Assembly: GCA_017619835.1 (NCBI GenBank) | Contig: JAFZRN010000007.1 | Coordinates: forward strand, 62,001-126,000 | Reading direction: 5' to 3' | From: Eubacterium sp. | GTDB lineage: Bacteria > Bacillota > Clostridia > Lachnospirales > Lachnospiraceae | DNA length: 64,000 bases | Shown here: positions 1 through 64,000 of the stretch, in pieces | Numbering within the stretch: position 1 is the first letter of the stretch | Layout of the letters: every line of letters begins with the position of its first letter | Notes under the pieces: model-generated | Databases searched by the model: none | Seen by the model: the letters and a program-made list of their open reading frames with translations, nothing else | What the model was told of the DNA's origin: nothing | Made by a program: the position numbers and the translations under genes

Positions 1-3
1 CAT
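1..3 (-). CDS. start codon of a gene running off the left edge
   Basis: On the minus strand an ATG occupies the first three bases and is preceded by a GAGGAG ribosome site nine bases upstream. Only the start codon is inside the window, so no product can be named. The layout (repeat, ribosome site, ATG) matches that seen upstream of yqeK and ilvA, which supports it being a real gene start. Confidence 0.45.
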
Positions 4-20
4 ATTCTTTATCTCCTCAA

Positions 21-70
21 AATGTGAAAATTCTGTGTCCGGGGCCTGACCCCCTTCACAATTTATTCAC
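21..70 (-). repeat. dispersed palindromic repeat, copy A (type I)
   Basis: This copy carries the core GGGGCCTGACCCC flanked by GTG-rich left and CAC-rich right arms. It closely matches copies at 15346-15397 and 40848-40899. It lies downstream of the htpG terminator and about 17 bases upstream of the start codon at the window edge. No coding capacity is seen. Confidence 0.8.
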
Positions 71-97
71 AACAATGCATACCAAGTAAATTGTAAC

Positions 98-130
98 AAA
101 AAAAGGCAGTTTCCACAATGAGAAACTGCC
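98..130 (-). terminator. rho-independent terminator of htpG
   Basis: A perfect 9-bp stem (GGCAGTTTC with GAAACTGCC, 105-113 and 122-130) is followed on the minus strand by a run of T. It starts 22 bases after the htpG stop codon. Confidence 0.85.
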
Positions 131-151
131 TTATGATGTCACTATTCTTAT

Positions 152-2185
152 TTAGATCAGCTTGGTCAGGATTTCGTTGCTTCTTGCCACGAATCTGGTG
201 AGTTCTTCTGCAGTAAGAGGCTTGTTTGCAAGTACTGCAAGATCATAGAGCTGACAGCAAATCGTCGGCGTCAGATCGGCCTCGGGATTATCGAGCACGT
301 ACTTCACAAGCTTGTTGTTCGAGTTAAGCACCAGCGTCTCGGCGCCCTCGCCGAAATTCATGCCCATTCCGCCCATTCCGGCGTCCGCATACATCTTCAT
401 CATCTCAGCCATACGCCTGTCTGCCTCGGACTGTGTAAGCATCGAGGAGACATTTTCATCCTTGAGAGACTCAACCTTGATCTTGATATTTTCAACACCC
501 AGCGCTTTTTTGAAAATGTCACTCAGCGCGTCAGTGTACTTCTTCTCGTCTTCCTCCGAAAGCGCCTCGCCCTTGAAGGATGCGCTGACATCGGAGTCAA
601 TGCGGGCGAACTTGACCTTGTCGTCCCTCGCCTCCATCATCGTAATGTAAGGATTATCGATATTATGAGTAAGGTAAATGGCGTCGATACCCTCATCCTT
701 AAACATCTGGATGTAATTAGCCTGGGTTTCGGCATCGGATACGTAGAATACCTGATTCTCGTGAGTTTCCTTAGCGGCCTCGAGATATTCCGGAAGAGTC
801 AGATACTTGTCCTCAAGGTTCTTGAAGATCATATATTCCTTCATCTTCTCATCGAACTTGTTATCTCTGAGGCAGCCGAACTTGATGAACGGGCTTAAGT
901 CATCCCAGAGAGCTTCGTAATCTTCTTTATGATTCTTGTACATGCCGATAAGCTTGTCGGCAACCTTCTTTGTGATATAATCGGAAATCTTTGCGACAAA
1001 GCCATCATTCTGAAGTGCACTACGTGAAACATTCAGCGGAAGATCCGGACAATCGATAACGCCCTTAAGCACAAGCAGGAATTCGGGAATTACTTCTTTA
1101 ATGTTGTCAGCTACGAAAACCTGATTATTGTAAAGCTTTACTGTTCCTTCCAGCTTATCCATGTTCGGATTGAGTCTCGGGAAGAAAAGGATTCCCTTAA
1201 GGTTGAAGGGATAATCCATGTTGAGGTGGATCCAGAACAGGGGCTTCTTGAAGTCAAGGAATACATGCTGATAAAAATCGATATAGTCCTCATCCTTGCA
1301 GTCGGCCGGAGCCTTTGTCCAGAGCGGGTGAATGTCGTTGAGGGGCTTGGGAGCGTTCTTATCCTCGGGTTCCTCGGTTTCTTCCGATTCTTCTACATCT
1401 TCCGCTTCGTCAGTAGTTTCTTCGGAAACCTCGGCGTCTTCGACGTCATTTCCAATAAGATCGTCCTCTTCGGCCTTGGCTTTCTTCTTGGCCTCCTCGT
1501 CGATGATCTTAGCCTCGGCCTCAATCTCCTTCGTAACCTCTTCCTTGGCCTTATCCTCATTTATGTAATAAATCTCGATTGGCATGAAGGAACAATACTT
1601 GTTGATCACTTCCTTCACCTTGTACTCATTGCAGAACTCTAGACTGTCGTCGGCAAGATAAAGCGTGATGACGGTTCCGCGGGTGTCCTTGTTGCCCTCG
1701 GCGATCTCATATGTAAGGCCGCCCTCGCTTTCCCAGTGAACCGGCTCGGCATCCTCCTGATAGGACTTGGTCTCGATGGTAACCTTGTCGGCAACCATGA
1801 ATGCGGAATAGAATCCGAGACCGAAATGACCGATTATCTGCTCGCTCTGATCCTTATCCTTATATTTCTCGAGGAAATCAGCAGCGCCTGAAAATGCAAT
1901 CTGGTTGATGTACTTCTCAACCTCTTCGCGGGTCATACCGATACCGTTATCCTCGAAGGTAATGGTCTTATCCTTGGGACTGGATGAAACCGTAACCTTG
2001 TACTTAACGTCATCCTCGACATTTGCCTCGCCCATGGAGTCAAGCCTCTTGATCTTTGTGATGGCATCAACTCCGTTCGAGATCAGCTCCCTGATGAAGA
2101 TATCATGGTCGGAATACAGCCACTTCTTGATGATCGGGAAGATATTCTCGCTGTTGATTGATAAATTGCCTTTCTGTGTAGCCAT
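152..2185 (-). CDS. htpG: molecular chaperone HtpG (Hsp90 family)
   Basis: ATP-dependent cytoplasmic chaperone of the GHKL/Hsp90 family, 677 residues. The N-terminal ATPase domain shows FIRELISNGVDA (30-41), DNGIGM (79-84) and GHFGLGFYSAF (119-129). The middle and C-terminal domains follow, including the conserved LPLNVSRSALQ segment. Start chosen at ATG 2185, which has AAAGAGGCG upstream; a longer reading frame to 2260 lacks a ribosome site. Oddity: residues 210-280 form a Glu/Asp/Lys-rich low-complexity stretch between the N and middle domains, longer than in Escherichia coli HtpG and resembling the charged linker of eukaryotic Hsp90. The gene is monocistronic, with its own near-consensus promoter and terminator. 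No CIRCE element is visible. Confidence 0.97.
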   Translation of the reverse strand: MATQKGNLSINSENIFPIIKKWLYSDHDIFIRELISNGVDAITKIKRLDSMGEANVEDDVKYKVTVSSSPKDKTITFEDNGIGMTREEVEKYINQIAFSGAADFLEKYKDKDQSEQIIGHFGLGFYSAFMVADKVTIETKSYQEDAEPVHWESEGGLTYEIAEGNKDTRGTVITLYLADDSLEFCNEYKVKEVINKYCSFMPIEIYYINEDKAKEEVTKEIEAEAKIIDEEAKKKAKAEEDDLIGNDVEDAEVSEETTDEAEDVEESEETEEPEDKNAPKPLNDIHPLWTKAPADCKDEDYIDFYQHVFLDFKKPLFWIHLNMDYPFNLKGILFFPRLNPNMDKLEGTVKLYNNQVFVADNIKEVIPEFLLVLKGVIDCPDLPLNVSRSALQNDGFVAKISDYITKKVADKLIGMYKNHKEDYEALWDDLSPFIKFGCLRDNKFDEKMKEYMIFKNLEDKYLTLPEYLEAAKETHENQVFYVSDAETQANYIQMFKDEGIDAIYLTHNIDNPYITMMEARDDKVKFARIDSDVSASFKGEALSEEDEKKYTDALSDIFKKALGVENIKIKVESLKDENVSSMLTQSEADRRMAEMMKMYADAGMGGMGMNFGEGAETLVLNSNNKLVKYVLDNPEADLTPTICCQLYDLAVLANKPLTAEELTRFVARSNEILTKLI

Positions 2186-2260
2186 TAAAAACGCCTCTTT
2201 TCTATATGTGATATAAATATTTTTCTTATTCGGGATATATATATATTTATCCAAATGCAT

Positions 2261-2289
2261 ATAATAATACTCATGATTATATATGTCAA
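2261..2289 (-). promoter_or_regulatory. sigma-A promoter of htpG
   Basis: Minus strand TTGACA (2284-2289) and TATTAT (2261-2266) are 17 bases apart. The 47-bp perfect palindrome at 2291-2337 ends one base upstream of the -35 box, so it could influence this promoter. Confidence 0.75.
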
Positions 2290-2290
2290 A

Positions 2291-2337
2291 TGTAACACTT
2301 TTGTAATGGGGCCAGGCCCCATTACAAAAGTGTTACA
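2291..2337. repeat. perfect 47-bp palindrome, repeat copy B (type II)
   Basis: Two 23-base arms are exact reverse complements around a single central A. Arms begin TGTAACACTTTTGTAATGGG and end in the same sequence inverted. The core GGGGCCAGGCCCC is shared with the other dispersed repeats. It lies in the htpG-argH divergent region directly behind the htpG -35 box. Confidence 0.9.
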
Positions 2338-2345
2338 ACAGGAAA

Positions 2346-2374
2346 GATCCCGGATCGGGGGAAGATCCGGGATC
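2346..2374. repeat. perfect inverted repeat, 11-bp arms
   Basis: GATCCCGGATC (2346-2356) and GATCCGGGATC (2364-2374) flank a 7-base G-rich loop. It sits nine bases from the 47-bp palindrome. No strong T run follows on either strand directly, so a terminator role is uncertain. It may be an operator or part of the repeat insertion. Confidence 0.6.
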
Positions 2375-2567
2375 GAAGAAAGGATGGTTTTTAAGTATTT
2401 TTAAGATTTTTTTACTTTTGTTACAATTATATTAACACACTTGTTGTGAAATATCAACAATTTATTTCGGTAAAAATGCACAAACTTTTCGTTTTCAAAC
2501 TTCAGATTTGACGGATTTTGGGGGAAATTTATACAATTTCCGGAATTTTCTACAATTATGTAAACCA

Positions 2568-2603
2568 AAAATGCAACTGAACCCCCGTCCCGAGTTGCAT
2601 TTT
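2568..2603 (+). terminator. terminator-like hairpin upstream of the argH promoter
   Basis: An 11-bp stem (2568-2578 with 2593-2603) has a C-rich 14-base loop and T-rich right arm. It ends nine bases before the predicted argH -35 box. It may block read-through into argH from the left or be an operator. The rest of 2375-2567 is AT-rich with only small hairpins, and no gene was found there. Confidence 0.4.
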
Positions 2604-2612
2604 ATTAGATTA

Positions 2613-2641
2613 TTTACGATATTTTACAGATGTGTTATACT
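2613..2641 (+). promoter_or_regulatory. sigma-A promoter of argH
   Basis: TTTACG (2613-2618) and TATACT (2636-2641) are 17 bases apart, 40 bases upstream of the argH ATG. No clear ARG-box palindrome was recognised. Confidence 0.6.
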
Positions 2642-2681
2642 AGTCGGGTATTTAAATCTTTAAGAATCACGAGGTACTATC

Positions 2682-4061
2682 ATGGCACAGTTATGGGGAG
2701 GTCGTTTCACCAAGGAAACCGACCAGCTTGTATATAATTTCAATGCGTCCATTTCCTTCGATCAGAAGTTCTATAAGCAGGATATCAAGGGAAGCATCGC
2801 TCATGCCACTATGCTCGGCGAGGCCGGGATCATCACCAAGGAGGAATCCGCCAAGATCGTCGAGGGCCTGCAGGGCATCTTAAATGACGTCGAGTCCGGC
2901 GCTCTTGAGATATCCAGTAAATATGAGGACATCCACTCTTTCGTTGAGGCGACTCTCATCGACCGAATCGGCGATACAGGTAAGAAGCTTCACACCGGCC
3001 GCAGCCGTAACGATCAGGTTGCTCTCGACATGAGGCTCTACACCAGAGACGAGGTGGCCGAAATCAAAAACCTCCTGAAGCATCTGATGCAGACTCTCCA
3101 CACACTCATGAAGGATAACCTCGACACCTATATGCCCGGCTTCACGCATCTTCAGAAAGCACAGCCGGTGACATTTGCGCATCATACAGGCGCTTATATG
3201 GAAATGTTTAAGCGCGATTTCAGCCGTCTAAGCGATATCTATGACAGGATGAACTACTGCCCCTTAGGCGCAGGCGCTCTCGCCGGCACCACTTATCCTT
3301 TAGACCGCGAGCTCACCGCTTCTCTTCTGGATTTTAGCGGTCCGACTCTCAACAGTATGGATTCCGTTTCCGACAGAGATTATCTGATCGAGCTTCTGTC
3401 CGCGCTGGCAACCATATGCATGCATCTTTCCAGGTTCTCCGAGGAGATCATCATCTGGAATTCAAATGAGTATCAGTTCGTAGAGCTTGACGACGCTTAC
3501 AGCACAGGCAGCTCCATCATGCCTCAGAAGAAGAATCCCGACATCGCTGAGCTTGTCCGCGGCAAGACAGGCCGTGTCTATGGCGCACTTATCTCCCTTC
3601 TCACAACCATGAAGGGCATCCCTCTTGCATATAATAAGGATATGCAGGAGGATAAGGAGCTTACCTTCGATGCTATCGACACCGTTAAGGGCTGCATCGC
3701 CCTCTTCGACGGCATGATCAGCACCATGAAGCTCAACAAAGAAGTAATGAAGAAAAGCGCGATGAACGGCTTCACAAATGCCACCGACGCCGCAGACTAC
3801 CTGGTTAAGAAGGGTGTTCCCTTCAGGGATGCTCACGGCATCATCGGTCGTCTCGTGCTCTACTGCATCGATCAGGGAAAAGCAATCGACGAGCTTACCC
3901 TCGACGAACTTAAAAATATCAGTGATGTATTTGAAAATGACGTCTTTGACGCCATAAGCCTCGAGACCTGCGTCGGCAAACGAAACACTATCGGCGCACC
4001 GGGACCGGACGCCATGAAGAAAGTCCTCGAGATCAACGAAGAATTCCTAAACAACATATAA
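2682..4061 (+). CDS. argH: argininosuccinate lyase
   Basis: Cleaves argininosuccinate to arginine and fumarate, the last step of arginine synthesis, in the cytoplasm. It has 459 residues, the usual family length. It begins MAQLWGGRF and carries [15 protein letters not shown] and the fumarase/lyase signature [14 protein letters not shown] 2682 has GAGGT eight bases upstream. It is the only recognised gene on the plus strand and stands alone, without argG or other arginine genes. Its stop codon overlaps the first bases of a bidirectional terminator. Confidence 0.97.
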
Positions 4062-4087
4062 AAAATCCCTCGAAAGAGGGATTTTTT
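4060..4087. terminator. bidirectional terminator between argH and the FHA gene
   Basis: The sequence is symmetric: AAAAAATCCCTC, loop GAAA, then GAGGGATTTTTT. It has a T run on both strands and lies between the convergent argH and FHA genes. Confidence 0.93.
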
Positions 4088-4112
4088 ATATGCTATATTT
4101 CACACTTTCACA

Positions 4113-5030
4113 TTACCTAACCCAATATTTGAACTCTTCATCGCCCATCTTGATGATGTCATCATTTGTGAGCATAACCTCTACTCCGGGCTGGAGCAGC
4201 TGGCCGTTCAGGAAAGTATGATTCGTTGAGTTGTTATCTCTTACATAACACTCACCGTTACTGATACGGAATATCGCATGCTTACGGCTTATCTTCGAGT
4301 TATCCGTGATCTGATAATCGCAGTTAACCGACTTACCAACCATGAACTCCTTATTCAGTATCGGAACCAGCTCATTTGTCTTAACTCTTAAGAGATATGG
4401 CACAGGATTCGAATAGCTGCTTGAGTTCTTGATGACCGACGGATCCTCTTCCTTTGTCTCTTTCTCATCATCGAGGATGGTGGCCTGCTCAAGCGAAAGC
4501 ACGTACTCATAAAACTCTTCAAGATTGAACATGAGCTTTGAATCAAGATACTTAAGTATCTTATCTACGCAGTCAACCGAATCCATATCCGCAAATCTTA
4601 CCTTGGAAATGAATTCCTGAATAAACTCGGTAACATTACAGTCAGCGAACTTTTCATTGACCGGCATATAAAGAAGCTGTATGTCAAGCGTCGAAAGCTC
4701 GATATACATATAATGAACGTCCAGAAGCAGCTTATTGAGAGACATATTGTTCTCTGTGAAGTAGATCAGCTGGTTCAGAATATTCGACAGAATCGAAAGG
4801 AATTCGCCCTTATAGAGCTGCTTACGAAGGAACTGCTCAAGCGGCAGGGTTGCCGGAACCTTGAACTGCAGAGCCCTCGTGCCATCTACGGCAACAACAG
4901 CACATTTGGTCTTATTCCCCACAAATTCGTAGTTATACATCGTCATCTCAAACTGGTCGATGGGAACATCTTCATCCAGCTTAAAATTCAGTGTGAACTC
5001 GTCATAGCTTTTGTTATTTAATTCTTCCAC
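4113..5030 (-). CDS. FHA domain protein with uncharacterised N-terminal domain
   Basis: A 305-residue protein, no signal peptide or membrane segment seen. The C-terminal third (about 215-303) is a forkhead-associated phosphothreonine-binding domain, with GKSVNCDYQI, SRKHAIF and NSTNHTFLNG. The N-terminal two thirds have no motif I can name; the combination resembles FHA proteins common in Lachnospiraceae (from memory). The start is GTG at 5030 behind a GGGGG stretch. It implies Ser/Thr kinase signalling, but no kinase or phosphatase is in the window. It follows phoH with a short hairpin between them. Confidence 0.8.
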   Translation of the reverse strand: MEELNNKSYDEFTLNFKLDEDVPIDQFEMTMYNYEFVGNKTKCAVVAVDGTRALQFKVPATLPLEQFLRKQLYKGEFLSILSNILNQLIYFTENNMSLNKLLLDVHYMYIELSTLDIQLLYMPVNEKFADCNVTEFIQEFISKVRFADMDSVDCVDKILKYLDSKLMFNLEEFYEYVLSLEQATILDDEKETKEEDPSVIKNSSSYSNPVPYLLRVKTNELVPILNKEFMVGKSVNCDYQITDNSKISRKHAIFRISNGECYVRDNNSTNHTFLNGQLLQPGVEVMLTNDDIIKMGDEEFKYWVR

Positions 5031-5097
5031 ACTTATACCCCCGTATTAACAATAATAACCAAACCCTTTCTCCATAGGTTTCCACTATTATACTATC

Positions 5098-5115
5098 AAA
5101 AAACCGAGGTTTTTT
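5098..5115 (-). terminator. small AT-rich terminator-like hairpin after phoH
   Basis: AAAAAACC and GGTTTTTT form a symmetric stem around two bases, 17-34 bases past the phoH stop. The loop is very tight, so efficiency is doubtful. A TATAAT box lies just downstream (5088-5093 region) and may serve the FHA gene, without a clear -35 box. Confidence 0.4.
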
Positions 5116-5131
5116 CAAGCAGAATTCGTGA

Positions 5132-6151
5132 TTATCCGCGTTTCTTATAACCGTCTTTTTTATCCTTATTCTTGCCGCCACTTACTGCATGGCTGCTGTC
5201 ATACTTTTCATACGCCTCGACTATCTTCTGCACCAGCGGATGCCTTACAACGTCCTTACTTGTAAGGTTGCAGACAGCGATGCCTTCGATATTCTTGACA
5301 ACCTTAAGTGCCGTGTCGAGTCCGGAAACCGTACCGGCCGCAAGGTCCTTCTGGGACTGATCGCCCGTTATGATTGCCTTTGACCCGAAGCCGATTCGGG
5401 TGAGAAACATTTTCATCTGGGACTGGGTCGTATTCTGCGCCTCATCCAGCACGATAAATGCGTTGTCGAGGGTTCGTCCTCTCATGTATGCAAGCGGTGC
5501 AACCTCGATCAGTCCTTTCTCCATATTTCTTTGAAATGATTCGGCCCCCATAATCTCATAGAGAGCATCATAAAGCGGCCTGAGATATGGGTCTATCTTG
5601 CTCTGAAGGTCGCCGGGCAGATAACCCAGCTTCTCTCCCGCTTCGATGGCAGGACGTGTCAGGATTATCCTCTCAACCTCCCCCTTCTTAAAGGCCGTGA
5701 TAGCCTTCGCCATGGCAAGATAAGTCTTACCGGTTCCGGCAGGGCCCGTTCCGAAGATAATCATGTTCTTATCGATTGCATCCACATAAGCCTTCTGTCC
5801 GAACGTCTTCGGCCTTATCGGCCTACCTGAAAGAGTATGGCAAATGAGTTCTTTATCATCTTCTAGATCTGAAGCCCTTACTGATTCACCGTCGCTTGCA
5901 AGCTTTATAGAATAGTCGACATTCTGGTCTGTGATGACATTTCCATTCTTGCAGATAACAAGCAGGTCGCTGATAACCCTTACGGCTTTCTCGACATTTG
6001 CCTCATCGCCCTCAAGAGTCAGCGAATCGCCACGATAAAAGTACGCAACGCCGAAAGCCTTTTCAATCTTTCTGATGTTTGCATCGAACTGTCCGAATAT
6101 GTTCTGAATATGCCTCTCGTCTATTATTATGCTTTTTTGTGTTATACCCAT
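5132..6151 (-). CDS. phoH: PhoH family ATPase
   Basis: A 339-residue cytoplasmic ATPase of the PhoH/YbeZ type, linked in other bacteria to RNA metabolism and ribosome quality (family knowledge). It has Walker A GPAGTGKTYLA and Walker B AFIVLDEAQN, plus the TGDQSQ motif. The N-terminal region resembles the KH-like domain of PhoH-like proteins. ATG 6151 was chosen because AAGGG sits five bases upstream; a GTG six bases earlier overlaps that site. It commonly precedes ybeY, which is not found here. The C-terminus is a Lys-rich tail. Confidence 0.93.
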   Translation of the reverse strand: MGITQKSIIIDERHIQNIFGQFDANIRKIEKAFGVAYFYRGDSLTLEGDEANVEKAVRVISDLLVICKNGNVITDQNVDYSIKLASDGESVRASDLEDDKELICHTLSGRPIRPKTFGQKAYVDAIDKNMIIFGTGPAGTGKTYLAMAKAITAFKKGEVERIILTRPAIEAGEKLGYLPGDLQSKIDPYLRPLYDALYEIMGAESFQRNMEKGLIEVAPLAYMRGRTLDNAFIVLDEAQNTTQSQMKMFLTRIGFGSKAIITGDQSQKDLAAGTVSGLDTALKVVKNIEGIAVCNLTSKDVVRHPLVQKIVEAYEKYDSSHAVSGGKNKDKKDGYKKRG

Positions 6152-6190
6152 AATCACCCTTCTTTATATGCTGCGCGGGCAGCTTTTTAG

Positions 6191-6224
6191 AAAAATATCG
6201 CCATGGATGAGTCTCCATGGCGAT
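6191..6224 (-). terminator. rho-independent terminator of rpsU
   Basis: ATCGCCATGGA (6197-6207) pairs with TCCATGGCGAT (6214-6224); on the minus strand ATTTTT follows. It starts about ten bases after the rpsU stop. Confidence 0.85.
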
Positions 6225-6233
6225 CAGAATTAC

Positions 6234-6410
6234 TTATTTATACTTACGCTTTCTAGCAGCCTCAGACTTCTTTTTACGTCTTACTGATGGCTTTTCATAA
6301 TGCTCTCTCTTACGAATCTCCTGCTGAATACCGGCCTTAGCACAGTTTCTCTTAAATCTTCTAAGAGCACTATCGAGTGTTTCATTTTCTTTAACAACTA
6401 CGCTTGACAT
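6234..6410 (-). CDS. rpsU: 30S ribosomal protein S21
   Basis: A 58-residue basic protein beginning [19 protein letters not shown] and ending in a Lys/Arg-rich tail ([11 protein letters not shown]), typical of bacterial S21. The gene has GGAGGGAGGG upstream of its ATG, a perfect-hexamer promoter and its own terminator, so it is transcribed alone between alaS and phoH. S21 takes part in 16S anti-Shine-Dalgarno positioning (family knowledge). Confidence 0.97.
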
Positions 6411-6480
6411 TCTATCTACCCTCCCTCCATCTTGGGAATTAGGTCTTTTTACTCATTCCAAATGAAAAGACACAGCGATA

Positions 6481-6508
6481 ATTATATCAAATCCTCTATT
6501 ATTGTCAA
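6481..6508 (-). promoter_or_regulatory. sigma-A promoter of rpsU
   Basis: Minus strand TTGACA (6503-6508) and TATAAT (6481-6486) are both perfect, with a 16-base spacer. The leader from here to the rpsU ATG is about 65 bases. Confidence 0.85.
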
Positions 6509-6536
6509 GTAAAAATTGGCTATTTGGATAGTTACC

Positions 6537-9188
6537 TTATACTTGTTTACGAACTTCTTCAACTCCGGCATTTAATGCATCCTGAATTTTCGATGCATCT
6601 TTACCACCGGCCTGAGCCATATTCGGACGTCCACCGCCGCCACCACCTACGATAGGTGCGATAGCCTTAATGATGTTGCCGGCATGTACTCCTGCAGCTA
6701 CAGCGTCATCGGAAGCCATAACGATGAGGCTTACCTTGCCGCCCATATCGGAAGCCATGATGATGACTGACTTACCAAGCTTAGCCTTGTAGTCATCGCC
6801 AAGTGTACGAAGTGCATTCGAATCAACTCCCTGGACTGCCATCGGCAGAACCTTGATATCTCCTACTTCAACCACGGCATCATCTGCACTTGAAGCAGCA
6901 GCCTTAGCCATCTTATCCTTAAGGCTGTTATTCTCAACCTGAAGTGTCTTAATCTCTTCCATCATTGAAGCGATCTTATCGGAAAGCTTCGCAGGATCAG
7001 TCTTGGCAAGCTTTGCAGCCTCCAGATATCTCTTTTCTATGTCATTATAATATTCTATAGCGCCGGCTGATGTAAGAGCCTCTATACGTCTTACGCCTGC
7101 TGCTATACCCTGTTCTGACACGATCTTAAATGTGCCGATTACGCCTGTATTCGGAACGTGTGTACCACCGCAGAGCTCAATCGACCAGTCGCCCATATTT
7201 ACTACGCGGACTTCATCGCCGTACTTCTCTCCGAAGAGAGCCATAGCTCCGGTCTTCTTAGCATCCTCAAGTGACATTACCTGAGTATTAACCTTAAGAT
7301 CCTCTGCAATCTCCTTATTAACGATAGCTTCAACCTCTTTGATCTCTTCAGGTGTCATAGCCTGATTATGTGAGAAGTCGAAACGAAGTCTTCCGGGTTC
7401 AACAAGTGAACCAGCCTGCTCAACATGATCGCCGAGCACGGTCTTAAGAGCCTTCTGAAGCAGGTGAGTTGCACTGTGGTTCTTGCAGATGCTTGCACGT
7501 CTGTCAGCATCAACCTTAAGTGTAACCTTATCTCCTACCTTAAGCTCACCGGATACAACAGTACCGACATGAGCCGTCCTGCCGCCCTTAAGCTTAACTG
7601 TATCTTCTACCTTAAATGAGCCGTGGATTGTCTCGATAACACCTGTATCGGCCGTCTGACCACCCATGGTTGCATAGAATGGTGAATTCGGTGTGATGAC
7701 AGTACCCTTCATTCCCTCTGTCAGGCTGTCAACCATTTCAGTCTCTGAAGCTATCGCAGCGATGCCGCTTTCGTCAACAAGCTTGTCATAACCCGTGAAC
7801 TCGGTCACAAGGCTGTCATCCAGGCTCTCGAATACATCAGCCTGAGCTGTAAGCGTAGCTGAGAAGTTCTGATTCTCGCGGGCTCTCTGCTTTGCTGCTT
7901 CCATTGCCGTGTTGAAGCCATTTTCATCTACACAGATGCCTTCTTCCTCAGCCATCTCGACAGTAAGCTCGATGGGGAAGCCGAATGTATCGTAAAGGTA
8001 GAAAGCGGACTCGCCGTCAATCTCCTTAGCGCCGCTTGTCTTCTTCTCATCAAGGATCTTGGTGAACTCCTTCATGCCATTTTCAAGAGTGCTCTCAAAA
8101 CGGGAGATCTCCTTTCCAAGCTCTGTGATGATGAACTCGCGGTTCTTAACAAGCAGCGGGTAGCTCTCGTCGTAAACTTTATCTATGTATATCTTTGCAA
8201 GATCGAGGATGTTATCCTTAGTAAGTCCGAGGGTACGTCCGTGACGAACTGCTCTTCTGATGAGGCGGCGGAGAACATAGCCTGCGCCGACATTTGAAGG
8301 AAGAAGCTTTGCAGCATCGCCGATAAGCATAACGCTTGTTCTTGTGTGATCGGCGAGCACGCGCATGGACTTTGTGAGCTTCTCGTCTTCCTCATATTTC
8401 TTGCCTGAGGTCTGCTCGATAAATGCTATCGCCTCGGCAAAGAGATCGGTCTTGTAAACGTCCTTTGTGCCGTTAAGGAATGCAAGGATTCTCTCAAGAC
8501 CCCAGCCCGTATCAACGTTCTTCTGCTTGAGCGGTGTGAGGTGACCATCCTGGTGCTTTTCGTACTGCATAAAGACATCATTTCCAAGCTCAGTATATTT
8601 ACCGCAGTCGCAGCCCGGGCCGCAGTCGGGACCGCAGTCGTCTACGTCTGCTATATAAAACATTTCACTGTCGGGACCGCAGGGACCGTATTCGAGACCC
8701 CACCAGTTGTCCTTTGCGGGAAGATAATAGATATTCTCGGGCTTGAAGCCGGAAGCTATCCTGAACTGGGCACCTTCTTCGTCACGTGGCGCATTCTCGT
8801 CGCCCGCAAATACCGTCGAAGCAAGATGATCAGCGTCGAATCCGAACACCTGAGTAAGCAGCTCGAAGCTCCACTTACATCTCTCCTCCTTGAAGTAGTC
8901 GCCGAGACTCCAGCTTCCCATCATCTCGAAGAATGTTACGTGGCTCTTATCGCCAACGGAATCTATATCGTTTGTGCGGACACAGCCCTGAACATTGCAG
9001 AGCCTCGTTCCCAGCGGATGCTTCTCGCCCAGAAGATAAGGCATCAGCGGCTGCATGCCGGCAACATTAAAGAGCACGCCGGTAGAACCGTCGGATACGA
9101 GTGAAACCGCACCTACGTCCACATGGCCGCGCTCCTTGTAAAATTCAATCCAGGTTTTTCTGAGTTCTTTCGAAGTGAATTGTTTCAT
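6537..9188 (-). CDS. alaS: alanine--tRNA ligase
   Basis: Charges tRNA-Ala and edits mischarged Ser/Gly. It has 883 residues, a normal length. The N-terminal class II catalytic domain has GCVRTNDIDSVG, the editing domain has HSATHLLQKAL and CGGTHVPNTG (metal ligands), and the C-terminal C-Ala domain has a Gly-rich GGGGGGRPNMAQAGG. ATG 9188 was chosen for its GGAAGGAT site; a longer frame to 9239 runs into a dispersed repeat and has no site. A repeat copy separates it from hisIE. No T-box is visible in the 74-base gap. Confidence 0.97.
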   Translation of the reverse strand: MKQFTSKELRKTWIEFYKERGHVDVGAVSLVSDGSTGVLFNVAGMQPLMPYLLGEKHPLGTRLCNVQGCVRTNDIDSVGDKSHVTFFEMMGSWSLGDYFKEERCKWSFELLTQVFGFDADHLASTVFAGDENAPRDEEGAQFRIASGFKPENIYYLPAKDNWWGLEYGPCGPDSEMFYIADVDDCGPDCGPGCDCGKYTELGNDVFMQYEKHQDGHLTPLKQKNVDTGWGLERILAFLNGTKDVYKTDLFAEAIAFIEQTSGKKYEEDEKLTKSMRVLADHTRTSVMLIGDAAKLLPSNVGAGYVLRRLIRRAVRHGRTLGLTKDNILDLAKIYIDKVYDESYPLLVKNREFIITELGKEISRFESTLENGMKEFTKILDEKKTSGAKEIDGESAFYLYDTFGFPIELTVEMAEEEGICVDENGFNTAMEAAKQRARENQNFSATLTAQADVFESLDDSLVTEFTGYDKLVDESGIAAIASETEMVDSLTEGMKGTVITPNSPFYATMGGQTADTGVIETIHGSFKVEDTVKLKGGRTAHVGTVVSGELKVGDKVTLKVDADRRASICKNHSATHLLQKALKTVLGDHVEQAGSLVEPGRLRFDFSHNQAMTPEEIKEVEAIVNKEIAEDLKVNTQVMSLEDAKKTGAMALFGEKYGDEVRVVNMGDWSIELCGGTHVPNTGVIGTFKIVSEQGIAAGVRRIEALTSAGAIEYYNDIEKRYLEAAKLAKTDPAKLSDKIASMMEEIKTLQVENNSLKDKMAKAAASSADDAVVEVGDIKVLPMAVQGVDSNALRTLGDDYKAKLGKSVIIMASDMGGKVSLIVMASDDAVAAGVHAGNIIKAIAPIVGGGGGGRPNMAQAGGKDASKIQDALNAGVEEVRKQV

Positions 9189-9214
9189 AATTTTATCCTT
9201 CCTATTACTTAACA

Positions 9215-9254
9215 ATTCTGTAATGGGGTCAGGCCCCATTACAAAAGTGTTACA
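9215..9254 (-). repeat. dispersed palindromic repeat, copy C
   Basis: The core is GTAATGGGGTCAGG followed by CCCCATTAC. The right half is the type II half (ATTACAAAAGTGTTAC) while the left half starts ATTCTGT as in type I and chimeric copies. It sits between the hisIE stop and the alaS ribosome site. Confidence 0.8.
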
Positions 9255-9262
9255 ATTTCATG

Positions 9263-10129
9263 TTATTCGCGGCGGGCGAGCTCGTCTGCTATCTCATCCC
9301 AGGTTACGCCTTTTTCTGCCATAAGCACCATGGCGTGATACAGGAAATCCGCGATCTCGTACTTGATCTCGCTGTTATCGGGATTCTTCGCCGCGATAAC
9401 AATCTCGGTAGCTTCCTCACCAACCTTCTTCAGAATCTTATCAACTCCGCTGTCGAAGAGGTAATTCGTGTAGCTGCCTTCCTTCGGATTAACCTTCCTG
9501 TCGGCGATAACCTTATAAACGTCCTCTAGAACATTTCTAATGCTCGCGCTCTTCTCACCCTCAACGATCGACGTGAAGAAGCATGTCGGATTGCCGGTGT
9601 GGCACGCAGGCCCCTCCTGTCTTACCTTCGCAAGGATCGTGTCCTTATCGCAATCGATGATAAGACTTATCATGTGCTGGAAATGGCCCGACTCCTCGCC
9701 CTTAGTCCAGAGCTTACTTCTCGAACGGCTCCAGTAGGTCATAAGTCCGGTCTCGAGGGTCTTATTATACGACTCCTCGTTCATCCAGGCCATCATCAGA
9801 ACCTCGCCGGTCTTGTAATCCTGCGCGATGCACGGGATGAGCCCGTCAGAGTTCAGTTTGAAGTCTGCAAATGATATCGCCTCGGCAGCTGCATCGAGTG
9901 AGCCACCGGCGTTTTTTTCGTCAAATGCCTTCGCAGCATCTACGCTGTCGAAAACCTTCTCGGGAAATCTTTCCTTTGAGTAATCATACAGCTTCTTATA
10001 CTGCGAATCATCCGCCTGTCCTTCCAAATCAAACACAACATACTTTACACCGCTGTAAAGAATGTGTTTAACATCATCAAAAGAAGCACCTGCGTTTTTA
10101 TCAATTATCTTATAATTATCAAATGCCAT
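9263..10129 (-). CDS. hisIE: bifunctional phosphoribosyl-AMP cyclohydrolase / phosphoribosyl-ATP pyrophosphatase
   Basis: Catalyses steps two and three of histidine synthesis. It has 288 residues. The HisI domain (about 96-200) shows [20 protein letters not shown], the SGH...DCD metal site and [13 protein letters not shown]. The HisE domain (about 200-288) shows [15 protein letters not shown] and [13 protein letters not shown]. Oddity: about 95 residues precede the HisI domain and match nothing I recognise, whereas typical HisIE is near 200 residues. Its ATG overlaps the hisB stop by one base (TAATG), so translation is probably coupled. It is the last his gene here; hisA, hisF and hisH are not in the window. 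Confidence 0.93.
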
Positions 10130-10722
10130 TATAAAGCCCCTTTCGTTGAAAGCAGTCCGCCTTCAAGTCTCGGATCATAGCCTGTGGCGATATCGAGAGC
10201 ATTTGCAAATGCCTTAAATGCCGCCTCTATGATGTGGTGATTATTGCTGCCGTCGAGCTGCTTGATGTGGAGATTCATCTCAGCCGCATAGCTTACGGCA
10301 TAGAAAAACTCTTTAGCCATCTCGGTATCGAAATTGCCTACCTTCGGGGTTGTGAGCTCGAGGTCAAAGTTAAGATATGGTCTGCCCGAAAGATCAATAG
10401 CACAGAGCACGAGCGTCTCGTCCATAGGCATCACAAATGAACCGTATCTCTTAATTCCGGCTTTGTCGCCGACAGCCTCTTTGATGGCCTTTCCGAGTAC
10501 GATTCCGGTATCTTCTATCGTGTGGTGGCAGTCAACCTCAAGGTCTCCCTTTACCACAAGATTCATGTCGAAGTAGCCGTGCTTTGCAAAGCTCTTCAGC
10601 ATGTGGTCGAAGAAGCCGATTCCCGTATCCACATTGCTTACGCCTGTTCCGTCAAGGTTCAGGGCAAGTGTGATATCGGTCTCAGCGGTTTTTCTTGTTA
10701 TACTTGCTTTTCTATCGGACAT
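10129..10722 (-). CDS. hisB: imidazoleglycerol-phosphate dehydratase
   Basis: Sixth step of histidine synthesis (imidazole glycerol phosphate to imidazole acetol phosphate). It is the monofunctional 197-residue form without a phosphatase domain. The Mn-binding repeats [17 protein letters not shown] and [12 protein letters not shown] are present. ATG 10722 has GGAG seven bases upstream. It lies 13 bases after hisD and overlaps hisIE by one base. Confidence 0.96.
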
Positions 10723-10735
10723 ATTTTTTCTCCAT

Positions 10736-12025
10736 TTATTTAAATCTTACTGCGATTGAATTTGCGTGTGCTGTGAGGCCTTCGGATTTCGCGAAGAGCT
10801 CGATGTCTTCGTGAACTGCCTCTAGTGCTTCTTTAGAATAGCTTATGATGCTAGACTTCTTCATAAAGTCATCTACGTTAAGCGGTGAGAAGAATCTTGC
10901 TGTTCCGTTTGTAGGAAGCACGTGATTCGGACCGGCGAAGTAATCTCCTAAAGGCTCGGATGAATACTCACCGAGGAATATCGCGCCTGCATTCTTTATC
11001 TGTGTCATGATCTCCCACGGATTCTTAGTAATTATCTCGAGATGTTCCGGAGCGATCTCATTTGCGGCATCGACAGCATCCTGCATATTCTTTGCAACGA
11101 AGATATTTCCGAAGTTATCAAGTGACTTCTGGATGATATCCTTTCTTTCAAGCTGCGCCGTAAATGTCTCGACCCACTTTGAAACTTCCGTAGCAACCTC
11201 TTCGCTTGTAGTAACAAGAGTTGCGGAAGCAAGCTCGTCATGCTCAGCCTGAGAAAGAAGGTCTGCAGCAACATACTCGGGATTTGCGGTCTCATCGGCA
11301 AGTACGAGGATCTCGCTGGGACCGGCGATCGAATCGATGCTGACATGTCCGTAAACGAGCCTCTTTGCGATGGCTACATATATATTTCCGGGGCCGACGA
11401 TCTTGTCAACCTTCGGGATACTCTCTGTTCCGTAAGCAAGCGCTGCGATCGCCTGAGCTCCGCCTATCTTGTAAATGTCTGACACACCGGCTTCATTGGC
11501 AGCCACAAGTGTCGTAGGATATACCTTGCCCTCGGCATTGCAGGGAGTGGTCATTACGATCCTCTTGACTCCTGCCACCTTTGCGGGAATAACGTTCATA
11601 AGTACAGTTGAAGGATAAGCTGCCTTGCCGCCCGGAACGTATACGCCGGCGGACTCGATAGGCAGAATCCTCTGGCCGAGGATAACTCCGTTTTCCTCAG
11701 TCGTTATCCAGCTGTTCTTAACCTGTTTTTCGTGAAATGACTTGATATTCGTTATTGCTTTCCTGATAACTTCGATAAGCTCTTCGTCAACCTCTCCGTA
11801 GGCTTCCTCGATCTCCTCGGGTGTAACTCTTACGTTATCGGCTGTGATCTCGGCCTTATCGAATTTTCTGGTATATTCAAAGAGAGCATCGTCTCTTCTC
11901 TCATGTACGTCCTTAAGAATCTCCTTTACGACATTTTCCTGCTCGGTGTAGTCGTCAGTGGTCCTCTTTAAAAGATCACTCATGAGCTTATTTTTTGTGT
12001 CATTGGTTAACATAACTATACGCAT
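10736..12025 (-). CDS. hisD: histidinol dehydrogenase
   Basis: Oxidises histidinol to histidine with NAD in two steps, zinc dependent. It has 429 residues, a normal length. Visible motifs are GPGNIYVAIAKR, SIDSIAGPSEILVLAD, DLLSQAEHD, EHLEII and GPNHVLPT. ATG 12025 follows GGAG. It lies between hisG (27-base gap) and hisB (13-base gap), in the his operon. Confidence 0.97.
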   Translation of the reverse strand: MRIVMLTNDTKNKLMSDLLKRTTDDYTEQENVVKEILKDVHERRDDALFEYTRKFDKAEITADNVRVTPEEIEEAYGEVDEELIEVIRKAITNIKSFHEKQVKNSWITTEENGVILGQRILPIESAGVYVPGGKAAYPSTVLMNVIPAKVAGVKRIVMTTPCNAEGKVYPTTLVAANEAGVSDIYKIGGAQAIAALAYGTESIPKVDKIVGPGNIYVAIAKRLVYGHVSIDSIAGPSEILVLADETANPEYVAADLLSQAEHDELASATLVTTSEEVATEVSKWVETFTAQLERKDIIQKSLDNFGNIFVAKNMQDAVDAANEIAPEHLEIITKNPWEIMTQIKNAGAIFLGEYSSEPLGDYFAGPNHVLPTNGTARFFSPLNVDDFMKKSSIISYSKEALEAVHEDIELFAKSEGLTAHANSIAVRFK

Positions 12026-12052
12026 CGTATATTTCTCCTCGAATTTTACCTA

Positions 12053-12688
12053 TTATAATAATCCCTTTAGATCGGTCAGAAGCTTGTTGATCCTCTCGTG
12101 CTCCATCCTGAGGCTTACCTGATTCACTACAACCCTTGCGGAAAGATCTGTGATCTCCTCAAGCACTTCGAGCCCATTTTCCTTTAAAGTGGAACCGGTC
12201 TCGACGATATCAACGATAACCTCGGAAAGGCCCACTATCGGGGCAAGCTCAATAGAACCATTAAGCTTGATTATCTCAACAGTCTGGTTCTTCTTATCCT
12301 TGAAGTAGTTCTTTGCGATGTTGGGGTACTTGGTCGCAACGCGGATGATCTCATTTCTGCTGAGCAGCTCCTTTGCGCTGGCGGGTCCGCAGACACACAT
12401 CCTGCACTTTCCGAAGCCAAGGTCAAGAACCTCATAAAGATTCCTTCCCTCTTCAAGCAGCGTATCTCTTCCTACTACACCGATATCGGCAACGCCATAT
12501 TCAACATAGGTCGGCACGTCACTCGGCTTTGCAAGGAAGAATCTCATCCCCAGCTCTTCATTCTGAAAGATCAGCTTTCTCGTCTTGGGATCGTTGATCT
12601 CTTCACACGTTATTCCTATTTGTTCAAGCAGCTTCAGGGTTTCCTTTGCAAGGCGCCCCTTAGCCAGAGCAAATGTCAGATATCTCAT
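12053..12688 (-). CDS. hisG: ATP phosphoribosyltransferase, short catalytic form
   Basis: First step of histidine synthesis. At 211 residues it is the short HisG that needs HisZ as regulatory subunit, and hisZ is directly upstream. It starts [13 protein letters not shown] and carries the phosphoribosyl-binding [18 protein letters not shown] 12688 has GGAGGAA two to eight bases upstream. Feedback control by histidine would act through HisZ (family knowledge). Confidence 0.96.
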
Positions 12689-12734
12689 ATTTCCTCCAGT
12701 CTCGTCGCGGTCACGCAGTTAGCAGTATAACCGT

Positions 12735-14000
12735 TTAGAGCTCATTTATCATTGTCTCAATGTCCTTTTCCTCATCCACGCTTCTGTCGGCGCTGATGAT
12801 GCGGACTGTCTTCTCACTCTGCATGATATAGATCTTGCCGACATCGTAGGTATCGGAATAATCCATATATTCGTCCTCTTCATGCTTCTTCGACTTACGG
12901 ATCAGCTGAGCGATTATATCCTTCTCTCTCAGGCTGCTGGCAAGCATTACTGCTGCCTCCTGATGCTCGATGGTATAAACGATGAGTGCCGACTTCTGGC
13001 TGCTCACAAAAGGAATCTTCTGCCTTGTGAGAGAGTTCATCAGCTCGTCAACGTAGATTGAGAATCCGATTGACGGAGCATCTTTACCGAACTGCGAAAG
13101 CAGGTTATTGTAACGTCCGCCCTTAACCACCGGATTACCGGTGCCGTAGGTGTAACCGCTGAACGTAATTCCCGTATAATAGTCATATCCGTTGATACCG
13201 GAAAGGTCGAAGCTCACATACTTCTCATAACCGTAGTAAGTAAGCGCGGTATAGACCTTACGCATCCTGTCGATCGCTTCAAGCGCGCGAGCACTTCTTG
13301 TAAGCGTCTCAGCCTTATCCAGCACATCCATGCCGCCGAAAAGGCTCGACAGCGCATTCAGTGCATTCTTTATATCATCAGACATTTCAAGTCCGGATAT
13401 ATATTCGGACAGTCCGAAGAAATTCTTGATCTGTATATAATCTCTGATCTTATTTTCAATCTTATCGCTGAGACCTGCGTCCTCGATAAGCCCCTTGAAG
13501 TAATCAACCTCGCCGATCTCGATCTGGAACTCCTCCAGTCCCGAAGCCTTAAGGCAGTCGATCACGCAGGCGATGGTCTCTGCATCTGCAGCCGAGCTAT
13601 CATCGTTGATAAGCTCACTTCCGATCTGAGTGATCTCGGCCAGCTTTCCCTTATGTCTTTCCCTGCTTGCAAATGTGTTCCCGCGATAACACAGCCTGAG
13701 AGGCAGCACCTCATCGGGAAAATACTTTGCAACGCATCTTGCAACGCTCGGAGTAAAGTCCGGGCGAAGGACAAGGGTATTATTGTCGCGGTCAAAAAAC
13801 TTATACATCTCATTTGACGGCGCAGAGCCCCTGTCGGCATTGAATATACCGAAATACTCGAAAGTCGGTGTCTCAATGTCCCTGTTTCCATAGAGATGCA
13901 GGACGTGCTCCATGGCATTTATGACCTGGTGCTTTCTCTCGCACTCCAGTCCGTATATATCTCTTACTCCCTCGGGAGTTGATAGCATTGTCTCTCTCAT
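12735..14000 (-). CDS. hisZ: ATP phosphoribosyltransferase regulatory subunit
   Basis: A catalytically inactive paralogue of histidyl-tRNA synthetase that activates short HisG. It has 421 residues with the class II synthetase fold visible in TPEGVRDI, LRPDFTPSVARCVA and the CYRGNTF...EITQIGSELI motif 2 region. ATG 14000 was chosen because AGGAG lies five bases upstream; a GTG at 14006 overlaps the ribosome site. Adjacent hisG of the short type supports HisZ rather than HisS. Confidence 0.9.
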   Translation of the reverse strand: MRETMLSTPEGVRDIYGLECERKHQVINAMEHVLHLYGNRDIETPTFEYFGIFNADRGSAPSNEMYKFFDRDNNTLVLRPDFTPSVARCVAKYFPDEVLPLRLCYRGNTFASRERHKGKLAEITQIGSELINDDSSAADAETIACVIDCLKASGLEEFQIEIGEVDYFKGLIEDAGLSDKIENKIRDYIQIKNFFGLSEYISGLEMSDDIKNALNALSSLFGGMDVLDKAETLTRSARALEAIDRMRKVYTALTYYGYEKYVSFDLSGINGYDYYTGITFSGYTYGTGNPVVKGGRYNNLLSQFGKDAPSIGFSIYVDELMNSLTRQKIPFVSSQKSALIVYTIEHQEAAVMLASSLREKDIIAQLIRKSKKHEEDEYMDYSDTYDVGKIYIMQSEKTVRIISADRSVDEEKDIETMINEL

Positions 14001-14008
14001 TTTCACTC

Positions 14009-14344
14009 CTACTTCTCTGAAAAAATAATATCCATATACACTCCGCGCTTATCCTCGCGGCATGTGACCAGCCTGTATCTCACCCTGTTTTCTTCATTAT
14101 ATCTGACGCTGATATGCGAATAAGGATAACAGACCGCAGCCTCAAAGCTCCTGTAGAGCTTATCCGCGATCGCCACGGTGTACTTCTTCAGCTTCACGTC
14201 CACGATGTAACGGTTATAATTCACGTTTATGCTGAAGCCCGTGACCTGAGCCTTTGATTTGAGAAATGTCTCCATCTTCTCATATATCTCGGGGTCAGTT
14301 GAAATATTCAGTTTGGAAATGTATTCGTTAACTACTCTAAACAT
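14009..14344 (-). CDS. conserved-looking hypothetical protein
   Basis: A 111-residue protein that I do not recognise. It starts MFRVVNEYISKLN, is mixed alpha/beta, has no signal peptide or membrane segment and has a regular alternating strand pattern (FSINVNYNRYIVDVKL). Its ATG lies one base after the rsfS stop (TAG-T-ATG), which suggests translational coupling. It ends eight bases before hisZ. The longer frame to 14389 would overlap rsfS and lacks support. Function unknown. Confidence 0.75.
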   Translation of the reverse strand: MFRVVNEYISKLNISTDPEIYEKMETFLKSKAQVTGFSINVNYNRYIVDVKLKKYTVAIADKLYRSFEAAVCYPYSHISVRYNEENRVRYRLVTCREDKRGVYMDIIFSEK

Positions 14345-14345
14345 A

Positions 14346-14696
14346 CTAATCGAACTTCTCACAGGTAACGTCTCTCCAGGTGCCATCAAGCCCGTAAAAA
14401 TCGCGCATATCCGGCAGGAAAAGATGGATCACAACTTCACTATAATCAAGGAGAACCCAGCCTCCGATTGAGCGTCCTTCCCTGTTCTTAAGCTCGAATC
14501 CGTTATCACGCATTCCTTCCTCAACCTTGTCGATTATGGCATCCAGCTGGGACTTATTCGATGCGGTGGCGATAACGAAATTATCCGCTATTACAGACAC
14601 CTCACCAACACTCAAGTTTACGACATTGTAGCCTTTTCTGTCAAGTATGGCATCCACCGCGGTATTTATCATTTTTGTTACTTTTTCGTCAGTCAT
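14346..14696 (-). CDS. rsfS: ribosome silencing factor RsfS
   Basis: Binds L14 and blocks 30S-50S joining when nutrients are short (family knowledge). It has 116 residues; the Iojap/RsfS family pattern DNFVIATASNKSQLDAI and GGWVLLDYSEVVIHLF is plain. ATG 14696 follows GAGGG. A TTG-started longer frame is less likely. It sits directly after yqeK, the common rsfS-yqeK-nadD neighbourhood of Firmicutes. Confidence 0.95.
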   Translation of the reverse strand: MTDEKVTKMINTAVDAILDRKGYNVVNLSVGEVSVIADNFVIATASNKSQLDAIIDKVEEGMRDNGFELKNREGRSIGGWVLLDYSEVVIHLFLPDMRDFYGLDGTWRDVTCEKFD

Positions 14697-14726
14697 ATTA
14701 GCCCTCAAATCCTTATATTTTACTAT

Positions 14727-15329
14727 TTACTGCTTCTTGATCTGCTTGATTTCTTTCATATTGATACTGTCGATGTAATAATAGTAGGTCTGCTCGGTCA
14801 TGTCATCGATCGTATAATTCTTGGTCTTAAGATATTCGAGCACATTTTTCAATATATGAATGACACATTTATCAATGTCCTCAAATGCCTCGCGGCGGAT
14901 CTCCTCCATATCCTTAACCATCTTCCGGTTCGGCTCGATGAAATCAGCCACAAATATGATCTTATCAAGAAGGCTCATATTGGGATGCCCGGTCGTATGA
15001 TACTTAATGGCGGTGAGAATCTCCTCATCCTTCACATCATACTTCTTCTCTGCATAATATGCGCCAAGCTGCGCATGTACAATATCCGGGTTATCCTTCA
15101 CACACTTTGTGAGCTTGATCCCAAGCTTCTTTGCCTTCTTAAGCTTCTCCTCAGTCGTAAGATACTTGGCACAGTCATGCAGAAGCCCAGCAATCCTGGC
15201 CTTCTCAACGTCAGCCCCATACTTAAACGCAAGCGCTGCCGCCGTATACTCCACACCTATCGAATGCACAAATCTTCTATCATTAAGCTTCTTCTGAAGC
15301 TTCCTTACCATCTCAGCATGTTCCATCAT
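14727..15329 (-). CDS. yqeK: HD-domain Ap4A hydrolase, YqeK family
   Basis: Predicted symmetrical bis(5'-nucleosyl)-tetraphosphatase that splits Ap4A to two ADP (family knowledge). It has 200 residues. The HD motif is in GLLHDCAKYL, with further metal ligands at VHAQLGA and AIKYHTTGHP. ATG 15329 has GAGGAAG upstream. Repeat copy D fills the gap between nadD and this gene, so its ribosome site directly follows the repeat. Confidence 0.93.
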   Translation of the reverse strand: MMEHAEMVRKLQKKLNDRRFVHSIGVEYTAAALAFKYGADVEKARIAGLLHDCAKYLTTEEKLKKAKKLGIKLTKCVKDNPDIVHAQLGAYYAEKKYDVKDEEILTAIKYHTTGHPNMSLLDKIIFVADFIEPNRKMVKDMEEIRREAFEDIDKCVIHILKNVLEYLKTKNYTIDDMTEQTYYYYIDSINMKEIKQIKKQ

Positions 15330-15345
15330 TCATTCTTCCTCATCC

Positions 15346-15397
15346 ATTTTGTGAACATTCTGTGTCCGGGGTCTGACCCCCGTCACATTTTTTTCAC
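15346..15397 (-). repeat. dispersed palindromic repeat, copy D (type I)
   Basis: Nearly identical to copy F at 40848-40899. The core is GGGGTCTGACCCC with GTGAA and TTCAC outer arms. The terminal GTGA of its minus strand supplies the TGA stop codon of nadD, exactly as copy F does for ftsY. It ends 16 bases before the yqeK ATG. Confidence 0.88.
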
Positions 15398-16026
15398 ATA
15401 ATATACAGGTTCTTTCTATTAATATACTCTTCGACTGCCGCGGGCACGAGATTGGAAATGTCTTCACCTGCCACAACTCTTCTCCGGATCTCTGATGACG
15501 ATATCGGCATCTCCTCCATATCCAACAGCCTTATATCAGCCCCCGGATGCTCATCCATAATCCTCTCGATAATCTCAAGAGACCTTTCTCTATCCGTCTC
15601 ACCCCTTACTGCCGCGAGAAATGTCACGCTGACGAGAAGTTCATCAGCATCTACCCATTTATCAACCCACTCAAGCGAATCCCCGCCGAGAATAAAGTAA
15701 ATATCCCTCTCAGAATCCTCTGCCTTAAGCTCCCGCACGGTATCAATGGTACGCGTAACACCGCCACGACTAATCTCCATATCGGAAACCGACATATAAG
15801 GATAATCCTTAATTGCAAGCTTAATCATAGCAAGTCTATCCTCATCCGGCGCAAAGACAGTATTCTCTTTATAATAGGTCGTCTTATTGGGCATGAAAAC
15901 AATATTATCCAGCCCGAACTCTTCATGCGCACAAACAGCCATAGCAATATGACCCAAGTGTATCGGGTTGAACGACCCACCAAGCAGGGTAATATTATTA
16001 ATATTTTTAGTAGTATTATTATTCAT
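15394..16026 (-). CDS. nadD: nicotinate-nucleotide adenylyltransferase
   Basis: Makes deamido-NAD from nicotinate mononucleotide and ATP. It has 210 residues, a normal length, with the nucleotidyltransferase motif GGSFNPIHLGHI near the N-terminus and ISSSEIRRRV near the C-terminus. The ATG at 16026 lies two bases after the yhbY stop and has only a weak ribosome site, so coupling is likely. Its stop codon lies inside a dispersed repeat, so the natural C-terminus may have been reset by the repeat. Confidence 0.95.
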   Translation of the reverse strand: MNNNTTKNINNITLLGGSFNPIHLGHIAMAVCAHEEFGLDNIVFMPNKTTYYKENTVFAPDEDRLAMIKLAIKDYPYMSVSDMEISRGGVTRTIDTVRELKAEDSERDIYFILGGDSLEWVDKWVDADELLVSVTFLAAVRGETDRERSLEIIERIMDEHPGADIRLLDMEEMPISSSEIRRRVVAGEDISNLVPAAVEEYINRKNLYIM

Positions 16027-16028
16027 AA

Positions 16029-16319
16029 TTATTTCGGCAGTTCTATCTTCGGATTCTCATGATTATGCTTATAGAGCACAATCTTCCTCCCGATCACCTG
16101 CACAACCTCGGACCTGGTTCTTTCAGCCAGGGTTGCAGCAAGTGTCTGCGGAACATCATAGCAGTTCTTTAATACATTTATCTTGATAAGCTCTCTTGCC
16201 TTAAGCGCCTCGGCAACAGCATCCGTGAATTCCGGAGTCAGACTGGATTTACCGAGCGACAGGATCGGATCGATCGTCTGGGCAAGCCCCTTCAAGTATG
16301 CTCTCTGTTTTGTATTCAT
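16029..16319 (-). CDS. yhbY: YhbY family RNA-binding protein
   Basis: A 96-residue CRM-domain protein thought to bind pre-50S particles (family knowledge). It begins MNTKQRAYLKGLA and includes the loop LSLGKSSLTPEF in place of the usual GKxG loop pattern, and VVQVIGRKIVLYK. ATG 16319 follows GGAGG. It sits between obgE and nadD, a normal Firmicutes order. Confidence 0.92.
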   Translation of the reverse strand: MNTKQRAYLKGLAQTIDPILSLGKSSLTPEFTDAVAEALKARELIKINVLKNCYDVPQTLAATLAERTRSEVVQVIGRKIVLYKHNHENPKIELPK

Positions 16320-16364
16320 TATATCCTCCAAAATGTGACAAACAGATCTGAACTAATTGTCACA

Positions 16365-17669
16365 TTATTCATAGTAATCAAAAGCCCAACCATAGACTCT
16401 GACTTCGTCGCCTTCCTGAATCCCGAGTGCCTTAAGCTCCTCGATGATACCATTCTTGACCATGAAGTCCTGGAAAAACTTGAAGCCCTTCTCGTCCTCG
16501 AGATTGGTATATCCCAGCATCCTCTCGATGCGCGGTCCCTCAACATGGTATACGCCCTCCTGATCGGGATCCTTCTCAACGGTGTAAGGAAGTTCAACCT
16601 CTCGCGAAGCATAATCCTCAAGCTCGATCTCGGGCGAAAATTCCATAACATCATCCGGCGCAGTAGCTATCATGTCAAATGCTTTCTCAAGCAGACCCTG
16701 TATCCCTTCTCCTGTCGCAGCCGAAATCTCGACTACCGGCTTATCGGGATATGCCTTGCGGATCTTCTCAACAACAGCCGGGCGCTCCTCTTCGGGAAGC
16801 ACATCCATTTTATTAGCTACTATTATAGTAGGCCTCTCGGCAAGCTGCGGACTGTAGCTTCTTAACTCCGCTGTAATCGCCTCGATATCCTCGATGGGAT
16901 CACGTCCCTCAACTCCGGCGGCATCCACTACATGAAGCAGGACCCTGGTCCTCTCAATATGCCTTAAGAAAGCGATTCCGAGTCCGACGCCTTCAGCCGC
17001 GCCCTCGATTATACCCGGAATATCAGCCATGACAAAGCTTCTTCCCTCTCCGAGGCTCACAACTCCAAGATTCGGCACGAGCGTCGTAAAATGATAATCC
17101 GCGATCTTCGGCCTCGCATTTGAAACCATTGAAAGCAGCGTGGATTTTCCGACACTGGGGTAGCCCACAAGTCCTACGTCCGCAATCATTTTCAGCTCCA
17201 GCACAAGGTATTTCTCGATCGCAGGCTCGCCGGGCTGCGCATATCTCGGCGCCTGCATCGTGCTGGTCGCATAATGCATGTTGCCCTTGCCGCCTCTGCC
17301 GCCCGTAAAAAGCGTGAATGGCTCTTCGCTGTCAGCCATATCGACGATGACCTTATCCGTCTCGAAGTCCTTGATAACGGTTCCGGGCGGAACCTTGATC
17401 ACGATATCCTTGCCATTTGCGCCGTGGCAGCGGCGTTTGCCGCCCTCCTCGCCGTCGCCGGCCTTATATTTTCTTACATTTTTAAAATCAGTCAGAGTAT
17501 TCAGACCTTTGTCTACAATGAAAATGACGTCGCCACCTTTACCGCCATCACCCCCATCCGGTCCCCCGTTCGGAACATACAGCTCACGACGGAAGGAAAC
17601 GTGGCCGTCGCCACCCTTTCCGGATCTGACGAAGATCTTCGCTCTGTCTGCGAAAGTACCGTTTGACAT
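16365..17669 (-). CDS. obgE: GTPase Obg
   Basis: Essential GTPase in late 50S assembly and stress response. It has 434 residues: a Gly-rich Obg domain (1-158; GKGGDGHVSFRRE), a G domain (GYPSVGKSTLLS, DIPGIIEG, NKMD, SAATGEG) and the C-terminal OCT domain of Firmicutes (about 360-430). ATG 17669 follows GAGGAAAG. It follows rpmA after a leaky-looking hairpin. Confidence 0.97.
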   Translation of the reverse strand: MSNGTFADRAKIFVRSGKGGDGHVSFRRELYVPNGGPDGGDGGKGGDVIFIVDKGLNTLTDFKNVRKYKAGDGEEGGKRRCHGANGKDIVIKVPPGTVIKDFETDKVIVDMADSEEPFTLFTGGRGGKGNMHYATSTMQAPRYAQPGEPAIEKYLVLELKMIADVGLVGYPSVGKSTLLSMVSNARPKIADYHFTTLVPNLGVVSLGEGRSFVMADIPGIIEGAAEGVGLGIAFLRHIERTRVLLHVVDAAGVEGRDPIEDIEAITAELRSYSPQLAERPTIIVANKMDVLPEEERPAVVEKIRKAYPDKPVVEISAATGEGIQGLLEKAFDMIATAPDDVMEFSPEIELEDYASREVELPYTVEKDPDQEGVYHVEGPRIERMLGYTNLEDEKGFKFFQDFMVKNGIIEELKALGIQEGDEVRVYGWAFDYYE

Positions 17670-17684
17670 ATCTTTCCTCATTAA

Positions 17685-17716
17685 AACAAAAAGGAGCCTT
17701 GTTTTCACAAAGCTCC
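17685..17716 (-). terminator. imperfect terminator between rpmA and obgE
   Basis: GGAGCCTTGT and ACAAAGCTCC pair with one mismatch around TTTC; on the minus strand TTTTTGTTTT follows. It probably lowers obgE transcription relative to the ribosomal proteins rather than stopping it. Confidence 0.6.
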
Positions 17717-17729
17717 ATTACCGTTACGA

Positions 17730-18011
17730 TTAAGCAACAGGATAAATTGATACCTGCTTCTTGTCTCTTCCAAGTCTCTCGTATCTAACAACACCATCTA
17801 TTAATGCGAACAGAGTATCATCTCCGCCACGTCCAACATTAAGTCCCGGATGGATCTTTGTTCCACGCTGTGTATAAAGTACGTTTCCGGCCTTTACATA
17901 CTGACCGTCAGCACGCTTAGCTCCAAGTCTCTTTGAAGCTGAATCTCTACCGTTCTTGGTAGAACCCATTCCCTTCTTATGAGCGAAGAGCTGTAAATTC
18001 ATCTTAAACAT
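17730..18011 (-). CDS. rpmA: 50S ribosomal protein L27 with cleavable N-terminus
   Basis: A 93-residue L27. It starts [20 protein letters not shown]. In Firmicutes the residues up to LQLF are removed by the protease Prp before L27 enters the ribosome (family knowledge), and prp is directly upstream. ATG 18011 is supported by GGGAGGT; the ATG at 18002 is too far from it. It overlaps prp by eight bases. Confidence 0.97.
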
Positions 18012-18336
18012 GACTTACCTCCCTGAAAAATATCTGAATGTACTTATCTCCATACTCTTCGTAAATGGAACATAGTCCCAGTCGAAGAGATCTAAGTAAT
18101 AGTTTACTCTCGTTACTAACATCACCCATGATCTTGAACTTAACAAGACCACTCTCGAATTCCTCTGTACATGTACTGTCCTCGGTAAACTTCTCGATTG
18201 AGTTAACCGTATTGATCACCAGCGCCGAAACGCCTGCGCACACAACATCCTTGCCACAACATCCATAATCGGCATGACCGACGATCTTGAATCCGAAATA
18301 TGTATTGTTCTTAGAGTAAAAACAAACTTTAATCAT
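18004..18336 (-). CDS. prp: ribosomal-processing cysteine protease Prp
   Basis: A 110-residue cysteine protease that trims the L27 N-terminus. The catalytic His lies in KIVGHADYG (about residue 21) and the catalytic Cys in [10 protein letters not shown] (about residue 33), both in place. It is encoded between rplU and rpmA, the standard order, and overlaps rpmA by eight bases, so enzyme and substrate are probably coupled in translation. Confidence 0.95.
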
Positions 18337-18360
18337 GATTTACCTTTCGCGATAAAACAT

Positions 18361-18669
18361 TTATGCGTTGATTGCTTCAATCTTTACTTCTGTGTATGGC
18401 TGTCTGTGTCCGTTCTTCTTGTGATGGCCCTTCTTAGGCTTATACTTGTAAACGACAACCTTCTTAGCTTTAGCAGTCTTAACAACTGTAGCCTTAACTG
18501 ATGAAGACTTAACCTTGTCACCAACAAGAACGTCCTTATCATCATTGATTGCGATAACATTATCAAATGTTACTGTAGCACCATCTTCAGCACCAAGCTT
18601 CTCTACCTTGATAACGTCGCCTTCTGCTACCTTGTACTGCTTTCCGCCTGTAGCTATAATTGCGTACAT
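18361..18669 (-). CDS. rplU: 50S ribosomal protein L21
   Basis: A 102-residue L21 beginning MYAIIATGGKQYKV and ending with the KPKKGHHKKNGHRQPYT segment that binds 23S rRNA. ATG 18669 has AAGGAGGAT upstream. It is the first gene of the rplU-prp-rpmA cluster, behind its own promoter and a structured leader. Confidence 0.97.
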   Translation of the reverse strand: MYAIIATGGKQYKVAEGDVIKVEKLGAEDGATVTFDNVIAINDDKDVLVGDKVKSSSVKATVVKTAKAKKVVVYKYKPKKGHHKKNGHRQPYTEVKIEAINA

Positions 18670-18757
18670 AAGCTTATCCTCCTTACTTACAAGACTCGCC
18701 AACTGCGGTGGCACTCCGAAAATGAGCGCACTTCTCCTACCTCGCTGTGCGGCATAC
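18670..18757 (-). ncRNA. likely L21 leader (autoregulatory 5' UTR)
   Basis: About 88 bases separate the predicted transcript start from the rplU ATG and contain GC-rich paired segments, including GCCGCACAGCGAGG and GGAGTGCCACCGCAGTTGG. This resembles the L21 leader described in Firmicutes, by memory of the family rather than by a search. L21 is thought to bind such leaders. Confidence 0.6.
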
Positions 18758-18763
18758 CGTGAT

Positions 18764-18793
18764 ATAATACAACATCCACGGTGCTTATGTCAA
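18764..18793 (-). promoter_or_regulatory. sigma-A promoter of rplU
   Basis: Minus strand TTGACA (18788-18793) and TATTAT (18764-18769) are 18 bases apart, just downstream of the pilus operon terminator side. Confidence 0.8.
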
Positions 18794-18799
18794 CATAAA

Positions 18800-18833
18800 A
18801 ATAAAAATATCCCGGCCTTTTTTCAAGGCCGGG
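18800..18833 (-). terminator. terminator of the pilus operon
   Basis: CCCGGCCTT and AAGGCCGGG (18811-18833) form a 9-bp GC-rich stem followed on the minus strand by ATATTTTTATTTTT. It starts ten bases after the stop of the last pilus gene. Confidence 0.92.
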
Positions 18834-18842
18834 CGTACTTTT

Positions 18843-19571
18843 TTACTCATTCTGATTATATCTTCTCTTTCGTTCAATAACCAGAACTATTATTCCGACA
18901 AATGATATCGCAAATATATTGATCCAGACAAACAGGTAAGTCTCATCTCCGGTCTTCTTACTCTTGTCCTTACCGCCGTCATTTCCATCATCGGAAGTCT
19001 TCTTTTCAGTTTTCTTTTCGGTTTTCTTTTCTGTAGTAACCTCAGTCGGAGTCTCAGTAGTATCCTCCGTATCATCGGCCCCACCCTTGGAAACCTTATT
19101 CACAAACTCAATCTTCAGCGGCTTCTTCGCCGTATTAGCGATATTAACGGAAACCGTATACTGCAGCTCTCCGTTATCATCTGTGGTTACAAACAAATGA
19201 GCCTCAAACTGAGTCTGATCGTAATCCATCTTGTCGTCATCACCTTCGACCTGATAGATCAGGTAGTCGTAGGTTCCGGGTTCAGTAACCTGAACCTTAA
19301 ACTCCCCTTTATTGTCTTCAATAATATCTAGTTCATCTGATGTGGGAGCAGGCGCATTTTTCTGTGGTTTGATCTTGATCTTATACTTGAAGCTGTCTAC
19401 TTTCTTAACCTCAAGACAGTTGACCGTGATCGTCGCCGTGATCGGTTTATACGATCCGGCGAGAACCGAAATGCAGCTCAAGAAAATGCATAGCAAAGAA
19501 AACAGGCATAGCAAACCAAGCCTGCTCAAAGCTGAGCCTACTTTTATATTATTTCCAAATATCTTCACCAT
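18843..19571 (-). CDS. minor or basal pilin with one pilin isopeptide-type domain
   Basis: A 242-residue exported protein. It has a hydrophobic signal segment (about 17-38), one FctA/Spy0128-like domain (about 42-162) with TEPGTYDYLIYQVEG and a closing FVNKV, then an acidic/Thr-Lys linker with three TEKK repeats (about 165-200). The C-terminus is a sorting-type signal: KKTGDE (205-210), a membrane span and ERKRRY. The motif lacks the Leu-Pro of LPXTG. ATG 19571 was chosen for spacing to AAGG; a longer frame overlaps the sortase. As last gene of the operon it may be the base subunit joined to the wall, like streptococcal FctB (inference). Confidence 0.78.
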   Translation of the reverse strand: MVKIFGNNIKVGSALSRLGLLCLFSLLCIFLSCISVLAGSYKPITATITVNCLEVKKVDSFKYKIKIKPQKNAPAPTSDELDIIEDNKGEFKVQVTEPGTYDYLIYQVEGDDDKMDYDQTQFEAHLFVTTDDNGELQYTVSVNIANTAKKPLKIEFVNKVSKGGADDTEDTTETPTEVTTEKKTEKKTEKKTSDDGNDGGKDKSKKTGDETYLFVWINIFAISFVGIIVLVIERKRRYNQNE

Positions 19572-19597
19572 CATATCCTTTTCAAATCCTTTAGTGT

Positions 19598-20314
19598 TTA
19601 GTCCTCGGGCAGTATGTAACACATAACTAACAGCCTGTTGGACGAAACAGGTTCGGTGCACGTTGAAAGTGCAAGTATATGACAACTTTTTTGGATGGAG
19701 GTATTCATAGTCACCGCTTCCTTCGATATAACCTTGGAAATGTTTTCAAAGGTATCGGGATCCAGAACTTGATTGTCAAATACATCCACCTTTAAACACG
19801 CAAAAACCCCAAGCCTATAGGATTTTCTCCCATCCCGGCCCACAATCAGAGTTCCTGTCGAGTGCTCTTTTAAATAATTCTTGTCAAGAAAATCATCAAG
19901 AGCGCCGAACATCTTTCCATACTCCATGTGATGACCGTAGAGTATGGAATAGTCATCGGTAAAATCAGGACTATTCCTGCTATCGAGAAAGATACTACCT
20001 GAAAGTGAATATTCCCCATATGGATTAATATTCAGAAATTTGTAGTTATCCTCTCCCTGCATAATAGGATAGTCTATATTTGTATCATCTATGGTTATCC
20101 ATGCGACCATATCCTCGGTTATCGGGGCGTCGTCAGGCACCCCTTCTCCAACCGTAGGTTTAAATCTCAGATAACTGTCATCAGTCGCATTGTTGTAAAC
20201 GTACCAGGTATCATATAACCCGTATACCACTATGAGAAGCACCACAACAAAAGCACATAGCATGAGCTTCTCATATAGTATATTCAGGTTTATCCAGAAA
20301 CGTTTCGCATCCAT
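19598..20314 (-). CDS. class B sortase (pilin-polymerising)
   Basis: A 238-residue membrane-anchored transpeptidase with one N-terminal membrane segment (about 17-38). The class B pattern is clear: MVAWITIDDTNIDYPIMQ, SGSIFLDSRN, YGHHM (His128/129), LSTC (Cys219) and SNR (Arg227). The catalytic triad is intact. It lies between two pilin genes and probably links pilin subunits, as the class B SrtC does in Streptococcus pyogenes (family knowledge). The ribosome site is weak and the start lies nine bases after the major pilin stop, so coupling is likely. Confidence 0.92.
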   Translation of the reverse strand: MDAKRFWINLNILYEKLMLCAFVVVLLIVVYGLYDTWYVYNNATDDSYLRFKPTVGEGVPDDAPITEDMVAWITIDDTNIDYPIMQGEDNYKFLNINPYGEYSLSGSIFLDSRNSPDFTDDYSILYGHHMEYGKMFGALDDFLDKNYLKEHSTGTLIVGRDGRKSYRLGVFACLKVDVFDNQVLDPDTFENISKVISKEAVTMNTSIQKSCHILALSTCTEPVSSNRLLVMCYILPED

Positions 20315-20323
20315 AGATTGATA

Positions 20324-21598
20324 TTACTCTTCTTCATATCTCTTTCTTGAACGAACTGCGAAGAATACAATTCCAAATACTACAATCAGTGCAACTACGA
20401 TAAGTCCGGTAGCTGAAAGGATGATTCCTGTAGGGATAACACCGCTACGAGTATTTGTGAAACCGGCTACTGCCATCTTGTCATTACCTGCAACGGTTCC
20501 GATCACACCACTGTTAGTATCACCAGACTTAACTGCTGACTGATAATCTTCTGCATTTTCAGTAACTTCATATTCAATACTTGGAGCAAGTCCACGGATA
20601 ACAACTGACTGACCATGCTGAAGATAGAATGTAACACCTGAATTAAGTTCTGAACCTGAAACTGTCTGAGGATTTGTCTTTCCAGCATTATCAGAAATGG
20701 TTGCAGCATTTGTTCCGGATGTAGCATCAGCATTACCATCATTTGTATTAGCATCATTATCATCATCAAGTGATACTATGAAAGAATCACTTGCATTTGC
20801 ATTTGTAGTTTTAACTGTAATTGCAAAATACTTATCACGTGAAGCCTGATTTCCAGTCACTTCTTTTTCAACTTTGAGATCTTTAGAATTATACTCATTT
20901 GTAAAACCATCAGTCTTATCTGCAAGTGCTTCTCCTGCTGCCTGAACATCATTTGAACCCATCGTGCTTGATATAGCAACATCATCATCATCTGTATGAA
21001 GCACATATGCTGATACTACCAGAGTTCCGGTTCCATCATCAGTTACATAAACATCAAGAACACGATCCTGGTCATTGTCATATATAACACCAGAAGCAGA
21101 ACCTTGTGTTTCAGCTATAATGTAACGATAAATACCGGGTTCAGGGAATGTAATTCCTGCAAAACTAACTGTAGCTTCTTTTGTAGCAAACACTTCTCCT
21201 GATTCTAATTCAACTCCATTAGCTGGTGTAGCTCCAGCTGCTCTATCAGAAGCAGCTCGTTGAATATCTATTAGGTCAGTTGTAACATCTGTTGTAGAAT
21301 CACCAGGGCCGAAAGTAACATCTGTAATAACAGGTGTACCAACACCGGGAAGAACTTCCATTACGTCATTACTTGAAGTACTAATAGAACGGCCTGTTCC
21401 TGGAGTTGCTGTAAAACTAAACGTAACAGTCGGAACTTTTTCACCTGCTTCTACAATAAGGTACTTATTAAATGCACATGAAGTACCAGCAACCGGTGTA
21501 TATGTTGTTCCGGCACTTACGATTCCGGCCATCATCATGACAGCCATAGCTGTTGCAGTAATAACTGCTAACAATTTTTTCTTTAAACTACCTCTCAT
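20324..21598 (-). CDS. major pilin, FctA-like, with IPTG sorting motif
   Basis: A 424-residue exported pilin. Signal peptide 1-29. Domain 1 (about 40-236) has the FctA/Spy0128 pattern: ITFPEPGIYRYIIAE and closing FTNEY. Domain 2 (about 240-384) starts LKVEKEVTGN and closes with GFTNTRSG. Each domain offers a Lys-Glu-Asn set for an internal isopeptide bond (K45, E163, N234 in the first; a Lys near 243-246, E346 or E348 and N382 in the second), assigned by pattern only. The sorting signal is VIPTG (387-391), a hydrophobic span and RSRKRYEEE. ATG 21598 follows GGAGG. An Asp/Asn/Thr-rich loop (278-300) is low complexity. Confidence 0.88.
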   Translation of the reverse strand: MRGSLKKKLLAVITATAMAVMMMAGIVSAGTTYTPVAGTSCAFNKYLIVEAGEKVPTVTFSFTATPGTGRSISTSSNDVMEVLPGVGTPVITDVTFGPGDSTTDVTTDLIDIQRAASDRAAGATPANGVELESGEVFATKEATVSFAGITFPEPGIYRYIIAETQGSASGVIYDNDQDRVLDVYVTDDGTGTLVVSAYVLHTDDDDVAISSTMGSNDVQAAGEALADKTDGFTNEYNSKDLKVEKEVTGNQASRDKYFAITVKTTNANASDSFIVSLDDDNDANTNDGNADATSGTNAATISDNAGKTNPQTVSGSELNSGVTFYLQHGQSVVIRGLAPSIEYEVTENAEDYQSAVKSGDTNSGVIGTVAGNDKMAVAGFTNTRSGVIPTGIILSATGLIVVALIVVFGIVFFAVRSRKRYEEE

Positions 21599-21664
21599 TT
21601 TGAATACCTCCATTTGTATTTCTTGTTTTTTGGTTATTTTTTACATAGTTAACATTTTTATCTC

Positions 21665-21684
21665 AAGAAACCTTTCGGTTACTT
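21665..21684 (-). promoter_or_regulatory. GNRA-capped hairpin ahead of the major pilin gene
   Basis: On the minus strand AAGTAACC, loop GAAA and GGTTTCTT form a short hairpin in the 94-base gap before the major pilin gene, the largest gap in the operon. It could be a processing or stabilising site that raises pilin yield. Weak evidence. Confidence 0.35.
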
Positions 21685-21692
21685 AGGAACAT

Positions 21693-22256
21693 TTATATTC
21701 CCCTTCTTCTTATGATGAGTATTACCTTTCCGATAATATCTTCCTGGGGAACGCCTCCAAAAGTTCTGCTGTCATCCAAATCATTTCTATAATCATTTAA
21801 TAGGAATACAGAACCTTGGGGAACTGTGTAGGGAAGTGGGATCTTCACTCCCTCTTCTGTCGTTGGATAGACCGTATCTTCATATACACCATATCCATTG
21901 ACCATTAATGACTCTTCCATAAAGCTTACTGAGTCTCCGGCTTCAGCCATAATCCTGCCAAACTTGACCTTTCCGCCTTGTTTATACGAATAGACATCAT
22001 TATTAACAATTTTACCACGTCTATAAGATATACACAAGTCGCCGTCTTTAATCATGGGGTAACCGCTGTTGCTATGATTTATATTTATTGATACCACAAA
22101 TGTCAGCAGCGCCCATATTGCAAGAGCAGTGACTCCAACCTTTATAAAGAATTCGATGGCATATGATCCTGCCGACCTTTTCTTTTTAGGCTTTTTCGGA
22201 GCTCCTTTGTTTTCCGGCGGAGATTTACCACCGGTTGATTGTTTTTCCTGTTCCAT
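21693..22256 (-). CDS. signal peptidase I-like protein of the pilus operon (SipA-like)
   Basis: A 187-residue membrane protein of the signal peptidase I (S26) family, with a Pro/Lys-rich cytoplasmic N-terminus and one membrane span (about 34-56). Box B reads HSNSGYPMIKDGD, placing Ser64 at the nucleophile position. The box D segment reads FGRIMAEAGD, with Gly100 where the catalytic Lys precedes the Arg in active enzymes. Box E (DDSRTFGGVP, IIGKV) is intact. Streptococcus pyogenes SipA, in the same operon position, also has a Gly at this site and acts in pilus assembly (family knowledge). So this is probably an assembly factor rather than a general signal peptidase. Confidence 0.85.
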   Translation of the reverse strand: MEQEKQSTGGKSPPENKGAPKKPKKKRSAGSYAIEFFIKVGVTALAIWALLTFVVSININHSNSGYPMIKDGDLCISYRRGKIVNNDVYSYKQGGKVKFGRIMAEAGDSVSFMEESLMVNGYGVYEDTVYPTTEEGVKIPLPYTVPQGSVFLLNDYRNDLDDSRTFGGVPQEDIIGKVILIIRRRGI

Positions 22257-22268
22257 GATCCCCCCTTC

Positions 22269-25200
22269 TTAATCTTTTCTCTTCAAATTCCTAAGATGGT
22301 TAAGTCTGAGTTTGATCAGAATCATCAGTATTGCAAGTATCAGACAACCACTTAAGATAAGGAGAGTCTTGAAATCAGTAAATACGCCTGTTGGAATCAA
22401 GGTATTTAATTCATTGGTATAGTCAATCTTCATATTCTTATCAATATCGTCGATTGTTACCGTTACACCCGTTCCATTAACAGGAGGACAATTAGGATCA
22501 TCCGGAACCGGATATACACTATAGGATGCAGTGTAATTAAGCGGAGCTTCTGTTATAGTAACATCGCTGCCATCCGGAACCAATATCGTTACAGTATCAT
22601 CATGAGCTAAGAAGAATGTATTATGATTCAAATCAGGATCAGTACTAACAACAAGATTATCATCTTGAGGTTCATTATTCTTAGACCATGAGTACCCTGC
22701 AGGATCAGGATTATCAATACTGAAAGTAAACAGGAAGTCTTTTACTTTATTGCCCATATTTCCGGTTACTTTCTTTGTGATGGTTACGGCTTTGAAACCA
22801 TCCAGCTCATCCACAACTTTTACCCTATATTCATGAGGAATTTTAGTGGAATCGGATATATCTTCTACACCACCGGGAACATTATGTAGTATAAGCTCTC
22901 CCAATTCGGTTATCTCAAAGTATATATCTCCTTCTACTTTCTTATATCCCGTAGGAGCCTCAGTTTCTACAAGGAAGTATCGTCCGGGTTTTAAAGTATT
23001 ATCAATATTCGGTATTATTCCGGTACTTGGTGAAACCAGATCGGTACAACCGGGCATCGGAACTGAATCTTTAACTACATCGCCGAATGCATTTACTTTA
23101 CCTTCATATAGTTTAAAATGTGCTCCTGCAAGTGCACTCGGTACACTATTAGTCTTATAGAATTCAAGCGTATAAGGCTTGTTGTAGACATTTACAAAAG
23201 CGGTCAGACTTTGATTTTCAAGCTCATCGCACTCTTTCCAATTATCTTCACTGCTACCTACAAAGGATATATTATTATCATTATCAATTTTGAAAATGAC
23301 CGGCTCGGTAAGACCTATATATCCTTGAAGAGAGCTTTTCTGTGTAAGCCTGTAATTCGTATTCTTATCATAGTAAAGAATCGTTAGTTTACCATTTTCA
23401 TCGGAAGTTAATGATTCAACCTCAACATAATCTCCCGATACCGAATCATACTTTTCAAGAACGAAAGGAACTCCTTCGAGAGGAACCTTATCATTCTCAT
23501 TTCTGGAGGTCATATCATAAACTGATATGATAACGCCCTCGTCCCTGGAATTGAGAATAGTATCTCTACGGATATTTCCACCAGCGGGCTCATTTACACC
23601 TGTCATCTCTGGAGTGCCCTGAGTATATGTAACGCCATACTCAAAGGTTTCTGAAACACCGGTAGATTTAGGGGTTGCATTAACTTCAATGGTGTCTTCA
23701 ATAGGTGAAATCGCCGTATAGCTTTGTATATTTTTATCAACGTTATTGTCATATACCGGATCTGTAAACTCTACTTCACGAACTTTATAATCTGTAAATG
23801 ATTTCCCAGCTGCAAGTTCATCAAAGTAATATCTTGCCGTCAGACTGGAATCTGTGATCTTTCTTAATGTACCTTCCACAAAAACTCCATCCAGAAATAC
23901 TGCTGTGTATATTGGATCGTGTGAAGAAACATATTCCTTATCACTCCAAATCTTTTCAGATTCGATTTCCCAACCACGACGGTTTTCTACATTTACTTTA
24001 GGAGAAATAGGATTGCCATTTTCTTTATCCTTAACCCATCCGGAAATAGAATCATCAGAATTGCTTTTAAGATTAAATGTGCCTTCATCATAGGAATATT
24101 TATCAAATCTGTATCCGAGAGGAATCTCCCATGTTCTCTCCTCAACATCAAACATCATTCCAACAGGCAGATCACGAACTTCTACAGTATATCCGGCAGG
24201 TATCTTGGAAATGGAACCATTCATAGAAGTTTCAAATGTCACCTGATGCAATTCCTCTGGTAATAGATTCTGATAATCAGATTTTCCTATAGAGACAAAA
24301 CACTGATTTTCATGATCCCATCTGCAATAGTTGCCGTTTAAATCTTTAACATTATACTGATACATATTGGCAAGACTAAGACTATAATCATCCGAACCGT
24401 TAGACAGTTTCAAACGATAATTGAATGTAGTCTCATCATCAGGATAATTGATAGGTTGTTCATTCTCATCTATAAGCTTTTTGGTAATGATGAGAGTTCT
24501 GGTTTTGTTTGCTCCGACTTCATTTTCAAATGTAATAGTCGGACGATCCTCTGTTGAAGAAGGAGTAGACTCATGATCATACAAAGGACTTGATAAAACC
24601 TGCGTTCCGGTAGACGTGACATCGTTTATCTTTACGCTATCATAAACCTCGGAGTTAACAGCACACTCAACTATCTTATAATTTCTGACCTCTACCGGGA
24701 ATCTGATTTCGGCACTTTGCCCCGGATTTAGAAGATAAACATTTGTATATACTTTTTCTTCAACTTGAGACGGACTATAAAATGTAGGTTTAAAATCTAC
24801 ATGATGAGAAGAAATCTTATAATTTACATACTCTACATACATATTATTTATAGTTTCATTATGAAGTTCATACCATGTGTCATCACTGGTATCTGTTGTC
24901 TGATAGAATATCTTAAAAGGATACTGAACCACATTATAATCCAGGTCATCCTTTCCATCCCCAGTCAATTTCTTTGTAAGCAGTACATTTGAAGGCGCAA
25001 CATAGCTTAAATTCAGTCTCATATGAAGGTTAGAAGCACCGGCTCCTCTTTCCATATAGAAGATCTTCAGTGTATGAGAAGTATAATCTTTAAACACATA
25101 ATTACCGTTTTTCTCTACAAAAACACTATCTATATATGCATCTATATCAGATTGTGTTGCATCCGGATTATTCTCACGATAATTATCTTCAAAAATAGCT

Positions 25201-28190
25201 TTAAGAGTTGTAGTATGTCCGTTTTCATTAACAACTCCTGTAGAGAAATTAACTGAACCGGGAACTGCAGAATGTATACCACCAAGATCTATAACAAGGT
25301 CATCATCAACATAGAGCCAGAAATCATCATCACCGTAAAATTCAAAAATAATGTCATGTCCCCAGGCATCTTTACCATCAGGTGTAGCTATAAAGCTGGC
25401 AGACATTTCCATTGCGTTATAATAATTCGGTTTGCCATTGTCACATTGAAGAGCATGAAGCTTTTCATATTTTCTCGGATCAGATTCGGGAAGTTCATTT
25501 TGATCTGCATCATACAAATTTCTGGAATTGACCGAAGTATACTTTCCGGCTTCTATCTTGTCATATGGCATAAACTGACCATGTTTTAAAGAAGGTTTAT
25601 TTTGTATACTAGTACCATCAGTTCCTACATCTGTAGTTCCAAGTTCTTTATATACAGTAAAGTTATATTCTTCATTTTCATTTGTCGAATCATTTAGCTG
25701 GGCAAAGTTCTGGGTGCTGTCAAACTCAAAATAACCACTATTCTCATATGTATTTTCAAGAAACAAGTGGTTTACTGTCGATGCTCCTTGATATAAAGTG
25801 CCTAAAGATTTACCATAAACATAATTACTGCCCCCATAAGGATTTTGAGTATCATTTGCAGCTGTAGGATAACCATCTGCCCCAAGTTTATTTGATAAAA
25901 GACCTTGTTTGAGAGTCGTGCCTACTCCTCCACTGTTATCACCAAAGAATCTACTCATGGTTTCTCTTTTATCAATATCTTTCATTTTTATAGTAATTCC
26001 ATACTGATTATTATCAATCGTAGGAACTTCTGTAAGATCATCATCAAGTGGATCAACCACAGCAAAATAGAAGGATTCTGCATCTTTTCTGGGGCACGAT
26101 ATAAGTTGCCCTGTAGAAGGATCAGCTTTAAGTCCGGCATAGGAATAATATGGGTCATCCCATGCATAGATTTCACTGTAATAATCCCCATACTTTCTTC
26201 CGGGCATATTAATACCAATGGTATCATCAGATAATACCTGTCCATCAATCTGAGGAGCAAGATATTTTCCCGAATACTCATTCTGGAGTTCATAATAGTT
26301 ATTCTCTGTTCCATCAGGATATGTATAAACAGTATATGTCCAAAGAAGAGTATTAATCTGTTTACCAAGCCACATGATATCAGAGCCTCTTTCGTAGCAC
26401 CGAACAAGAGACCCATCGTGATCAACAGCATAAAAATCATATCCGGACCCATTCCATACACGGGTATATACGATAACACTTTGCTGGTCAACCGCTTCGG
26501 AAACACTGATCTTTTCGGCCGAATAAGATAACTGATCATCATCTTCAACAACAATTTTATCTACAAAATTAAACCATACTTTAGACGTAGAAGTAACATT
26601 TGTAATAACTGTAAACTGAGTTCCGTCATATGCGAGAGTATAGTTTCCTGTGCTAAGCATTATGGTATGAGCATGCTCATCAACACCGGGAATAACAGTT
26701 ATCTCATTATCTTCATTCTTATCAGGTTCATCGGTCAGAGATACTCCATTACTGGATATTTTAAGATATTTTTTTTCTCCATTTACAGTAGCATAAATAT
26801 AATATCTGTCCTCAGCCACTGATTCAAATGTCCACTCAGTAACATCATCGTTCTCAGTAACGTATATTTCTTTACCGGCCCCGCTATTAGGACGTATAGT
26901 GGTTTCAATCATGGTTTGATAGTTTATCCCAGGATCAGCCATCAACGCAGTACCTGAAGAACTGCCATCAGAATATGCCATTAAACCATGAGTTTTGCCA
27001 GATAGACTGAAAGGATCATTAACATCAGCATATTTTTTATACCATAAAGTAATTACATTATCTTTCGAATTATTGTTGTAAGCACAAAAGCTTTTACCAT
27101 TTGGCATTCCCTGCTGATTGATATAATAATTCCCGCTTTTAAAAGCCAAGCCAGTATAAGTAACTCCATTTTCAGTAAATGTATAATCAGAAACCTGAAA
27201 TCCTGACGCATTAGATTGAGAATCAACAAATAAAAGTGAATTATTGTTTTGCTTGATATACTGTTTAACCCCATTATTATCATAGCAGTACAAATAATAG
27301 GTATGCGACATACCCGAAACAGCCTCAAGATAATATATCGCAGCGTCACCGGTTGGTAACGAATCAGCAGGCGAAGTTTTTAAAATACCTGTTCTGGAAT
27401 TACTAACTCTGAAAATCTCATTTTTAAGATAAAACCCATTATCTGAATTACCTAATACAAATCCTTCAGATAGCCTATTTTCCAAATCCTGCAAATCAAC
27501 AACTTCTTCCCAGGTATAAGCCTCAAAGTTCACACCCGGCTCTTCCACAATCTCATACACACTAAAACCTGTGGCGTCGAAGCTTACGCTTCCGTCTTCC
27601 ACAGTGATGTCGAGGATTTCTTCTTTTGTGCCATCATCTCTGATGTGCCAAACATGGAGAATTGAATCAGAACTGATCTGGGGATCATTTATCTGAACAG
27701 ATATAGGGCGGTTTTCTTCCGGCTGGTACTCGGAATTGCCGTCCATAATAGATATATCGTAAGCAGCGAGTACTGTGCACTCTTCTGCCTCATCAGCACT
27801 CTTGGCATCCGTAGGAGTTGCATCCGAAGTAATGGGCTCAGCGTCGTCAGTTACATCAACAACCTTTGCGGTTGCATCAACGGGCATAAGTCCTTCGAGT
27901 GTTACGGATTTTTCTTTGTCTTTCTTGTCTGGGAATACTTCAAGACTCTGATGGCTAAGCTCGGTCTCATCTGACGAGCTCTCATCTGACTGAACAACTG
28001 CTGCTTCTGTGTCTTTCTCAGTAGTAGTTTCGGTAACCTCTTCACTTATCTCAGTAGCTTCTTCAATAGCATCGGTAAGTGTTGCTTTAGAGGCTTCTTC
28101 AGAATATGCTCTGTAGTTCGGGTATACTGCGGACACGACAAAAAGAAGCGCTGTTATCACGCAAATGATTTTCCGCTTAGTCATTTTCAT
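22269..28190 (-). CDS. giant pilus adhesin with fibro-slime and Cna-B-type domains
   Basis: A 1973-residue surface protein, first gene of the pilus operon. It has a signal peptide (about 1-32) and a Thr/Glu/Ser-rich N-terminal stretch. A fibro-slime-like domain occupies about 760-1070 (FEFYGDDDFWLYVDDDLVID, LKIFYMERGAGASNL). Stretches starting KKLTG, IITKKL and TITKKVTGN precede or surround two SpaA/Cna-B-like domains (about 1570-1760; EGVPFVLEKYD, LAGAHFKLYEG, VETEAPTGY). The end is LIPTG (about 1933), a membrane span and a basic tail. ATG 28190 has a GAGAGGGGG site. It corresponds in position to streptococcal Cpa but is much larger. Likely the tip or adhesive subunit; the ligand is unknown. 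The gene looks more AT-rich than its neighbours. Confidence 0.85.
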   Translation of the reverse strand: MKMTKRKIICVITALLFVVSAVYPNYRAYSEEASKATLTDAIEEATEISEEVTETTTEKDTEAAVVQSDESSSDETELSHQSLEVFPDKKDKEKSVTLEGLMPVDATAKVVDVTDDAEPITSDATPTDAKSADEAEECTVLAAYDISIMDGNSEYQPEENRPISVQINDPQISSDSILHVWHIRDDGTKEEILDITVEDGSVSFDATGFSVYEIVEEPGVNFEAYTWEEVVDLQDLENRLSEGFVLGNSDNGFYLKNEIFRVSNSRTGILKTSPADSLPTGDAAIYYLEAVSGMSHTYYLYCYDNNGVKQYIKQNNNSLLFVDSQSNASGFQVSDYTFTENGVTYTGLAFKSGNYYINQQGMPNGKSFCAYNNNSKDNVITLWYKKYADVNDPFSLSGKTHGLMAYSDGSSSGTALMADPGINYQTMIETTIRPNSGAGKEIYVTENDDVTEWTFESVAEDRYYIYATVNGEKKYLKISSNGVSLTDEPDKNEDNEITVIPGVDEHAHTIMLSTGNYTLAYDGTQFTVITNVTSTSKVWFNFVDKIVVEDDDQLSYSAEKISVSEAVDQQSVIVYTRVWNGSGYDFYAVDHDGSLVRCYERGSDIMWLGKQINTLLWTYTVYTYPDGTENNYYELQNEYSGKYLAPQIDGQVLSDDTIGINMPGRKYGDYYSEIYAWDDPYYSYAGLKADPSTGQLISCPRKDAESFYFAVVDPLDDDLTEVPTIDNNQYGITIKMKDIDKRETMSRFFGDNSGGVGTTLKQGLLSNKLGADGYPTAANDTQNPYGGSNYVYGKSLGTLYQGASTVNHLFLENTYENSGYFEFDSTQNFAQLNDSTNENEEYNFTVYKELGTTDVGTDGTSIQNKPSLKHGQFMPYDKIEAGKYTSVNSRNLYDADQNELPESDPRKYEKLHALQCDNGKPNYYNAMEMSASFIATPDGKDAWGHDIIFEFYGDDDFWLYVDDDLVIDLGGIHSAVPGSVNFSTGVVNENGHTTTLKAIFEDNYRENNPDATQSDIDAYIDSVFVEKNGNYVFKDYTSHTLKIFYMERGAGASNLHMRLNLSYVAPSNVLLTKKLTGDGKDDLDYNVVQYPFKIFYQTTDTSDDTWYELHNETINNMYVEYVNYKISSHHVDFKPTFYSPSQVEEKVYTNVYLLNPGQSAEIRFPVEVRNYKIVECAVNSEVYDSVKINDVTSTGTQVLSSPLYDHESTPSSTEDRPTITFENEVGANKTRTLIITKKLIDENEQPINYPDDETTFNYRLKLSNGSDDYSLSLANMYQYNVKDLNGNYCRWDHENQCFVSIGKSDYQNLLPEELHQVTFETSMNGSISKIPAGYTVEVRDLPVGMMFDVEERTWEIPLGYRFDKYSYDEGTFNLKSNSDDSISGWVKDKENGNPISPKVNVENRRGWEIESEKIWSDKEYVSSHDPIYTAVFLDGVFVEGTLRKITDSSLTARYYFDELAAGKSFTDYKVREVEFTDPVYDNNVDKNIQSYTAISPIEDTIEVNATPKSTGVSETFEYGVTYTQGTPEMTGVNEPAGGNIRRDTILNSRDEGVIISVYDMTSRNENDKVPLEGVPFVLEKYDSVSGDYVEVESLTSDENGKLTILYYDKNTNYRLTQKSSLQGYIGLTEPVIFKIDNDNNISFVGSSEDNWKECDELENQSLTAFVNVYNKPYTLEFYKTNSVPSALAGAHFKLYEGKVNAFGDVVKDSVPMPGCTDLVSPSTGIIPNIDNTLKPGRYFLVETEAPTGYKKVEGDIYFEITELGELILHNVPGGVEDISDSTKIPHEYRVKVVDELDGFKAVTITKKVTGNMGNKVKDFLFTFSIDNPDPAGYSWSKNNEPQDDNLVVSTDPDLNHNTFFLAHDDTVTILVPDGSDVTITEAPLNYTASYSVYPVPDDPNCPPVNGTGVTVTIDDIDKNMKIDYTNELNTLIPTGVFTDFKTLLILSGCLILAILMILIKLRLNHLRNLKRKD

Positions 28191-28249
28191 TGACGTATAC
28201 CCCCTCTCTCCAGAGTATTGTCTTAAAAATGTATCCAATAAGACAGTTT

Positions 28250-28279
28250 ATTTTACCACCAAATAACTAGTTATGTCAA
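28250..28279 (-). promoter_or_regulatory. promoter of the pilus operon with palindromic spacer
   Basis: Minus strand TTGACA (28274-28279) and TAAAAT (28250-28255) are 18 bases apart. The spacer holds a perfect 12-bp palindrome, ATAACTAGTTAT (28263-28274), that touches the -35 box, a typical place for a repressor or MerR-type activator site. Confidence 0.65.
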
Positions 28280-28346
28280 CTATTTTGGCATGGAATTCAC
28301 CCATTTTCACACTTTAAACATATTAATTTCATGGCTTTTTTACACG

Positions 28347-28374
28347 AAAAAACGCTGACTGAAGCCAGCGTTTT
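28347..28374 (-). terminator. terminator of the surface-protein gene
   Basis: AAAACGCTG and CAGCGTTTT pair around an 8-base loop, with T6 following on the minus strand. It separates the FN3/Big2 gene from the pilus operon, so the two are separate transcripts. Confidence 0.85.
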
Positions 28375-28402
28375 AACATTTTGCTATTTATGTCAATTAT
28401 CT

Positions 28403-31390
28403 TTATTTGACGGTGACATTTACGGTCTTACATATACCGTTCTGCGTGTAGCAGTGAATTTTCGCCTTACCGGCCTTCAGGGCCTTCACTTTTCCACTCT
28501 TCGAAACAGTGGCAACGCTGGGATCGGTGCTCTCATAGCGGACCTTCGCGATGTGCGTGCTGACCTTCTTACCCTTCGGCTTCTTGACCGTAGCTTTGAT
28601 CTTGGACGTCTTGCCCTTCTTGATACTGAGCTTGGTCTTCTTCACCTTAAGCTTCGTCGGGTTGCCCTTCTTGCCGCCACCGGTGGCAACGTGCACGGAC
28701 TTGGAAGTGGTGAGAACCTTGTCGCCCACCGAGGTCGTCTTATAAGCAACGACCATGTACTTGTAGTAAGTATTCTTCTTAAGTTTCTTTATGGTAAATG
28801 TCTTCTTGCCGGAACCTTTTACAGTGGTTATATACTTCATCTTGTTGCCACATTTCGAACCGTAAATGATATAGCCGTCGGCCTGCTTTATGGATTTCCA
28901 TGTAAGCTTGATAGCATTATTCTTCTTCGGAGTTCCCTTAAGCATGAGGAACTTCATTGTTGATCCTTCAACATCACCCTTATCGGTATTTGCATTCTCG
29001 ATCACTGCCTGCTTCTCTTCTACCAAGATATTTTCGGCTTCGGGGAAGATGGACGTCAGGTCATCAGCCGGATTCTCTGTCGGAGCAGCTGATGGTGAAG
29101 TCGTCGGCTCCGCTGATGCAGTCGGTTCCGGTGATGATGATGGATCTGCCGTCGGGGTTGGCTCCGGAGTCGGTGTCGTGGCCAAGTCATTTCCATACTT
29201 AATCTTAAGGTTGCAGGAGTCGAAGATGTAATATAACAGTTCATCACTAGATAAAACCAATTCATAGAGGCCTAAGTCCTTGGGGAATATGCCAAGGCTA
29301 AGAACTGTTGCTTCTTTTACCGTGTCACACTCAACTCCCGAAAGCGTCATGACAGTTTTGCCATCTTCATTCTTAGACATATGTATCTTCATCACCGAAT
29401 CTTCTTCTGGTTCGATAGAAATATGAGTATAAATGCTGGTCGGTCCGAAGAATTGATCTGCAAGAAATACGTCCGCCTCAGCCAGCTTCTCGGAATCAGA
29501 TGGAACCGGCGTCAGATAATAATCATAATCAAAGATGACATCTTTATTTTCAAATATCGTCGTGCCGGCAGCCTTGTCAAACTCGCCATCGTACCACATT
29601 TCTTTGATCATAGTCGAATAATAGAAATAGAAAAGGAAGTCGTTGGTGCTGTCGTCAGCAAAATATTTGCCTTTATAATATGACGGACCACCCGCCTCAA
29701 TGAGTTCAGAGCCTGTTATCGTTACGGTTTTTCCATTTGAAAGATCATAATTCAGAACTTTGTTGACTCTTATCGGAGGCTTTGCATATACGGTTACATC
29801 ATCATAGATTCTTACCATGAATTCATCTTTATGCGTAGTGTCATTATATAGAATATCGATTTGGTAAAGATCCTTTACATAGGTTTTGATCTCGCCTTCC
29901 GGCTCATTTGAAAACATGTAGGCGGCAAACTTCTCATTTTCATCGGTTATAAACGTCTCATAGACATCCTTTGAGCCACCATCGGAATCCTTTTTCGGAA
30001 TCGCGAGTTCTGCGAGGGTTTTGCTTCCGTCGTAGGACTTGATGGTAAGTATTGCGGTATCGCCCTTGATCTTCCAGTTAACTGTCTTGGGCTCGATTGT
30101 TCCGTCTTCCCATACGTAGCCTTCATTAAGGGTAAATGTCGCCGAATACCTGCCGGCTTCCGTGGCTTTGACTGTACCAGTGTAGGTGTAAAAGCTCTCA
30201 TCTGCTATATAGTCTACGCCGGTCTGCTCTGTTGAGTCTGCCTTAAGGCCGGTGATTGCAGTAGGGATAGGAACGCCATCAGTTTTGTAGAATAAGAGGT
30301 TGTCGTAGTGGGACGTACCTGTTGCGTCATATATTCCTATATAGTTCAGAGTCTGGGTTAAGTTATATCTCAGATCATCGGTTTCTGAACTATTCTGATC
30401 CCATTTTTTACCATCGACATTTACAGAGTATTTGTTGTTATATTTATCGATCACCAGTTTGAAATGTTTTTTTACATTTTGAGGCATATAGCCTATCTCA
30501 ACATATTTATCGAGATTTTTAGCGCCCAGGTAACTGATCTCACCGTTAATGTAGCTTGCAACCGCAGCAACACCATACCCTTGACCTTTACCATTATGGC
30601 CCTCATTCATTCTCTGGTACTGTCCGGCATATATTGCAGATCTGCCAAAACCATGTGTCTCGCCAACATCTGTTCTTGTAACATCAGCCTCATAGATATA
30701 GAATCCGTCTTCGACGCCATTTCCAAGACTAATGCATGCATCAACACCTGCCCCACCCGTGCCTGTAACAGTCAGGTACTTCGTTTCGGATTCAGAAGCT
30801 ACGACCTTCTGATTCGTTTGGCCGTTTCCTACTCCGACGCCATAAAGATATAAAAATGGTTTTCCCTGAAAATCTGCAGGGGGATTATTGCTGCTATGCG
30901 CTAAATATGTTCCACCATCATATGTTTCAAAATCCTCAGTGTAGTAGACATCATAAGGAAGCTCTGCTTCGAAAAACTGAGATGTTTCTGATATCTTTCC
31001 ATCATCGTCAACGAATGCAGCCTGGATACATACAACCTTCGGTCCTTTTGACATACCCTGTGCAGCTCCGAGAGTTATAAGGTTGTTCTTTCCTGCTTCT
31101 GCATCAATACTATTTCCGGCTGAAAATATATTTATGGCAGCCGGAGCATCGCTCTTTGATCTGACATAATAAAATATCTTCACATCTTCGTCAGCACTTG
31201 TTGCTGTATCAGGCAGATAGAAATAAAGCTTCGCGTTCTCGGCATCTGTTCTCAGGATGCTTCCAACAGCGCTGCCTTTAAAGTATTCGTCATCATCCGC
31301 TTTTACAGTGCCCCACGGCAGGAATGCCGCAATCACCACAGCCATAATGACGCAGGCGATGAAGTTTCTGATTGCTCTTCTCTTACTCAT
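28403..31390 (-). CDS. secreted multi-domain surface protein (LamG-like, FN3, Big2)
   Basis: A 995-residue exported protein with a signal peptide (1-31). About 150-370 looks like a LamG/concanavalin-type beta-sandwich (YYTEDFETYDGGTYL, NYIGIYDATGTSHYDNLLFY), by pattern only. A Pro/Thr/Ser linker (about 735-775) is followed by a fibronectin type III domain (about 815-905; IKLTWKSIKQADGYIIYG) and a Lys-rich bacterial Ig-like Big2 domain (about 910-995; YESTDPSVATVSKSGKVKALKAGKAKI). There is no sorting signal or dockerin, so the basic C-terminus may hold it to the wall by charge (inference). ATG 31390 follows GGGGGAG. A repeat copy lies just upstream. Its position beside a cellulase suggests carbohydrate or surface binding. 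Confidence 0.75.
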   Translation of the reverse strand: MSKRRAIRNFIACVIMAVVIAAFLPWGTVKADDDEYFKGSAVGSILRTDAENAKLYFYLPDTATSADEDVKIFYYVRSKSDAPAAINIFSAGNSIDAEAGKNNLITLGAAQGMSKGPKVVCIQAAFVDDDGKISETSQFFEAELPYDVYYTEDFETYDGGTYLAHSSNNPPADFQGKPFLYLYGVGVGNGQTNQKVVASESETKYLTVTGTGGAGVDACISLGNGVEDGFYIYEADVTRTDVGETHGFGRSAIYAGQYQRMNEGHNGKGQGYGVAAVASYINGEISYLGAKNLDKYVEIGYMPQNVKKHFKLVIDKYNNKYSVNVDGKKWDQNSSETDDLRYNLTQTLNYIGIYDATGTSHYDNLLFYKTDGVPIPTAITGLKADSTEQTGVDYIADESFYTYTGTVKATEAGRYSATFTLNEGYVWEDGTIEPKTVNWKIKGDTAILTIKSYDGSKTLAELAIPKKDSDGGSKDVYETFITDENEKFAAYMFSNEPEGEIKTYVKDLYQIDILYNDTTHKDEFMVRIYDDVTVYAKPPIRVNKVLNYDLSNGKTVTITGSELIEAGGPSYYKGKYFADDSTNDFLFYFYYSTMIKEMWYDGEFDKAAGTTIFENKDVIFDYDYYLTPVPSDSEKLAEADVFLADQFFGPTSIYTHISIEPEEDSVMKIHMSKNEDGKTVMTLSGVECDTVKEATVLSLGIFPKDLGLYELVLSSDELLYYIFDSCNLKIKYGNDLATTPTPEPTPTADPSSSPEPTASAEPTTSPSAAPTENPADDLTSIFPEAENILVEEKQAVIENANTDKGDVEGSTMKFLMLKGTPKKNNAIKLTWKSIKQADGYIIYGSKCGNKMKYITTVKGSGKKTFTIKKLKKNTYYKYMVVAYKTTSVGDKVLTTSKSVHVATGGGKKGNPTKLKVKKTKLSIKKGKTSKIKATVKKPKGKKVSTHIAKVRYESTDPSVATVSKSGKVKALKAGKAKIHCYTQNGICKTVNVTVK

Positions 31391-31406
31391 ATGCTCCCCC
31401 TTATTT

Positions 31407-31479
31407 CGTTATAGGTTTTGCCTAATTGAATTGTGTCCATTCTGTGAAAGGGGCCTGACCCCATTACAAAAGTGTTACG
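31407..31479 (-). repeat. dispersed repeat, copy E1 (chimeric, 73 bp)
   Basis: It matches copy E2 at 34407-34479 in 70 of 73 positions, exactly 3000 bp apart. The left half resembles type I (CATTCTGTG) and the right half is type II (CCCCATTACAAAAGTGTTAC), joined at GGGGCCTGACCCC. An extra 22-base tail on the left reads TTATAGGTTTTGCCTAATT in part. It lies four bases past the cellulase stop codon and 16 bases before the next ATG. Confidence 0.9.
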
Positions 31480-31483
31480 TTTT

Positions 31484-33298
31484 TTATTTCTTTATTTTGA
31501 CCTTTTTCTTAGTTGACCAGGCGGAATACTGACGCCTGCCGTCCACAGTTCTGTAAGCGCGAAGACGTATATAATATGTCTTGCCCTTATTAAGCTTCGT
31601 TAGTTTACAGCATAATACAGAGTCACCTGTAATTTCAATCATTTTATTGTTTTTGAACTTCTTGCTTCTCGCGTACTGAACCTGATAGCCGGCCGCGCCG
31701 TCCTTTTTGGCCCAGTTCACGGTTATCGTCTTTTTCTTATTATTCTTAGCAGAGCTGATCTTTGGCTTTGTGAGGCCGAGACCGTAGTTGAACCTAAGAC
31801 TGATCTTCTTTATATCGCTCTTTGTCATAAGGGAAATGGCTCCGTTGACGTCATTTTTATGAGCAAGATAAAGTGCGGCAGCCGAACCCACAAGGCAGGC
31901 GTTATAGTCGAGCGCAACCTCGTTACACTGATAATCCGACTGGCTGTCGGTATAGGTGCCGTTTGAATCCTTGGGACCGCCGACAAGCGCACCGAGCAGG
32001 ATGTAATGATTCTTTGAGGTTATACCCGCATCTGTTGAATTAGATGCTGCCCTGTGGTGGGGATACTTAACAGAGCGGCTGTTATAACCGACAATGTAGC
32101 ATTTCTTCTGCTTATTGTTGCCCATGAGATACTTCATCTGTCTAGTGGCCCAGGACTTATAGGTCTTCTTCTTTGCAGCCTTATCATAGAGGAGGCCGAG
32201 GAACTGGGTGTTGCAGTTATATCTCGCACTGCCCCACTCAAGAAGGCAGCTGTAGCCCTTCTCGGATCTCTTCATGTTGTTTGCGCAGTTCTTTAAAGAA
32301 TCCTTGCTGCCTGCGCCGTAATAATCTGCGATTGCGCTGACATTATCCCATGAAAGCCATGAATAGATATTGTAGCCGCCCTGATTCTGATTCTTTATAT
32401 TGTCAAATTCGTTCTTGTAAGTCGAGTTGCCGGTGGCCTTGTAAAGAAGTGCTGCGGCAAGCGCGTAGTCATCGCCCCATGACTGAGAGTCATAGAGGTA
32501 GCCGCCGGTGCTGGAATCGTAAAGGCCTTCCTTTGTGACCTTCTTGGTCTTGAAGCCCTTGGCATATTTGAAAAGCTTCTCGGCATATTCGAGAGATGTC
32601 TTATCGTTAAAGTTGATGTACTGGACCGCAAGTGCAGCTGCTGCCTCGCTCACCTCATCGGTAGCGGGGTTATTCTTTGAAGTGTAATAAACCTTGCGGA
32701 CTGAATTCTGCTTCTCGGGAGCTTCCCATTTCTTATGATCCTCATCTCCGTCGGAAACCTGATATACGAAGAAGTCAACATCACCATTGGATTTAAGGAC
32801 GGTGCAGCGTTCGAAATATTCGCAGAAATGTGTTGTTATCTTCTTCAGATGACCTGTCGAGCCGGTGTCCTTAAATGCGTCCTTGAATTCCATGTAGGAT
32901 ATTCCGAGCATTGTTGCTGTATACGCCTGAGGAAGTCCTGCTTTTAAATGGTCTCCTGCATCATGGAAGCCTCCGCTTACATCTACTGTCTTACTCTTTA
33001 TCTTGACCTTGGTGTCGCCGGTGTGGCAGTTTCCGCGCCAGGAGAAAGCAGACTTTTTCTCTACCTCGGTTCCGCACATGTTGGCGTCGTAGAAGTAAAG
33101 GGACTCCTGGAGGAGTTTTGCGTAGTTGTATTCTATTGAAGCAGCCTCCACATTACTTAGAGAATCTTCATTGGCAGGAGAAATCACTGAAGGTGATAAT
33201 ACCGCCTCTGTAAAAGCAATAAGAAGAGCCATCACAAAAGGCATAGCTCTTCTTACTATAATTTTGCATGATTTGTTTGTATTTATAGTATTTTTCAT
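31484..33298 (-). CDS. secreted glycoside hydrolase family 9 endoglucanase
   Basis: Likely a cellulase cutting beta-1,4-glucan outside the cell. It has 604 residues: signal region (about 12-52), GH9 catalytic domain (about 57-485) and a C-terminal FN3-like domain (about 510-604) with a Lys-rich end. Catalytic features are GGFHDAGDH (Asp113, Asp116), YPHHRAAS (about 413-420) and SDYQCNEVALDYNA (acid Glu near 460). The standard GH9 residues are all present. There is no dockerin or recognisable cellulose-binding module. ATG 33298 follows AAGG. The FN3-like tail is similar in style to that of the downstream surface protein. Confidence 0.92.
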   Translation of the reverse strand: MKNTINTNKSCKIIVRRAMPFVMALLIAFTEAVLSPSVISPANEDSLSNVEAASIEYNYAKLLQESLYFYDANMCGTEVEKKSAFSWRGNCHTGDTKVKIKSKTVDVSGGFHDAGDHLKAGLPQAYTATMLGISYMEFKDAFKDTGSTGHLKKITTHFCEYFERCTVLKSNGDVDFFVYQVSDGDEDHKKWEAPEKQNSVRKVYYTSKNNPATDEVSEAAAALAVQYINFNDKTSLEYAEKLFKYAKGFKTKKVTKEGLYDSSTGGYLYDSQSWGDDYALAAALLYKATGNSTYKNEFDNIKNQNQGGYNIYSWLSWDNVSAIADYYGAGSKDSLKNCANNMKRSEKGYSCLLEWGSARYNCNTQFLGLLYDKAAKKKTYKSWATRQMKYLMGNNKQKKCYIVGYNSRSVKYPHHRAASNSTDAGITSKNHYILLGALVGGPKDSNGTYTDSQSDYQCNEVALDYNACLVGSAAALYLAHKNDVNGAISLMTKSDIKKISLRFNYGLGLTKPKISSAKNNKKKTITVNWAKKDGAAGYQVQYARSKKFKNNKMIEITGDSVLCCKLTKLNKGKTYYIRLRAYRTVDGRRQYSAWSTKKKVKIKK

Positions 33299-33375
33299 GT
33301 ATTTTACCTTGATCTAGCCGTCATCTTTTCCCCTGCGACTACAATTTTCCTTTTTTCTTTTGTTTTTGTAGCTTT

Positions 33376-34401
33376 TTACCGCATCAACTTCTCAAGCATA
33401 TAGGTAATGCAGAACATGCTGGCCTGTGTAGTTTCTTCTTTTCCGTTCTCATAAACGATTGTTGTGTCGTAGTAGGTAATGTCATCGCCTTCGAGCATGC
33501 TTTCATCGAAGTCTTCGATCACCTTCGCATAGTCATAAGTGACGATCTTCCTGTATGAACGTTCATCGAGCTCGAAATGCTGCTCTCCGACACTATCCGA
33601 GTATTCGTCTTTATATACAAAAATATATTTGCCGTCCTCTTCAAAAACTCTGTAATACTTATTAAAGCCCTGCTCACTGCCCGTCATATGGATGCTGATC
33701 CCGACGACTGCGCCATTGGGGTTAGACACATTCTCGTCATCGGTGACATTTCCATCTCCTTTAATATCGATCGCGTCGCCGAGATAGGTCGGCTTGGGCT
33801 TAAAAATGCATTTCAAAAAGTCCTTGTCGCGTGCAAATATTTCGCGAAGGCTACGGTAATCATTTCCGGCATAAGTATCTTCACAGCCGACGCCATATGC
33901 TTCAACGCCGAGCCTCTTTGCAATGTAAAGTGCCCTGCCGAGGTGATAAGTCTGGGTAATGATTATCATCTTCTTCACGCCGAATACGTCTCTGGCACGG
34001 TAAATGCTTTCGTAAGTCGAGAAGCCTGCATGATCCATGAAAATGTCTTCCGACAGGGCTTCGCCCTTATCAAGAATATAGAGCCTCATGGTGCGGACCT
34101 CATTATAGTTGATCTTACCATGGTCTCCGGACATAAGGAACTTCGGCACGTTACTGCTCTCGTAGACTTTTTCGGCAAGCTCGAGCCTGTCGCGGAGCAT
34201 CGGAGTCGGACTTCCATCCTCATATACACCGCAGCCAAGCACAAGAATGCAGTCCACGTCCAAAAGCCCGGCTGCCTCTTCGACGGTCAGGATCCTGTCA
34301 GCCGCACTCCTGTTAACAAGCGCACTGATCCCGAACACCCCCGCAATGAGCACTGCCAAAACCAATAATATTATAAACATGAATTTCAGAAACTTTTTCA
34401 T
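33376..34401 (-). CDS. SanA/YdcF-like DUF218 membrane protein with C-terminal extension
   Basis: A 341-residue protein with one N-terminal membrane span (about 5-27). The DUF218 domain (about 48-215) shows CILVLGCGVYEDGSPTPML, RLELAEKVYE, MSGDH, DHAGFSTYESI and TQTYHLGRALYIAKRLG. The family is tied to envelope integrity and vancomycin tolerance in enteric bacteria (SanA), but the biochemical activity is unclear. Residues about 225-341 are an extra beta-rich region I do not recognise. The ribosome site is weak and lies inside the edge of repeat E2, five bases from the ATG. Confidence 0.8.
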   Translation of the reverse strand: MKKFLKFMFIILLVLAVLIAGVFGISALVNRSAADRILTVEEAAGLLDVDCILVLGCGVYEDGSPTPMLRDRLELAEKVYESSNVPKFLMSGDHGKINYNEVRTMRLYILDKGEALSEDIFMDHAGFSTYESIYRARDVFGVKKMIIITQTYHLGRALYIAKRLGVEAYGVGCEDTYAGNDYRSLREIFARDKDFLKCIFKPKPTYLGDAIDIKGDGNVTDDENVSNPNGAVVGISIHMTGSEQGFNKYYRVFEEDGKYIFVYKDEYSDSVGEQHFELDERSYRKIVTYDYAKVIEDFDESMLEGDDITYYDTTIVYENGKEETTQASMFCITYMLEKLMR

Positions 34402-34406
34402 AATCC

Positions 34407-34479
34407 CGTTATAGGTTTTACCTAATTAAAATGTGTCCATTCTGTGAAAGGGGCCTGACCCCATTACAAAAGTGTTACG
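34407..34479 (-). repeat. dispersed repeat, copy E2 (chimeric, 73 bp)
   Basis: Second copy of E1 with three base differences. It begins one base after the MATE stop codon and ends five bases before the SanA-like ATG, so it fills the whole intergenic gap. The placement relative to stop and start codons copies E1. Confidence 0.9.
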
Positions 34480-34480
34480 A

Positions 34481-35866
34481 TTATTTGACGATGTTTTTCA
34501 TCCAGATATTCTTTTTCAGCAAGATGAAGCCTACGATGCATTTGATGAAGTCGACGGCGTGGATGAGTGCGAATACGGAGGCGGGGCCAATCGTAGTAAA
34601 GCGGCTCAGCACGTATGCCACAGGCACGCTGACAACTATCATAAAGAAGCTGTCGAAGAAGAACGTGATTATCGTCTTGCCTCCTGCTCTTATCGTAAAG
34701 TACGAGGTATGAAGGAAGGCGTCCTTCGGCATGAATGCCGCCTGAACCATAAGGAAATGCGCCGCCACGAGGCGAGCCATGTTATTTGTATTATAAACCT
34801 TCGGATAAAGCGGTGCCGTAAAGAACATGATCGCGCCGATAACAATGGAACTTAAGATTGCGGTCGCAATGATCTTGTTGTCGTAGTCCTTCGCCTTCTT
34901 CATATCGCCCGCGCCCAGGTACTGGCCGACGATTATCGCGATCGAATCGCCCATCGCGATGAAGAAAATATTGAACAGGTTATTGATCGTGTTAGCAATG
35001 TTCTGGCCTGCGACGACATTTAACCCACGCAAAGAGTAAGCCTGCGAAAGCATCGCAATTCCGATGGACCAGAGCCCCTCGTTTACGAGTATCGGCATGC
35101 CTGTAATGAAGAACTTCTTCACGAGGCTTCTAGGCACAATCAGCGTCCGGAAGATACCCTTGAAGTAGGTATGCTTGTCCCGGTTTCTGTAAGCCCACAC
35201 GATAACGATCATCATCTCGACATAATGCGAAATGACCGTTGCTATCGCTGCGCCGGCGATCCCCAGCTTCGGGAAGCCGAATTTGCCGAAAATAAGCAGG
35301 TAGTTGAACACAAAATTAGTCAGTACTGCGCAGACGCCTGCGATCATCGGCACGAATGTCTGGCCGCACTCTCTCAGGGTGCTTGTGTAAAGCATTCCGA
35401 TCCAGACCGACGGAAGCATGAAAAGGATGATCCCCAGGTAGCGCCTGCCGTAAATGAGTGTCGCTTCCAGGTCGCCGCCGTCTGCGGTCCCGCTTAAGTA
35501 AAGCCCGATCAGATTATCGCCGAACATGATCAGCACAAATGTCACGGACATCATAACGATGAACCCAAGCCACAGCTTGTATCTGAAGGTCAGCCTGATA
35601 CCTTCGTCGTCTTTGTTGCCGAAATACTGCGCGGTGAAGATCCCGACGCCCGAAAGGCCGCCGAACATCAGAAGGTAGAACACGAATATCAGCTGGTTTA
35701 CTATCGCAACGCCTGACATCTGTTCGGTTCCGAGCTGCCCGACCATGATATTATCCAGCAGGTTGACAAAGTTCGTCAGCCCGTTCTGGATCATGATCGG
35801 AAATGCCACCGCGAAAAGCGTCTTATAAAATTTTTTATCTCCGATATATTTCTGTTTCAGTTTCAT
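34481..35866 (-). CDS. MATE family multidrug/metabolite exporter
   Basis: A 461-residue integral membrane protein with about twelve hydrophobic segments and the MatE pattern (FPIMIQNGLTNFVNLLDNIM, GQYLGAGDMKKAKDY). Such proteins export drugs or metabolites with Na+ or H+ (family knowledge); the substrate is unknown. The ATG follows the rng stop with no gap (TAAATG) and no clear ribosome site, so translation is probably coupled. Confidence 0.92.
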   Translation of the reverse strand: MKLKQKYIGDKKFYKTLFAVAFPIMIQNGLTNFVNLLDNIMVGQLGTEQMSGVAIVNQLIFVFYLLMFGGLSGVGIFTAQYFGNKDDEGIRLTFRYKLWLGFIVMMSVTFVLIMFGDNLIGLYLSGTADGGDLEATLIYGRRYLGIILFMLPSVWIGMLYTSTLRECGQTFVPMIAGVCAVLTNFVFNYLLIFGKFGFPKLGIAGAAIATVISHYVEMMIVIVWAYRNRDKHTYFKGIFRTLIVPRSLVKKFFITGMPILVNEGLWSIGIAMLSQAYSLRGLNVVAGQNIANTINNLFNIFFIAMGDSIAIIVGQYLGAGDMKKAKDYDNKIIATAILSSIVIGAIMFFTAPLYPKVYNTNNMARLVAAHFLMVQAAFMPKDAFLHTSYFTIRAGGKTIITFFFDSFFMIVVSVPVAYVLSRFTTIGPASVFALIHAVDFIKCIVGFILLKKNIWMKNIVK

Positions 35867-37111
35867 TTATTCAAAATCGTACAAAGTAAGAGGCGACGAG
35901 CGCTTCTGCCTGGTCAGCTCCACGAGCCCGAGCCCGGTCATGTCCACATAGGTGACCCTGACCTCGTCCTTCTTCAGGTGCATCTTCAGGTGCTCGATCA
36001 TCTGCCTTATATCCTCCGGATCCTTCAGATTGATAAAGTCAATGATGATGATGCCGGAAATGTTTCGCAGCCTGAGAATCCTCGAGATGGTCTCGGCCGC
36101 TTCCATATTTATCTTGAGAAATGTCTTCTCTGAGTTACTTCCCTTTATGGCTTTTCCCGTATTAACGTCGATAACTGTCATAGCCTCGGCACTGTCAACG
36201 ATCACCGAGCCGCCCGACTTAAGATGTATTGTGCGGGCCATGCCCTTCTCCAGAAGGGACTTAAGGTTGAAGACATTTGTGGGGTCGGTCATGTTGTCGC
36301 TGAAAAGCCTGACCGAAATCTCGTGCTCGGGATTATAGGTCCCGAGGAAGTCTGCGTCTTTAATAAGATTATTTATCTCGTCGAATATCTCTTCGATATC
36401 CGTTATAACCTCAAACTTATTGTACTTATCCTTTACTATTATTTCTTTTATCTGCTGCAGATAATCATCTTCCGCACGCATGATAAGTGTTTTGGCCGTC
36501 GAATGTCCGGCCTTTTCTATCATATCATTTAGTTTACATAATGTAGTCTCAGCTTCTTTCAGGACAGTGTCCAGAGGGACGTCCTTCGCGGAGGTGCGGA
36601 CTATCGCGCCGGCCTGTAAACTGTCAGCTCTGCCTGATGAACCTTCGCTTTCATATTCCTTAAGCACCTTCGTCACCGCAGCCTTCAGCTCTTCCCTCAC
36701 CTCGGCGTCCGTGATCTTGCTCGATATACCTACGTCGGAGCTTCGGTTGATTATCACATAATCGCCCCGCAGGGTTATGTTCGAAGTTGCTTCGCCCTTC
36801 TTGGTCTTGATGGGGTCCTTCGAAACCTGCACCAGAAGCTCATCTCCTATGCAAACCTTGTTTGTATTTCCATGTTTTAAAAATATATTCCTGCCATTAT
36901 TATCCTCCAGTGAATAATAAAGATAGTCTCCTGTTCCTGCATCAAGGAATGCTGCGTTTATATTTTTCACCACGTTAACAACCCGGGCCGTATAGACGTT
37001 CCCGATAATACTCGCATTATAAAGAGGACAGGCTCTGACGAGCCTGCCGTCCTCCAGTAAAAACGAAGTTGGTTTCGAGTTGTAATTTGTGATGAGAAAT
37101 TTAGCTTCCAT
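35867..37111 (-). CDS. rng: ribonuclease E/G family protein, short form
   Basis: Endoribonuclease of the RNase E/G family, 414 residues. It has an N-terminal S1-type domain (IGNVYTARVVNVVKNINAAFLD) and the DNase-I-like catalytic region with Asp motifs VIDVNTGK and IIIDFINLKD. The protein ends straight after GLGLVELTRQKR, where longer RNase G proteins continue into the CPxCxG zinc-link. So the zinc-link and small domain are absent. ATG 37111 follows AGGAAG. It probably acts in rRNA or mRNA processing; altered oligomerisation is an inference. Confidence 0.9.
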   Translation of the reverse strand: MEAKFLITNYNSKPTSFLLEDGRLVRACPLYNASIIGNVYTARVVNVVKNINAAFLDAGTGDYLYYSLEDNNGRNIFLKHGNTNKVCIGDELLVQVSKDPIKTKKGEATSNITLRGDYVIINRSSDVGISSKITDAEVREELKAAVTKVLKEYESEGSSGRADSLQAGAIVRTSAKDVPLDTVLKEAETTLCKLNDMIEKAGHSTAKTLIMRAEDDYLQQIKEIIVKDKYNKFEVITDIEEIFDEINNLIKDADFLGTYNPEHEISVRLFSDNMTDPTNVFNLKSLLEKGMARTIHLKSGGSVIVDSAEAMTVIDVNTGKAIKGSNSEKTFLKINMEAAETISRILRLRNISGIIIIDFINLKDPEDIRQMIEHLKMHLKKDEVRVTYVDMTGLGLVELTRQKRSSPLTLYDFE

Positions 37112-37155
37112 GATCTTCCTGCAAATGATAATTTTGCAAATGATTTCTTAAAATA

Positions 37156-38520
37156 TCAGTTCTTAAACGAATGGATAGGTGCGGGGATACGTCCCGTCCT
37201 CTCGATAAATGCCGAGCAGTCATACTTATTGACCGGCATTACCGGTGCTTCGCCGAGAAGTCCGCCGAACACTGCTCTGTCTCCGATATCTTTACCGACT
37301 ATCGGCATGATACGGACAGCCGTAGTCTTCTGATTTATCATTCCGATTGCCATCTCGTCAGCGATGATTCCGGATATAGTTGATGCCGGAGTGTCGCCGG
37401 GGATAGCGATCATATCAAGACCTACTGAACAAACGCAGGTCATAGCTTCCAGTTTTTCTATGGTAAGTGCACCCTCTTCGACGGCATTTATCATACCCTG
37501 ATCCTCGGATACCGGGATAAATGCGCCCGAAAGGCCGCCAACATACGAGGACGCCATGATACCGCCCTTCTTAACCTGATCATTCAGGAGCGCGAGCGCC
37601 GCGGTGGTGCCGGGTGCGCCTGCATATTCAAGACCCATCTCGCAAAGAATGTCTGCCACCGAATCGCCCACTGCGGGAGTCGGAGCAAGGGAAAGGTCAA
37701 CGATGCCGAACGGTACGCCGAGTCTTTCGGAAGCTTCCTTCGCAACCAGCTGGCCCACTCTCGTGATCTTAAATGCCGTCTTCTTGATGGTTTCGCAGAG
37801 AACCTCGAAGCTCTCGCCTCTGACCTGCTCGAGAGCGGTCTTTACAACGCCCGGACCGGAAACGCCGACATTTATGATACAGTCACCTTCTGTAACTCCG
37901 TGAAATGCGCCGGCCATGAAAGGGTTATCGTCCGGAGCATTGCAGAATACCACGAACTTGGCGGTGCCGAAGCTGTCTCTATCTTTGGTAAGCTCTGCTG
38001 TCTCCTTAATCTTCTGGCCGATAAGCCTGATCGCATCCATATCAAGACCGGTCTTTGTGGAACCGCAATTAACAGATGAACATACAAGCTCGGTCTCGGA
38101 AAGCGCCTTTGGGATCGACTCGATAAGAAGCTCGTCTGCGGGAGTCATGCCCTTTGAAACAAGAGCGGAATATCCGCCGAGGAAGTTTACTCCTACCTCG
38201 TGTGCTGCCTTATCAAGAGTCTTTGCTATCTCAACATAATCATCTATCGTCCTGCATACCGAACCGCCCACAAGTGCGATCGGAGTAACGGAAATTCTCT
38301 TGTTAACGATGGGAATTCCGTACATGGAGGTGATCTCCTCACCTACCTTCACAAGATTCTTAGCTTTCTCTGTTATTTTATTATATATACGGTCGCAGGT
38401 TTCCTTAACGTCGCTTCCGACACAATCAAGAAGGCTGATTCCCATCGTGATCGTCCTGACGTCGAAGTTCATGCGCTGGACCATTCCATTAGTCTCTAAG
38501 ACTTCGTCTAAAGTAATCAT
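37156..38520 (-). CDS. UPF0210 (PFL) family protein
   Basis: A 454-residue cytoplasmic protein of the conserved UPF0210/DUF711 family of unknown function. It shows [40 protein letters not shown] and [28 protein letters not shown] 38520 follows GGAG. It is paired with an ACT-domain gene 15 bases upstream, a pairing conserved in many bacteria (family knowledge), which hints at ligand control by an amino acid or similar molecule. Confidence 0.93.
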
Positions 38521-38535
38521 TTTAATCTCCTAAAA

Positions 38536-38808
38536 CTAGATTCTGTGCATCATCTGGAAGATTTCTTCCTTCTGAGCCTTGATCTGAACACCGATCTCCT
38601 CACCGAGGCTCTTAAGCTCATCGGCCATCTCGCCATGCTGCTTCATTGATGCGGATGTATCCACGAGCATCATCATGTTAAAGTAGCCCTGCATGGTTGT
38701 CTGTGTTATATCGAGAATGTTGATGTTATTACTAGCAAGGTAGTTACATACCTTAGCGATGATACCAACGGTATCCTTACCTACGACTGTGATGATTGTT
38801 CTATCCAT
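38536..38808 (-). CDS. ACT domain protein, UPF0237 family
   Basis: A 90-residue single ACT domain (MDRTIITVVGKDTVGIIAKVC at the N-terminus, shown here in part). ACT domains bind small ligands, often amino acids. It is probably the regulatory partner of the adjacent UPF0210 protein. ATG 38808 follows GGAG. Confidence 0.93.
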   Translation of the reverse strand: MDRTIITVVGKDTVGIIAKVCNYLASNNINILDITQTTMQGYFNMMMLVDTSASMKQHGEMADELKSLGEEIGVQIKAQKEEIFQMMHRI

Positions 38809-38820
38809 TTTAGTTCTCCA

Positions 38821-39618
38821 TTATAATTCTATAATCTTACCGGGTTCGGTGCGGGACGCAACAGTGAGTCCGAAGTCACGCACATCATTTGTAAACGGAT
38901 TATCCTGCAGAATCTGCTTTACGGTTTCAAAAGCAAGGTCCGGATAATTATTCTGCTCCGAAAGATGTCCGAGCCCGATATATTTTATCTTATCATTTAA
39001 TAATTCTTTTATCAGCGAGCCGGATGCCTCATTACAAAGATGCCCTCTCGTCCCGAGGATCCTCTGCTTAAGCGGATATGGGTACGGTCCCACCTCCAGC
39101 ATCCTGATATCATGATTTGCTTCGATCAGCATTGCATCGCTCTCACTTAAGAAGTCGACCAGCATGTCATCATATACTCCGAGGTCAGTCGCAACAGAGA
39201 GCTTCCTGTCATCCTCTTCAAAGCTGTAGCAGACCGGGTCATTTGCATCATGTGATATCGAATGCGCATTTATCTTGATATCGCCGATATAAAAGCTGTC
39301 GGCATTTCTGATCGGCTTAAAGAGGTTCGGGTCATACGTCCCCAGCGACTTCATGGTGAGTATCCCGTCGATGGTCCCATAGGTCGCATAGATCGGAATG
39401 TGATATTTGCGCGCGATCACGCCGAGACTTTTGACATGATCTATATGTTCGTGAGTGATAAGTATCGCATCGATATCACGCCCGGAAATGTCACATTTCC
39501 CCAAAGCATCCTCAATCCGCTTCAGGCTGATCCCGATGTCGAGAAGGATGGACGTCTTATCGCTCCCGATGTAGTAAGAGTTGCCAGAGCTTCCGCTGGC
39601 AATCGACATAAATCGCAT
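38821..39618 (-). CDS. metallo-beta-lactamase fold hydrolase, YycJ/WalJ-like
   Basis: A 265-residue hydrolase. The metal site THEHIDHV is at about 54-61, with SISHDANDPV, ATDLG and the C-terminal LGHLSEQNN segment. In Bacillus the family member YycJ is linked to cell-wall and DNA repair phenotypes (family knowledge). The walKR genes that often accompany it are absent. The ATG follows the ilvA stop with no gap (TAAATG). Confidence 0.88.
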   Translation of the reverse strand: MRFMSIASGSSGNSYYIGSDKTSILLDIGISLKRIEDALGKCDISGRDIDAILITHEHIDHVKSLGVIARKYHIPIYATYGTIDGILTMKSLGTYDPNLFKPIRNADSFYIGDIKINAHSISHDANDPVCYSFEEDDRKLSVATDLGVYDDMLVDFLSESDAMLIEANHDIRMLEVGPYPYPLKQRILGTRGHLCNEASGSLIKELLNDKIKYIGLGHLSEQNNYPDLAFETVKQILQDNPFTNDVRDFGLTVASRTEPGKIIEL

Positions 39619-40836
39619 TTACAGCACCGCCTTATGACTCTTATCCTTTGGCCTGTAGCCCTTCTCCTCAAGCACCTTCATGATGCGGTCCTTATGCTCC
39701 GGACCGAAGGCCTCGAGCGTTATGATCAGCTCAACAGCTGCGTTACGGTTGAGCGAAACGAACTGGTTATGCTCAAGCTCGATAATGTTGCCCTGCTCAG
39801 CGGCCAGGATCTGCGAAACCTTAACGAGCTCGCCCGGTTTATCCGGAAGAAGCACTGATACAGTGAAGATACGGCTTCTTGCAACGAGGCCGTGCTGGAC
39901 AACCGACGAAAGCGTGATTATATCCATGTTGCCGCCGGAGACTATCGCAGCAACCTTCTTGCCCTCGGGCTTAAGATGCTTCAGGGCAGCCACTGTAAGA
40001 AGACCCGAATTCTCGGCGATCATCTTGTGATTCTCTATCATATCAAGGAACGTTACCACCAGCTCACTGTCCTCCACGGTGATGATGTCATCGAGATTGT
40101 CCCATATATATGGAAATATCTTCTCTCCGGGAGTCTTTACAGCAGTACCGTCCGCGATGGTATTTACACTTTCAAGAGTGGTAACCTCGCCCTTTTCCAG
40201 CGAAAGCTGCATGCAGGCTGCGCCCGCAGGCTCAACGCCGATAACCTTGATTGAAGGATTCAGCATCTTGGCAAGAGTTGCGACACCTGCCGCAAGTCCG
40301 CCACCGCCGATGGGAACAAGGATCGTATCTATAAATGGCTGCTCCTTTAAGATCTCCATTGCAACGGTACTCTGTCCCGTCGCAACATCCAGATCATCGA
40401 AAGGGTGAATGAAGGTGAAGCCATTTTCCTCTGCAAGCTTAAGCGCATACTCGCAGGATTCATCATAAACATCGCCATATAGCACCACGTCGGCGCCGTA
40501 GCTCTTGGTGCGGTTGACCTTTATAAGCGGCGTGGTGGTGGGCATGACAATCGTAGCCTTTACGCCGTAAGCCTTTGCTGCATAGGCAACGCCCTGCGCG
40601 TGGTTGCCGGCTGAAGCCGTGATGAGCCCCTTCTCCCTGTCTTCGTCAGAAAGCTGACTTATCTTATAATAAGCGCCTCTTATCTTATATGCTCCGGTAA
40701 GCTGCATATTCTCGGGCTTAAGAAAAACCTTGTTGCCGGTGATGTTACTGAAATATTCACTCTCAACAAGCCCCGTATTACGCGCCACCTTGGAAACTAT
40801 CTCATATGCTTCTTCAAACTTTTCTCTCGTTAACAT
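39619..40836 (-). CDS. ilvA: threonine ammonia-lyase with ACT domain
   Basis: Deaminates threonine to 2-oxobutanoate, the entry to isoleucine synthesis. It has 405 residues. The PLP lysine is in LTGAYKIRGA; GSGGG-type binding is at PIGGGGLAAG. A single ACT domain (about 325-405; TVSVLLPDKPGEL) replaces the two-ACT tail of the long biosynthetic form, so it is the short form of unclear feedback control. ATG 40836 follows GGAGAG; an ATG at 40860 lies in the repeat and lacks a site. ilvC and ilvN occur elsewhere in the window. Confidence 0.94.
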   Translation of the reverse strand: MLTREKFEEAYEIVSKVARNTGLVESEYFSNITGNKVFLKPENMQLTGAYKIRGAYYKISQLSDEDREKGLITASAGNHAQGVAYAAKAYGVKATIVMPTTTPLIKVNRTKSYGADVVLYGDVYDESCEYALKLAEENGFTFIHPFDDLDVATGQSTVAMEILKEQPFIDTILVPIGGGGLAAGVATLAKMLNPSIKVIGVEPAGAACMQLSLEKGEVTTLESVNTIADGTAVKTPGEKIFPYIWDNLDDIITVEDSELVVTFLDMIENHKMIAENSGLLTVAALKHLKPEGKKVAAIVSGGNMDIITLSSVVQHGLVARSRIFTVSVLLPDKPGELVKVSQILAAEQGNIIELEHNQFVSLNRNAAVELIITLEAFGPEHKDRIMKVLEEKGYRPKDKSHKAVL

Positions 40837-40847
40837 CTCATCTCTCC

Positions 40848-40899
40848 ATTTTGTGAACATTCTGTGTCCGGGGTCTGACCCCCTTCACAGTTTTTTCAC
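40848..40899 (-). repeat. dispersed palindromic repeat, copy F (type I)
   Basis: Almost the same as copy D (core GGGGTCTGACCCC). Its terminal GTGA supplies the ftsY TGA stop, and its other end lies 11 bases before the ilvA ATG, overlapping nothing but the ribosome-site approach. Confidence 0.88.
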
Positions 40900-41837
40900 A
40901 AATTCTCTGCGATTATTTCGGAATCGGTCTTCAGGTCGAAGTCTGCGAAAAGTGCGTCGATGTATTCATCGGGGTCGAACTTCTGCAGGTCGTCGATCTT
41001 CTCGCCGACGCCGATATATTTGACAGGTACATTCAGCTCTGACTGGATTGCAACGGCGATTCCGCCCTTGGCTGTTCCGTCCAGCTTGGTTAGAATGATA
41101 CCGTTAATTTCCGTTACAGTTGAAAATTGCTTCGCCTGCTCTAATGCGTTCTGGCCTGTCGATCCGTCGAGAACGATAAGTGTCTCAACATAGCACTCGG
41201 GATATTCGCGCTCGATCACTCTTCTCATCTTTGCAAGCTCGTCCATCAGGTTCTTCTTGTTGTGAAGACGTCCTGCAGTGTCGATAAGCGTTATGTTAGT
41301 ATGTCTTGCCTTAGCAGCCTTGACAGCGTCATATACAACGGCTGATGGATCGGCGCCCTCGTTCTGTGCGATGATATCAACACCCGCACGCTCAGTCCAG
41401 GTGCGAAGCTGCTCAATAGCTCCGGCTCTGAATGTATCGGCTGCCGCAACGAGTACAGACCTTCCCTGGTTCTTATACTGGGCTGCAAGCTTACCGATAG
41501 ATGTCGTCTTGCCGACGCCATTTACACCGATAATCAGCATGACTGTCTTCGCATCCTCGAAGCAATATGCATTATCAGGCACATTCATCTGGTCACGAAG
41601 TGAGTTCATTACAAGGTCCTTACACTGTGAAGCATCTTTTAAGCCAAGCTCCTCGACCTTTTCTCTTAAATCATCTATTACTTTTTCTGTAGTTTCAAAG
41701 CCCATGTCGGCTGAGATGAGTGTTTCCTCGAGCTCGTCGTAGAAATCATCATCTATCTCTGTTGCCGCACTGAAGACTCCCGCGATACTGTCGCTGGTCT
41801 TCTTAAGGCCTTCTTTTAATCTTTGAAAAAATCCCAT
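40896..41837 (-). CDS. ftsY: signal recognition particle receptor FtsY
   Basis: SRP receptor GTPase that docks ribosomes at the membrane. It has 313 residues: the NG core without the long acidic A domain. G1 is GVNGVGKTTS (104-113), followed by DTFRAGAIEQL, DTAGR and TKLDGTAKGG. ATG 41837 follows GAGGAT. Order smc-ftsY is common in Firmicutes. The stop codon is formed by a repeat. Confidence 0.97.
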   Translation of the reverse strand: MGFFQRLKEGLKKTSDSIAGVFSAATEIDDDFYDELEETLISADMGFETTEKVIDDLREKVEELGLKDASQCKDLVMNSLRDQMNVPDNAYCFEDAKTVMLIIGVNGVGKTTSIGKLAAQYKNQGRSVLVAAADTFRAGAIEQLRTWTERAGVDIIAQNEGADPSAVVYDAVKAAKARHTNITLIDTAGRLHNKKNLMDELAKMRRVIEREYPECYVETLIVLDGSTGQNALEQAKQFSTVTEINGIILTKLDGTAKGGIAVAIQSELNVPVKYIGVGEKIDDLQKFDPDEYIDALFADFDLKTDSEIIAENL

Positions 41838-41857
41838 ACTTTTATCCTCAAAATTAT

Positions 41858-44800
41858 TTAAGCATCAAGTTTATCTTCAATCAGGTTGACTGACACAAGT
41901 GTCGAGACACCTTTTTCCTGCATTGTTATACCGTACAGGCGGTTGGCGGCTTCCATAGTACCCTTTCTATGTGTGATGACAACGAACTGGGTATGTTTGG
42001 TAAGCTTGTTAAGATACTTCGCGAAACGGCCTACGTTGGAGTCATCCAGCGCAGCCTCGATCTCGTCAAGAAGACAGAATGGCGACGGCTTCAGACTCTG
42101 GATTGCGAACAGAAGGCTGATCGCGGTAAGACTCTTCTCACCACCGGAGAGCTGCATCATGTTCTGAAGCTTCTTTCCGGGCGGCTGAGCATTGATGATG
42201 ATACCTGTCTCGAGGAGGTCCTCCTCATCAACCAGGCTGAGGCTCGCCTTACCACCACCGAAGAGCTCCTTAAATACCTTGTTAAACATTTCCTGAATAT
42301 CCTTGAATTTCTCTGCGAAGGTTTCCTTCATCGCCTTATCAAGATCGGCGATGATTCCACGCAGGTTATTCTCGGCTTCAAGAATATCATCTCTTTGTTC
42401 TTTAAGGAAAATGTATCGCTCCGATACTTCCTTATATTCTTCGATCGCGCTGACATTTACATCTCCCAGAGCTTTGATCTGCTGTCTGATCTGAGACATT
42501 TCCTTCTTAAGCTCCGACGGCTTATCGTAGTCTTCAGTCTTAAGAAGCTCGGCCGAGCTGTAGGTAAGCTCGTACTCTTCCCACATGTAGTTGGAAGCCT
42601 TATCCCTGTCCTCCTCAAGCTTTTCAATCGCAAGCTTGATGGTATAGGCAGCCTTCTCAAGTCCGTTAATGTCAGCCGACAGTTTTTCTCTCTTGGAGAA
42701 GAAATCCTTATGATTCCTGTTGATGGAATCCTTTTCCTCCGTATACTGCTCGAGCTGGATAAGTGCATCATTTATCGCGCTGTCGTTATCAGCCTTCAGT
42801 GTATAGAGTGAATCCAGCTGCTTCTCAAGATTGGAAACGTTGTCCGAATTATTATCCAGACGCTCCCTGGCAGCCCTGATCTCTTCATTATATTCATCCA
42901 TCTCGGACTTAACTCTCGCGATATCGCTGTCCGCATAGGAAAGATTCTGCCTTATTCCGGCAAGCTCGAGGTTGATAGCCTTAAGCTGATCCTCTATCTC
43001 ATGCTTATAATCCCTCTTATCGGAAAGCTCGATCTCCAGCTTCGCGATAACGCCCTCTCTATCCTTGATGGAATTCTCGTGCTGTTTTCCTGTATCGAAA
43101 AGCTCCTTCTTGTTGTCATCGATCTGGGTGATCTGAACATCAAGCTCTGTGCTTTCCTTCTTAACCGATTCAAAGCTCGCCTTAATAGCCTCGAGCCTTT
43201 CGTCCACATTTTTAAGACCAATATTAACGGAGTTCTGCTCGATCTGAAGCTTCTGCAAATGATTTGTAAGGTTGATCCTTTCCTCACGAAGAGTCTCTTT
43301 CTTCATGGTGAGACTCGCATCCTCTTCACGAGCCTTACTGAGCTTCTTATTAGTCTCTCCGATCTCCTTCTGGATCTCCTCCAGCTCTCTCTTACGTCCG
43401 AGAAGATTGCTGGAATTCCTGAAGGCACCACCTGTCATGGCACCGCCCGGATTAATGAGTTCGCCTGTGGGTGTAACAAGACGAAGCGACTGGTTATATT
43501 TCTTGGCAAGCTTTATCGCATTATCGATATTGTCGACAACAATGCTTCTGCCAAGCAGGTTTTCGATGATATTTGCGTACTTCTTATCAGCCTTAACGAG
43601 CTGCGAAGCAACGCCGATGACGCCCTTTTCCTTCAGCGCATTATGATCAACATTTCCTCTCTTCACAATGCCTGTGATAGGGAGAAATGTCGCTCTTCCG
43701 AGTTTATTTGTCCTGAGGAAATTGATCATCTCTTTGGCCGTAGCCTCGTCCTCGGTAACGATATTCTGGATCGAAGCACCGAGAGCGGTCTCTATAGCGG
43801 TCTCGTACTCCTCGGGAGTCTCAATGATATCGGCGACTACGCCGATGACCTTCTTATTGGAGCCCTTCTGCTCCATGATCTTCTTAATGCTCTGGCCGTA
43901 GCCCTCATAGCGTTCGGTCAGGTTGCGGAGACTCTCATATCTGGATTTGAGACTGATAACGTTCTGGCTGTATTTCTGGATCTCATTCTTAACTGTAGTC
44001 CCTCTTTCGGATACCGTCCTGAGATCATTTTCACATTTGGAGAGCTTGACGCGGTTCTTCTCGATGGATTCTTCAATCGATTCCTTCTCGCCCTCGAGAT
44101 TCTTCTTCTCGGCAAGGATCAGGTCTTCCTCGCTCTTATCCTGAAGAAGCTTAGACTTAAGCTCTGTCTTTCTCAGCTTGATATTCTCAAGCATCGTATC
44201 GTAACGGGCGATCTTCTCTTTTAAGTTACCGCCCTCATTAATGAATTCGATGATGTCGGACTTGGCACTCTCAATCTTAGCCTCGGTATTATCCTCGTCC
44301 TCTTCTGCCTTCTGGCGCTGCTTTTCGGTATCAGCAGCTTCCTTTTCCTTAGCCTTAAGATCGGCGGCGATAGCCTTCTTATTCTCCTGGAACTCGGCCA
44401 TCTTAGCCTGGGTATCCTCGAGACGCTTGGTGATCCTGTCGATCTGGGCATTGATCTCGGCATTGATAACGCCCTCGGATGAGATTCTTTCCTTGATAAC
44501 ACGGATCTCACCGTCGGCATGCTCATTTTCAAGCTTCTTCTCGCTGATATTGTTCTTAGCGGAATCGACCTTCTCATTCAGCTCTTCAAGTGTCTGCTCG
44601 AGACGCTCATACTCGGCCTTTGTGAAATCAAACTCTTCCTTAAGTCTTTCGGTATCAGCCTCGGTGATCGCAAGCTTTTCCTTATTATCATCAAGCTTTT
44701 CTCTTATCTTATCAATCTCTATCAGGAATGAATTGATATCGAGGATCTTCTGCCTCTCCTTTAAGTCAAGATAGATCTTGGCCTTTTCGCTCTGTTCGCG

Positions 44801-45415
44801 GAGGGGCTCCACTCTTTCTTCAAGTCCCGAAAGGATGTCATTTACCCTGTTTAAAGAAACATGCTCTGCCTCCAGCTGCTTCTCGGTTATCTGCTTATTC
44901 TTCTTATATTTAACGATTCCGGCAGCTTCATCAAAGAGAGCACGTCTGTCATCCGGCTTATCCGAAAGGATCCTTTCGATCTGGCCCTGTCCGATGATGG
45001 AATAGCCCTCTTTACCGATACCGGTATCAAAGAAAAGGGATGTGATATCTTTAAGTCTGGTGACATTTCCATTGAGAAGATACTCGCTCTCGCCTGAACG
45101 GTAAACTCGTCTTGCAACTGTCACCTCGTTATAATCGATGGGAAGGCTGTGGTCGGAGTTATCCATGGTGATCGCAACATAGGCTGCGGCCTGGGGCTTT
45201 CTCATCTCTGTTCCGGAGAATATAACGTCCTCCATCTTGGAACCACGGAGCTTGGATGCGCTCTGCTCACCGAGAACCCATCTTACGGCATCGGCAACAT
45301 TACTCTTACCTGAGCCGTTGGGTCCGACAATGCCGGTGATTCCCTCTTCAAACTTAAAATCTATCTTATTGGCAAATGATTTGAAGCCATTTACCTCAAT
45401 ACTTTTTAAATACAT
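41858..45415 (-). CDS. smc: chromosome segregation protein SMC
   Basis: Condensin ATPase, 1185 residues, works with ScpA and ScpB (also in this window). Walker A is GPNGSGKSN (about 32-40). Long coiled coils flank the hinge (about 515-640; VADIIETPEEYETAIETALG). The C-terminal head has the signature QLSGGEKSLTAISLL and Walker B PFCLLDEIEAALDD. ATG overlaps the rnc stop by one base (TAATG). Normal length. Confidence 0.98.
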   Translation of the reverse strand: MYLKSIEVNGFKSFANKIDFKFEEGITGIVGPNGSGKSNVADAVRWVLGEQSASKLRGSKMEDVIFSGTEMRKPQAAAYVAITMDNSDHSLPIDYNEVTVARRVYRSGESEYLLNGNVTRLKDITSLFFDTGIGKEGYSIIGQGQIERILSDKPDDRRALFDEAAGIVKYKKNKQITEKQLEAEHVSLNRVNDILSGLEERVEPLREQSEKAKIYLDLKERQKILDINSFLIEIDKIREKLDDNKEKLAITEADTERLKEEFDFTKAEYERLEQTLEELNEKVDSAKNNISEKKLENEHADGEIRVIKERISSEGVINAEINAQIDRITKRLEDTQAKMAEFQENKKAIAADLKAKEKEAADTEKQRQKAEEDEDNTEAKIESAKSDIIEFINEGGNLKEKIARYDTMLENIKLRKTELKSKLLQDKSEEDLILAEKKNLEGEKESIEESIEKNRVKLSKCENDLRTVSERGTTVKNEIQKYSQNVISLKSRYESLRNLTERYEGYGQSIKKIMEQKGSNKKVIGVVADIIETPEEYETAIETALGASIQNIVTEDEATAKEMINFLRTNKLGRATFLPITGIVKRGNVDHNALKEKGVIGVASQLVKADKKYANIIENLLGRSIVVDNIDNAIKLAKKYNQSLRLVTPTGELINPGGAMTGGAFRNSSNLLGRKRELEEIQKEIGETNKKLSKAREEDASLTMKKETLREERINLTNHLQKLQIEQNSVNIGLKNVDERLEAIKASFESVKKESTELDVQITQIDDNKKELFDTGKQHENSIKDREGVIAKLEIELSDKRDYKHEIEDQLKAINLELAGIRQNLSYADSDIARVKSEMDEYNEEIRAARERLDNNSDNVSNLEKQLDSLYTLKADNDSAINDALIQLEQYTEEKDSINRNHKDFFSKREKLSADINGLEKAAYTIKLAIEKLEEDRDKASNYMWEEYELTYSSAELLKTEDYDKPSELKKEMSQIRQQIKALGDVNVSAIEEYKEVSERYIFLKEQRDDILEAENNLRGIIADLDKAMKETFAEKFKDIQEMFNKVFKELFGGGKASLSLVDEEDLLETGIIINAQPPGKKLQNMMQLSGGEKSLTAISLLFAIQSLKPSPFCLLDEIEAALDDSNVGRFAKYLNKLTKHTQFVVITHRKGTMEAANRLYGITMQEKGVSTLVSVNLIEDKLDA

Positions 45416-46098
45416 TACTCAATACCTAACCTGTTAATAGTTTCATGTGCGGCAACCTGCTCGGCCATCTTCTTGGTCGGGCCTGTTCCCTCTTCGTATT
45501 CCACGCCGTCCAGCCTTGCGACTACGCGGTAGACCCGGTTATGCTCCGGACCCGTGGTGGATATGAGACGGTAGTCCAGCTTCATTCCTTTGCCCTGGGC
45601 ATATTCCTGAAGTATGGATTTTGCATCGTAAAATGTCGACTTGCTCTCTATGTCACTGAGGAGGAACTTTTTGATGTAGCGCTCTGCTTCATCCATTCCG
45701 CCGTCAAGATAGATAGCTCCCAGGACCGATTCGAAAAGGTCGCAGAGAATGGACGGTCGGTCCTTGCCTCCCATTATGTCCTCGCCGTGACTGAGGAAGA
45801 GATAGTCGCCGAAGCCCAGAGCCTTCGTAATCTGTGAAAGAGTATATTCACAGACAAGACTTGCTCTCAGCTTGGTGAGTTCGCCCTCTGTCTTCTCGGG
45901 ATATTCGAGGAAGAGTTCTTTACTTGTCACAAATTGAAGGATCGCATCACCCAGAAACTCGAATCTCTCATAGGAAGCAACCTCTGTCGAGGATTCATTT
46001 GAATATGATTTATGGGTAAATGCCGTGTCCAGAAGAGATCTGTCCTTAAACTTATAGCCAAGTATCTCTTCCAGCTCGGAGTAATCACTTTTACGCAT
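45415..46098 (-). CDS. rnc: ribonuclease III
   Basis: Cuts double-stranded RNA in rRNA and mRNA processing. It has 227 residues: the nuclease domain with signature ERFEFLGDAIL and the second acidic cluster CDLFESVLGAIYLD, then a dsRNA-binding domain (about 155-225; DAKSILQEYAQ, GPTKKMAEQVAA). ATG 46098 was preferred to TTG 46104; it overlaps the plsX end by eight bases. It overlaps smc by one base. Confidence 0.97.
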   Translation of the reverse strand: MRKSDYSELEEILGYKFKDRSLLDTAFTHKSYSNESSTEVASYERFEFLGDAILQFVTSKELFLEYPEKTEGELTKLRASLVCEYTLSQITKALGFGDYLFLSHGEDIMGGKDRPSILCDLFESVLGAIYLDGGMDEAERYIKKFLLSDIESKSTFYDAKSILQEYAQGKGMKLDYRLISTTGPEHNRVYRVVARLDGVEYEEGTGPTKKMAEQVAAHETINRLGIE

Positions 46099-47092
46099 TC
46101 TCAAAGCCCCTTACGATCTTACCGTTAACATCATTTTCCACAAAGGATCTGCACTGGGCGATGGCTGATATCACTTCGCCCTCCTTTGAATTACCATGTA
46201 TCTTTACAACGAGCCCCTTTAAACCTAAGAGCGGAGCTCCGCCCTTATCGGAGGCATCGAATCTTTTAAGAGTTTTCTTCATGCTCTTCTTTACAAGCAT
46301 CGCACCGAGCTTGCTTGAGAAGGATGAAAGAAATGCCCCTTTAAGTTCTTTTAATATCATCCTGGAGAGTCCTTCGTAAAGCTTGATGATCACATTTCCA
46401 TTAAAGCCGTCGGCAACGATGACATCAGCCTTTCCGTAAGGAATCGCCCTGGACTCGATATAGCCGGTGAAGTTGAGATTATCCTTTTCCTTAAGGATCT
46501 CGTATGCCTTCTTAACGAGGGCATTTCCCTTCTCTTCTTCCGTTCCGACATTAACAAGTGCGACTCTGGGACTCTTTACTCCGCAGACGGATTCCATATA
46601 GATAGAACCCATTTCCGCAAACTGAACCAGAACCTCCGGTTTGACATCAACATTTGCACCGCAGTCAAGAAGAAGCGCCGGCTCTTTTGTAGTCGGGATG
46701 AGGTGTGCAAGCGGGGTCCTCTTAACCCCTTTAGCTCTACCAACAACGAACTGTCCGCCTGCCAGTATCGCACCTGTGCTTCCGGCGGAAATGAGTGCGT
46801 CGGCTTTACCGTCCTTAACAAGTTTAAGGCCCACTACGAGAGATGAATCCTTCTTCTCGCGGACCGCGTGAACGGGCGCCTCATTCAGCCCGATCTCTTC
46901 TTTACAATCGATGATCTCAAGCCTTGATCTGTCATAGTCCTCATACTCGGAAAGATAGCTTTCAAGCTCAGACTTATGACCGGTCAGAATAAGCTTTACA
47001 TCCGGATTTTGTTTCAAGCCTTCGATGGCTCCGCTGACACAGATAGCAGCTCCATTATCACCACCGATGGTATCAATAACGATAGTAATCAT
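46091..47092 (-). CDS. plsX: phosphate acyltransferase PlsX
   Basis: Makes acyl-phosphate from acyl-ACP for phospholipid synthesis; PlsY, its partner, is at 61602-62276. It has 333 residues with IDTIGGDNGA, SAGSTGAILAGG and LLDCGANVD. ATG 47092 follows GAGAGG. It normally follows rpmF in one transcript; here a terminator, a 224-nt palindromic element and a new promoter separate them. No acpP follows it. Confidence 0.97.
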   Translation of the reverse strand: MITIVIDTIGGDNGAAICVSGAIEGLKQNPDVKLILTGHKSELESYLSEYEDYDRSRLEIIDCKEEIGLNEAPVHAVREKKDSSLVVGLKLVKDGKADALISAGSTGAILAGGQFVVGRAKGVKRTPLAHLIPTTKEPALLLDCGANVDVKPEVLVQFAEMGSIYMESVCGVKSPRVALVNVGTEEEKGNALVKKAYEILKEKDNLNFTGYIESRAIPYGKADVIVADGFNGNVIIKLYEGLSRMILKELKGAFLSSFSSKLGAMLVKKSMKKTLKRFDASDKGGAPLLGLKGLVVKIHGNSKEGEVISAIAQCRSFVENDVNGKIVRGFENA

Positions 47093-47125
47093 TTTGCTTT
47101 TCCTCTCTACTGCAATAACTTATTT

Positions 47126-47154
47126 ATTTTAGACTATATATAGCGTATTTGCAA
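47126..47154 (-). promoter_or_regulatory. predicted promoter of plsX
   Basis: Minus strand TTGCAA (47149-47154) and TAAAAT (47126-47131) are 17 bases apart, 34 bases upstream of the plsX ATG and downstream of the palindromic element. Confidence 0.6.
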
Positions 47155-47188
47155 GTGTTTAGCATAATAAAATAGTGACATTTATACC

Positions 47189-47412
47189 ACTCACGGTTGA
47201 CGCAAAAAACACTCTTAAGTACGTATCGAATGACGGTTTGTTTTTATGCAAGCATAAACAAACCGTTATTCGATACTCTATTGCTGCTATCGCAGCACTG
47301 AATCGTGTTTTTTGCGTCACCTGCTTCGCAGGTAAGATATAAAATCAGGTGTATCAGTCTTTGGTTGCAAGCAACCACGGCTGATACACCTGATTTTATA
47401 TCAACCGTGAGT
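47189..47412. repeat. 224-nt multi-branched palindromic element
   Basis: The outer arms ACTCACGGTTGA (47189-47200) and its reverse complement (47401-47412) enclose three structures. The first is a perfect 14-bp stem (47199-47212 with 47305-47318) holding an inner long hairpin (47223-47249 with 47252-47276) and a 6-bp hairpin (47282-47297). The second is the small hairpin ACCTGC-TTC-GCAGGT. The third is a perfect 22-bp stem (47336-47357 with 47381-47402) capped by GGTTGC-AA-GCAACC. No open reading frame of note is inside. It may be a MITE-like insertion or a structured RNA; I cannot name a family. Confidence 0.85.
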
Positions 47413-47430
47413 AGTAACAGCTTTTTAAAC

Positions 47431-47464
47431 AAAAAAATGTGACACGGATTTATCCGTGTCACAT
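47431..47464 (-). terminator. terminator of rpmF
   Basis: A perfect 13-bp stem (47437-47449 with 47452-47464; ATGTGACACGGAT) is followed by T7 on the minus strand, 20 bases past the rpmF stop. Confidence 0.93.
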
Positions 47465-47483
47465 GTAAAATCTTATACTAAAA

Positions 47484-47663
47484 TTAATCTACAGCAATAA
47501 TTTCCTTCTGGCCGTATGAACCACAATTCTTGCATACTCTGTGAGGCATCATAAGCTCGCCACACTTGCTGCATTTAACAAGATTAGGAGCTGTCATTTT
47601 CCAGTTAGCTCTTCTTTTATTTCTTCTTGCTTTAGATATTTTATTCTTTGGACAGATTGACAT
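47484..47663 (-). CDS. rpmF: 50S ribosomal protein L32
   Basis: A 59-residue protein, read directly from the sequence: MSICPKNKISKARRNKRRAN at the start and a zinc ribbon made of CSKC (31-34) and CKNC (44-47). It keeps the zinc-binding (C+) form. GGGAGGTG lies seven bases before the ATG. The yceD (DUF177) gene that usually precedes rpmF is absent. It has a perfect promoter and terminator, so it is monocistronic. Confidence 0.97.
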   Translation of the reverse strand: MSICPKNKISKARRNKRRANWKMTAPNLVKCSKCGELMMPHRVCKNCGSYGQKEIIAVD

Positions 47664-47712
47664 CGAATTACACCTCCCTCATCTGAACTTGGTCTAAAAC
47701 CACACTTGCACC

Positions 47713-47741
47713 ATTATACTTATGACAGTGTTGCTTGTCAA
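47713..47741 (-). promoter_or_regulatory. consensus sigma-A promoter of rpmF
   Basis: Minus strand TTGACA (47736-47741), 17-base spacer and TATAAT (47713-47718): both hexamers are perfect. It lies in the 97-base gap after ackA. Confidence 0.92.
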
Positions 47742-47759
47742 CCACATTTTTAATCTTTT

Positions 47760-48956
47760 TTAAAGTAATGCTACAGTTTCTCTTGCGATCGCAAGTTCTT
47801 CATTTGTGGGGATAACAACTACCTTGACTTTTGAATCATCTGTTGAGATCACAGCCTGCTTTCCGTGAGTCGCATCATTTACCTCGTCATTTACTGTGAT
47901 TCCCATATATCCGAAGTTTTCAAGGATAGCTTTTCTTATCTTATTATCGTTCTCGCCGATACCTGCGGTAAATGCGATAAGGTCAACGCCGTTCATTGCT
48001 GCGATGTAGCTTCCGATAAGCTTAACAGCGCTGTGTACAAATGCGTTGAACGCGATGATGCATTTCTTATCACCGGCCTTAACACCTGCACCGATATCAC
48101 GGGCATCACCGCTCTTCTCTGAAAGTCCGTACATACCTGACTTCTTGTTGAGGATATTCAGAACGTCATCAACAGTTCTGTTTTCCTTATCTGCAATGTA
48201 CTGAACGATCGCGGGATCGATGTTACCGCTTCTTGTTGCCATTACGAGACCCTCAAGTGGAGTAAGTCCCATGGATGTATCAACTGACTTTCCGCCTTCA
48301 ACGGCTGTGATACTTGAACCGCCGCCAAGGTGGCATACGATAATTTTTGTATCCTTAACATCCTTATCGAGAAGCTTAGCTGCTTCCTTGCTTACGAAGC
48401 TGTGGCTTGTGCCGTGGAAGCCGTAACGTCTGATCTTATACTTCTCATAGTAGCTGTAAGGAATTCCGTACATATAAGCCTTCTCAGGCATTGTCTGATG
48501 GAATGCCGTATCAAATGTCACGCACTGGGGAACAGTGGGCATTATCTTCTGGCAAGCCTTGATACCGAGAAGATTTGCGGGGTTGTGAAGAGGTGCAAGA
48601 TCAGAGCACTCTTCGATCTTCTTAATTACATCGTCATCAACCTTAACTGATGAACTGAAGAACTCTCCGCCGTGAACAACTCTGTGTCCTACTGCATCTA
48701 TCTCATCAAGGGAGCTGATAGCACCGTCCTCGGGATCCAGCAGCACATCGATTACTGCCTTCAGTGCAACTCCGTGGTCAGGCATATTAAGATCCTTCTC
48801 CTTCTTCTCTCCCTTTGATATTACGTCATACTTAAACTTTCCGCCTTCTGCGCCGATCCTTTCGCATAAGCCCTTAGCCTTTACTTCCTCGGAAACCGAG
48901 TCGATAAGCTGATACTTAAGTGTTGTTGAACCTGCATTGATGACCAGAATATTCAT
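47760..48956 (-). CDS. ackA: acetate kinase
   Basis: Converts acetyl phosphate and ADP to acetate and ATP, a main energy step in fermenters. It has 398 residues, a normal length. It starts MNILVINAGSTTLKYQL and carries VVHGGE, FDTAFHQTMP, RRYGFHGTSH and HLGGGSSI. The ATG lies two bases after the diguanylate cyclase stop, with GAAGGAGAAT partly inside that gene. The usual partner pta is not adjacent. Confidence 0.97.
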   Translation of the reverse strand: MNILVINAGSTTLKYQLIDSVSEEVKAKGLCERIGAEGGKFKYDVISKGEKKEKDLNMPDHGVALKAVIDVLLDPEDGAISSLDEIDAVGHRVVHGGEFFSSSVKVDDDVIKKIEECSDLAPLHNPANLLGIKACQKIMPTVPQCVTFDTAFHQTMPEKAYMYGIPYSYYEKYKIRRYGFHGTSHSFVSKEAAKLLDKDVKDTKIIVCHLGGGSSITAVEGGKSVDTSMGLTPLEGLVMATRSGNIDPAIVQYIADKENRTVDDVLNILNKKSGMYGLSEKSGDARDIGAGVKAGDKKCIIAFNAFVHSAVKLIGSYIAAMNGVDLIAFTAGIGENDNKIRKAILENFGYMGITVNDEVNDATHGKQAVISTDDSKVKVVVIPTNEELAIARETVALL

Positions 48957-48958
48957 TT

Positions 48959-50683
48959 TTATTCTCCTTCTCTTCCGTCTATAGTGATTCTTCCTCTTCC
49001 GTTTTCCTTACTGTAGTAGAGCGCCTTGTCGGCTCTGTCAACTACATCATCGACGTTGTCACAGGTCTCCGGATACGAGGCAAGGCCCATGCTGACATTT
49101 ACATGGATCTTATTATCCTCAAATTCAACCAGCGTATCCTGTATCTCCTTATGCATGGTCTCAAGGATGGCATTTGCCTCGATGATACTGACGCCCTTAA
49201 GGATGAGCAGGAATTCCTCACCACCGAATCTTACGGCGGTACCGTTATAGCGCTTTGCGTACCTGTTGTCGACAGTGGCCACCATCTTGATGACCTCGTC
49301 GCCTGCAAGATGGCCATAGGTATCATTTACATTCTTGAAATGATCGATATCCATCATTGCAATGGTAAGCTTGGTATCCTCACTCTTGACCTGAGCCTTA
49401 AGCTCGGGGATGTACTGATTGAAGTAGATACGGTTGTATATCTTCGTCAGTCCGTCCTTCTTGGCCATATCCTCGGTCTTGAGGTAAAGCCTTGCGGATA
49501 TGAGTGCGGACGTGAAATCCATAACAGATGATTCATAGAAGGAATATCCGTTTTGGAAGAATTCATACTTGCTTGAAAGAACAACCATGACGCCGTACAC
49601 ATTTTCATTCTCATAAGCCGGAAATGCCACGGCATTACATATATTGCCGGCTGTGAGATACGGTGACTTGAAATCATAGTTGTGACACAGAACGAAGGGC
49701 TCCGTCGTCTCCCTCTTCTTGATATCATTATATATATCCAGGAGGTCGGCTCTGAGCATTTCCGAGGAGACCTCATTTGTGGAAATGACGTCGATAAACG
49801 GATCATGATTCATATAAACGTCCTTGGCGATGAAGAAGCCTACGGCTCCGGCCCTCTTTACGTTCATGATATTCTCCATCATGACGTGGACGTTCTTCTC
49901 GACATCGAAGCTTCCCGAGAAATACTTCATTACCTCGATCAGCGAGCGGGACTCGATATTGGTCTTCTCAAGGTCGTCATTTGCCTTGGTCAGATTGATC
50001 TTCTGATAATTGATCTCGCTGTTGACCTTCTCAACCTTCTCCCTGAATTCGACCAGCTTATCGTTCTCGGCGATAAGGTCTGTGTTCTGGAAATAAAGCT
50101 TCGTATATCTGTCATCAAGTGACTTGATGCCACTCGAGAAAAGATCATAGATAAAGTAAATGATCACGACAACGAGAACCGTTGAAACCGCAAACATGAT
50201 GATCCAGATGCTCTCAACCTCGTGCCTGAACTGAATGAAGAACAGGATGATCGAGGATACTCCGGAGGAAATGATGAGCCTGATTATGTTGGCGGCACTA
50301 TTAAATATGTCGCAGAACAGAATGTCCTGGACGATTATATACAGGATCGTGAAGAATACGGAAACCAGCAGAATGTGCGGCAGACGTGCAGGGATCGAAC
50401 CGACGGAAAGAAGGATCGTATAAACATAGGTCCTGATTATAAGGAAAAGAACCGGGATTCTTCCGCCCTTCTGATCGGCGGTCTTCTTGATCTTAAGACT
50501 AAAGAGGAGCTCGTCCATCACGATAAATGCTATGCTAAGAGCCGTATAATAAGCAAGCAAAAAATTGCTCTTGGTGATCTCCGCCCCTCTTGAGAGCAAA
50601 GCAACACCAATGAGCAAACCATAGACTACTCTGTTAAACTTGACCAGCCTGCTTAAATACTCGATTTTGAACTCCTTAGACAT
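48959..50683 (-). CDS. membrane GAF-like diguanylate cyclase (GGDEF)
   Basis: Makes cyclic di-GMP from two GTP. It has 574 residues: about six hydrophobic segments in 18-185, a coiled coil (about 190-245), a GAF-like sensory region (about 248-395) and a C-terminal GGDEF domain (about 410-570). The active site is intact: GGEEF near 487-491, with DIDHFKNVNDTYGH. The inhibitory site reads RYNG instead of RxxD five residues before it, so product inhibition may be lost. ATG 50683 follows GAGGAAA. It shares a transcript with ackA. Confidence 0.93.
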   Translation of the reverse strand: MSKEFKIEYLSRLVKFNRVVYGLLIGVALLSRGAEITKSNFLLAYYTALSIAFIVMDELLFSLKIKKTADQKGGRIPVLFLIIRTYVYTILLSVGSIPARLPHILLVSVFFTILYIIVQDILFCDIFNSAANIIRLIISSGVSSIILFFIQFRHEVESIWIIMFAVSTVLVVVIIYFIYDLFSSGIKSLDDRYTKLYFQNTDLIAENDKLVEFREKVEKVNSEINYQKINLTKANDDLEKTNIESRSLIEVMKYFSGSFDVEKNVHVMMENIMNVKRAGAVGFFIAKDVYMNHDPFIDVISTNEVSSEMLRADLLDIYNDIKKRETTEPFVLCHNYDFKSPYLTAGNICNAVAFPAYENENVYGVMVVLSSKYEFFQNGYSFYESSVMDFTSALISARLYLKTEDMAKKDGLTKIYNRIYFNQYIPELKAQVKSEDTKLTIAMMDIDHFKNVNDTYGHLAGDEVIKMVATVDNRYAKRYNGTAVRFGGEEFLLILKGVSIIEANAILETMHKEIQDTLVEFEDNKIHVNVSMGLASYPETCDNVDDVVDRADKALYYSKENGRGRITIDGREGE

Positions 50684-50714
50684 ATGGTTTCCTCTGATTT
50701 AATTCGTAAAGGAC

Positions 50715-50743
50715 ATTATAACACATATTAATCATAGTTCCAA
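50715..50743 (-). promoter_or_regulatory. predicted promoter of the GGDEF-ackA operon
   Basis: Minus strand TTGGAA (50738-50743) and TATAAT (50715-50720) are 17 bases apart; the -35 box lies inside the 3' end of coaE. No terminator is seen after coaE, so read-through is also possible. Confidence 0.6.
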
Positions 50744-51349
50744 GGGCTTATTGTCCTTAATCTCGTCGAATAAAAGGGAAAGGGAAGCTTCGAGAAGGAA
50801 CTGCGAACCGTTGTTCTCGATCATGATATCGGAATTGTTCGCATAGTACTCTTCATCGGGCTGATTGGAAATGATTTCCTCCGCCGCCTCTCTCGAGTAC
50901 CCTCTATCCTTAACGAGACGTTCTATCCTGACCTCAAGATCAGCCATGACATACCATATCTCGTCACATATCTCACGATAATTATCCTGAATGAGAAGAG
51001 CTGCTTCGATCACATAGAACTTAACATCCCCCGAAGCACGCTTCTCTTCTATATCCTTCTTAATATATTCTTTGACTGCCGGATGAACGATCGAATTAAG
51101 CTTTGCAAGCTTCTCCTCATCATTCATAACGATAGTGCGGAGATAAGCGCGGTCGATGGATTTATCATCAGTAATTATCTCATTACCGAACGTGGCCAGG
51201 ACATTTTCATAAACAACCTGCCCCGGCTGCATCAGCTCATGCGCAAGCTTGTCCGCCTCAATAACAAACGTACCGGCCTTTTCCTTTATTAAATTCAAAA
51301 CATACGACTTCCCGGAGCCAATCCCTCCGGTAATCCCTATTATCTTCAT
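50732..51349 (-). CDS. coaE: dephospho-CoA kinase
   Basis: Last step of coenzyme A synthesis. It has 205 residues. It starts MKIIGITGGIGSGKS (P-loop) and carries VIEADKLAHELM and the DRGYSREAAEEIISNQ lid region. ATG 51349 was chosen because the P-loop starts there; it lies one base after the polA stop (TAG-T-ATG). The polA-coaE order is common in Firmicutes. Confidence 0.96.
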   Translation of the reverse strand: MKIIGITGGIGSGKSYVLNLIKEKAGTFVIEADKLAHELMQPGQVVYENVLATFGNEIITDDKSIDRAYLRTIVMNDEEKLAKLNSIVHPAVKEYIKKDIEEKRASGDVKFYVIEAALLIQDNYREICDEIWYVMADLEVRIERLVKDRGYSREAAEEIISNQPDEEYYANNSDIMIENNGSQFLLEASLSLLFDEIKDNKPLEL

Positions 51350-51350
51350 A

Positions 51351-54002
51351 CTACTTAGCCTCGTAGAGGGAGTCGCCGGTGTGGACGTCCACGTAGAGCG
51401 GGACGGCCAGGGTTGCAGCATCCTGCATGCAATCCTTTAAAAGCGTCTTCACCTCTTCAACTTCATCATTATGTGTCTCAATCAAGAGCTCATCGTGGAT
51501 CTGAAGGATCAGCCTTGACTTAAGGCCGCGAGCCTTCAGTTCCTTATAAACCTTTATCATCGCAAGCTTGATTATATCCGCGGCAGTTCCCTGGATCGGC
51601 GAATTCATCGCCACTCTCTCGCCGAAGGATCTCTGCATGAAGTTCGAGCTCTTCAGCTCGGGGATCGGCCTGATCCTGCCGTAGAGAGTCTTCACGAAAC
51701 CATTTTTCTTGGCTTCATCAACCTTCCCGTTGAGATATTCCTTAACCTTGCTGTAGGTTTCAAAGTATTTGTCGATATAACCGGAAGCTTCCTTTCTGGA
51801 TATTCCGAGATCCTCTCCCAGTCCGAAAGAGCTTATACCGTAAATGATTCCAAAGTTGACAGCTTTCGCCTTACGTCTTAAGTCCGGCGTTACTTCATCC
51901 AGCCCGACGCCGAAGACCTGCGAAGCCGTGATTGCATGGATATCCTTAGCTTCATGAAAAGCCTCAATCAGAGTTTCATCCTCTGAGATAGCTGCCATCA
52001 CGCGAAGCTCGATCTGCGAATAATCAGCATCCACAAAAACATAACCGTCCTCGGGTACGAAAGCTTTTCTGATCTCTCTTCCGAGAGCAGTTCTCGTTGG
52101 AAGATTCTGAAGATTCGGTTCGGTGGAGCTGATCCTTCCCGTAGCCGTAACAGTCTGGTTAAATGTGCTGTGGATCCTTCCGTCAGCCTTTATACAAGGA
52201 AGCAGGCCTTCGACATAGGTCGACTTAAGCTTTGTAAGCTGCCTGTATTCAAGGATCAGCGGTATTATCTCATGGCTGTCTTTAATCTTGGCAAGAACAT
52301 CCGCACCGGTTGAGTAGCCGCTCTTGGTCTTCTTCCCGCCTGAAAGCCCCAGCTTTTCAAACAGGATTACACCGAGCTGCTTCGGGGAATTGATATTGAA
52401 CTCTTCCCCGGCCAGTTCATAAATCTTAGAAGTAAGCGATGCGATCTTCGTATCGAGCTCATTTCCATAATCGACCAGCACATTTCTCTCGGTCCTGATG
52501 CCCTCCTTCTCCATCTCATAGAGAACGAAAAGCGACGGATACTCGATGGTTTCATATAGCGAAGTCTCGCCCAGCTCCTCCAGCTTCTCCCTTAAGACAG
52601 GAGCCGCTTTAAGCGCGGTAAATGCTTTGTAACCGAGAACCTTTCTCACATCCTCATCATCTATCGAGAAGAGCGTTATCTCCTTCTTACCGATCAGAGT
52701 CTTCTCATCCTCAAATTCCGCGCCGAGATATGCTTCGGCCAGATAATCATAGCTGTAGCTATTCTTTAAAGGTTCGGCAAGATAAGCCGCGATGCCCACA
52801 TCATAGAGATTATCCTCTTCCTTAAAACCGAAAATGCCGACATATTCCTTTAAACTCAGCATGTTTATTGTAACACCGGAAGGCACCATCTCACGGATAG
52901 CCGCGATACTATCTTCCCGAGTTATGTAAACCATATCATCAGCGGCAGAAGCTGAACCTGCCTCACCACCAACAGCAATTGCCCCGCCAAACAGCGCCCC
53001 GTCCACCATAAAAGGACAAAGCCCTATCTCGGAAACCTTCTCTTTTTTGATAAGAGCCACGATATCGGAAAGCCCCATATCTACTGTCTTTATCTCAAGC
53101 TTTTCCTTCGGCTTATCTGCCTCGCCAACTGCATCAAACCTCTTAAGAAGGCTCTTCAGCTCAAGCTCCTTAAACTTCTCATAAACCTCGGGGCTGTAGA
53201 TACTGTTCTCGCCAACCTCGGTCTCTGAAGCCTTCTTATCCATCTCACAGTCAAGCTTGATAGTCGCAAGGTCTCTTGAGAAAAGCGCGATATCCCTGCT
53301 CTCATCCAGATTCTTCCTTGCCTTATCCGGCTTTATCTCATCTATATGCTTAAGAGCTTCCTCGATAGAGTGATATTTCTGGATTATGCCCGACGCAGTC
53401 TTCGGGCCTATTCCCTGAACACCGGGAATGTTATCCGAGGTATCTCCCATCAGGCCCTTCATCTCTATAAATTCAAGAGGCGTAACTCCGTACTCTGCCT
53501 CCACATCGGCCGCATGATAATTCTCGACCGTTGTCTTACCGGCCTTGGTCTTCGGGATCCTTACAAGCACTGTATCGGTGGCAAGCTGCAGAAGGTCCCT
53601 GTCTCCCGAAAGGATGGTAACCTCCATACCTTCCTTAATGCCTTCTCTTGACATGGTTCCGATCAGGTCGTCAGCCTCGTAGCCGGCCTTCTCCATGCAG
53701 GTGATCCCCATCAGTCCCAGCACATCCTTGATGATCGGGAACTGCTCACGAAGCTCGTCATCCATCCCGTGTCTCGTACCCTTATAATCCTCAAACATCT
53801 TATGCCTGAAGGTGGGGGCATGCACATCAAATGCCACGGCTATATGGCTCGGCTTTTCCTCCTCATAAACCCTGAAGAATATATTAAGAAAACCAAGGAT
53901 AGCATTCGTGTGAATGCCATCCCCGGTAGTCAGTTCTTTCGGAAGGGCGAAGTAGCCCCTGTTCATTATACTGTTTCCGTCAATCAGCAGAAGCTTCGAC
54001 AT
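51351..54002 (-). CDS. polA: DNA polymerase I
   Basis: Repair and Okazaki-fragment polymerase, 883 residues. N-terminal 5'-3' exonuclease (LLIDGNSIMNRGYFA, GYEADDLIGT, SGDRDLLQL, GDTSDNIPGVQGIGPKTA). The middle 3'-5' exonuclease region (about 300-480) lacks a recognisable Asp-x-Glu motif (it reads SEIGLCPF there), so proofreading is probably absent, as in other Firmicutes. The C-terminal polymerase has DADYSQIELRVMA, RRKAKAVNFGIIYG and the QIHDELLIE motif. ATG 54002 follows GGAGGG. It overlaps the zf-HC2 gene by 23 bases. Confidence 0.97.
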   Translation of the reverse strand: MSKLLLIDGNSIMNRGYFALPKELTTGDGIHTNAILGFLNIFFRVYEEEKPSHIAVAFDVHAPTFRHKMFEDYKGTRHGMDDELREQFPIIKDVLGLMGITCMEKAGYEADDLIGTMSREGIKEGMEVTILSGDRDLLQLATDTVLVRIPKTKAGKTTVENYHAADVEAEYGVTPLEFIEMKGLMGDTSDNIPGVQGIGPKTASGIIQKYHSIEEALKHIDEIKPDKARKNLDESRDIALFSRDLATIKLDCEMDKKASETEVGENSIYSPEVYEKFKELELKSLLKRFDAVGEADKPKEKLEIKTVDMGLSDIVALIKKEKVSEIGLCPFMVDGALFGGAIAVGGEAGSASAADDMVYITREDSIAAIREMVPSGVTINMLSLKEYVGIFGFKEEDNLYDVGIAAYLAEPLKNSYSYDYLAEAYLGAEFEDEKTLIGKKEITLFSIDDEDVRKVLGYKAFTALKAAPVLREKLEELGETSLYETIEYPSLFVLYEMEKEGIRTERNVLVDYGNELDTKIASLTSKIYELAGEEFNINSPKQLGVILFEKLGLSGGKKTKSGYSTGADVLAKIKDSHEIIPLILEYRQLTKLKSTYVEGLLPCIKADGRIHSTFNQTVTATGRISSTEPNLQNLPTRTALGREIRKAFVPEDGYVFVDADYSQIELRVMAAISEDETLIEAFHEAKDIHAITASQVFGVGLDEVTPDLRRKAKAVNFGIIYGISSFGLGEDLGISRKEASGYIDKYFETYSKVKEYLNGKVDEAKKNGFVKTLYGRIRPIPELKSSNFMQRSFGERVAMNSPIQGTAADIIKLAMIKVYKELKARGLKSRLILQIHDELLIETHNDEVEEVKTLLKDCMQDAATLAVPLYVDVHTGDSLYEAK

Positions 54003-54552
54003 CTTTTATACCCTCCCCGATCTCGTAGATCCTTTCCAAATCATTTTCCATCTTAATATAGCCGTCTATCCTGTCAAAATCCGTAATCTGACCGGACTTT
54101 ACTATCTCCTCCGACTTATAAACCCGGTCGGAATAATCGAGCATCAGATTCTCACCCAGGCTCCGGTTAAAGTAATACTCGCCCTGGCTGTTCATCTTGG
54201 TTTCCTGCTCATAGGAATATATCTTGGTGAGGCCGCCCGCATACAAAGAAACGCTGATCAGGATGATGGTCATGAATACGATCGAGAAAGCGGAAACCGA
54301 AAGCCGCTTCTTGGTCTTTACCCGGTGACTCATCCTGGTGAGCTCATTTTCAAGGTCGCGCTTAAAATCGGTGGAGAATTCCTGCTTCCTGTCGAGCTGC
54401 CTCATGCCGACCATGAGGGTGTAATAGATTTCCAGCTCTTCGTGACATTTCTTGCAGTTCTTCATATGAAGAACGAAGTCACTCTTCTTGTTATCGGGAA
54501 TCTTACCATCGATAAAGGGCATTATATACGATTGTGCCTCTAAATGATTCAT
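53980..54552 (-). CDS. membrane protein with N-terminal zf-HC2 zinc finger (anti-sigma-like)
   Basis: A 190-residue protein. The N-terminal zinc-finger pattern is HMKNCKKCHEE (His-x3-Cys-x2-Cys), typical of anti-sigma factors. One membrane span (about 88-108) follows, then an external domain (about 109-190) I do not recognise. No sigma factor gene is adjacent, which is unusual, since such proteins are normally encoded next to their ECF sigma factor. Its 3' end overlaps the polA start by 23 bases, so it may influence polA translation. The ribosome site is weak. Confidence 0.75.
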   Translation of the reverse strand: MNHLEAQSYIMPFIDGKIPDNKKSDFVLHMKNCKKCHEELEIYYTLMVGMRQLDRKQEFSTDFKRDLENELTRMSHRVKTKKRLSVSAFSIVFMTIILISVSLYAGGLTKIYSYEQETKMNSQGEYYFNRSLGENLMLDYSDRVYKSEEIVKSGQITDFDRIDGYIKMENDLERIYEIGEGIKDVEASAD

Positions 54553-54562
54553 ACGCCAAACC

Positions 54563-54595
54563 TGATTATCCGTCTAATAGTGATTATCCGTCTAA
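54563..54595. repeat. tandem 15-bp direct repeat upstream of the zf-HC2 gene
   Basis: TGATTATCCGTCTAA occurs at 54563-54577 and 54581-54595, with an 18-bp period, and a CTAATAGTG motif is repeated around it. It is within 45 bases upstream of the zf-HC2 start. It could be a regulator site or a small slippage duplication. Confidence 0.6.
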
Positions 54596-54602
54596 CCTAA
54601 TA

Positions 54603-54632
54603 GTGAGAGCCAAGATAAGTCTCAGCTCTCAC
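54603..54632 (-). terminator. hairpin after ilvC, terminator-like without T run
   Basis: A perfect 8-bp stem GTGAGAGC with GCTCTCAC, extended by inner AGA/TCT pairs, 28 bases past the ilvC stop. No T run follows, so it may be a processing or stabilising hairpin rather than a terminator. Confidence 0.4.
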
Positions 54633-54659
54633 ATAAGTAAAATGTTTCTTAATCAAGAA

Positions 54660-55694
<1,035 letters not shown>

Positions 55695-55710
55695 CTATTA
55701 TATAAATAAT

Positions 55711-56208
55711 TTAATTATTTGCGTTATCGTATAAACCTCTTGTAAGTCCCGTGATACCGGTTCTTACAAGTTCAAGGATCTCAAAGCCGTCAAGAAGATT
55801 GATGAAGGCCTGTATCTTGCTTATTGTACCTGTCATCTCAACCATGAGTGAATCGGGTGAAACGTCTACAATGTTAGCTCTGTATACATTTGCAAGAGTG
55901 ATTATCTGCTGTCTCTGCTCGTTGTTAGCCTTAACCTTGAGAAGTACAAGCTCTCTGCAAACTGACTCTCCGTCCTTAAGTTCTGTGATTGAAACGACAT
56001 CTTCAAGCTTATTAAGCTGATTCTTGATCTGAGAAAGAATTTTGTCATCTCCGGTGACGACTACAGTCATCCTCGAATATTTGGGATCCTGTGTCACGCC
56101 TACAGTAAGACTGTCAATGTTGTAACCTCTACGGCTGAACATACCGGAAACACGGCTGAGCACACCGGATGTATTGTCTACGATTAGCGAAAGTACCTTT
56201 GTTCTCAT
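55711..56208 (-). CDS. ilvN: acetolactate synthase small (regulatory) subunit
   Basis: Regulatory subunit that gives valine feedback to acetolactate synthase. It has 165 residues: an N-terminal ACT domain (LSLIVDNTSGVLSRVSGMFS, RGYNIDSLTVG) and a C-terminal ilvN domain. ATG 56208 follows AAGGAT. The large subunit ilvB is not adjacent and not in the window. Confidence 0.96.
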   Translation of the reverse strand: MRTKVLSLIVDNTSGVLSRVSGMFSRRGYNIDSLTVGVTQDPKYSRMTVVVTGDDKILSQIKNQLNKLEDVVSITELKDGESVCRELVLLKVKANNEQRQQIITLANVYRANIVDVSPDSLMVEMTGTISKIQAFINLLDGFEILELVRTGITGLTRGLYDNANN

Positions 56209-56238
56209 GCTCTCACATCCTTTCTTTAGAATTTAAAC

Positions 56239-57021
56239 CTACCCGTTAATTTTAGTTTTATTACCCATTAATGTCAAGGAGTTTCTGATAAGCTTACGGA
56301 ACGATGTGCCCGTTTTATCAGCCACCTCCTGAACCTCCTCATGCGAAAGCCCTCTGTCCAGAATTCCGGCCGCCATATTGGTGATACAGGATATTCCGCA
56401 GACCCTCACACCGAGCGCATGAGCATACATTGCTTCCACCGCCGTGCTCATTCCCACAGCATCGGCACCCAGTGTCCTGTAAGCCCTGATCTCAGCCGGT
56501 GTCTCATAGTTCGGACCCGTCGTCTGAAGATAAACGCCTTCCTCAATATCAATACCTATGGAAATAGCACTCTTCATTATAGTTTTCGAAAGCCTCGGGT
56601 CATAAACGTGAGTCATATCATGGAATCTGCTGCCCGTTCTCTCAGTAAGATCTACCCCAATTAAAGGAGACGGAACAAAAGACGTGATATGATCCTTGAT
56701 TATCATAAGATCACCCGGCAGGAAGCTTAAGTTGATGCCGCCCGCTGCATTGGTAAGGATAAGCGTGTCTATACCTAGCTCCGTGATCATGTAATCGATG
56801 GGCTTAATGACCTGCTTCATCGTATAGCCTTCATAATAATGGATACGGCCCTGCATTACTGCAACATCAACCCCCTCGAGGGTTCCGACCACTATGCGTC
56901 CCTTATGTCCCTCGACTGTGGACTTAAGAGATGGATCGATCTCGCTGTAGTCAATCATTTTCCTTGCATCGACTTCCTCAGCCAGCTGTCCTAAACCCGA
57001 ACCTAATACAATACCTACCAT
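56239..57021 (-). CDS. punA: purine nucleoside phosphorylase, short N-terminus
   Basis: Phosphorolysis of inosine and guanosine for purine salvage. It has 260 residues of the trimeric PNP family: VLGSGLG at 5-11, NAAGGIN, GPNYETPAEIRAYRTLGADAVGMST. It starts MVGIVLGSGLG, so the 20-30 residues that normally precede the GSGLG loop are missing. The codon two before the ATG is TAG, which rules out an in-frame extension, and a strong GGGGGT site precedes it. The other active-site parts look complete. Whether it folds normally is open. Confidence 0.93.
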   Translation of the reverse strand: MVGIVLGSGLGQLAEEVDARKMIDYSEIDPSLKSTVEGHKGRIVVGTLEGVDVAVMQGRIHYYEGYTMKQVIKPIDYMITELGIDTLILTNAAGGINLSFLPGDLMIIKDHITSFVPSPLIGVDLTERTGSRFHDMTHVYDPRLSKTIMKSAISIGIDIEEGVYLQTTGPNYETPAEIRAYRTLGADAVGMSTAVEAMYAHALGVRVCGISCITNMAAGILDRGLSHEEVQEVADKTGTSFRKLIRNSLTLMGNKTKING

Positions 57022-57032
57022 ACACTACCCCC

Positions 57033-58418
57033 TTAATACACTATCACCGGGATGCCGGCGTCGACCTCGAAGAACAGCGTCTGCGCATTGTAATATGGCA
57101 TGTTGACGCAGCCATGAGATCCGTTGTAGGTGTAGATATTTCCGCCGAAGCTGCCTCTCCAGGTAGCGTCATGGAAACCTATACCTCCGTTAAATGGCAT
57201 CCAGTAAGTAACCTTGGTTTCATAATCATCTCCCTTAAGCACTGCGGGAGACTGTTTATAAGCGATGCTGTAGATTCCGCCGGGTGTGCCTCTTCCGAGA
57301 CCCGTATTACCCGTAACCACCGGCGATGTAAGCACCTGCGAATAATCCTTATAGAAGAACATCACCTGATTTGCAAGGTCCACCTCGCAATAAGTACCTC
57401 CGATGTCATCGCCCTTCTTATTATAGAAATAACCCCTGCTGGTAAGCGCCGGCTCGCGCTCCACATTGTTGCGATGGATGATATCCTGGAAAAGCTGCTC
57501 CGTCTCGGTATCAACATCCACGTACCAGCCGTAATGCGAATTCGTGATCATGACCCTCTTATGGTCATGGGTCTTGAATTCCCTGACATTTTCATATGTA
57601 TTATGAGCAAGCGCGAATCTCTCCACCAGCTTCCTCACTCTGTTCTTATTTACCGAAGTCTCGTAGGTCGGCGTGATCTTGATCATCTCGAATATCTGGC
57701 TCTTCTCGATGGGGATCGTGCAGTCGGCCAGCTGATAATTGATATCCATTCCTACGATCGAATTGCAGAAGTCAACGCATTTCTGGACCTTCGGGCTCTC
57801 GGAATTGAATTCGGAAACCGAGTATACCCCGGCCGCCTCGATATCAACTTCCTTCTCTTCGTTATATATGGCCTTCTGGATCAGCTCATAGACTTTCTCT
57901 TCGCTGGCGATCACCGTACCCGGATCCTGGTCCACCGCAACGACAACTCCCTCGTCGGTAAGCTCGATGGTGGGATTCTGCGGCTCCTTCATCTTCTTTT
58001 TATCCATTGAATCGAAGCCCGCCAGCATAGCTCTCAGCTTCGCCTCATTAAACGTTATCCTCTTTCTTATATCATAGGGTTTTGCGGAAAATGTTTTCGG
58101 CCACATATACGCTTTCTGACCGCTCTTTATCCTCTCGAGATCATCTTTGTAGCTATATTTAAGGTCTATGTCATTACCACGGATCTGATACGTATTATCC
58201 CTGAAAATGACTTCCACCACCACATCCGAAGCATTTTCATAAAGCTTCTCCTCAGCGTAAGCTACCGACTTACCGCTGAAATCGGTGTTGTTGATCCTTG
58301 TAAATGGATAATAGTTTTTATAAGACATTATCGTGCCGTACTCATATGTAAGAAGTGCGAGTCCGGCTATACTTAAAAGACCGATCAGAATGATTCTTTT
58401 TACCTTATTGTCCCACAT
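57033..58418 (-). CDS. L,D-transpeptidase (YkuD) with PG-binding-type N-terminal domain
   Basis: Cell-wall enzyme that forms 3-3 peptide cross-links. It has 461 residues: an N-terminal membrane anchor (about 8-26), an extracellular YoaR-like region (about 40-320) and a YkuD domain (about 335-461) with SHGCVNM (Cys near 437) and PFNGGIGFHD. The active site is intact. ATG 58418 follows GAAGG. It follows the phosphoesterase gene by 26 bases and precedes punA by 11 bases. Confidence 0.92.
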   Translation of the reverse strand: MWDNKVKRIILIGLLSIAGLALLTYEYGTIMSYKNYYPFTRINNTDFSGKSVAYAEEKLYENASDVVVEVIFRDNTYQIRGNDIDLKYSYKDDLERIKSGQKAYMWPKTFSAKPYDIRKRITFNEAKLRAMLAGFDSMDKKKMKEPQNPTIELTDEGVVVAVDQDPGTVIASEEKVYELIQKAIYNEEKEVDIEAAGVYSVSEFNSESPKVQKCVDFCNSIVGMDINYQLADCTIPIEKSQIFEMIKITPTYETSVNKNRVRKLVERFALAHNTYENVREFKTHDHKRVMITNSHYGWYVDVDTETEQLFQDIIHRNNVEREPALTSRGYFYNKKGDDIGGTYCEVDLANQVMFFYKDYSQVLTSPVVTGNTGLGRGTPGGIYSIAYKQSPAVLKGDDYETKVTYWMPFNGGIGFHDATWRGSFGGNIYTYNGSHGCVNMPYYNAQTLFFEVDAGIPVIVY

Positions 58419-58444
58419 GTTATCGTTTACCTTCGTAAAATGAT

Positions 58445-59227
58445 TTATTTGAATCTCACAATTACAACTTCAGGGCAGTTGTTGATCTTGATCTTTACGG
58501 AATGCTGCCCCACTCCGTTTGTAACGATCTCGACGGCATTTCCCTCTTTATAAAGTCCGTAGTCGTACTTCGGGAAAAGCCTGAGTCTCGGCGATATCAC
58601 TCCGCCAAGCAAAGGAAGCCTCACCATTCCTCCATGGAAATGGCCCGCCAGTATAAGGTCTGCTCCCCAGCCGCTGTAGCCCTTTATAAAGTCCGGCGTA
58701 TGCGCAAGCAGTATCGTATATGCATCCTCCGGCTTCTTTCCGAGAAGCCCCGCCATCACAGACTTATTAAGGTCCGGGAAATGTATTCGTCCGTAGAACT
58801 CTATCGGGATATCCAGCCCATAGATATATACATCATCAAACAACCTGACATTATCATTCCTAAGTACCGTGACCCTGGGGTCCAGCCTCTTTAAGAAGCG
58901 CTCAAAATCAACGCCCTTATCATAATAATCAATCGAAAGCTTCTTCTCATGATTACCGTATGCATAGAAAACCTTATGCTTTTTTGCCATGGCATTTATC
59001 AGCTTAAGGCATTGAAGATCATCTGAAGGATCCTCGTTGGAGTTAAGCATGTCGCCGCCAAGAAGTACGCATTCGGGTTTTTCTTCTTTAAGAATACGAA
59101 GAATATCTTTTTCAAAAAGGCCGCCCGCAGCCTCATGGTAATCCGAAAGAAAGGCAATGCATTTACCCTTAAGGCTTTCGGGAACACCATTATCCACGGT
59201 ATACTCGGTTGTTTTAATCCTTCTCAT
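58445..59227 (-). CDS. calcineurin-like metallophosphoesterase
   Basis: A 260-residue phosphoesterase with the five metal motifs: SDYHEA (about 28-33), GGDMLNS, GNHE, LLAHTPD and GHFHGG. The first motif has DYH where DLH or DxH is usual, so ligands are kept. No signal peptide is clear. The family includes YkuE-type and other wall or nucleotide phosphatases; the substrate is unknown. ATG follows the scpB stop with no gap (TAGATG). Confidence 0.85.
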   Translation of the reverse strand: MRRIKTTEYTVDNGVPESLKGKCIAFLSDYHEAAGGLFEKDILRILKEEKPECVLLGGDMLNSNEDPSDDLQCLKLINAMAKKHKVFYAYGNHEKKLSIDYYDKGVDFERFLKRLDPRVTVLRNDNVRLFDDVYIYGLDIPIEFYGRIHFPDLNKSVMAGLLGKKPEDAYTILLAHTPDFIKGYSGWGADLILAGHFHGGMVRLPLLGGVISPRLRLFPKYDYGLYKEGNAVEIVTNGVGQHSVKIKINNCPEVVIVRFK

Positions 59228-59812
59228 CTATGTGGTTACCTCAATACCTGCTTCCTCTTCAGCCTGACGTCTGAAGTCTTCTATCTTATCAGGTGATATG
59301 TCGGGGAGCTCATCCACGCCGGAGATACCGAAGCTTCTCAGGAAGTCATCGGTGGTTCCGAAAAGTATCGGATGGCCGGGAGCATCAAGTCGTCCCACCT
59401 CGCATACCAGGTTATATTCGATAAGGCGGTTTATAGCATGACTGCAGGATACGCCTCTTATCTTCTCAATCTCCTGTCTGGTCACAGGCTGCTTATATGC
59501 AACTATCGAGAGTGTCTCGAGAAGAACATCCGTAAGGACATGCTTCTTCGGCATATTTACAATCTTTGCCAGGACATCATAATATTCATTCTTGGTGCAG
59601 AGCTGGTATTTGCCGTCCAGCTCGATGAGTCTTATACCACGGTTCTCTGCGGCATATTCCTCCTTCATCTCGGCTATAAGCTTATGGAGCTCCTTTTTCG
59701 AGAACTGGTTATCCTCATCCGAGAGAGCATCTATCAGCTTATTTTCCTCAAGTGCCCCGCCGATCGCGAAAAGCACCGCTTCTATTGTAGCTTTAATTTC
59801 AGTGTCTATCAT
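59228..59812 (-). CDS. scpB: segregation and condensation protein B
   Basis: Winged-helix dimer subunit of the SMC-ScpAB complex. It has 194 residues, with AIVEAVLFAIGG-like start (TIEAVLFAIGG), LETLSIVAYKQPVTRQEIEKIRG and GRLDAPGHPILFGTTDDFL. It is 32 bases downstream of scpA. Confidence 0.96.
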   Translation of the reverse strand: MIDTEIKATIEAVLFAIGGALEENKLIDALSDEDNQFSKKELHKLIAEMKEEYAAENRGIRLIELDGKYQLCTKNEYYDVLAKIVNMPKKHVLTDVLLETLSIVAYKQPVTRQEIEKIRGVSCSHAINRLIEYNLVCEVGRLDAPGHPILFGTTDDFLRSFGISGVDELPDISPDKIEDFRRQAEEEAGIEVTT

Positions 59813-59844
59813 GGTTACTCAAATCCTGTTTTCTATAGAATCAT

Positions 59845-60591
59845 TTATTCAAGTGAATCGATAAGTATATCTCCGAACAGTCCGTCCTGCCTTATGGTAA
59901 GAGCTCCTGTCTTCATAAGCTCGAGTATCGCAAGGAAGGATACGATAAGGTTCAGCTTTCCGCGCTTTGAACCGAGCAGCGTCCTGAAGTTGATGCTCTT
60001 AAGGCCTTTGATCTCATTTCTTATCTCGACCATCCTGTCCTCAAGCTTGATCTCTTCCTTCGTAATGGTACCGAACTTACTTCTCACGGGATCGACCCTG
60101 TCAATCTCGCGCCTGAGCAGCGTATGGAATATCTCGCTCATCTGCTTCATGGTGATCTCACTTAAAAGCTCTGCCGGATCAACCTCTTCCTTAACCTCTT
60201 TAACTTCCTTCGGGATACTTTCCGATTTGAAATAAGCGTTCGATGCGTCAATGGACATATCTTTAAGCTCCATCGAAGCATATTTATACATCTTATATTC
60301 AATAAGGCTTTTTACAAGCTCAGCTCTCGGATCTTCCTCATCATCCTCCTGCTCCTCTTCCTTGGGAAGCAGCATCTTGGATTTGATGGATATGAGTGTT
60401 GCCGCCATAACGAGGAACTCACTCATGATATCCATATTTTCCTCTTCCATGGAGTCCAGGTATTCGAGATACTGTCTTGTGATCTCAACGATCGGAATAT
60501 CAAATATATTGAATTTGTTCTTTTCTATCAGATGGAGGAGAAGGTCCAGCGGCCCTTCAAAATTCTCCAGCTTAACGTCAATCTTGTTCAT
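59845..60591 (-). CDS. scpA: segregation and condensation protein A
   Basis: Kleisin subunit that bridges the SMC heads. It has 248 residues: the N-terminal NFEGPLDLLLHLIEKNK and a C-terminal winged helix (LLGSKRGKLNLIVSFLAILELMK, partial). An acidic linker lies near residues 77-88 (EEEQEDDEEDP). It overlaps gpsA by one base. Confidence 0.96.
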   Translation of the reverse strand: MNKIDVKLENFEGPLDLLLHLIEKNKFNIFDIPIVEITRQYLEYLDSMEEENMDIMSEFLVMAATLISIKSKMLLPKEEEQEDDEEDPRAELVKSLIEYKMYKYASMELKDMSIDASNAYFKSESIPKEVKEVKEEVDPAELLSEITMKQMSEIFHTLLRREIDRVDPVRSKFGTITKEEIKLEDRMVEIRNEIKGLKSINFRTLLGSKRGKLNLIVSFLAILELMKTGALTIRQDGLFGDILIDSLE

Positions 60592-61601
60592 TACTCTCTC
60601 CAGGTCAGTGATGATGCTTCCTTCTTTCTGTCTCTCGTAAGAAGATCATGAAGCGCATCCTTTGCCGGATAATCTTCGAAAAGGATCCTGTTTACATTCT
60701 CGACTATCGGCATCTCGATGTCGTATTTGAGGGCAAGCTCAAGTGCTGCCTTTGCGGAATAAACACCCTCAACTACCATCTTGACCTCATCCATTGCTTC
60801 CTGATAAGTCTTGCCCTGACCCATGAGGTATCCGGCCTTTCTGTTACGGCTGTGCTGTGAGGCACAGGTAACTATAAGGTCGCCTGTTCCCGACAATCCT
60901 GAAAATGTCTCGGCCTTTCCACCCATTGCAATACCAAGAGCGGACATCTCATGTATTCCTCTGGTGATAAGGGCAGCCTTTGTATTATCTCCGCAGCCAA
61001 GTCCGTCGGCGATACCTGCAGCGAGGGCGATGACATTTTTAAGAGCACCGCCAAGCTCGATACCGACTACGTCGGGGCTTGTATATACTCTGAAGGTATC
61101 AGCCATAAATGTATCCTGAACCTTCTTTGCAAGGCCCTTGTTGTCAGCTCCTACAACAACAGTCGTAGGCATCAGCTTACCAACCTCCTCTGCATGGCTC
61201 GGACCGGAAAGTACCGCAACCTGTGCTGTAGGGATCTCTTCCTTTATAACCTCGGAAAGTCTCTTAAGTGTGCTCTCCTCGATACCTTTGGCAACGTTCA
61301 CTATGATCTCATTTTCGGGGATATAAGGAGCAGCAGCATGAGCCGTGCTTCTTACGAAGGGTGAAGGAACAGCCATGATGACCATATCCTTATCCTTAAG
61401 AGCAGTCTCCATATCCGTCATAAACTCAACTGTACCGGGAAGAATGACACCGGGAAGCTTTGTCCTGTGCTCGGAAAAAGCTTTAAGCATAGCCACCTCT
61501 TCGGGGTCGATGGACCAGACAGTCATCTCATGTCCGTTTTTAGCAAGCAGATTAGTAAGGGCGATTCCCCAGCTTCCTGCTCCAAGTACGCAAATCTTCA
61601 T
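60591..61601 (-). CDS. gpsA: glycerol-3-phosphate dehydrogenase (NAD(P)+)
   Basis: Makes sn-glycerol 3-phosphate from dihydroxyacetone phosphate for phospholipids, feeding PlsY next door. It has 336 residues with the dinucleotide motif GAGSWGIALTNLLA at the N-terminus, the ELGGALKNVIALAAG catalytic region and SGTGDLIVTC. Its ATG follows the plsY stop with no gap; AGGAGGG lies upstream. It overlaps scpA by one base. Confidence 0.97.
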   Translation of the reverse strand: MKICVLGAGSWGIALTNLLAKNGHEMTVWSIDPEEVAMLKAFSEHRTKLPGVILPGTVEFMTDMETALKDKDMVIMAVPSPFVRSTAHAAAPYIPENEIIVNVAKGIEESTLKRLSEVIKEEIPTAQVAVLSGPSHAEEVGKLMPTTVVVGADNKGLAKKVQDTFMADTFRVYTSPDVVGIELGGALKNVIALAAGIADGLGCGDNTKAALITRGIHEMSALGIAMGGKAETFSGLSGTGDLIVTCASQHSRNRKAGYLMGQGKTYQEAMDEVKMVVEGVYSAKAALELALKYDIEMPIVENVNRILFEDYPAKDALHDLLTRDRKKEASSLTWRE

Positions 61602-62276
61602 CTAAACTCCCTCCTGCTTCTTAAAGTGGAATTTATTCTCTTCATGATTCATAAGTCTTATGATGTTGGCCTTATGCTTATAGATAGCGACAGATGCGAA
61701 GATGACCGCGATCACGACACTCTCGATAAAAGCAGCCTTAGAAGAAGGCACGCTCATATCGAAGCATAAAAGCCCGCATACTCCAAATATTATGTAAACC
61801 ACAACAAACTCGATCATAAGCAGGATCGATCCAACAGACATATATTTCGAGATAGCTATCGCACTTACGAAAAGTACCAGCAGGATAACTATCATCAGTG
61901 GCTGAAGAAGTCCCACTACAGTTCCGCCGATAGTCGCGATACCCTTACCGCCCTTAAACTTAAGGTAGAAGGGAAATACGTGTCCGAGAACCGCACCCAG
62001 GCCGACATAAAGTACGTAAAGAAGGTAGGTGTCGGGAAAACGGTCCTTCAGGATGATACGTGTGATAAGGCATGGGATAAATCCCTTCAGAAAGTCCCCG
62101 AGAAATACGATAAGTCCGGCCTTGAAGCCCATAACCCTGAGAGCATTTGTGGTGCCCGAATTACCGCTTCCGTGCTGTCTTAAATCCACGCCTGCTATCT
62201 TGCCGTAAAGCACACCGGTCTCGATAAGTCCGAAGCCGTATCCGATGACAAGAAGTATAATTCGAAGGAAAATCAT
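61602..62276 (-). CDS. plsY: glycerol-3-phosphate acyltransferase PlsY
   Basis: Membrane acyltransferase that uses the acyl-phosphate made by PlsX. It has 224 residues and about five membrane spans. Motifs are [15 protein letters not shown], and [17 protein letters not shown], both conserved. It overlaps der by four bases (ATGA). The C-terminal tail is slightly longer than the usual 190-200 residue enzyme. Confidence 0.96.
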
Positions 62277-63601
62277 AGATCTTTATCCTTCCTTTCTCTC
62301 AAAATGATCCTGATAGGTGTTCCGGTAAAGAGGAACGCCTCTCTAAGCTTGTTCTCAATGTATCTGGTATATGAAAAATGAGCCAGTTCCTTAGAGTTAA
62401 TGAATATAACAAAGGTAGGCGGTTTAACCGATACCTGGGTAATATAAAAGAGTTTTAACCTGCGGCCCTTATCCTGAGGCGGCTCATTTTCGGCAACAGC
62501 CTCCATGAGGATCTCATTAAGTACGCCTGTCTGGATACGAAGGCAGCAGAACTGCTCAACCTTATCGATGGTATCATAAAGTTTATTCAGGCGCTGGCCG
62601 GTAAGTGCAGACACGAAGAGCATCTCGGCATAAGGCATATAAGCAAGCTTCTGACGGATCTCCTTCTGCATCCTGTTCATGGTATTCGTATCCTTCTCAA
62701 TAAGATCCCACTTATTGACAACGATGATCATACCCTTGCCTCTTTCATGAGCGATACCTGCGATCTTGGTATCCTGATCGGTAACGCCCTCTTCGGCATC
62801 TATTACAAGAACGGCTATGTCGCATCTCTCCACCGCAGCTACGGTACGGATGATGCTGAAGCGCTCTATCTCATCCTTGATCTTGCTCTTACGTCTGAGA
62901 CCTGCAGTATCAATGAAAATGTATTCGCGCCCGTTACGCTTTATACGGGTATCAATGGCATCTCTCGTGGTGCCGGCTATATCGGAAACAATGAGTCTGT
63001 CCGAACCGATGAGACGGTTTATTATGGAAGACTTACCCGTATTGGGCTTTCCGATAACAGCGATCCTCGGGATATCCTCATCGATTTCCTCATCCGCTGT
63101 ATCACCGAACTCTTCGACAACTCTTTCAAGCATATCTCCGAGACCCAGCTTGCTGGCTGCGGAGATGGGATACGGGTCGCCGATCCCCAGATTATAGAAT
63201 TCATATACGAAGTTCTCGTACTTTTCGTAGTTATCTACCTTATTAACTACCAGGACAACAGGCTTACCGCTCTTACGGAGCATGTCCGCAACCTGAATAT
63301 CCGAGGCTGTAACTCCCGACTTCACATCTGTCAGGAAGAGGATCACATCAGCTGTCTCTATAGCGATCTCTGCCTGCTCTCTCATGGAGCGCATGATGAT
63401 ATCCTCGGCCTCGGTATCGATTCCGCCTGTATCTATTATAGTAAATTTATGATTCAGCCACTCTACGTCCGCATATATTCGGTCTCTCGTTACACCGGGT
63501 ACGTCCTTGACTATCGCAAGTCTCTCACCGGCGAGAGTATTAAAGAGTGTTGATTTTCCTACATTTGGTCTGCCGACTATGGCAACCATCTTCTTAGCCA
63601 T
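62273..63601 (-). CDS. der: ribosome biogenesis GTPase Der
   Basis: Double G-domain GTPase for 50S assembly. It has 442 residues. The first G domain has [12 protein letters not shown], the second [14 protein letters not shown], each with DTxG and NKxD motifs, followed by the KH-like domain. It overlaps yraN by one base and plsY by four bases. Confidence 0.97.
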
Positions 63602-63957
63602 CAGAAAGCTCCTTTAATATGCTCGATATTCCTGCCTGTGATCCCGATCACGTCAAAGCGGATATTTGTCCTCTCCACGTCATAGCCCTTACTCGTAAGA
63701 TAGCTGAGGGCGGCGGCATGGATCCTCCGCTGCTTCTTATAATCCACAGCCTCAAGAGGGTTTCCGGTCTTCGGGGATCTTCTGTATTTTACCTCGATAA
63801 ATACAAGGTAAATGGCATCCTGCGCGACTATATCGATCTCGGAATATCTCGTTCTGTAATTCACACAAAGAATGCTGTAGCCCTTATCTCTCAAAAAGCT
63901 GACCGCAGCATTCTCCCATGCTTTTCCAATTTTTCTTTTATTTAAGGACTCATCCAT
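63601..63957 (-). CDS. YraN/UPF0102 family endonuclease-like protein
   Basis: A 118-residue protein of the UPF0102 family with a restriction-endonuclease-like fold. It has [17 protein letters not shown] and the catalytic-type EIDIVAQD...FIEVKYR. ATG 63957 was chosen for domain start; a TTG at 63978 and its upstream frame stay open to the window edge. No strong ribosome site is seen. In many Firmicutes it follows rnhB; the last 40 bases are too short to show which gene precedes it. Confidence 0.9.
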
Positions 63958-64000
63958 ACAGTTTTTTGCTCTATACAAAGTTCTTGATAAAGCTCCTTCT

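What the first reader, a model, noticed from the sequence alone, without database searches (positions are those of the whole stretch)
18843..28279. Pilus operon with the gene order of the streptococcal FCT region in a Lachnospiraceae-like genome
On the minus strand the order is large multi-domain adhesin, signal-peptidase-like protein, FctA-type pilin, class B sortase, second pilin. Streptococcus pyogenes M1 has cpa, sipA, fctA, srtC (class B), fctB in the same order. The operon has one promoter at its head and one strong terminator at its end. The adhesin is far larger than Cpa and has a fibro-slime domain. This points to a covalent, sortase-built fibre with isopeptide-stabilised subunits in an anaerobic gut or rumen bacterium.
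Basis: partly seen in the sequence, partly recalled or inferred. Interest (0 to 1): 0.85.

Follow-up and report, generated by a model that had tools for sequence, protein, structure and literature searches.

The report
FCT-like covalent pilus operon
A gut bacterium, whose nearest relatives come from the rumen, carries a five-gene set for a covalently linked surface hair (pilus) built like that of Streptococcus pyogenes but with a giant, different tip protein, a probable but untested way of holding on to a surface, possibly plant fibre.

Summary
Observation confirmed, with corrected gene starts. Five genes lie head to tail on the minus strand, 28190..18843. Sequence searches match four to S. 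pyogenes pilus proteins: sortase to Spy0129, signal-peptidase-like protein to SipA (catalytic Lys is Gly in both), first pilin to T-antigens and Spy0128, second pilin to FctB (weakly alone, strongly by profile). The fifth, a 1973-residue adhesin with a fibro-slime domain, shows no Cpa thioester domain. Of 59 loci fetched with the sortase, all titled MAG or uncultured, 46 hold contiguous sip-fctA-srtB; the putative linking Lys and FctA isopeptide residues are conserved. The "same order as FCT" argument is weaker than it looks: in 6 of 6 informative same-genus loci the adhesin is last; the window operon lies at another chromosomal place with the adhesin first (a large gene is also first in three more distant loci). 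The genome's only other detected sortase is also class B, so anchoring probably differs from the SrtA-dependent S. pyogenes case. A class-B-sortase pilus with streptococcal synteny is already shown in Clostridium perfringens. Verdict: new variant of a known kind. Polymerisation, anchoring and the adhesin's target are inferred.

The parts
28250..28279 (-). Promoter-like site at the operon head (TTGACA, 18 nt, TG-TAAAAT)
   Evidence: 11 of 12; 59 nt before the adhesin ATG; the scan overall is not clearly above chance
22269..28190 (-). Adhesin, 1973 aa: conserved core about residues 551-1085 with fibro-slime domain (944-989), two SpaA stretches, DUF7601, LIPTG sorting signal; predicted tip subunit
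   Evidence: start codon
21693..22256 (-). SipA-like signal-peptidase homologue, 187 aa, Ser64 kept, catalytic Lys replaced by Gly100; predicted non-catalytic pilus assembly factor
20324..21598 (-). FctA/Spy0128-like backbone pilin, putative isopeptide residues K50/E168/N239 and K250/E352/N387, putative linking Lys233, sorting signal VIPTG (numbering from ATG 21613; the RBS favours ATG 21598)
19598..20314 (-). Class B sortase, 238 aa, predicted pilin polymerase
18843..19574 (-). FctB-like pilin, predicted base, 242 aa from ATG 19571; no isopeptide Lys (Cys52), putative linking Lys150, sorting signal KKTGD
18811..18833 (-). Terminator-like hairpin at the operon end (also listed on the + strand)

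Best explanation
This is a sortase-assembled, covalently linked pilus operon of the SipA/class-B-sortase type best known from the S. pyogenes FCT loci. Proposed working (family-based inference unless marked shown): the subunits are exported by Sec. The class B sortase cuts the xPTG signal of the adhesin (LIPTG) and of FctA (VIPTG) between Thr and Gly and joins the Thr to Lys233 of the next FctA, so the adhesin ends at the tip and FctA forms the shaft. The SipA-like protein is a signal-peptidase homologue that lacks the catalytic Lys (shown by sequence), so it acts as a chaperone or scaffold, not as a peptidase. FctA carries the residues for two Lys-Asn isopeptide bonds (shown by alignment). 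FctB lacks the isopeptide Lys (shown by alignment), receives the last FctA on Lys150 and ends growth; its different KTGD signal is read by the genome's other class B sortase, which anchors the fibre to the wall. The tip adhesin binds an unknown target, plausibly a polysaccharide.
For: Best solved-structure matches: sortase to Spy0129 (3psq, 1.8e-35; next 4y4q 5.2e-30); Sip to SipA (4n31, 2.7e-21), with Gly at the catalytic Lys in both; FctA to T18.1 (7e-19) and by profile Spy0128 (3b2m, 2.6e-25); second pilin to FctB (8k6t 0.0038, 3klq 0.0039; by profile 7.2e-21 and 2.1e-20, where a T-antigen ranks first at 5.1e-23). Relatives: 46 of 59 loci keep contiguous sip-fctA-srtB and 34 of 59 sip-fctA-srtB-fctB. 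Sip Lys column: 0 Lys in 51 relatives (47 Gly, 2 Ala, 1 Ser, 1 gap). Among the 30 best loci of the family search, the window's own included, 0 of 17 with a pilus gene in the short locus keep Lys, against 8 of 13 without. FctA: Lys233 in 54 of 54 rows, all seven key residues in 46 of 54. Sorting signals split: Pro before TG in 52 of 54 FctA rows and 16 of 17 full-length adhesins; Pro is not among the seven commonest residues there in FctB. Two sortases detected in the genome; both match the class B model best.
Against: No experiment exists for this operon that I found. The 59 loci were selected by similarity to this sortase and all come from MAG or uncultured records. The linking lysines are assigned by alignment; for Spy0128 the printed alignment leaves Lys161 one column from Lys233. 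Placing Spy0129 with the wall-anchoring sortases is not rejected (p-AU 0.486). Anchoring by the second sortase is by elimination in a genome 93% complete, and that sortase is below the TIGR03064 cut-off (142.5 against 153.75). In 23 of 59 loci my rule found no large adhesin in the cluster; some are cut by contig ends, and some hold large frames the rule missed or mislabelled, such as L054 and L059.
Confidence: 0.88

Rival explanations
1. The class B sortase only anchors these proteins singly to the wall, as SrtB does in haem uptake, and no fibre is built.
For: The enzyme meets the general class B model TIGR03064, which is not pilus-specific; C. difficile has a single sortase, SrtB (title and abstract start in the listing).
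Against: Falls away from SrtB and Lmo2181 with 97/97 support; the operon has a backbone pilin with an invariant putative acceptor Lys and a SipA homologue, whose deletion abolishes polymerisation in S. pyogenes (PMC4049620, passages); no haem-uptake domain in the Pfam scans of the operon or of three upstream genes; the genome's second sortase groups with the wall-anchoring ones.
Confidence: 0.06
2. The SipA-like protein is an active signal peptidase that processes the pilins, using Ser64 with another base.
For: Ser is kept at the nucleophile position here and in 31 of 51 relatives; TIGR02227 signal peptidase I is matched well above its cut-off; a S. suis SipA homologue is said to have an apparently intact dyad (PMC4049620, passages).
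Against: The Lys is lost in all 50 relatives readable at that column, as in S. pyogenes SipA, which shows no peptidase activity; the Ser column varies; two further signal-peptidase-like matches exist in the genome.
Confidence: 0.06
3. The operon is a silent or decaying copy that no longer makes a pilus.
For: It lies at a different chromosomal place and in a different gene order from its same-genus relatives.
Against: All five frames are open and full length, ribosome-binding-site-like sequences precede the genes I examined, and the key residues are intact.
Confidence: 0.05

Closest known systems
Streptococcus pyogenes FCT-2/FCT-3 pilus locus (cpa, sipA, fctA, srtC, fctB)
   Same: Homologous sip, fctA, class B sortase and fctB in the same order; Lys-to-Gly in SipA; PTG-type signals on shaft and tip pilins and another signal on the base pilin; in the window also a large adhesin gene first
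   Different: Giant fibro-slime adhesin instead of the thioester adhesin Cpa; base signal KTGD instead of LPSTG/LPLAG and no other sortase than class B types detected; different neighbouring genes
Clostridium perfringens VR-10B (NE) pilus: CnaA, FimA, FimB, signal peptidase, class B sortase (PMC8088525, passages read)
   Same: Three pilins, a signal-peptidase gene and a class B sortase in one operon with reported synteny to streptococcal pilus loci, in a clostridial anaerobe; fibre shown by ladder and electron microscopy
   Different: Tip is a collagen-binding CnaA; that locus's sequences were not compared here
Fibro-slime proteins of Fibrobacter succinogenes (PMC4668043, passages read)
   Same: Share the domain name (TIGR02148 was found here; those proteins were not scanned); implicated in adhesion to cellulose in the rumen
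   Different: No sortase signal or pilus operon is described in the passages read; a Gram-negative bacterium

Membership tests
SipA-dependent class-B-sortase pilus locus (FCT-2/3 type) | Backbone pilin of the Spy0128/FctA family with isopeptide residues and xPTG-type signal | tested here: met
SipA-dependent class-B-sortase pilus locus (FCT-2/3 type) | SipA/LepA homologue without the Ser-Lys dyad | tested here: met
   Lys replaced by Gly, Ser kept; S. pyogenes SipA has Asp and Gly (PMC4049620, passages)
SipA-dependent class-B-sortase pilus locus (FCT-2/3 type) | Pilus-specific class B sortase related to Spy0129 | tested here: met
   Best PDB match 3psq; same side of a 97/97 branch. Spy0129's own place is not firmly fixed (p-AU 0.486)
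SipA-dependent class-B-sortase pilus locus (FCT-2/3 type) | FctB-type base pilin | tested here: met
   Profile matches 8k6t 7.2e-21 and 3klq 2.1e-20; aligned putative linking Lys, isopeptide Lys absent in both. The single sequence matches only at 0.0038
SipA-dependent class-B-sortase pilus locus (FCT-2/3 type) | Covalent polymer made by the sortase | not testable with these tools
   Needs immunoblot or microscopy
Streptococcal FCT region as a genomic locus | Neighbouring fibronectin-binding protein gene and RofA/Nra regulators (recalled) | tested here: not met
   Adjacent genes are, by my reading of the ORFs without a family scan, rplU, rpmA and obgE on one side, and by Pfam a Big_2/fn3-like secreted protein and a GH9 enzyme on the other
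Cpa (thioester tip adhesin) | Thioester domain with conserved Cys and Gln (recalled) | tested here: not met
   No thioester-domain match in Pfam at E up to 1 in either half; in the N-terminal half the best conserved Cys is in 15 of 19 rows. Cys1176 (17 of 19) and Cys1289 (18 of 19) in the other half are unexplained. Structure not predicted
Spy0128 fold for both pilins by structure prediction | Predicted fold matches | not tested
   Structure prediction switched off; sequence profiles used instead
Fibro-slime domain proteins (TIGR02148) | Score above the curated cut-off | tested here: met
   51.9 bits against 45; also in 2 of 3 other adhesins scanned, L037 and L044 but not the unrelated one of L106

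The most novel reading that the evidence does not exclude
The operon builds a covalent plant-fibre attachment organelle: a sortase pilus whose giant tip protein uses a fibro-slime/PA14-like head to hold cellulose or another plant glycan, common in rumen Clostridia and made and anchored by class B sortases alone. The streptococcal FCT pilus would then be one peripheral branch of a mainly clostridial module.
Probability: 0.3. Interest if true: 0.72.

Novelty: new variant of a known kind. Interest (0 to 1): 0.45.

Why it matters
Attachment to plant fibre or host surface is central to life in the rumen. The listed results of my paper searches (open-access library, long lists shown only in part) held no paper whose title or abstract start describes sortase pili of this type in Lachnospiraceae or Ruminococcus. 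A module found in dozens of gut and rumen genomes, with an intact set of assembly parts and a conserved tip protein, gives a direct test of what these bacteria hold on to. Clostridial SipA homologues that often keep Ser but lose Lys also offer natural variants for the open question of what SipA does.

Tried and rejected
Structure prediction was asked for FctB and the adhesin core and was not available, so no fold search was made. A thioester (Cpa-like) reading of the adhesin was considered because of Cys598; it is in 15 of 19 rows and no family model supports it. A thioester-like reading of FctB from Cys52 and Gln107 was considered and dropped: Cys in 36 of 55 rows, Gln in 29 of 55, and the aligned S. 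pyogenes FctB residue is Asn. Linkage of the operon to the neighbouring GH9 gene as support for plant binding was tested and rejected: GH9-like genes were found in 2 of the 59 fetched loci, within their held flanks. An alignment-free count of sorting motifs (second part) gave noisy motifs, with Pro before TG in only 13 of 57 FctA, because it stopped at earlier TG sites; I used the aligned columns instead. A plasmid search with the sortase gave 16 records, none covering 80% of the query. The PDB search with the adhesin core profile gave nothing meaningful (best E 0.23). Rows dropped: 3 of 57 FctA rows outside 300-620 aa before the 54-row counts; 8 of 26 locus adhesins of 1200 aa or less before the 19-row alignment; one search used 20 of the 59 locus sortases plus L106 and L107. 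One search used the 30 loci fetched from a longer list of matches.

Full report
WHAT IS THERE. Five ORFs lie head to tail on the minus strand. With starts chosen by ribosome-binding sites they are: adhesin 28190..22269, SipA-like 22256..21693, FctA-like 21598 (or 21613)..20324, class B sortase 20314..19598, FctB-like 19574/19571..18843. A promoter-like site (28279-28250) precedes and a terminator-like hairpin (18833-18811) follows. The promoter scan as a whole is not clearly above shuffles (49 against 41.2, sd 7.1), so that site is supported by its score and place only.

IDENTITY OF THE PARTS. Pfam and NCBIfam give FctA domains in both pilins, DUF7601 in the first pilin and the adhesin, SpaA and a fibro-slime domain in the adhesin, signal peptidase S26 and class B sortase. 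Among solved structures the sortase is nearest to Spy0129 (3psq, 1.8e-35), then 4y4q (5.2e-30), Lmo2181 (1.1e-26) and S. aureus SrtB (3.3e-22); the peptidase-like protein to SipA (2.7e-21 and 2.1e-20, against 2.4e-5 for the next, a signal peptidase); the first pilin to T-antigens and by profile to T-antigens and Spy0128 (2.6e-25); the second pilin to FctB (0.0038 and 0.0039 alone; 7.2e-21 and 2.1e-20 by profile, where a T-antigen ranks first at 5.1e-23).

RELATIVES. One scan of genome contigs with the sortase gave 59 loci, all titled MAG or uncultured, labelled Lachnospiraceae, Eubacterium, Ruminococcus, Oscillospiraceae, or more broadly Clostridia or Bacillota; several titles name rumen or omasum. 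Gene maps: contiguous sip-fctA-srtB in 46 of 59, sip-fctA-srtB-fctB in 34 of 59, fctB directly before sip in 12 of 59, a large adhesin directly after srtB or fctB in 32 of 59, a large frame directly before sip in 1 of 59 (L086, 956 aa), none found in the cluster in 23 of 59. Of those 23 some are cut by contig ends and some hold large frames that my rule missed or labelled otherwise (L054, L059). L049 and L061 have four and three tandem fctA genes. With the FctB profile, 24 of 200 sampled genomes of the window's family match at E 1e-17 or better (my count from the table; 83 of 200 at 1e-6, many of these short stretches), against 4 of 398 across the phylum; the window's own genome is counted in both, and some matches lie in large multi-domain proteins.

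RESIDUES. Sip: the Lys column is Gly in 47, Ala in 2, Ser in 1, gap in 1 of 51 relatives; the Ser column varies (Ser in 31 of 51). Control: of the 30 best family-search loci (one is the window's own), 17 have another pilus gene within the short locus and 0 of these keep Lys (11 Gly, 3 Arg, 2 Ser, 1 Asp); of the 13 without, 8 keep Lys and 5 do not. FctA (54 rows with the window): Lys233 54 of 54; the full set K50, E168, K233, N239, K250, E352, N387 in 46 of 54. FctB (55 rows): no Lys at the isopeptide position in any row, Lys150 in 52 of 55. S. pyogenes FctB has Asn there, and its Gln matches Gln107 here; [quoted passage not shown] Sorting signals: P 52, T 53, G 53 of 54 FctA rows and PTG in 16 of 17 full-length adhesins (L076 has ATG); FctB has T 51 and G 52 of 55, Asp following in 34, and Pro is not among the seven commonest residues before TG. 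This split fits two sortases reading two signals.

SORTASE TREE. A quick tree of 75 rows and a careful tree of 28 rows both put the window enzyme, the other operon enzymes, Spy0129 and 4y4q on one side, and S. aureus SrtB, Lmo2181 and the genome's second sortase on the other (98 SH-aLRT with two more rows there; 97/97). Against this: long branches are present; holding Spy0129 with the wall-anchoring group is not rejected (p-AU 0.486); holding the window enzyme with them is close to rejection (p-AU 0.058). The groups tested were named after the first tree.

ANCHORING. Two Pfam sortases were found in the genome (93% complete): this one and a 450-residue protein whose best NCBIfam match is the class B model, at 142.5 bits, below the 153.75 cut-off. 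In S. pyogenes FctB is anchored by SrtA (PMC7900414, passages). Here the second class B type sortase is the only candidate seen.

WHERE IT SITS. GC in 1-kb steps is 35-42% over 19000-27999 and 43-51% over 10000-17999 and 29000-39999. In same-genus genomes the rplU block (gene names by my reading) exists without the operon beside it: in G603 a GH9 gene lies directly before rplU, in G600 one gene lies between. DNA similarity to these runs through rplU up to window 18769 and resumes inside GH9. Their pilus operons lie elsewhere, for example in G597 at 1.51 Mb with rplU at 3.73 Mb; in G600 none was mapped. All 6 informative of 7 mapped same-genus loci have the adhesin last (L102, L123, L124, L125, L126, L128; L127 is cut). 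So among those the window's adhesin-first order is its own. A large gene is also first in the more distant L086, L106 and L107; only that of L106 was scanned for domains (DUF7601, DUF5979), and its FctB match is weak (7e-4). The shared core order sip-fctA-srtB-fctB is the stronger link to FCT.

TIP. The adhesin core (about residues 551-1085) is well conserved in 19 rows, with the fibro-slime block DDDFWLYVDxELVIDLGGxH the peak; Pfam PA14 matches the same place weakly (0.0047, below cut-off). Fibro-slime proteins of F. succinogenes are implicated in cellulose adhesion (PMC4668043, passages). This makes plant polysaccharide a reasonable first guess; the GH9 neighbour adds no support because it is not conserved beside the operon.

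KNOWN OR NEW. [quoted passage not shown] perfringens (PMC8088525, passages). The kind is therefore known. In the listed results of the searches made I saw no description of it in rumen Lachnospiraceae or Ruminococcus, or with a fibro-slime tip; the library holds open-access papers only, several lists were shown only in part, and most listed papers were seen as title and abstract start.

Noticed in passing
G000:C9, L105:10178-17824 (-): A 2549-residue surface protein with DUF7601, SpaA and DUF5979 domains and an IIPTG-type sorting signal, with no pilin gene recognised in the 19 kb fetched; could be an alternative substrate of the pilus sortase.
   Followed up: partly
L104:5060-6409 (-), G000:C12:191065-191580: Second class B type sortase, 450 aa with a long N-terminal extension, next to what reads as a ribosomal L28 gene; possibly the housekeeping sortase of the genus.
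   Followed up: partly
window 28403-31390 and 31484-33298 (-): A 995-residue secreted protein (Big_2, fn3-like) and a GH9 glycoside hydrolase just upstream of the operon; a GH9 gene lies next to or near rplU in two same-genus genomes.
   Followed up: yes
window 22269-28190, residues 1176 and 1289 of the adhesin: Two Cys conserved in 17 and 18 of 19 adhesin rows, with no explanation yet; a disulphide is one possibility.
   Followed up: no
L049, L061: Pilus clusters with four and three tandem FctA-type pilin genes, adhesin first and fctB-sip-srtB last.
   Followed up: no
G193:C5, G130:C30, G185:C1: Very large open frames (about 5600 to 9800 codons) with stretches matching the FctB profile, i.e. 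giant proteins with pilin-like stretches.
   Followed up: no
L054, about 9682-12100: FctA-like frames appear as a short piece before the sortase and two pieces after it, perhaps a rearranged or disrupted copy; described only.
   Followed up: no
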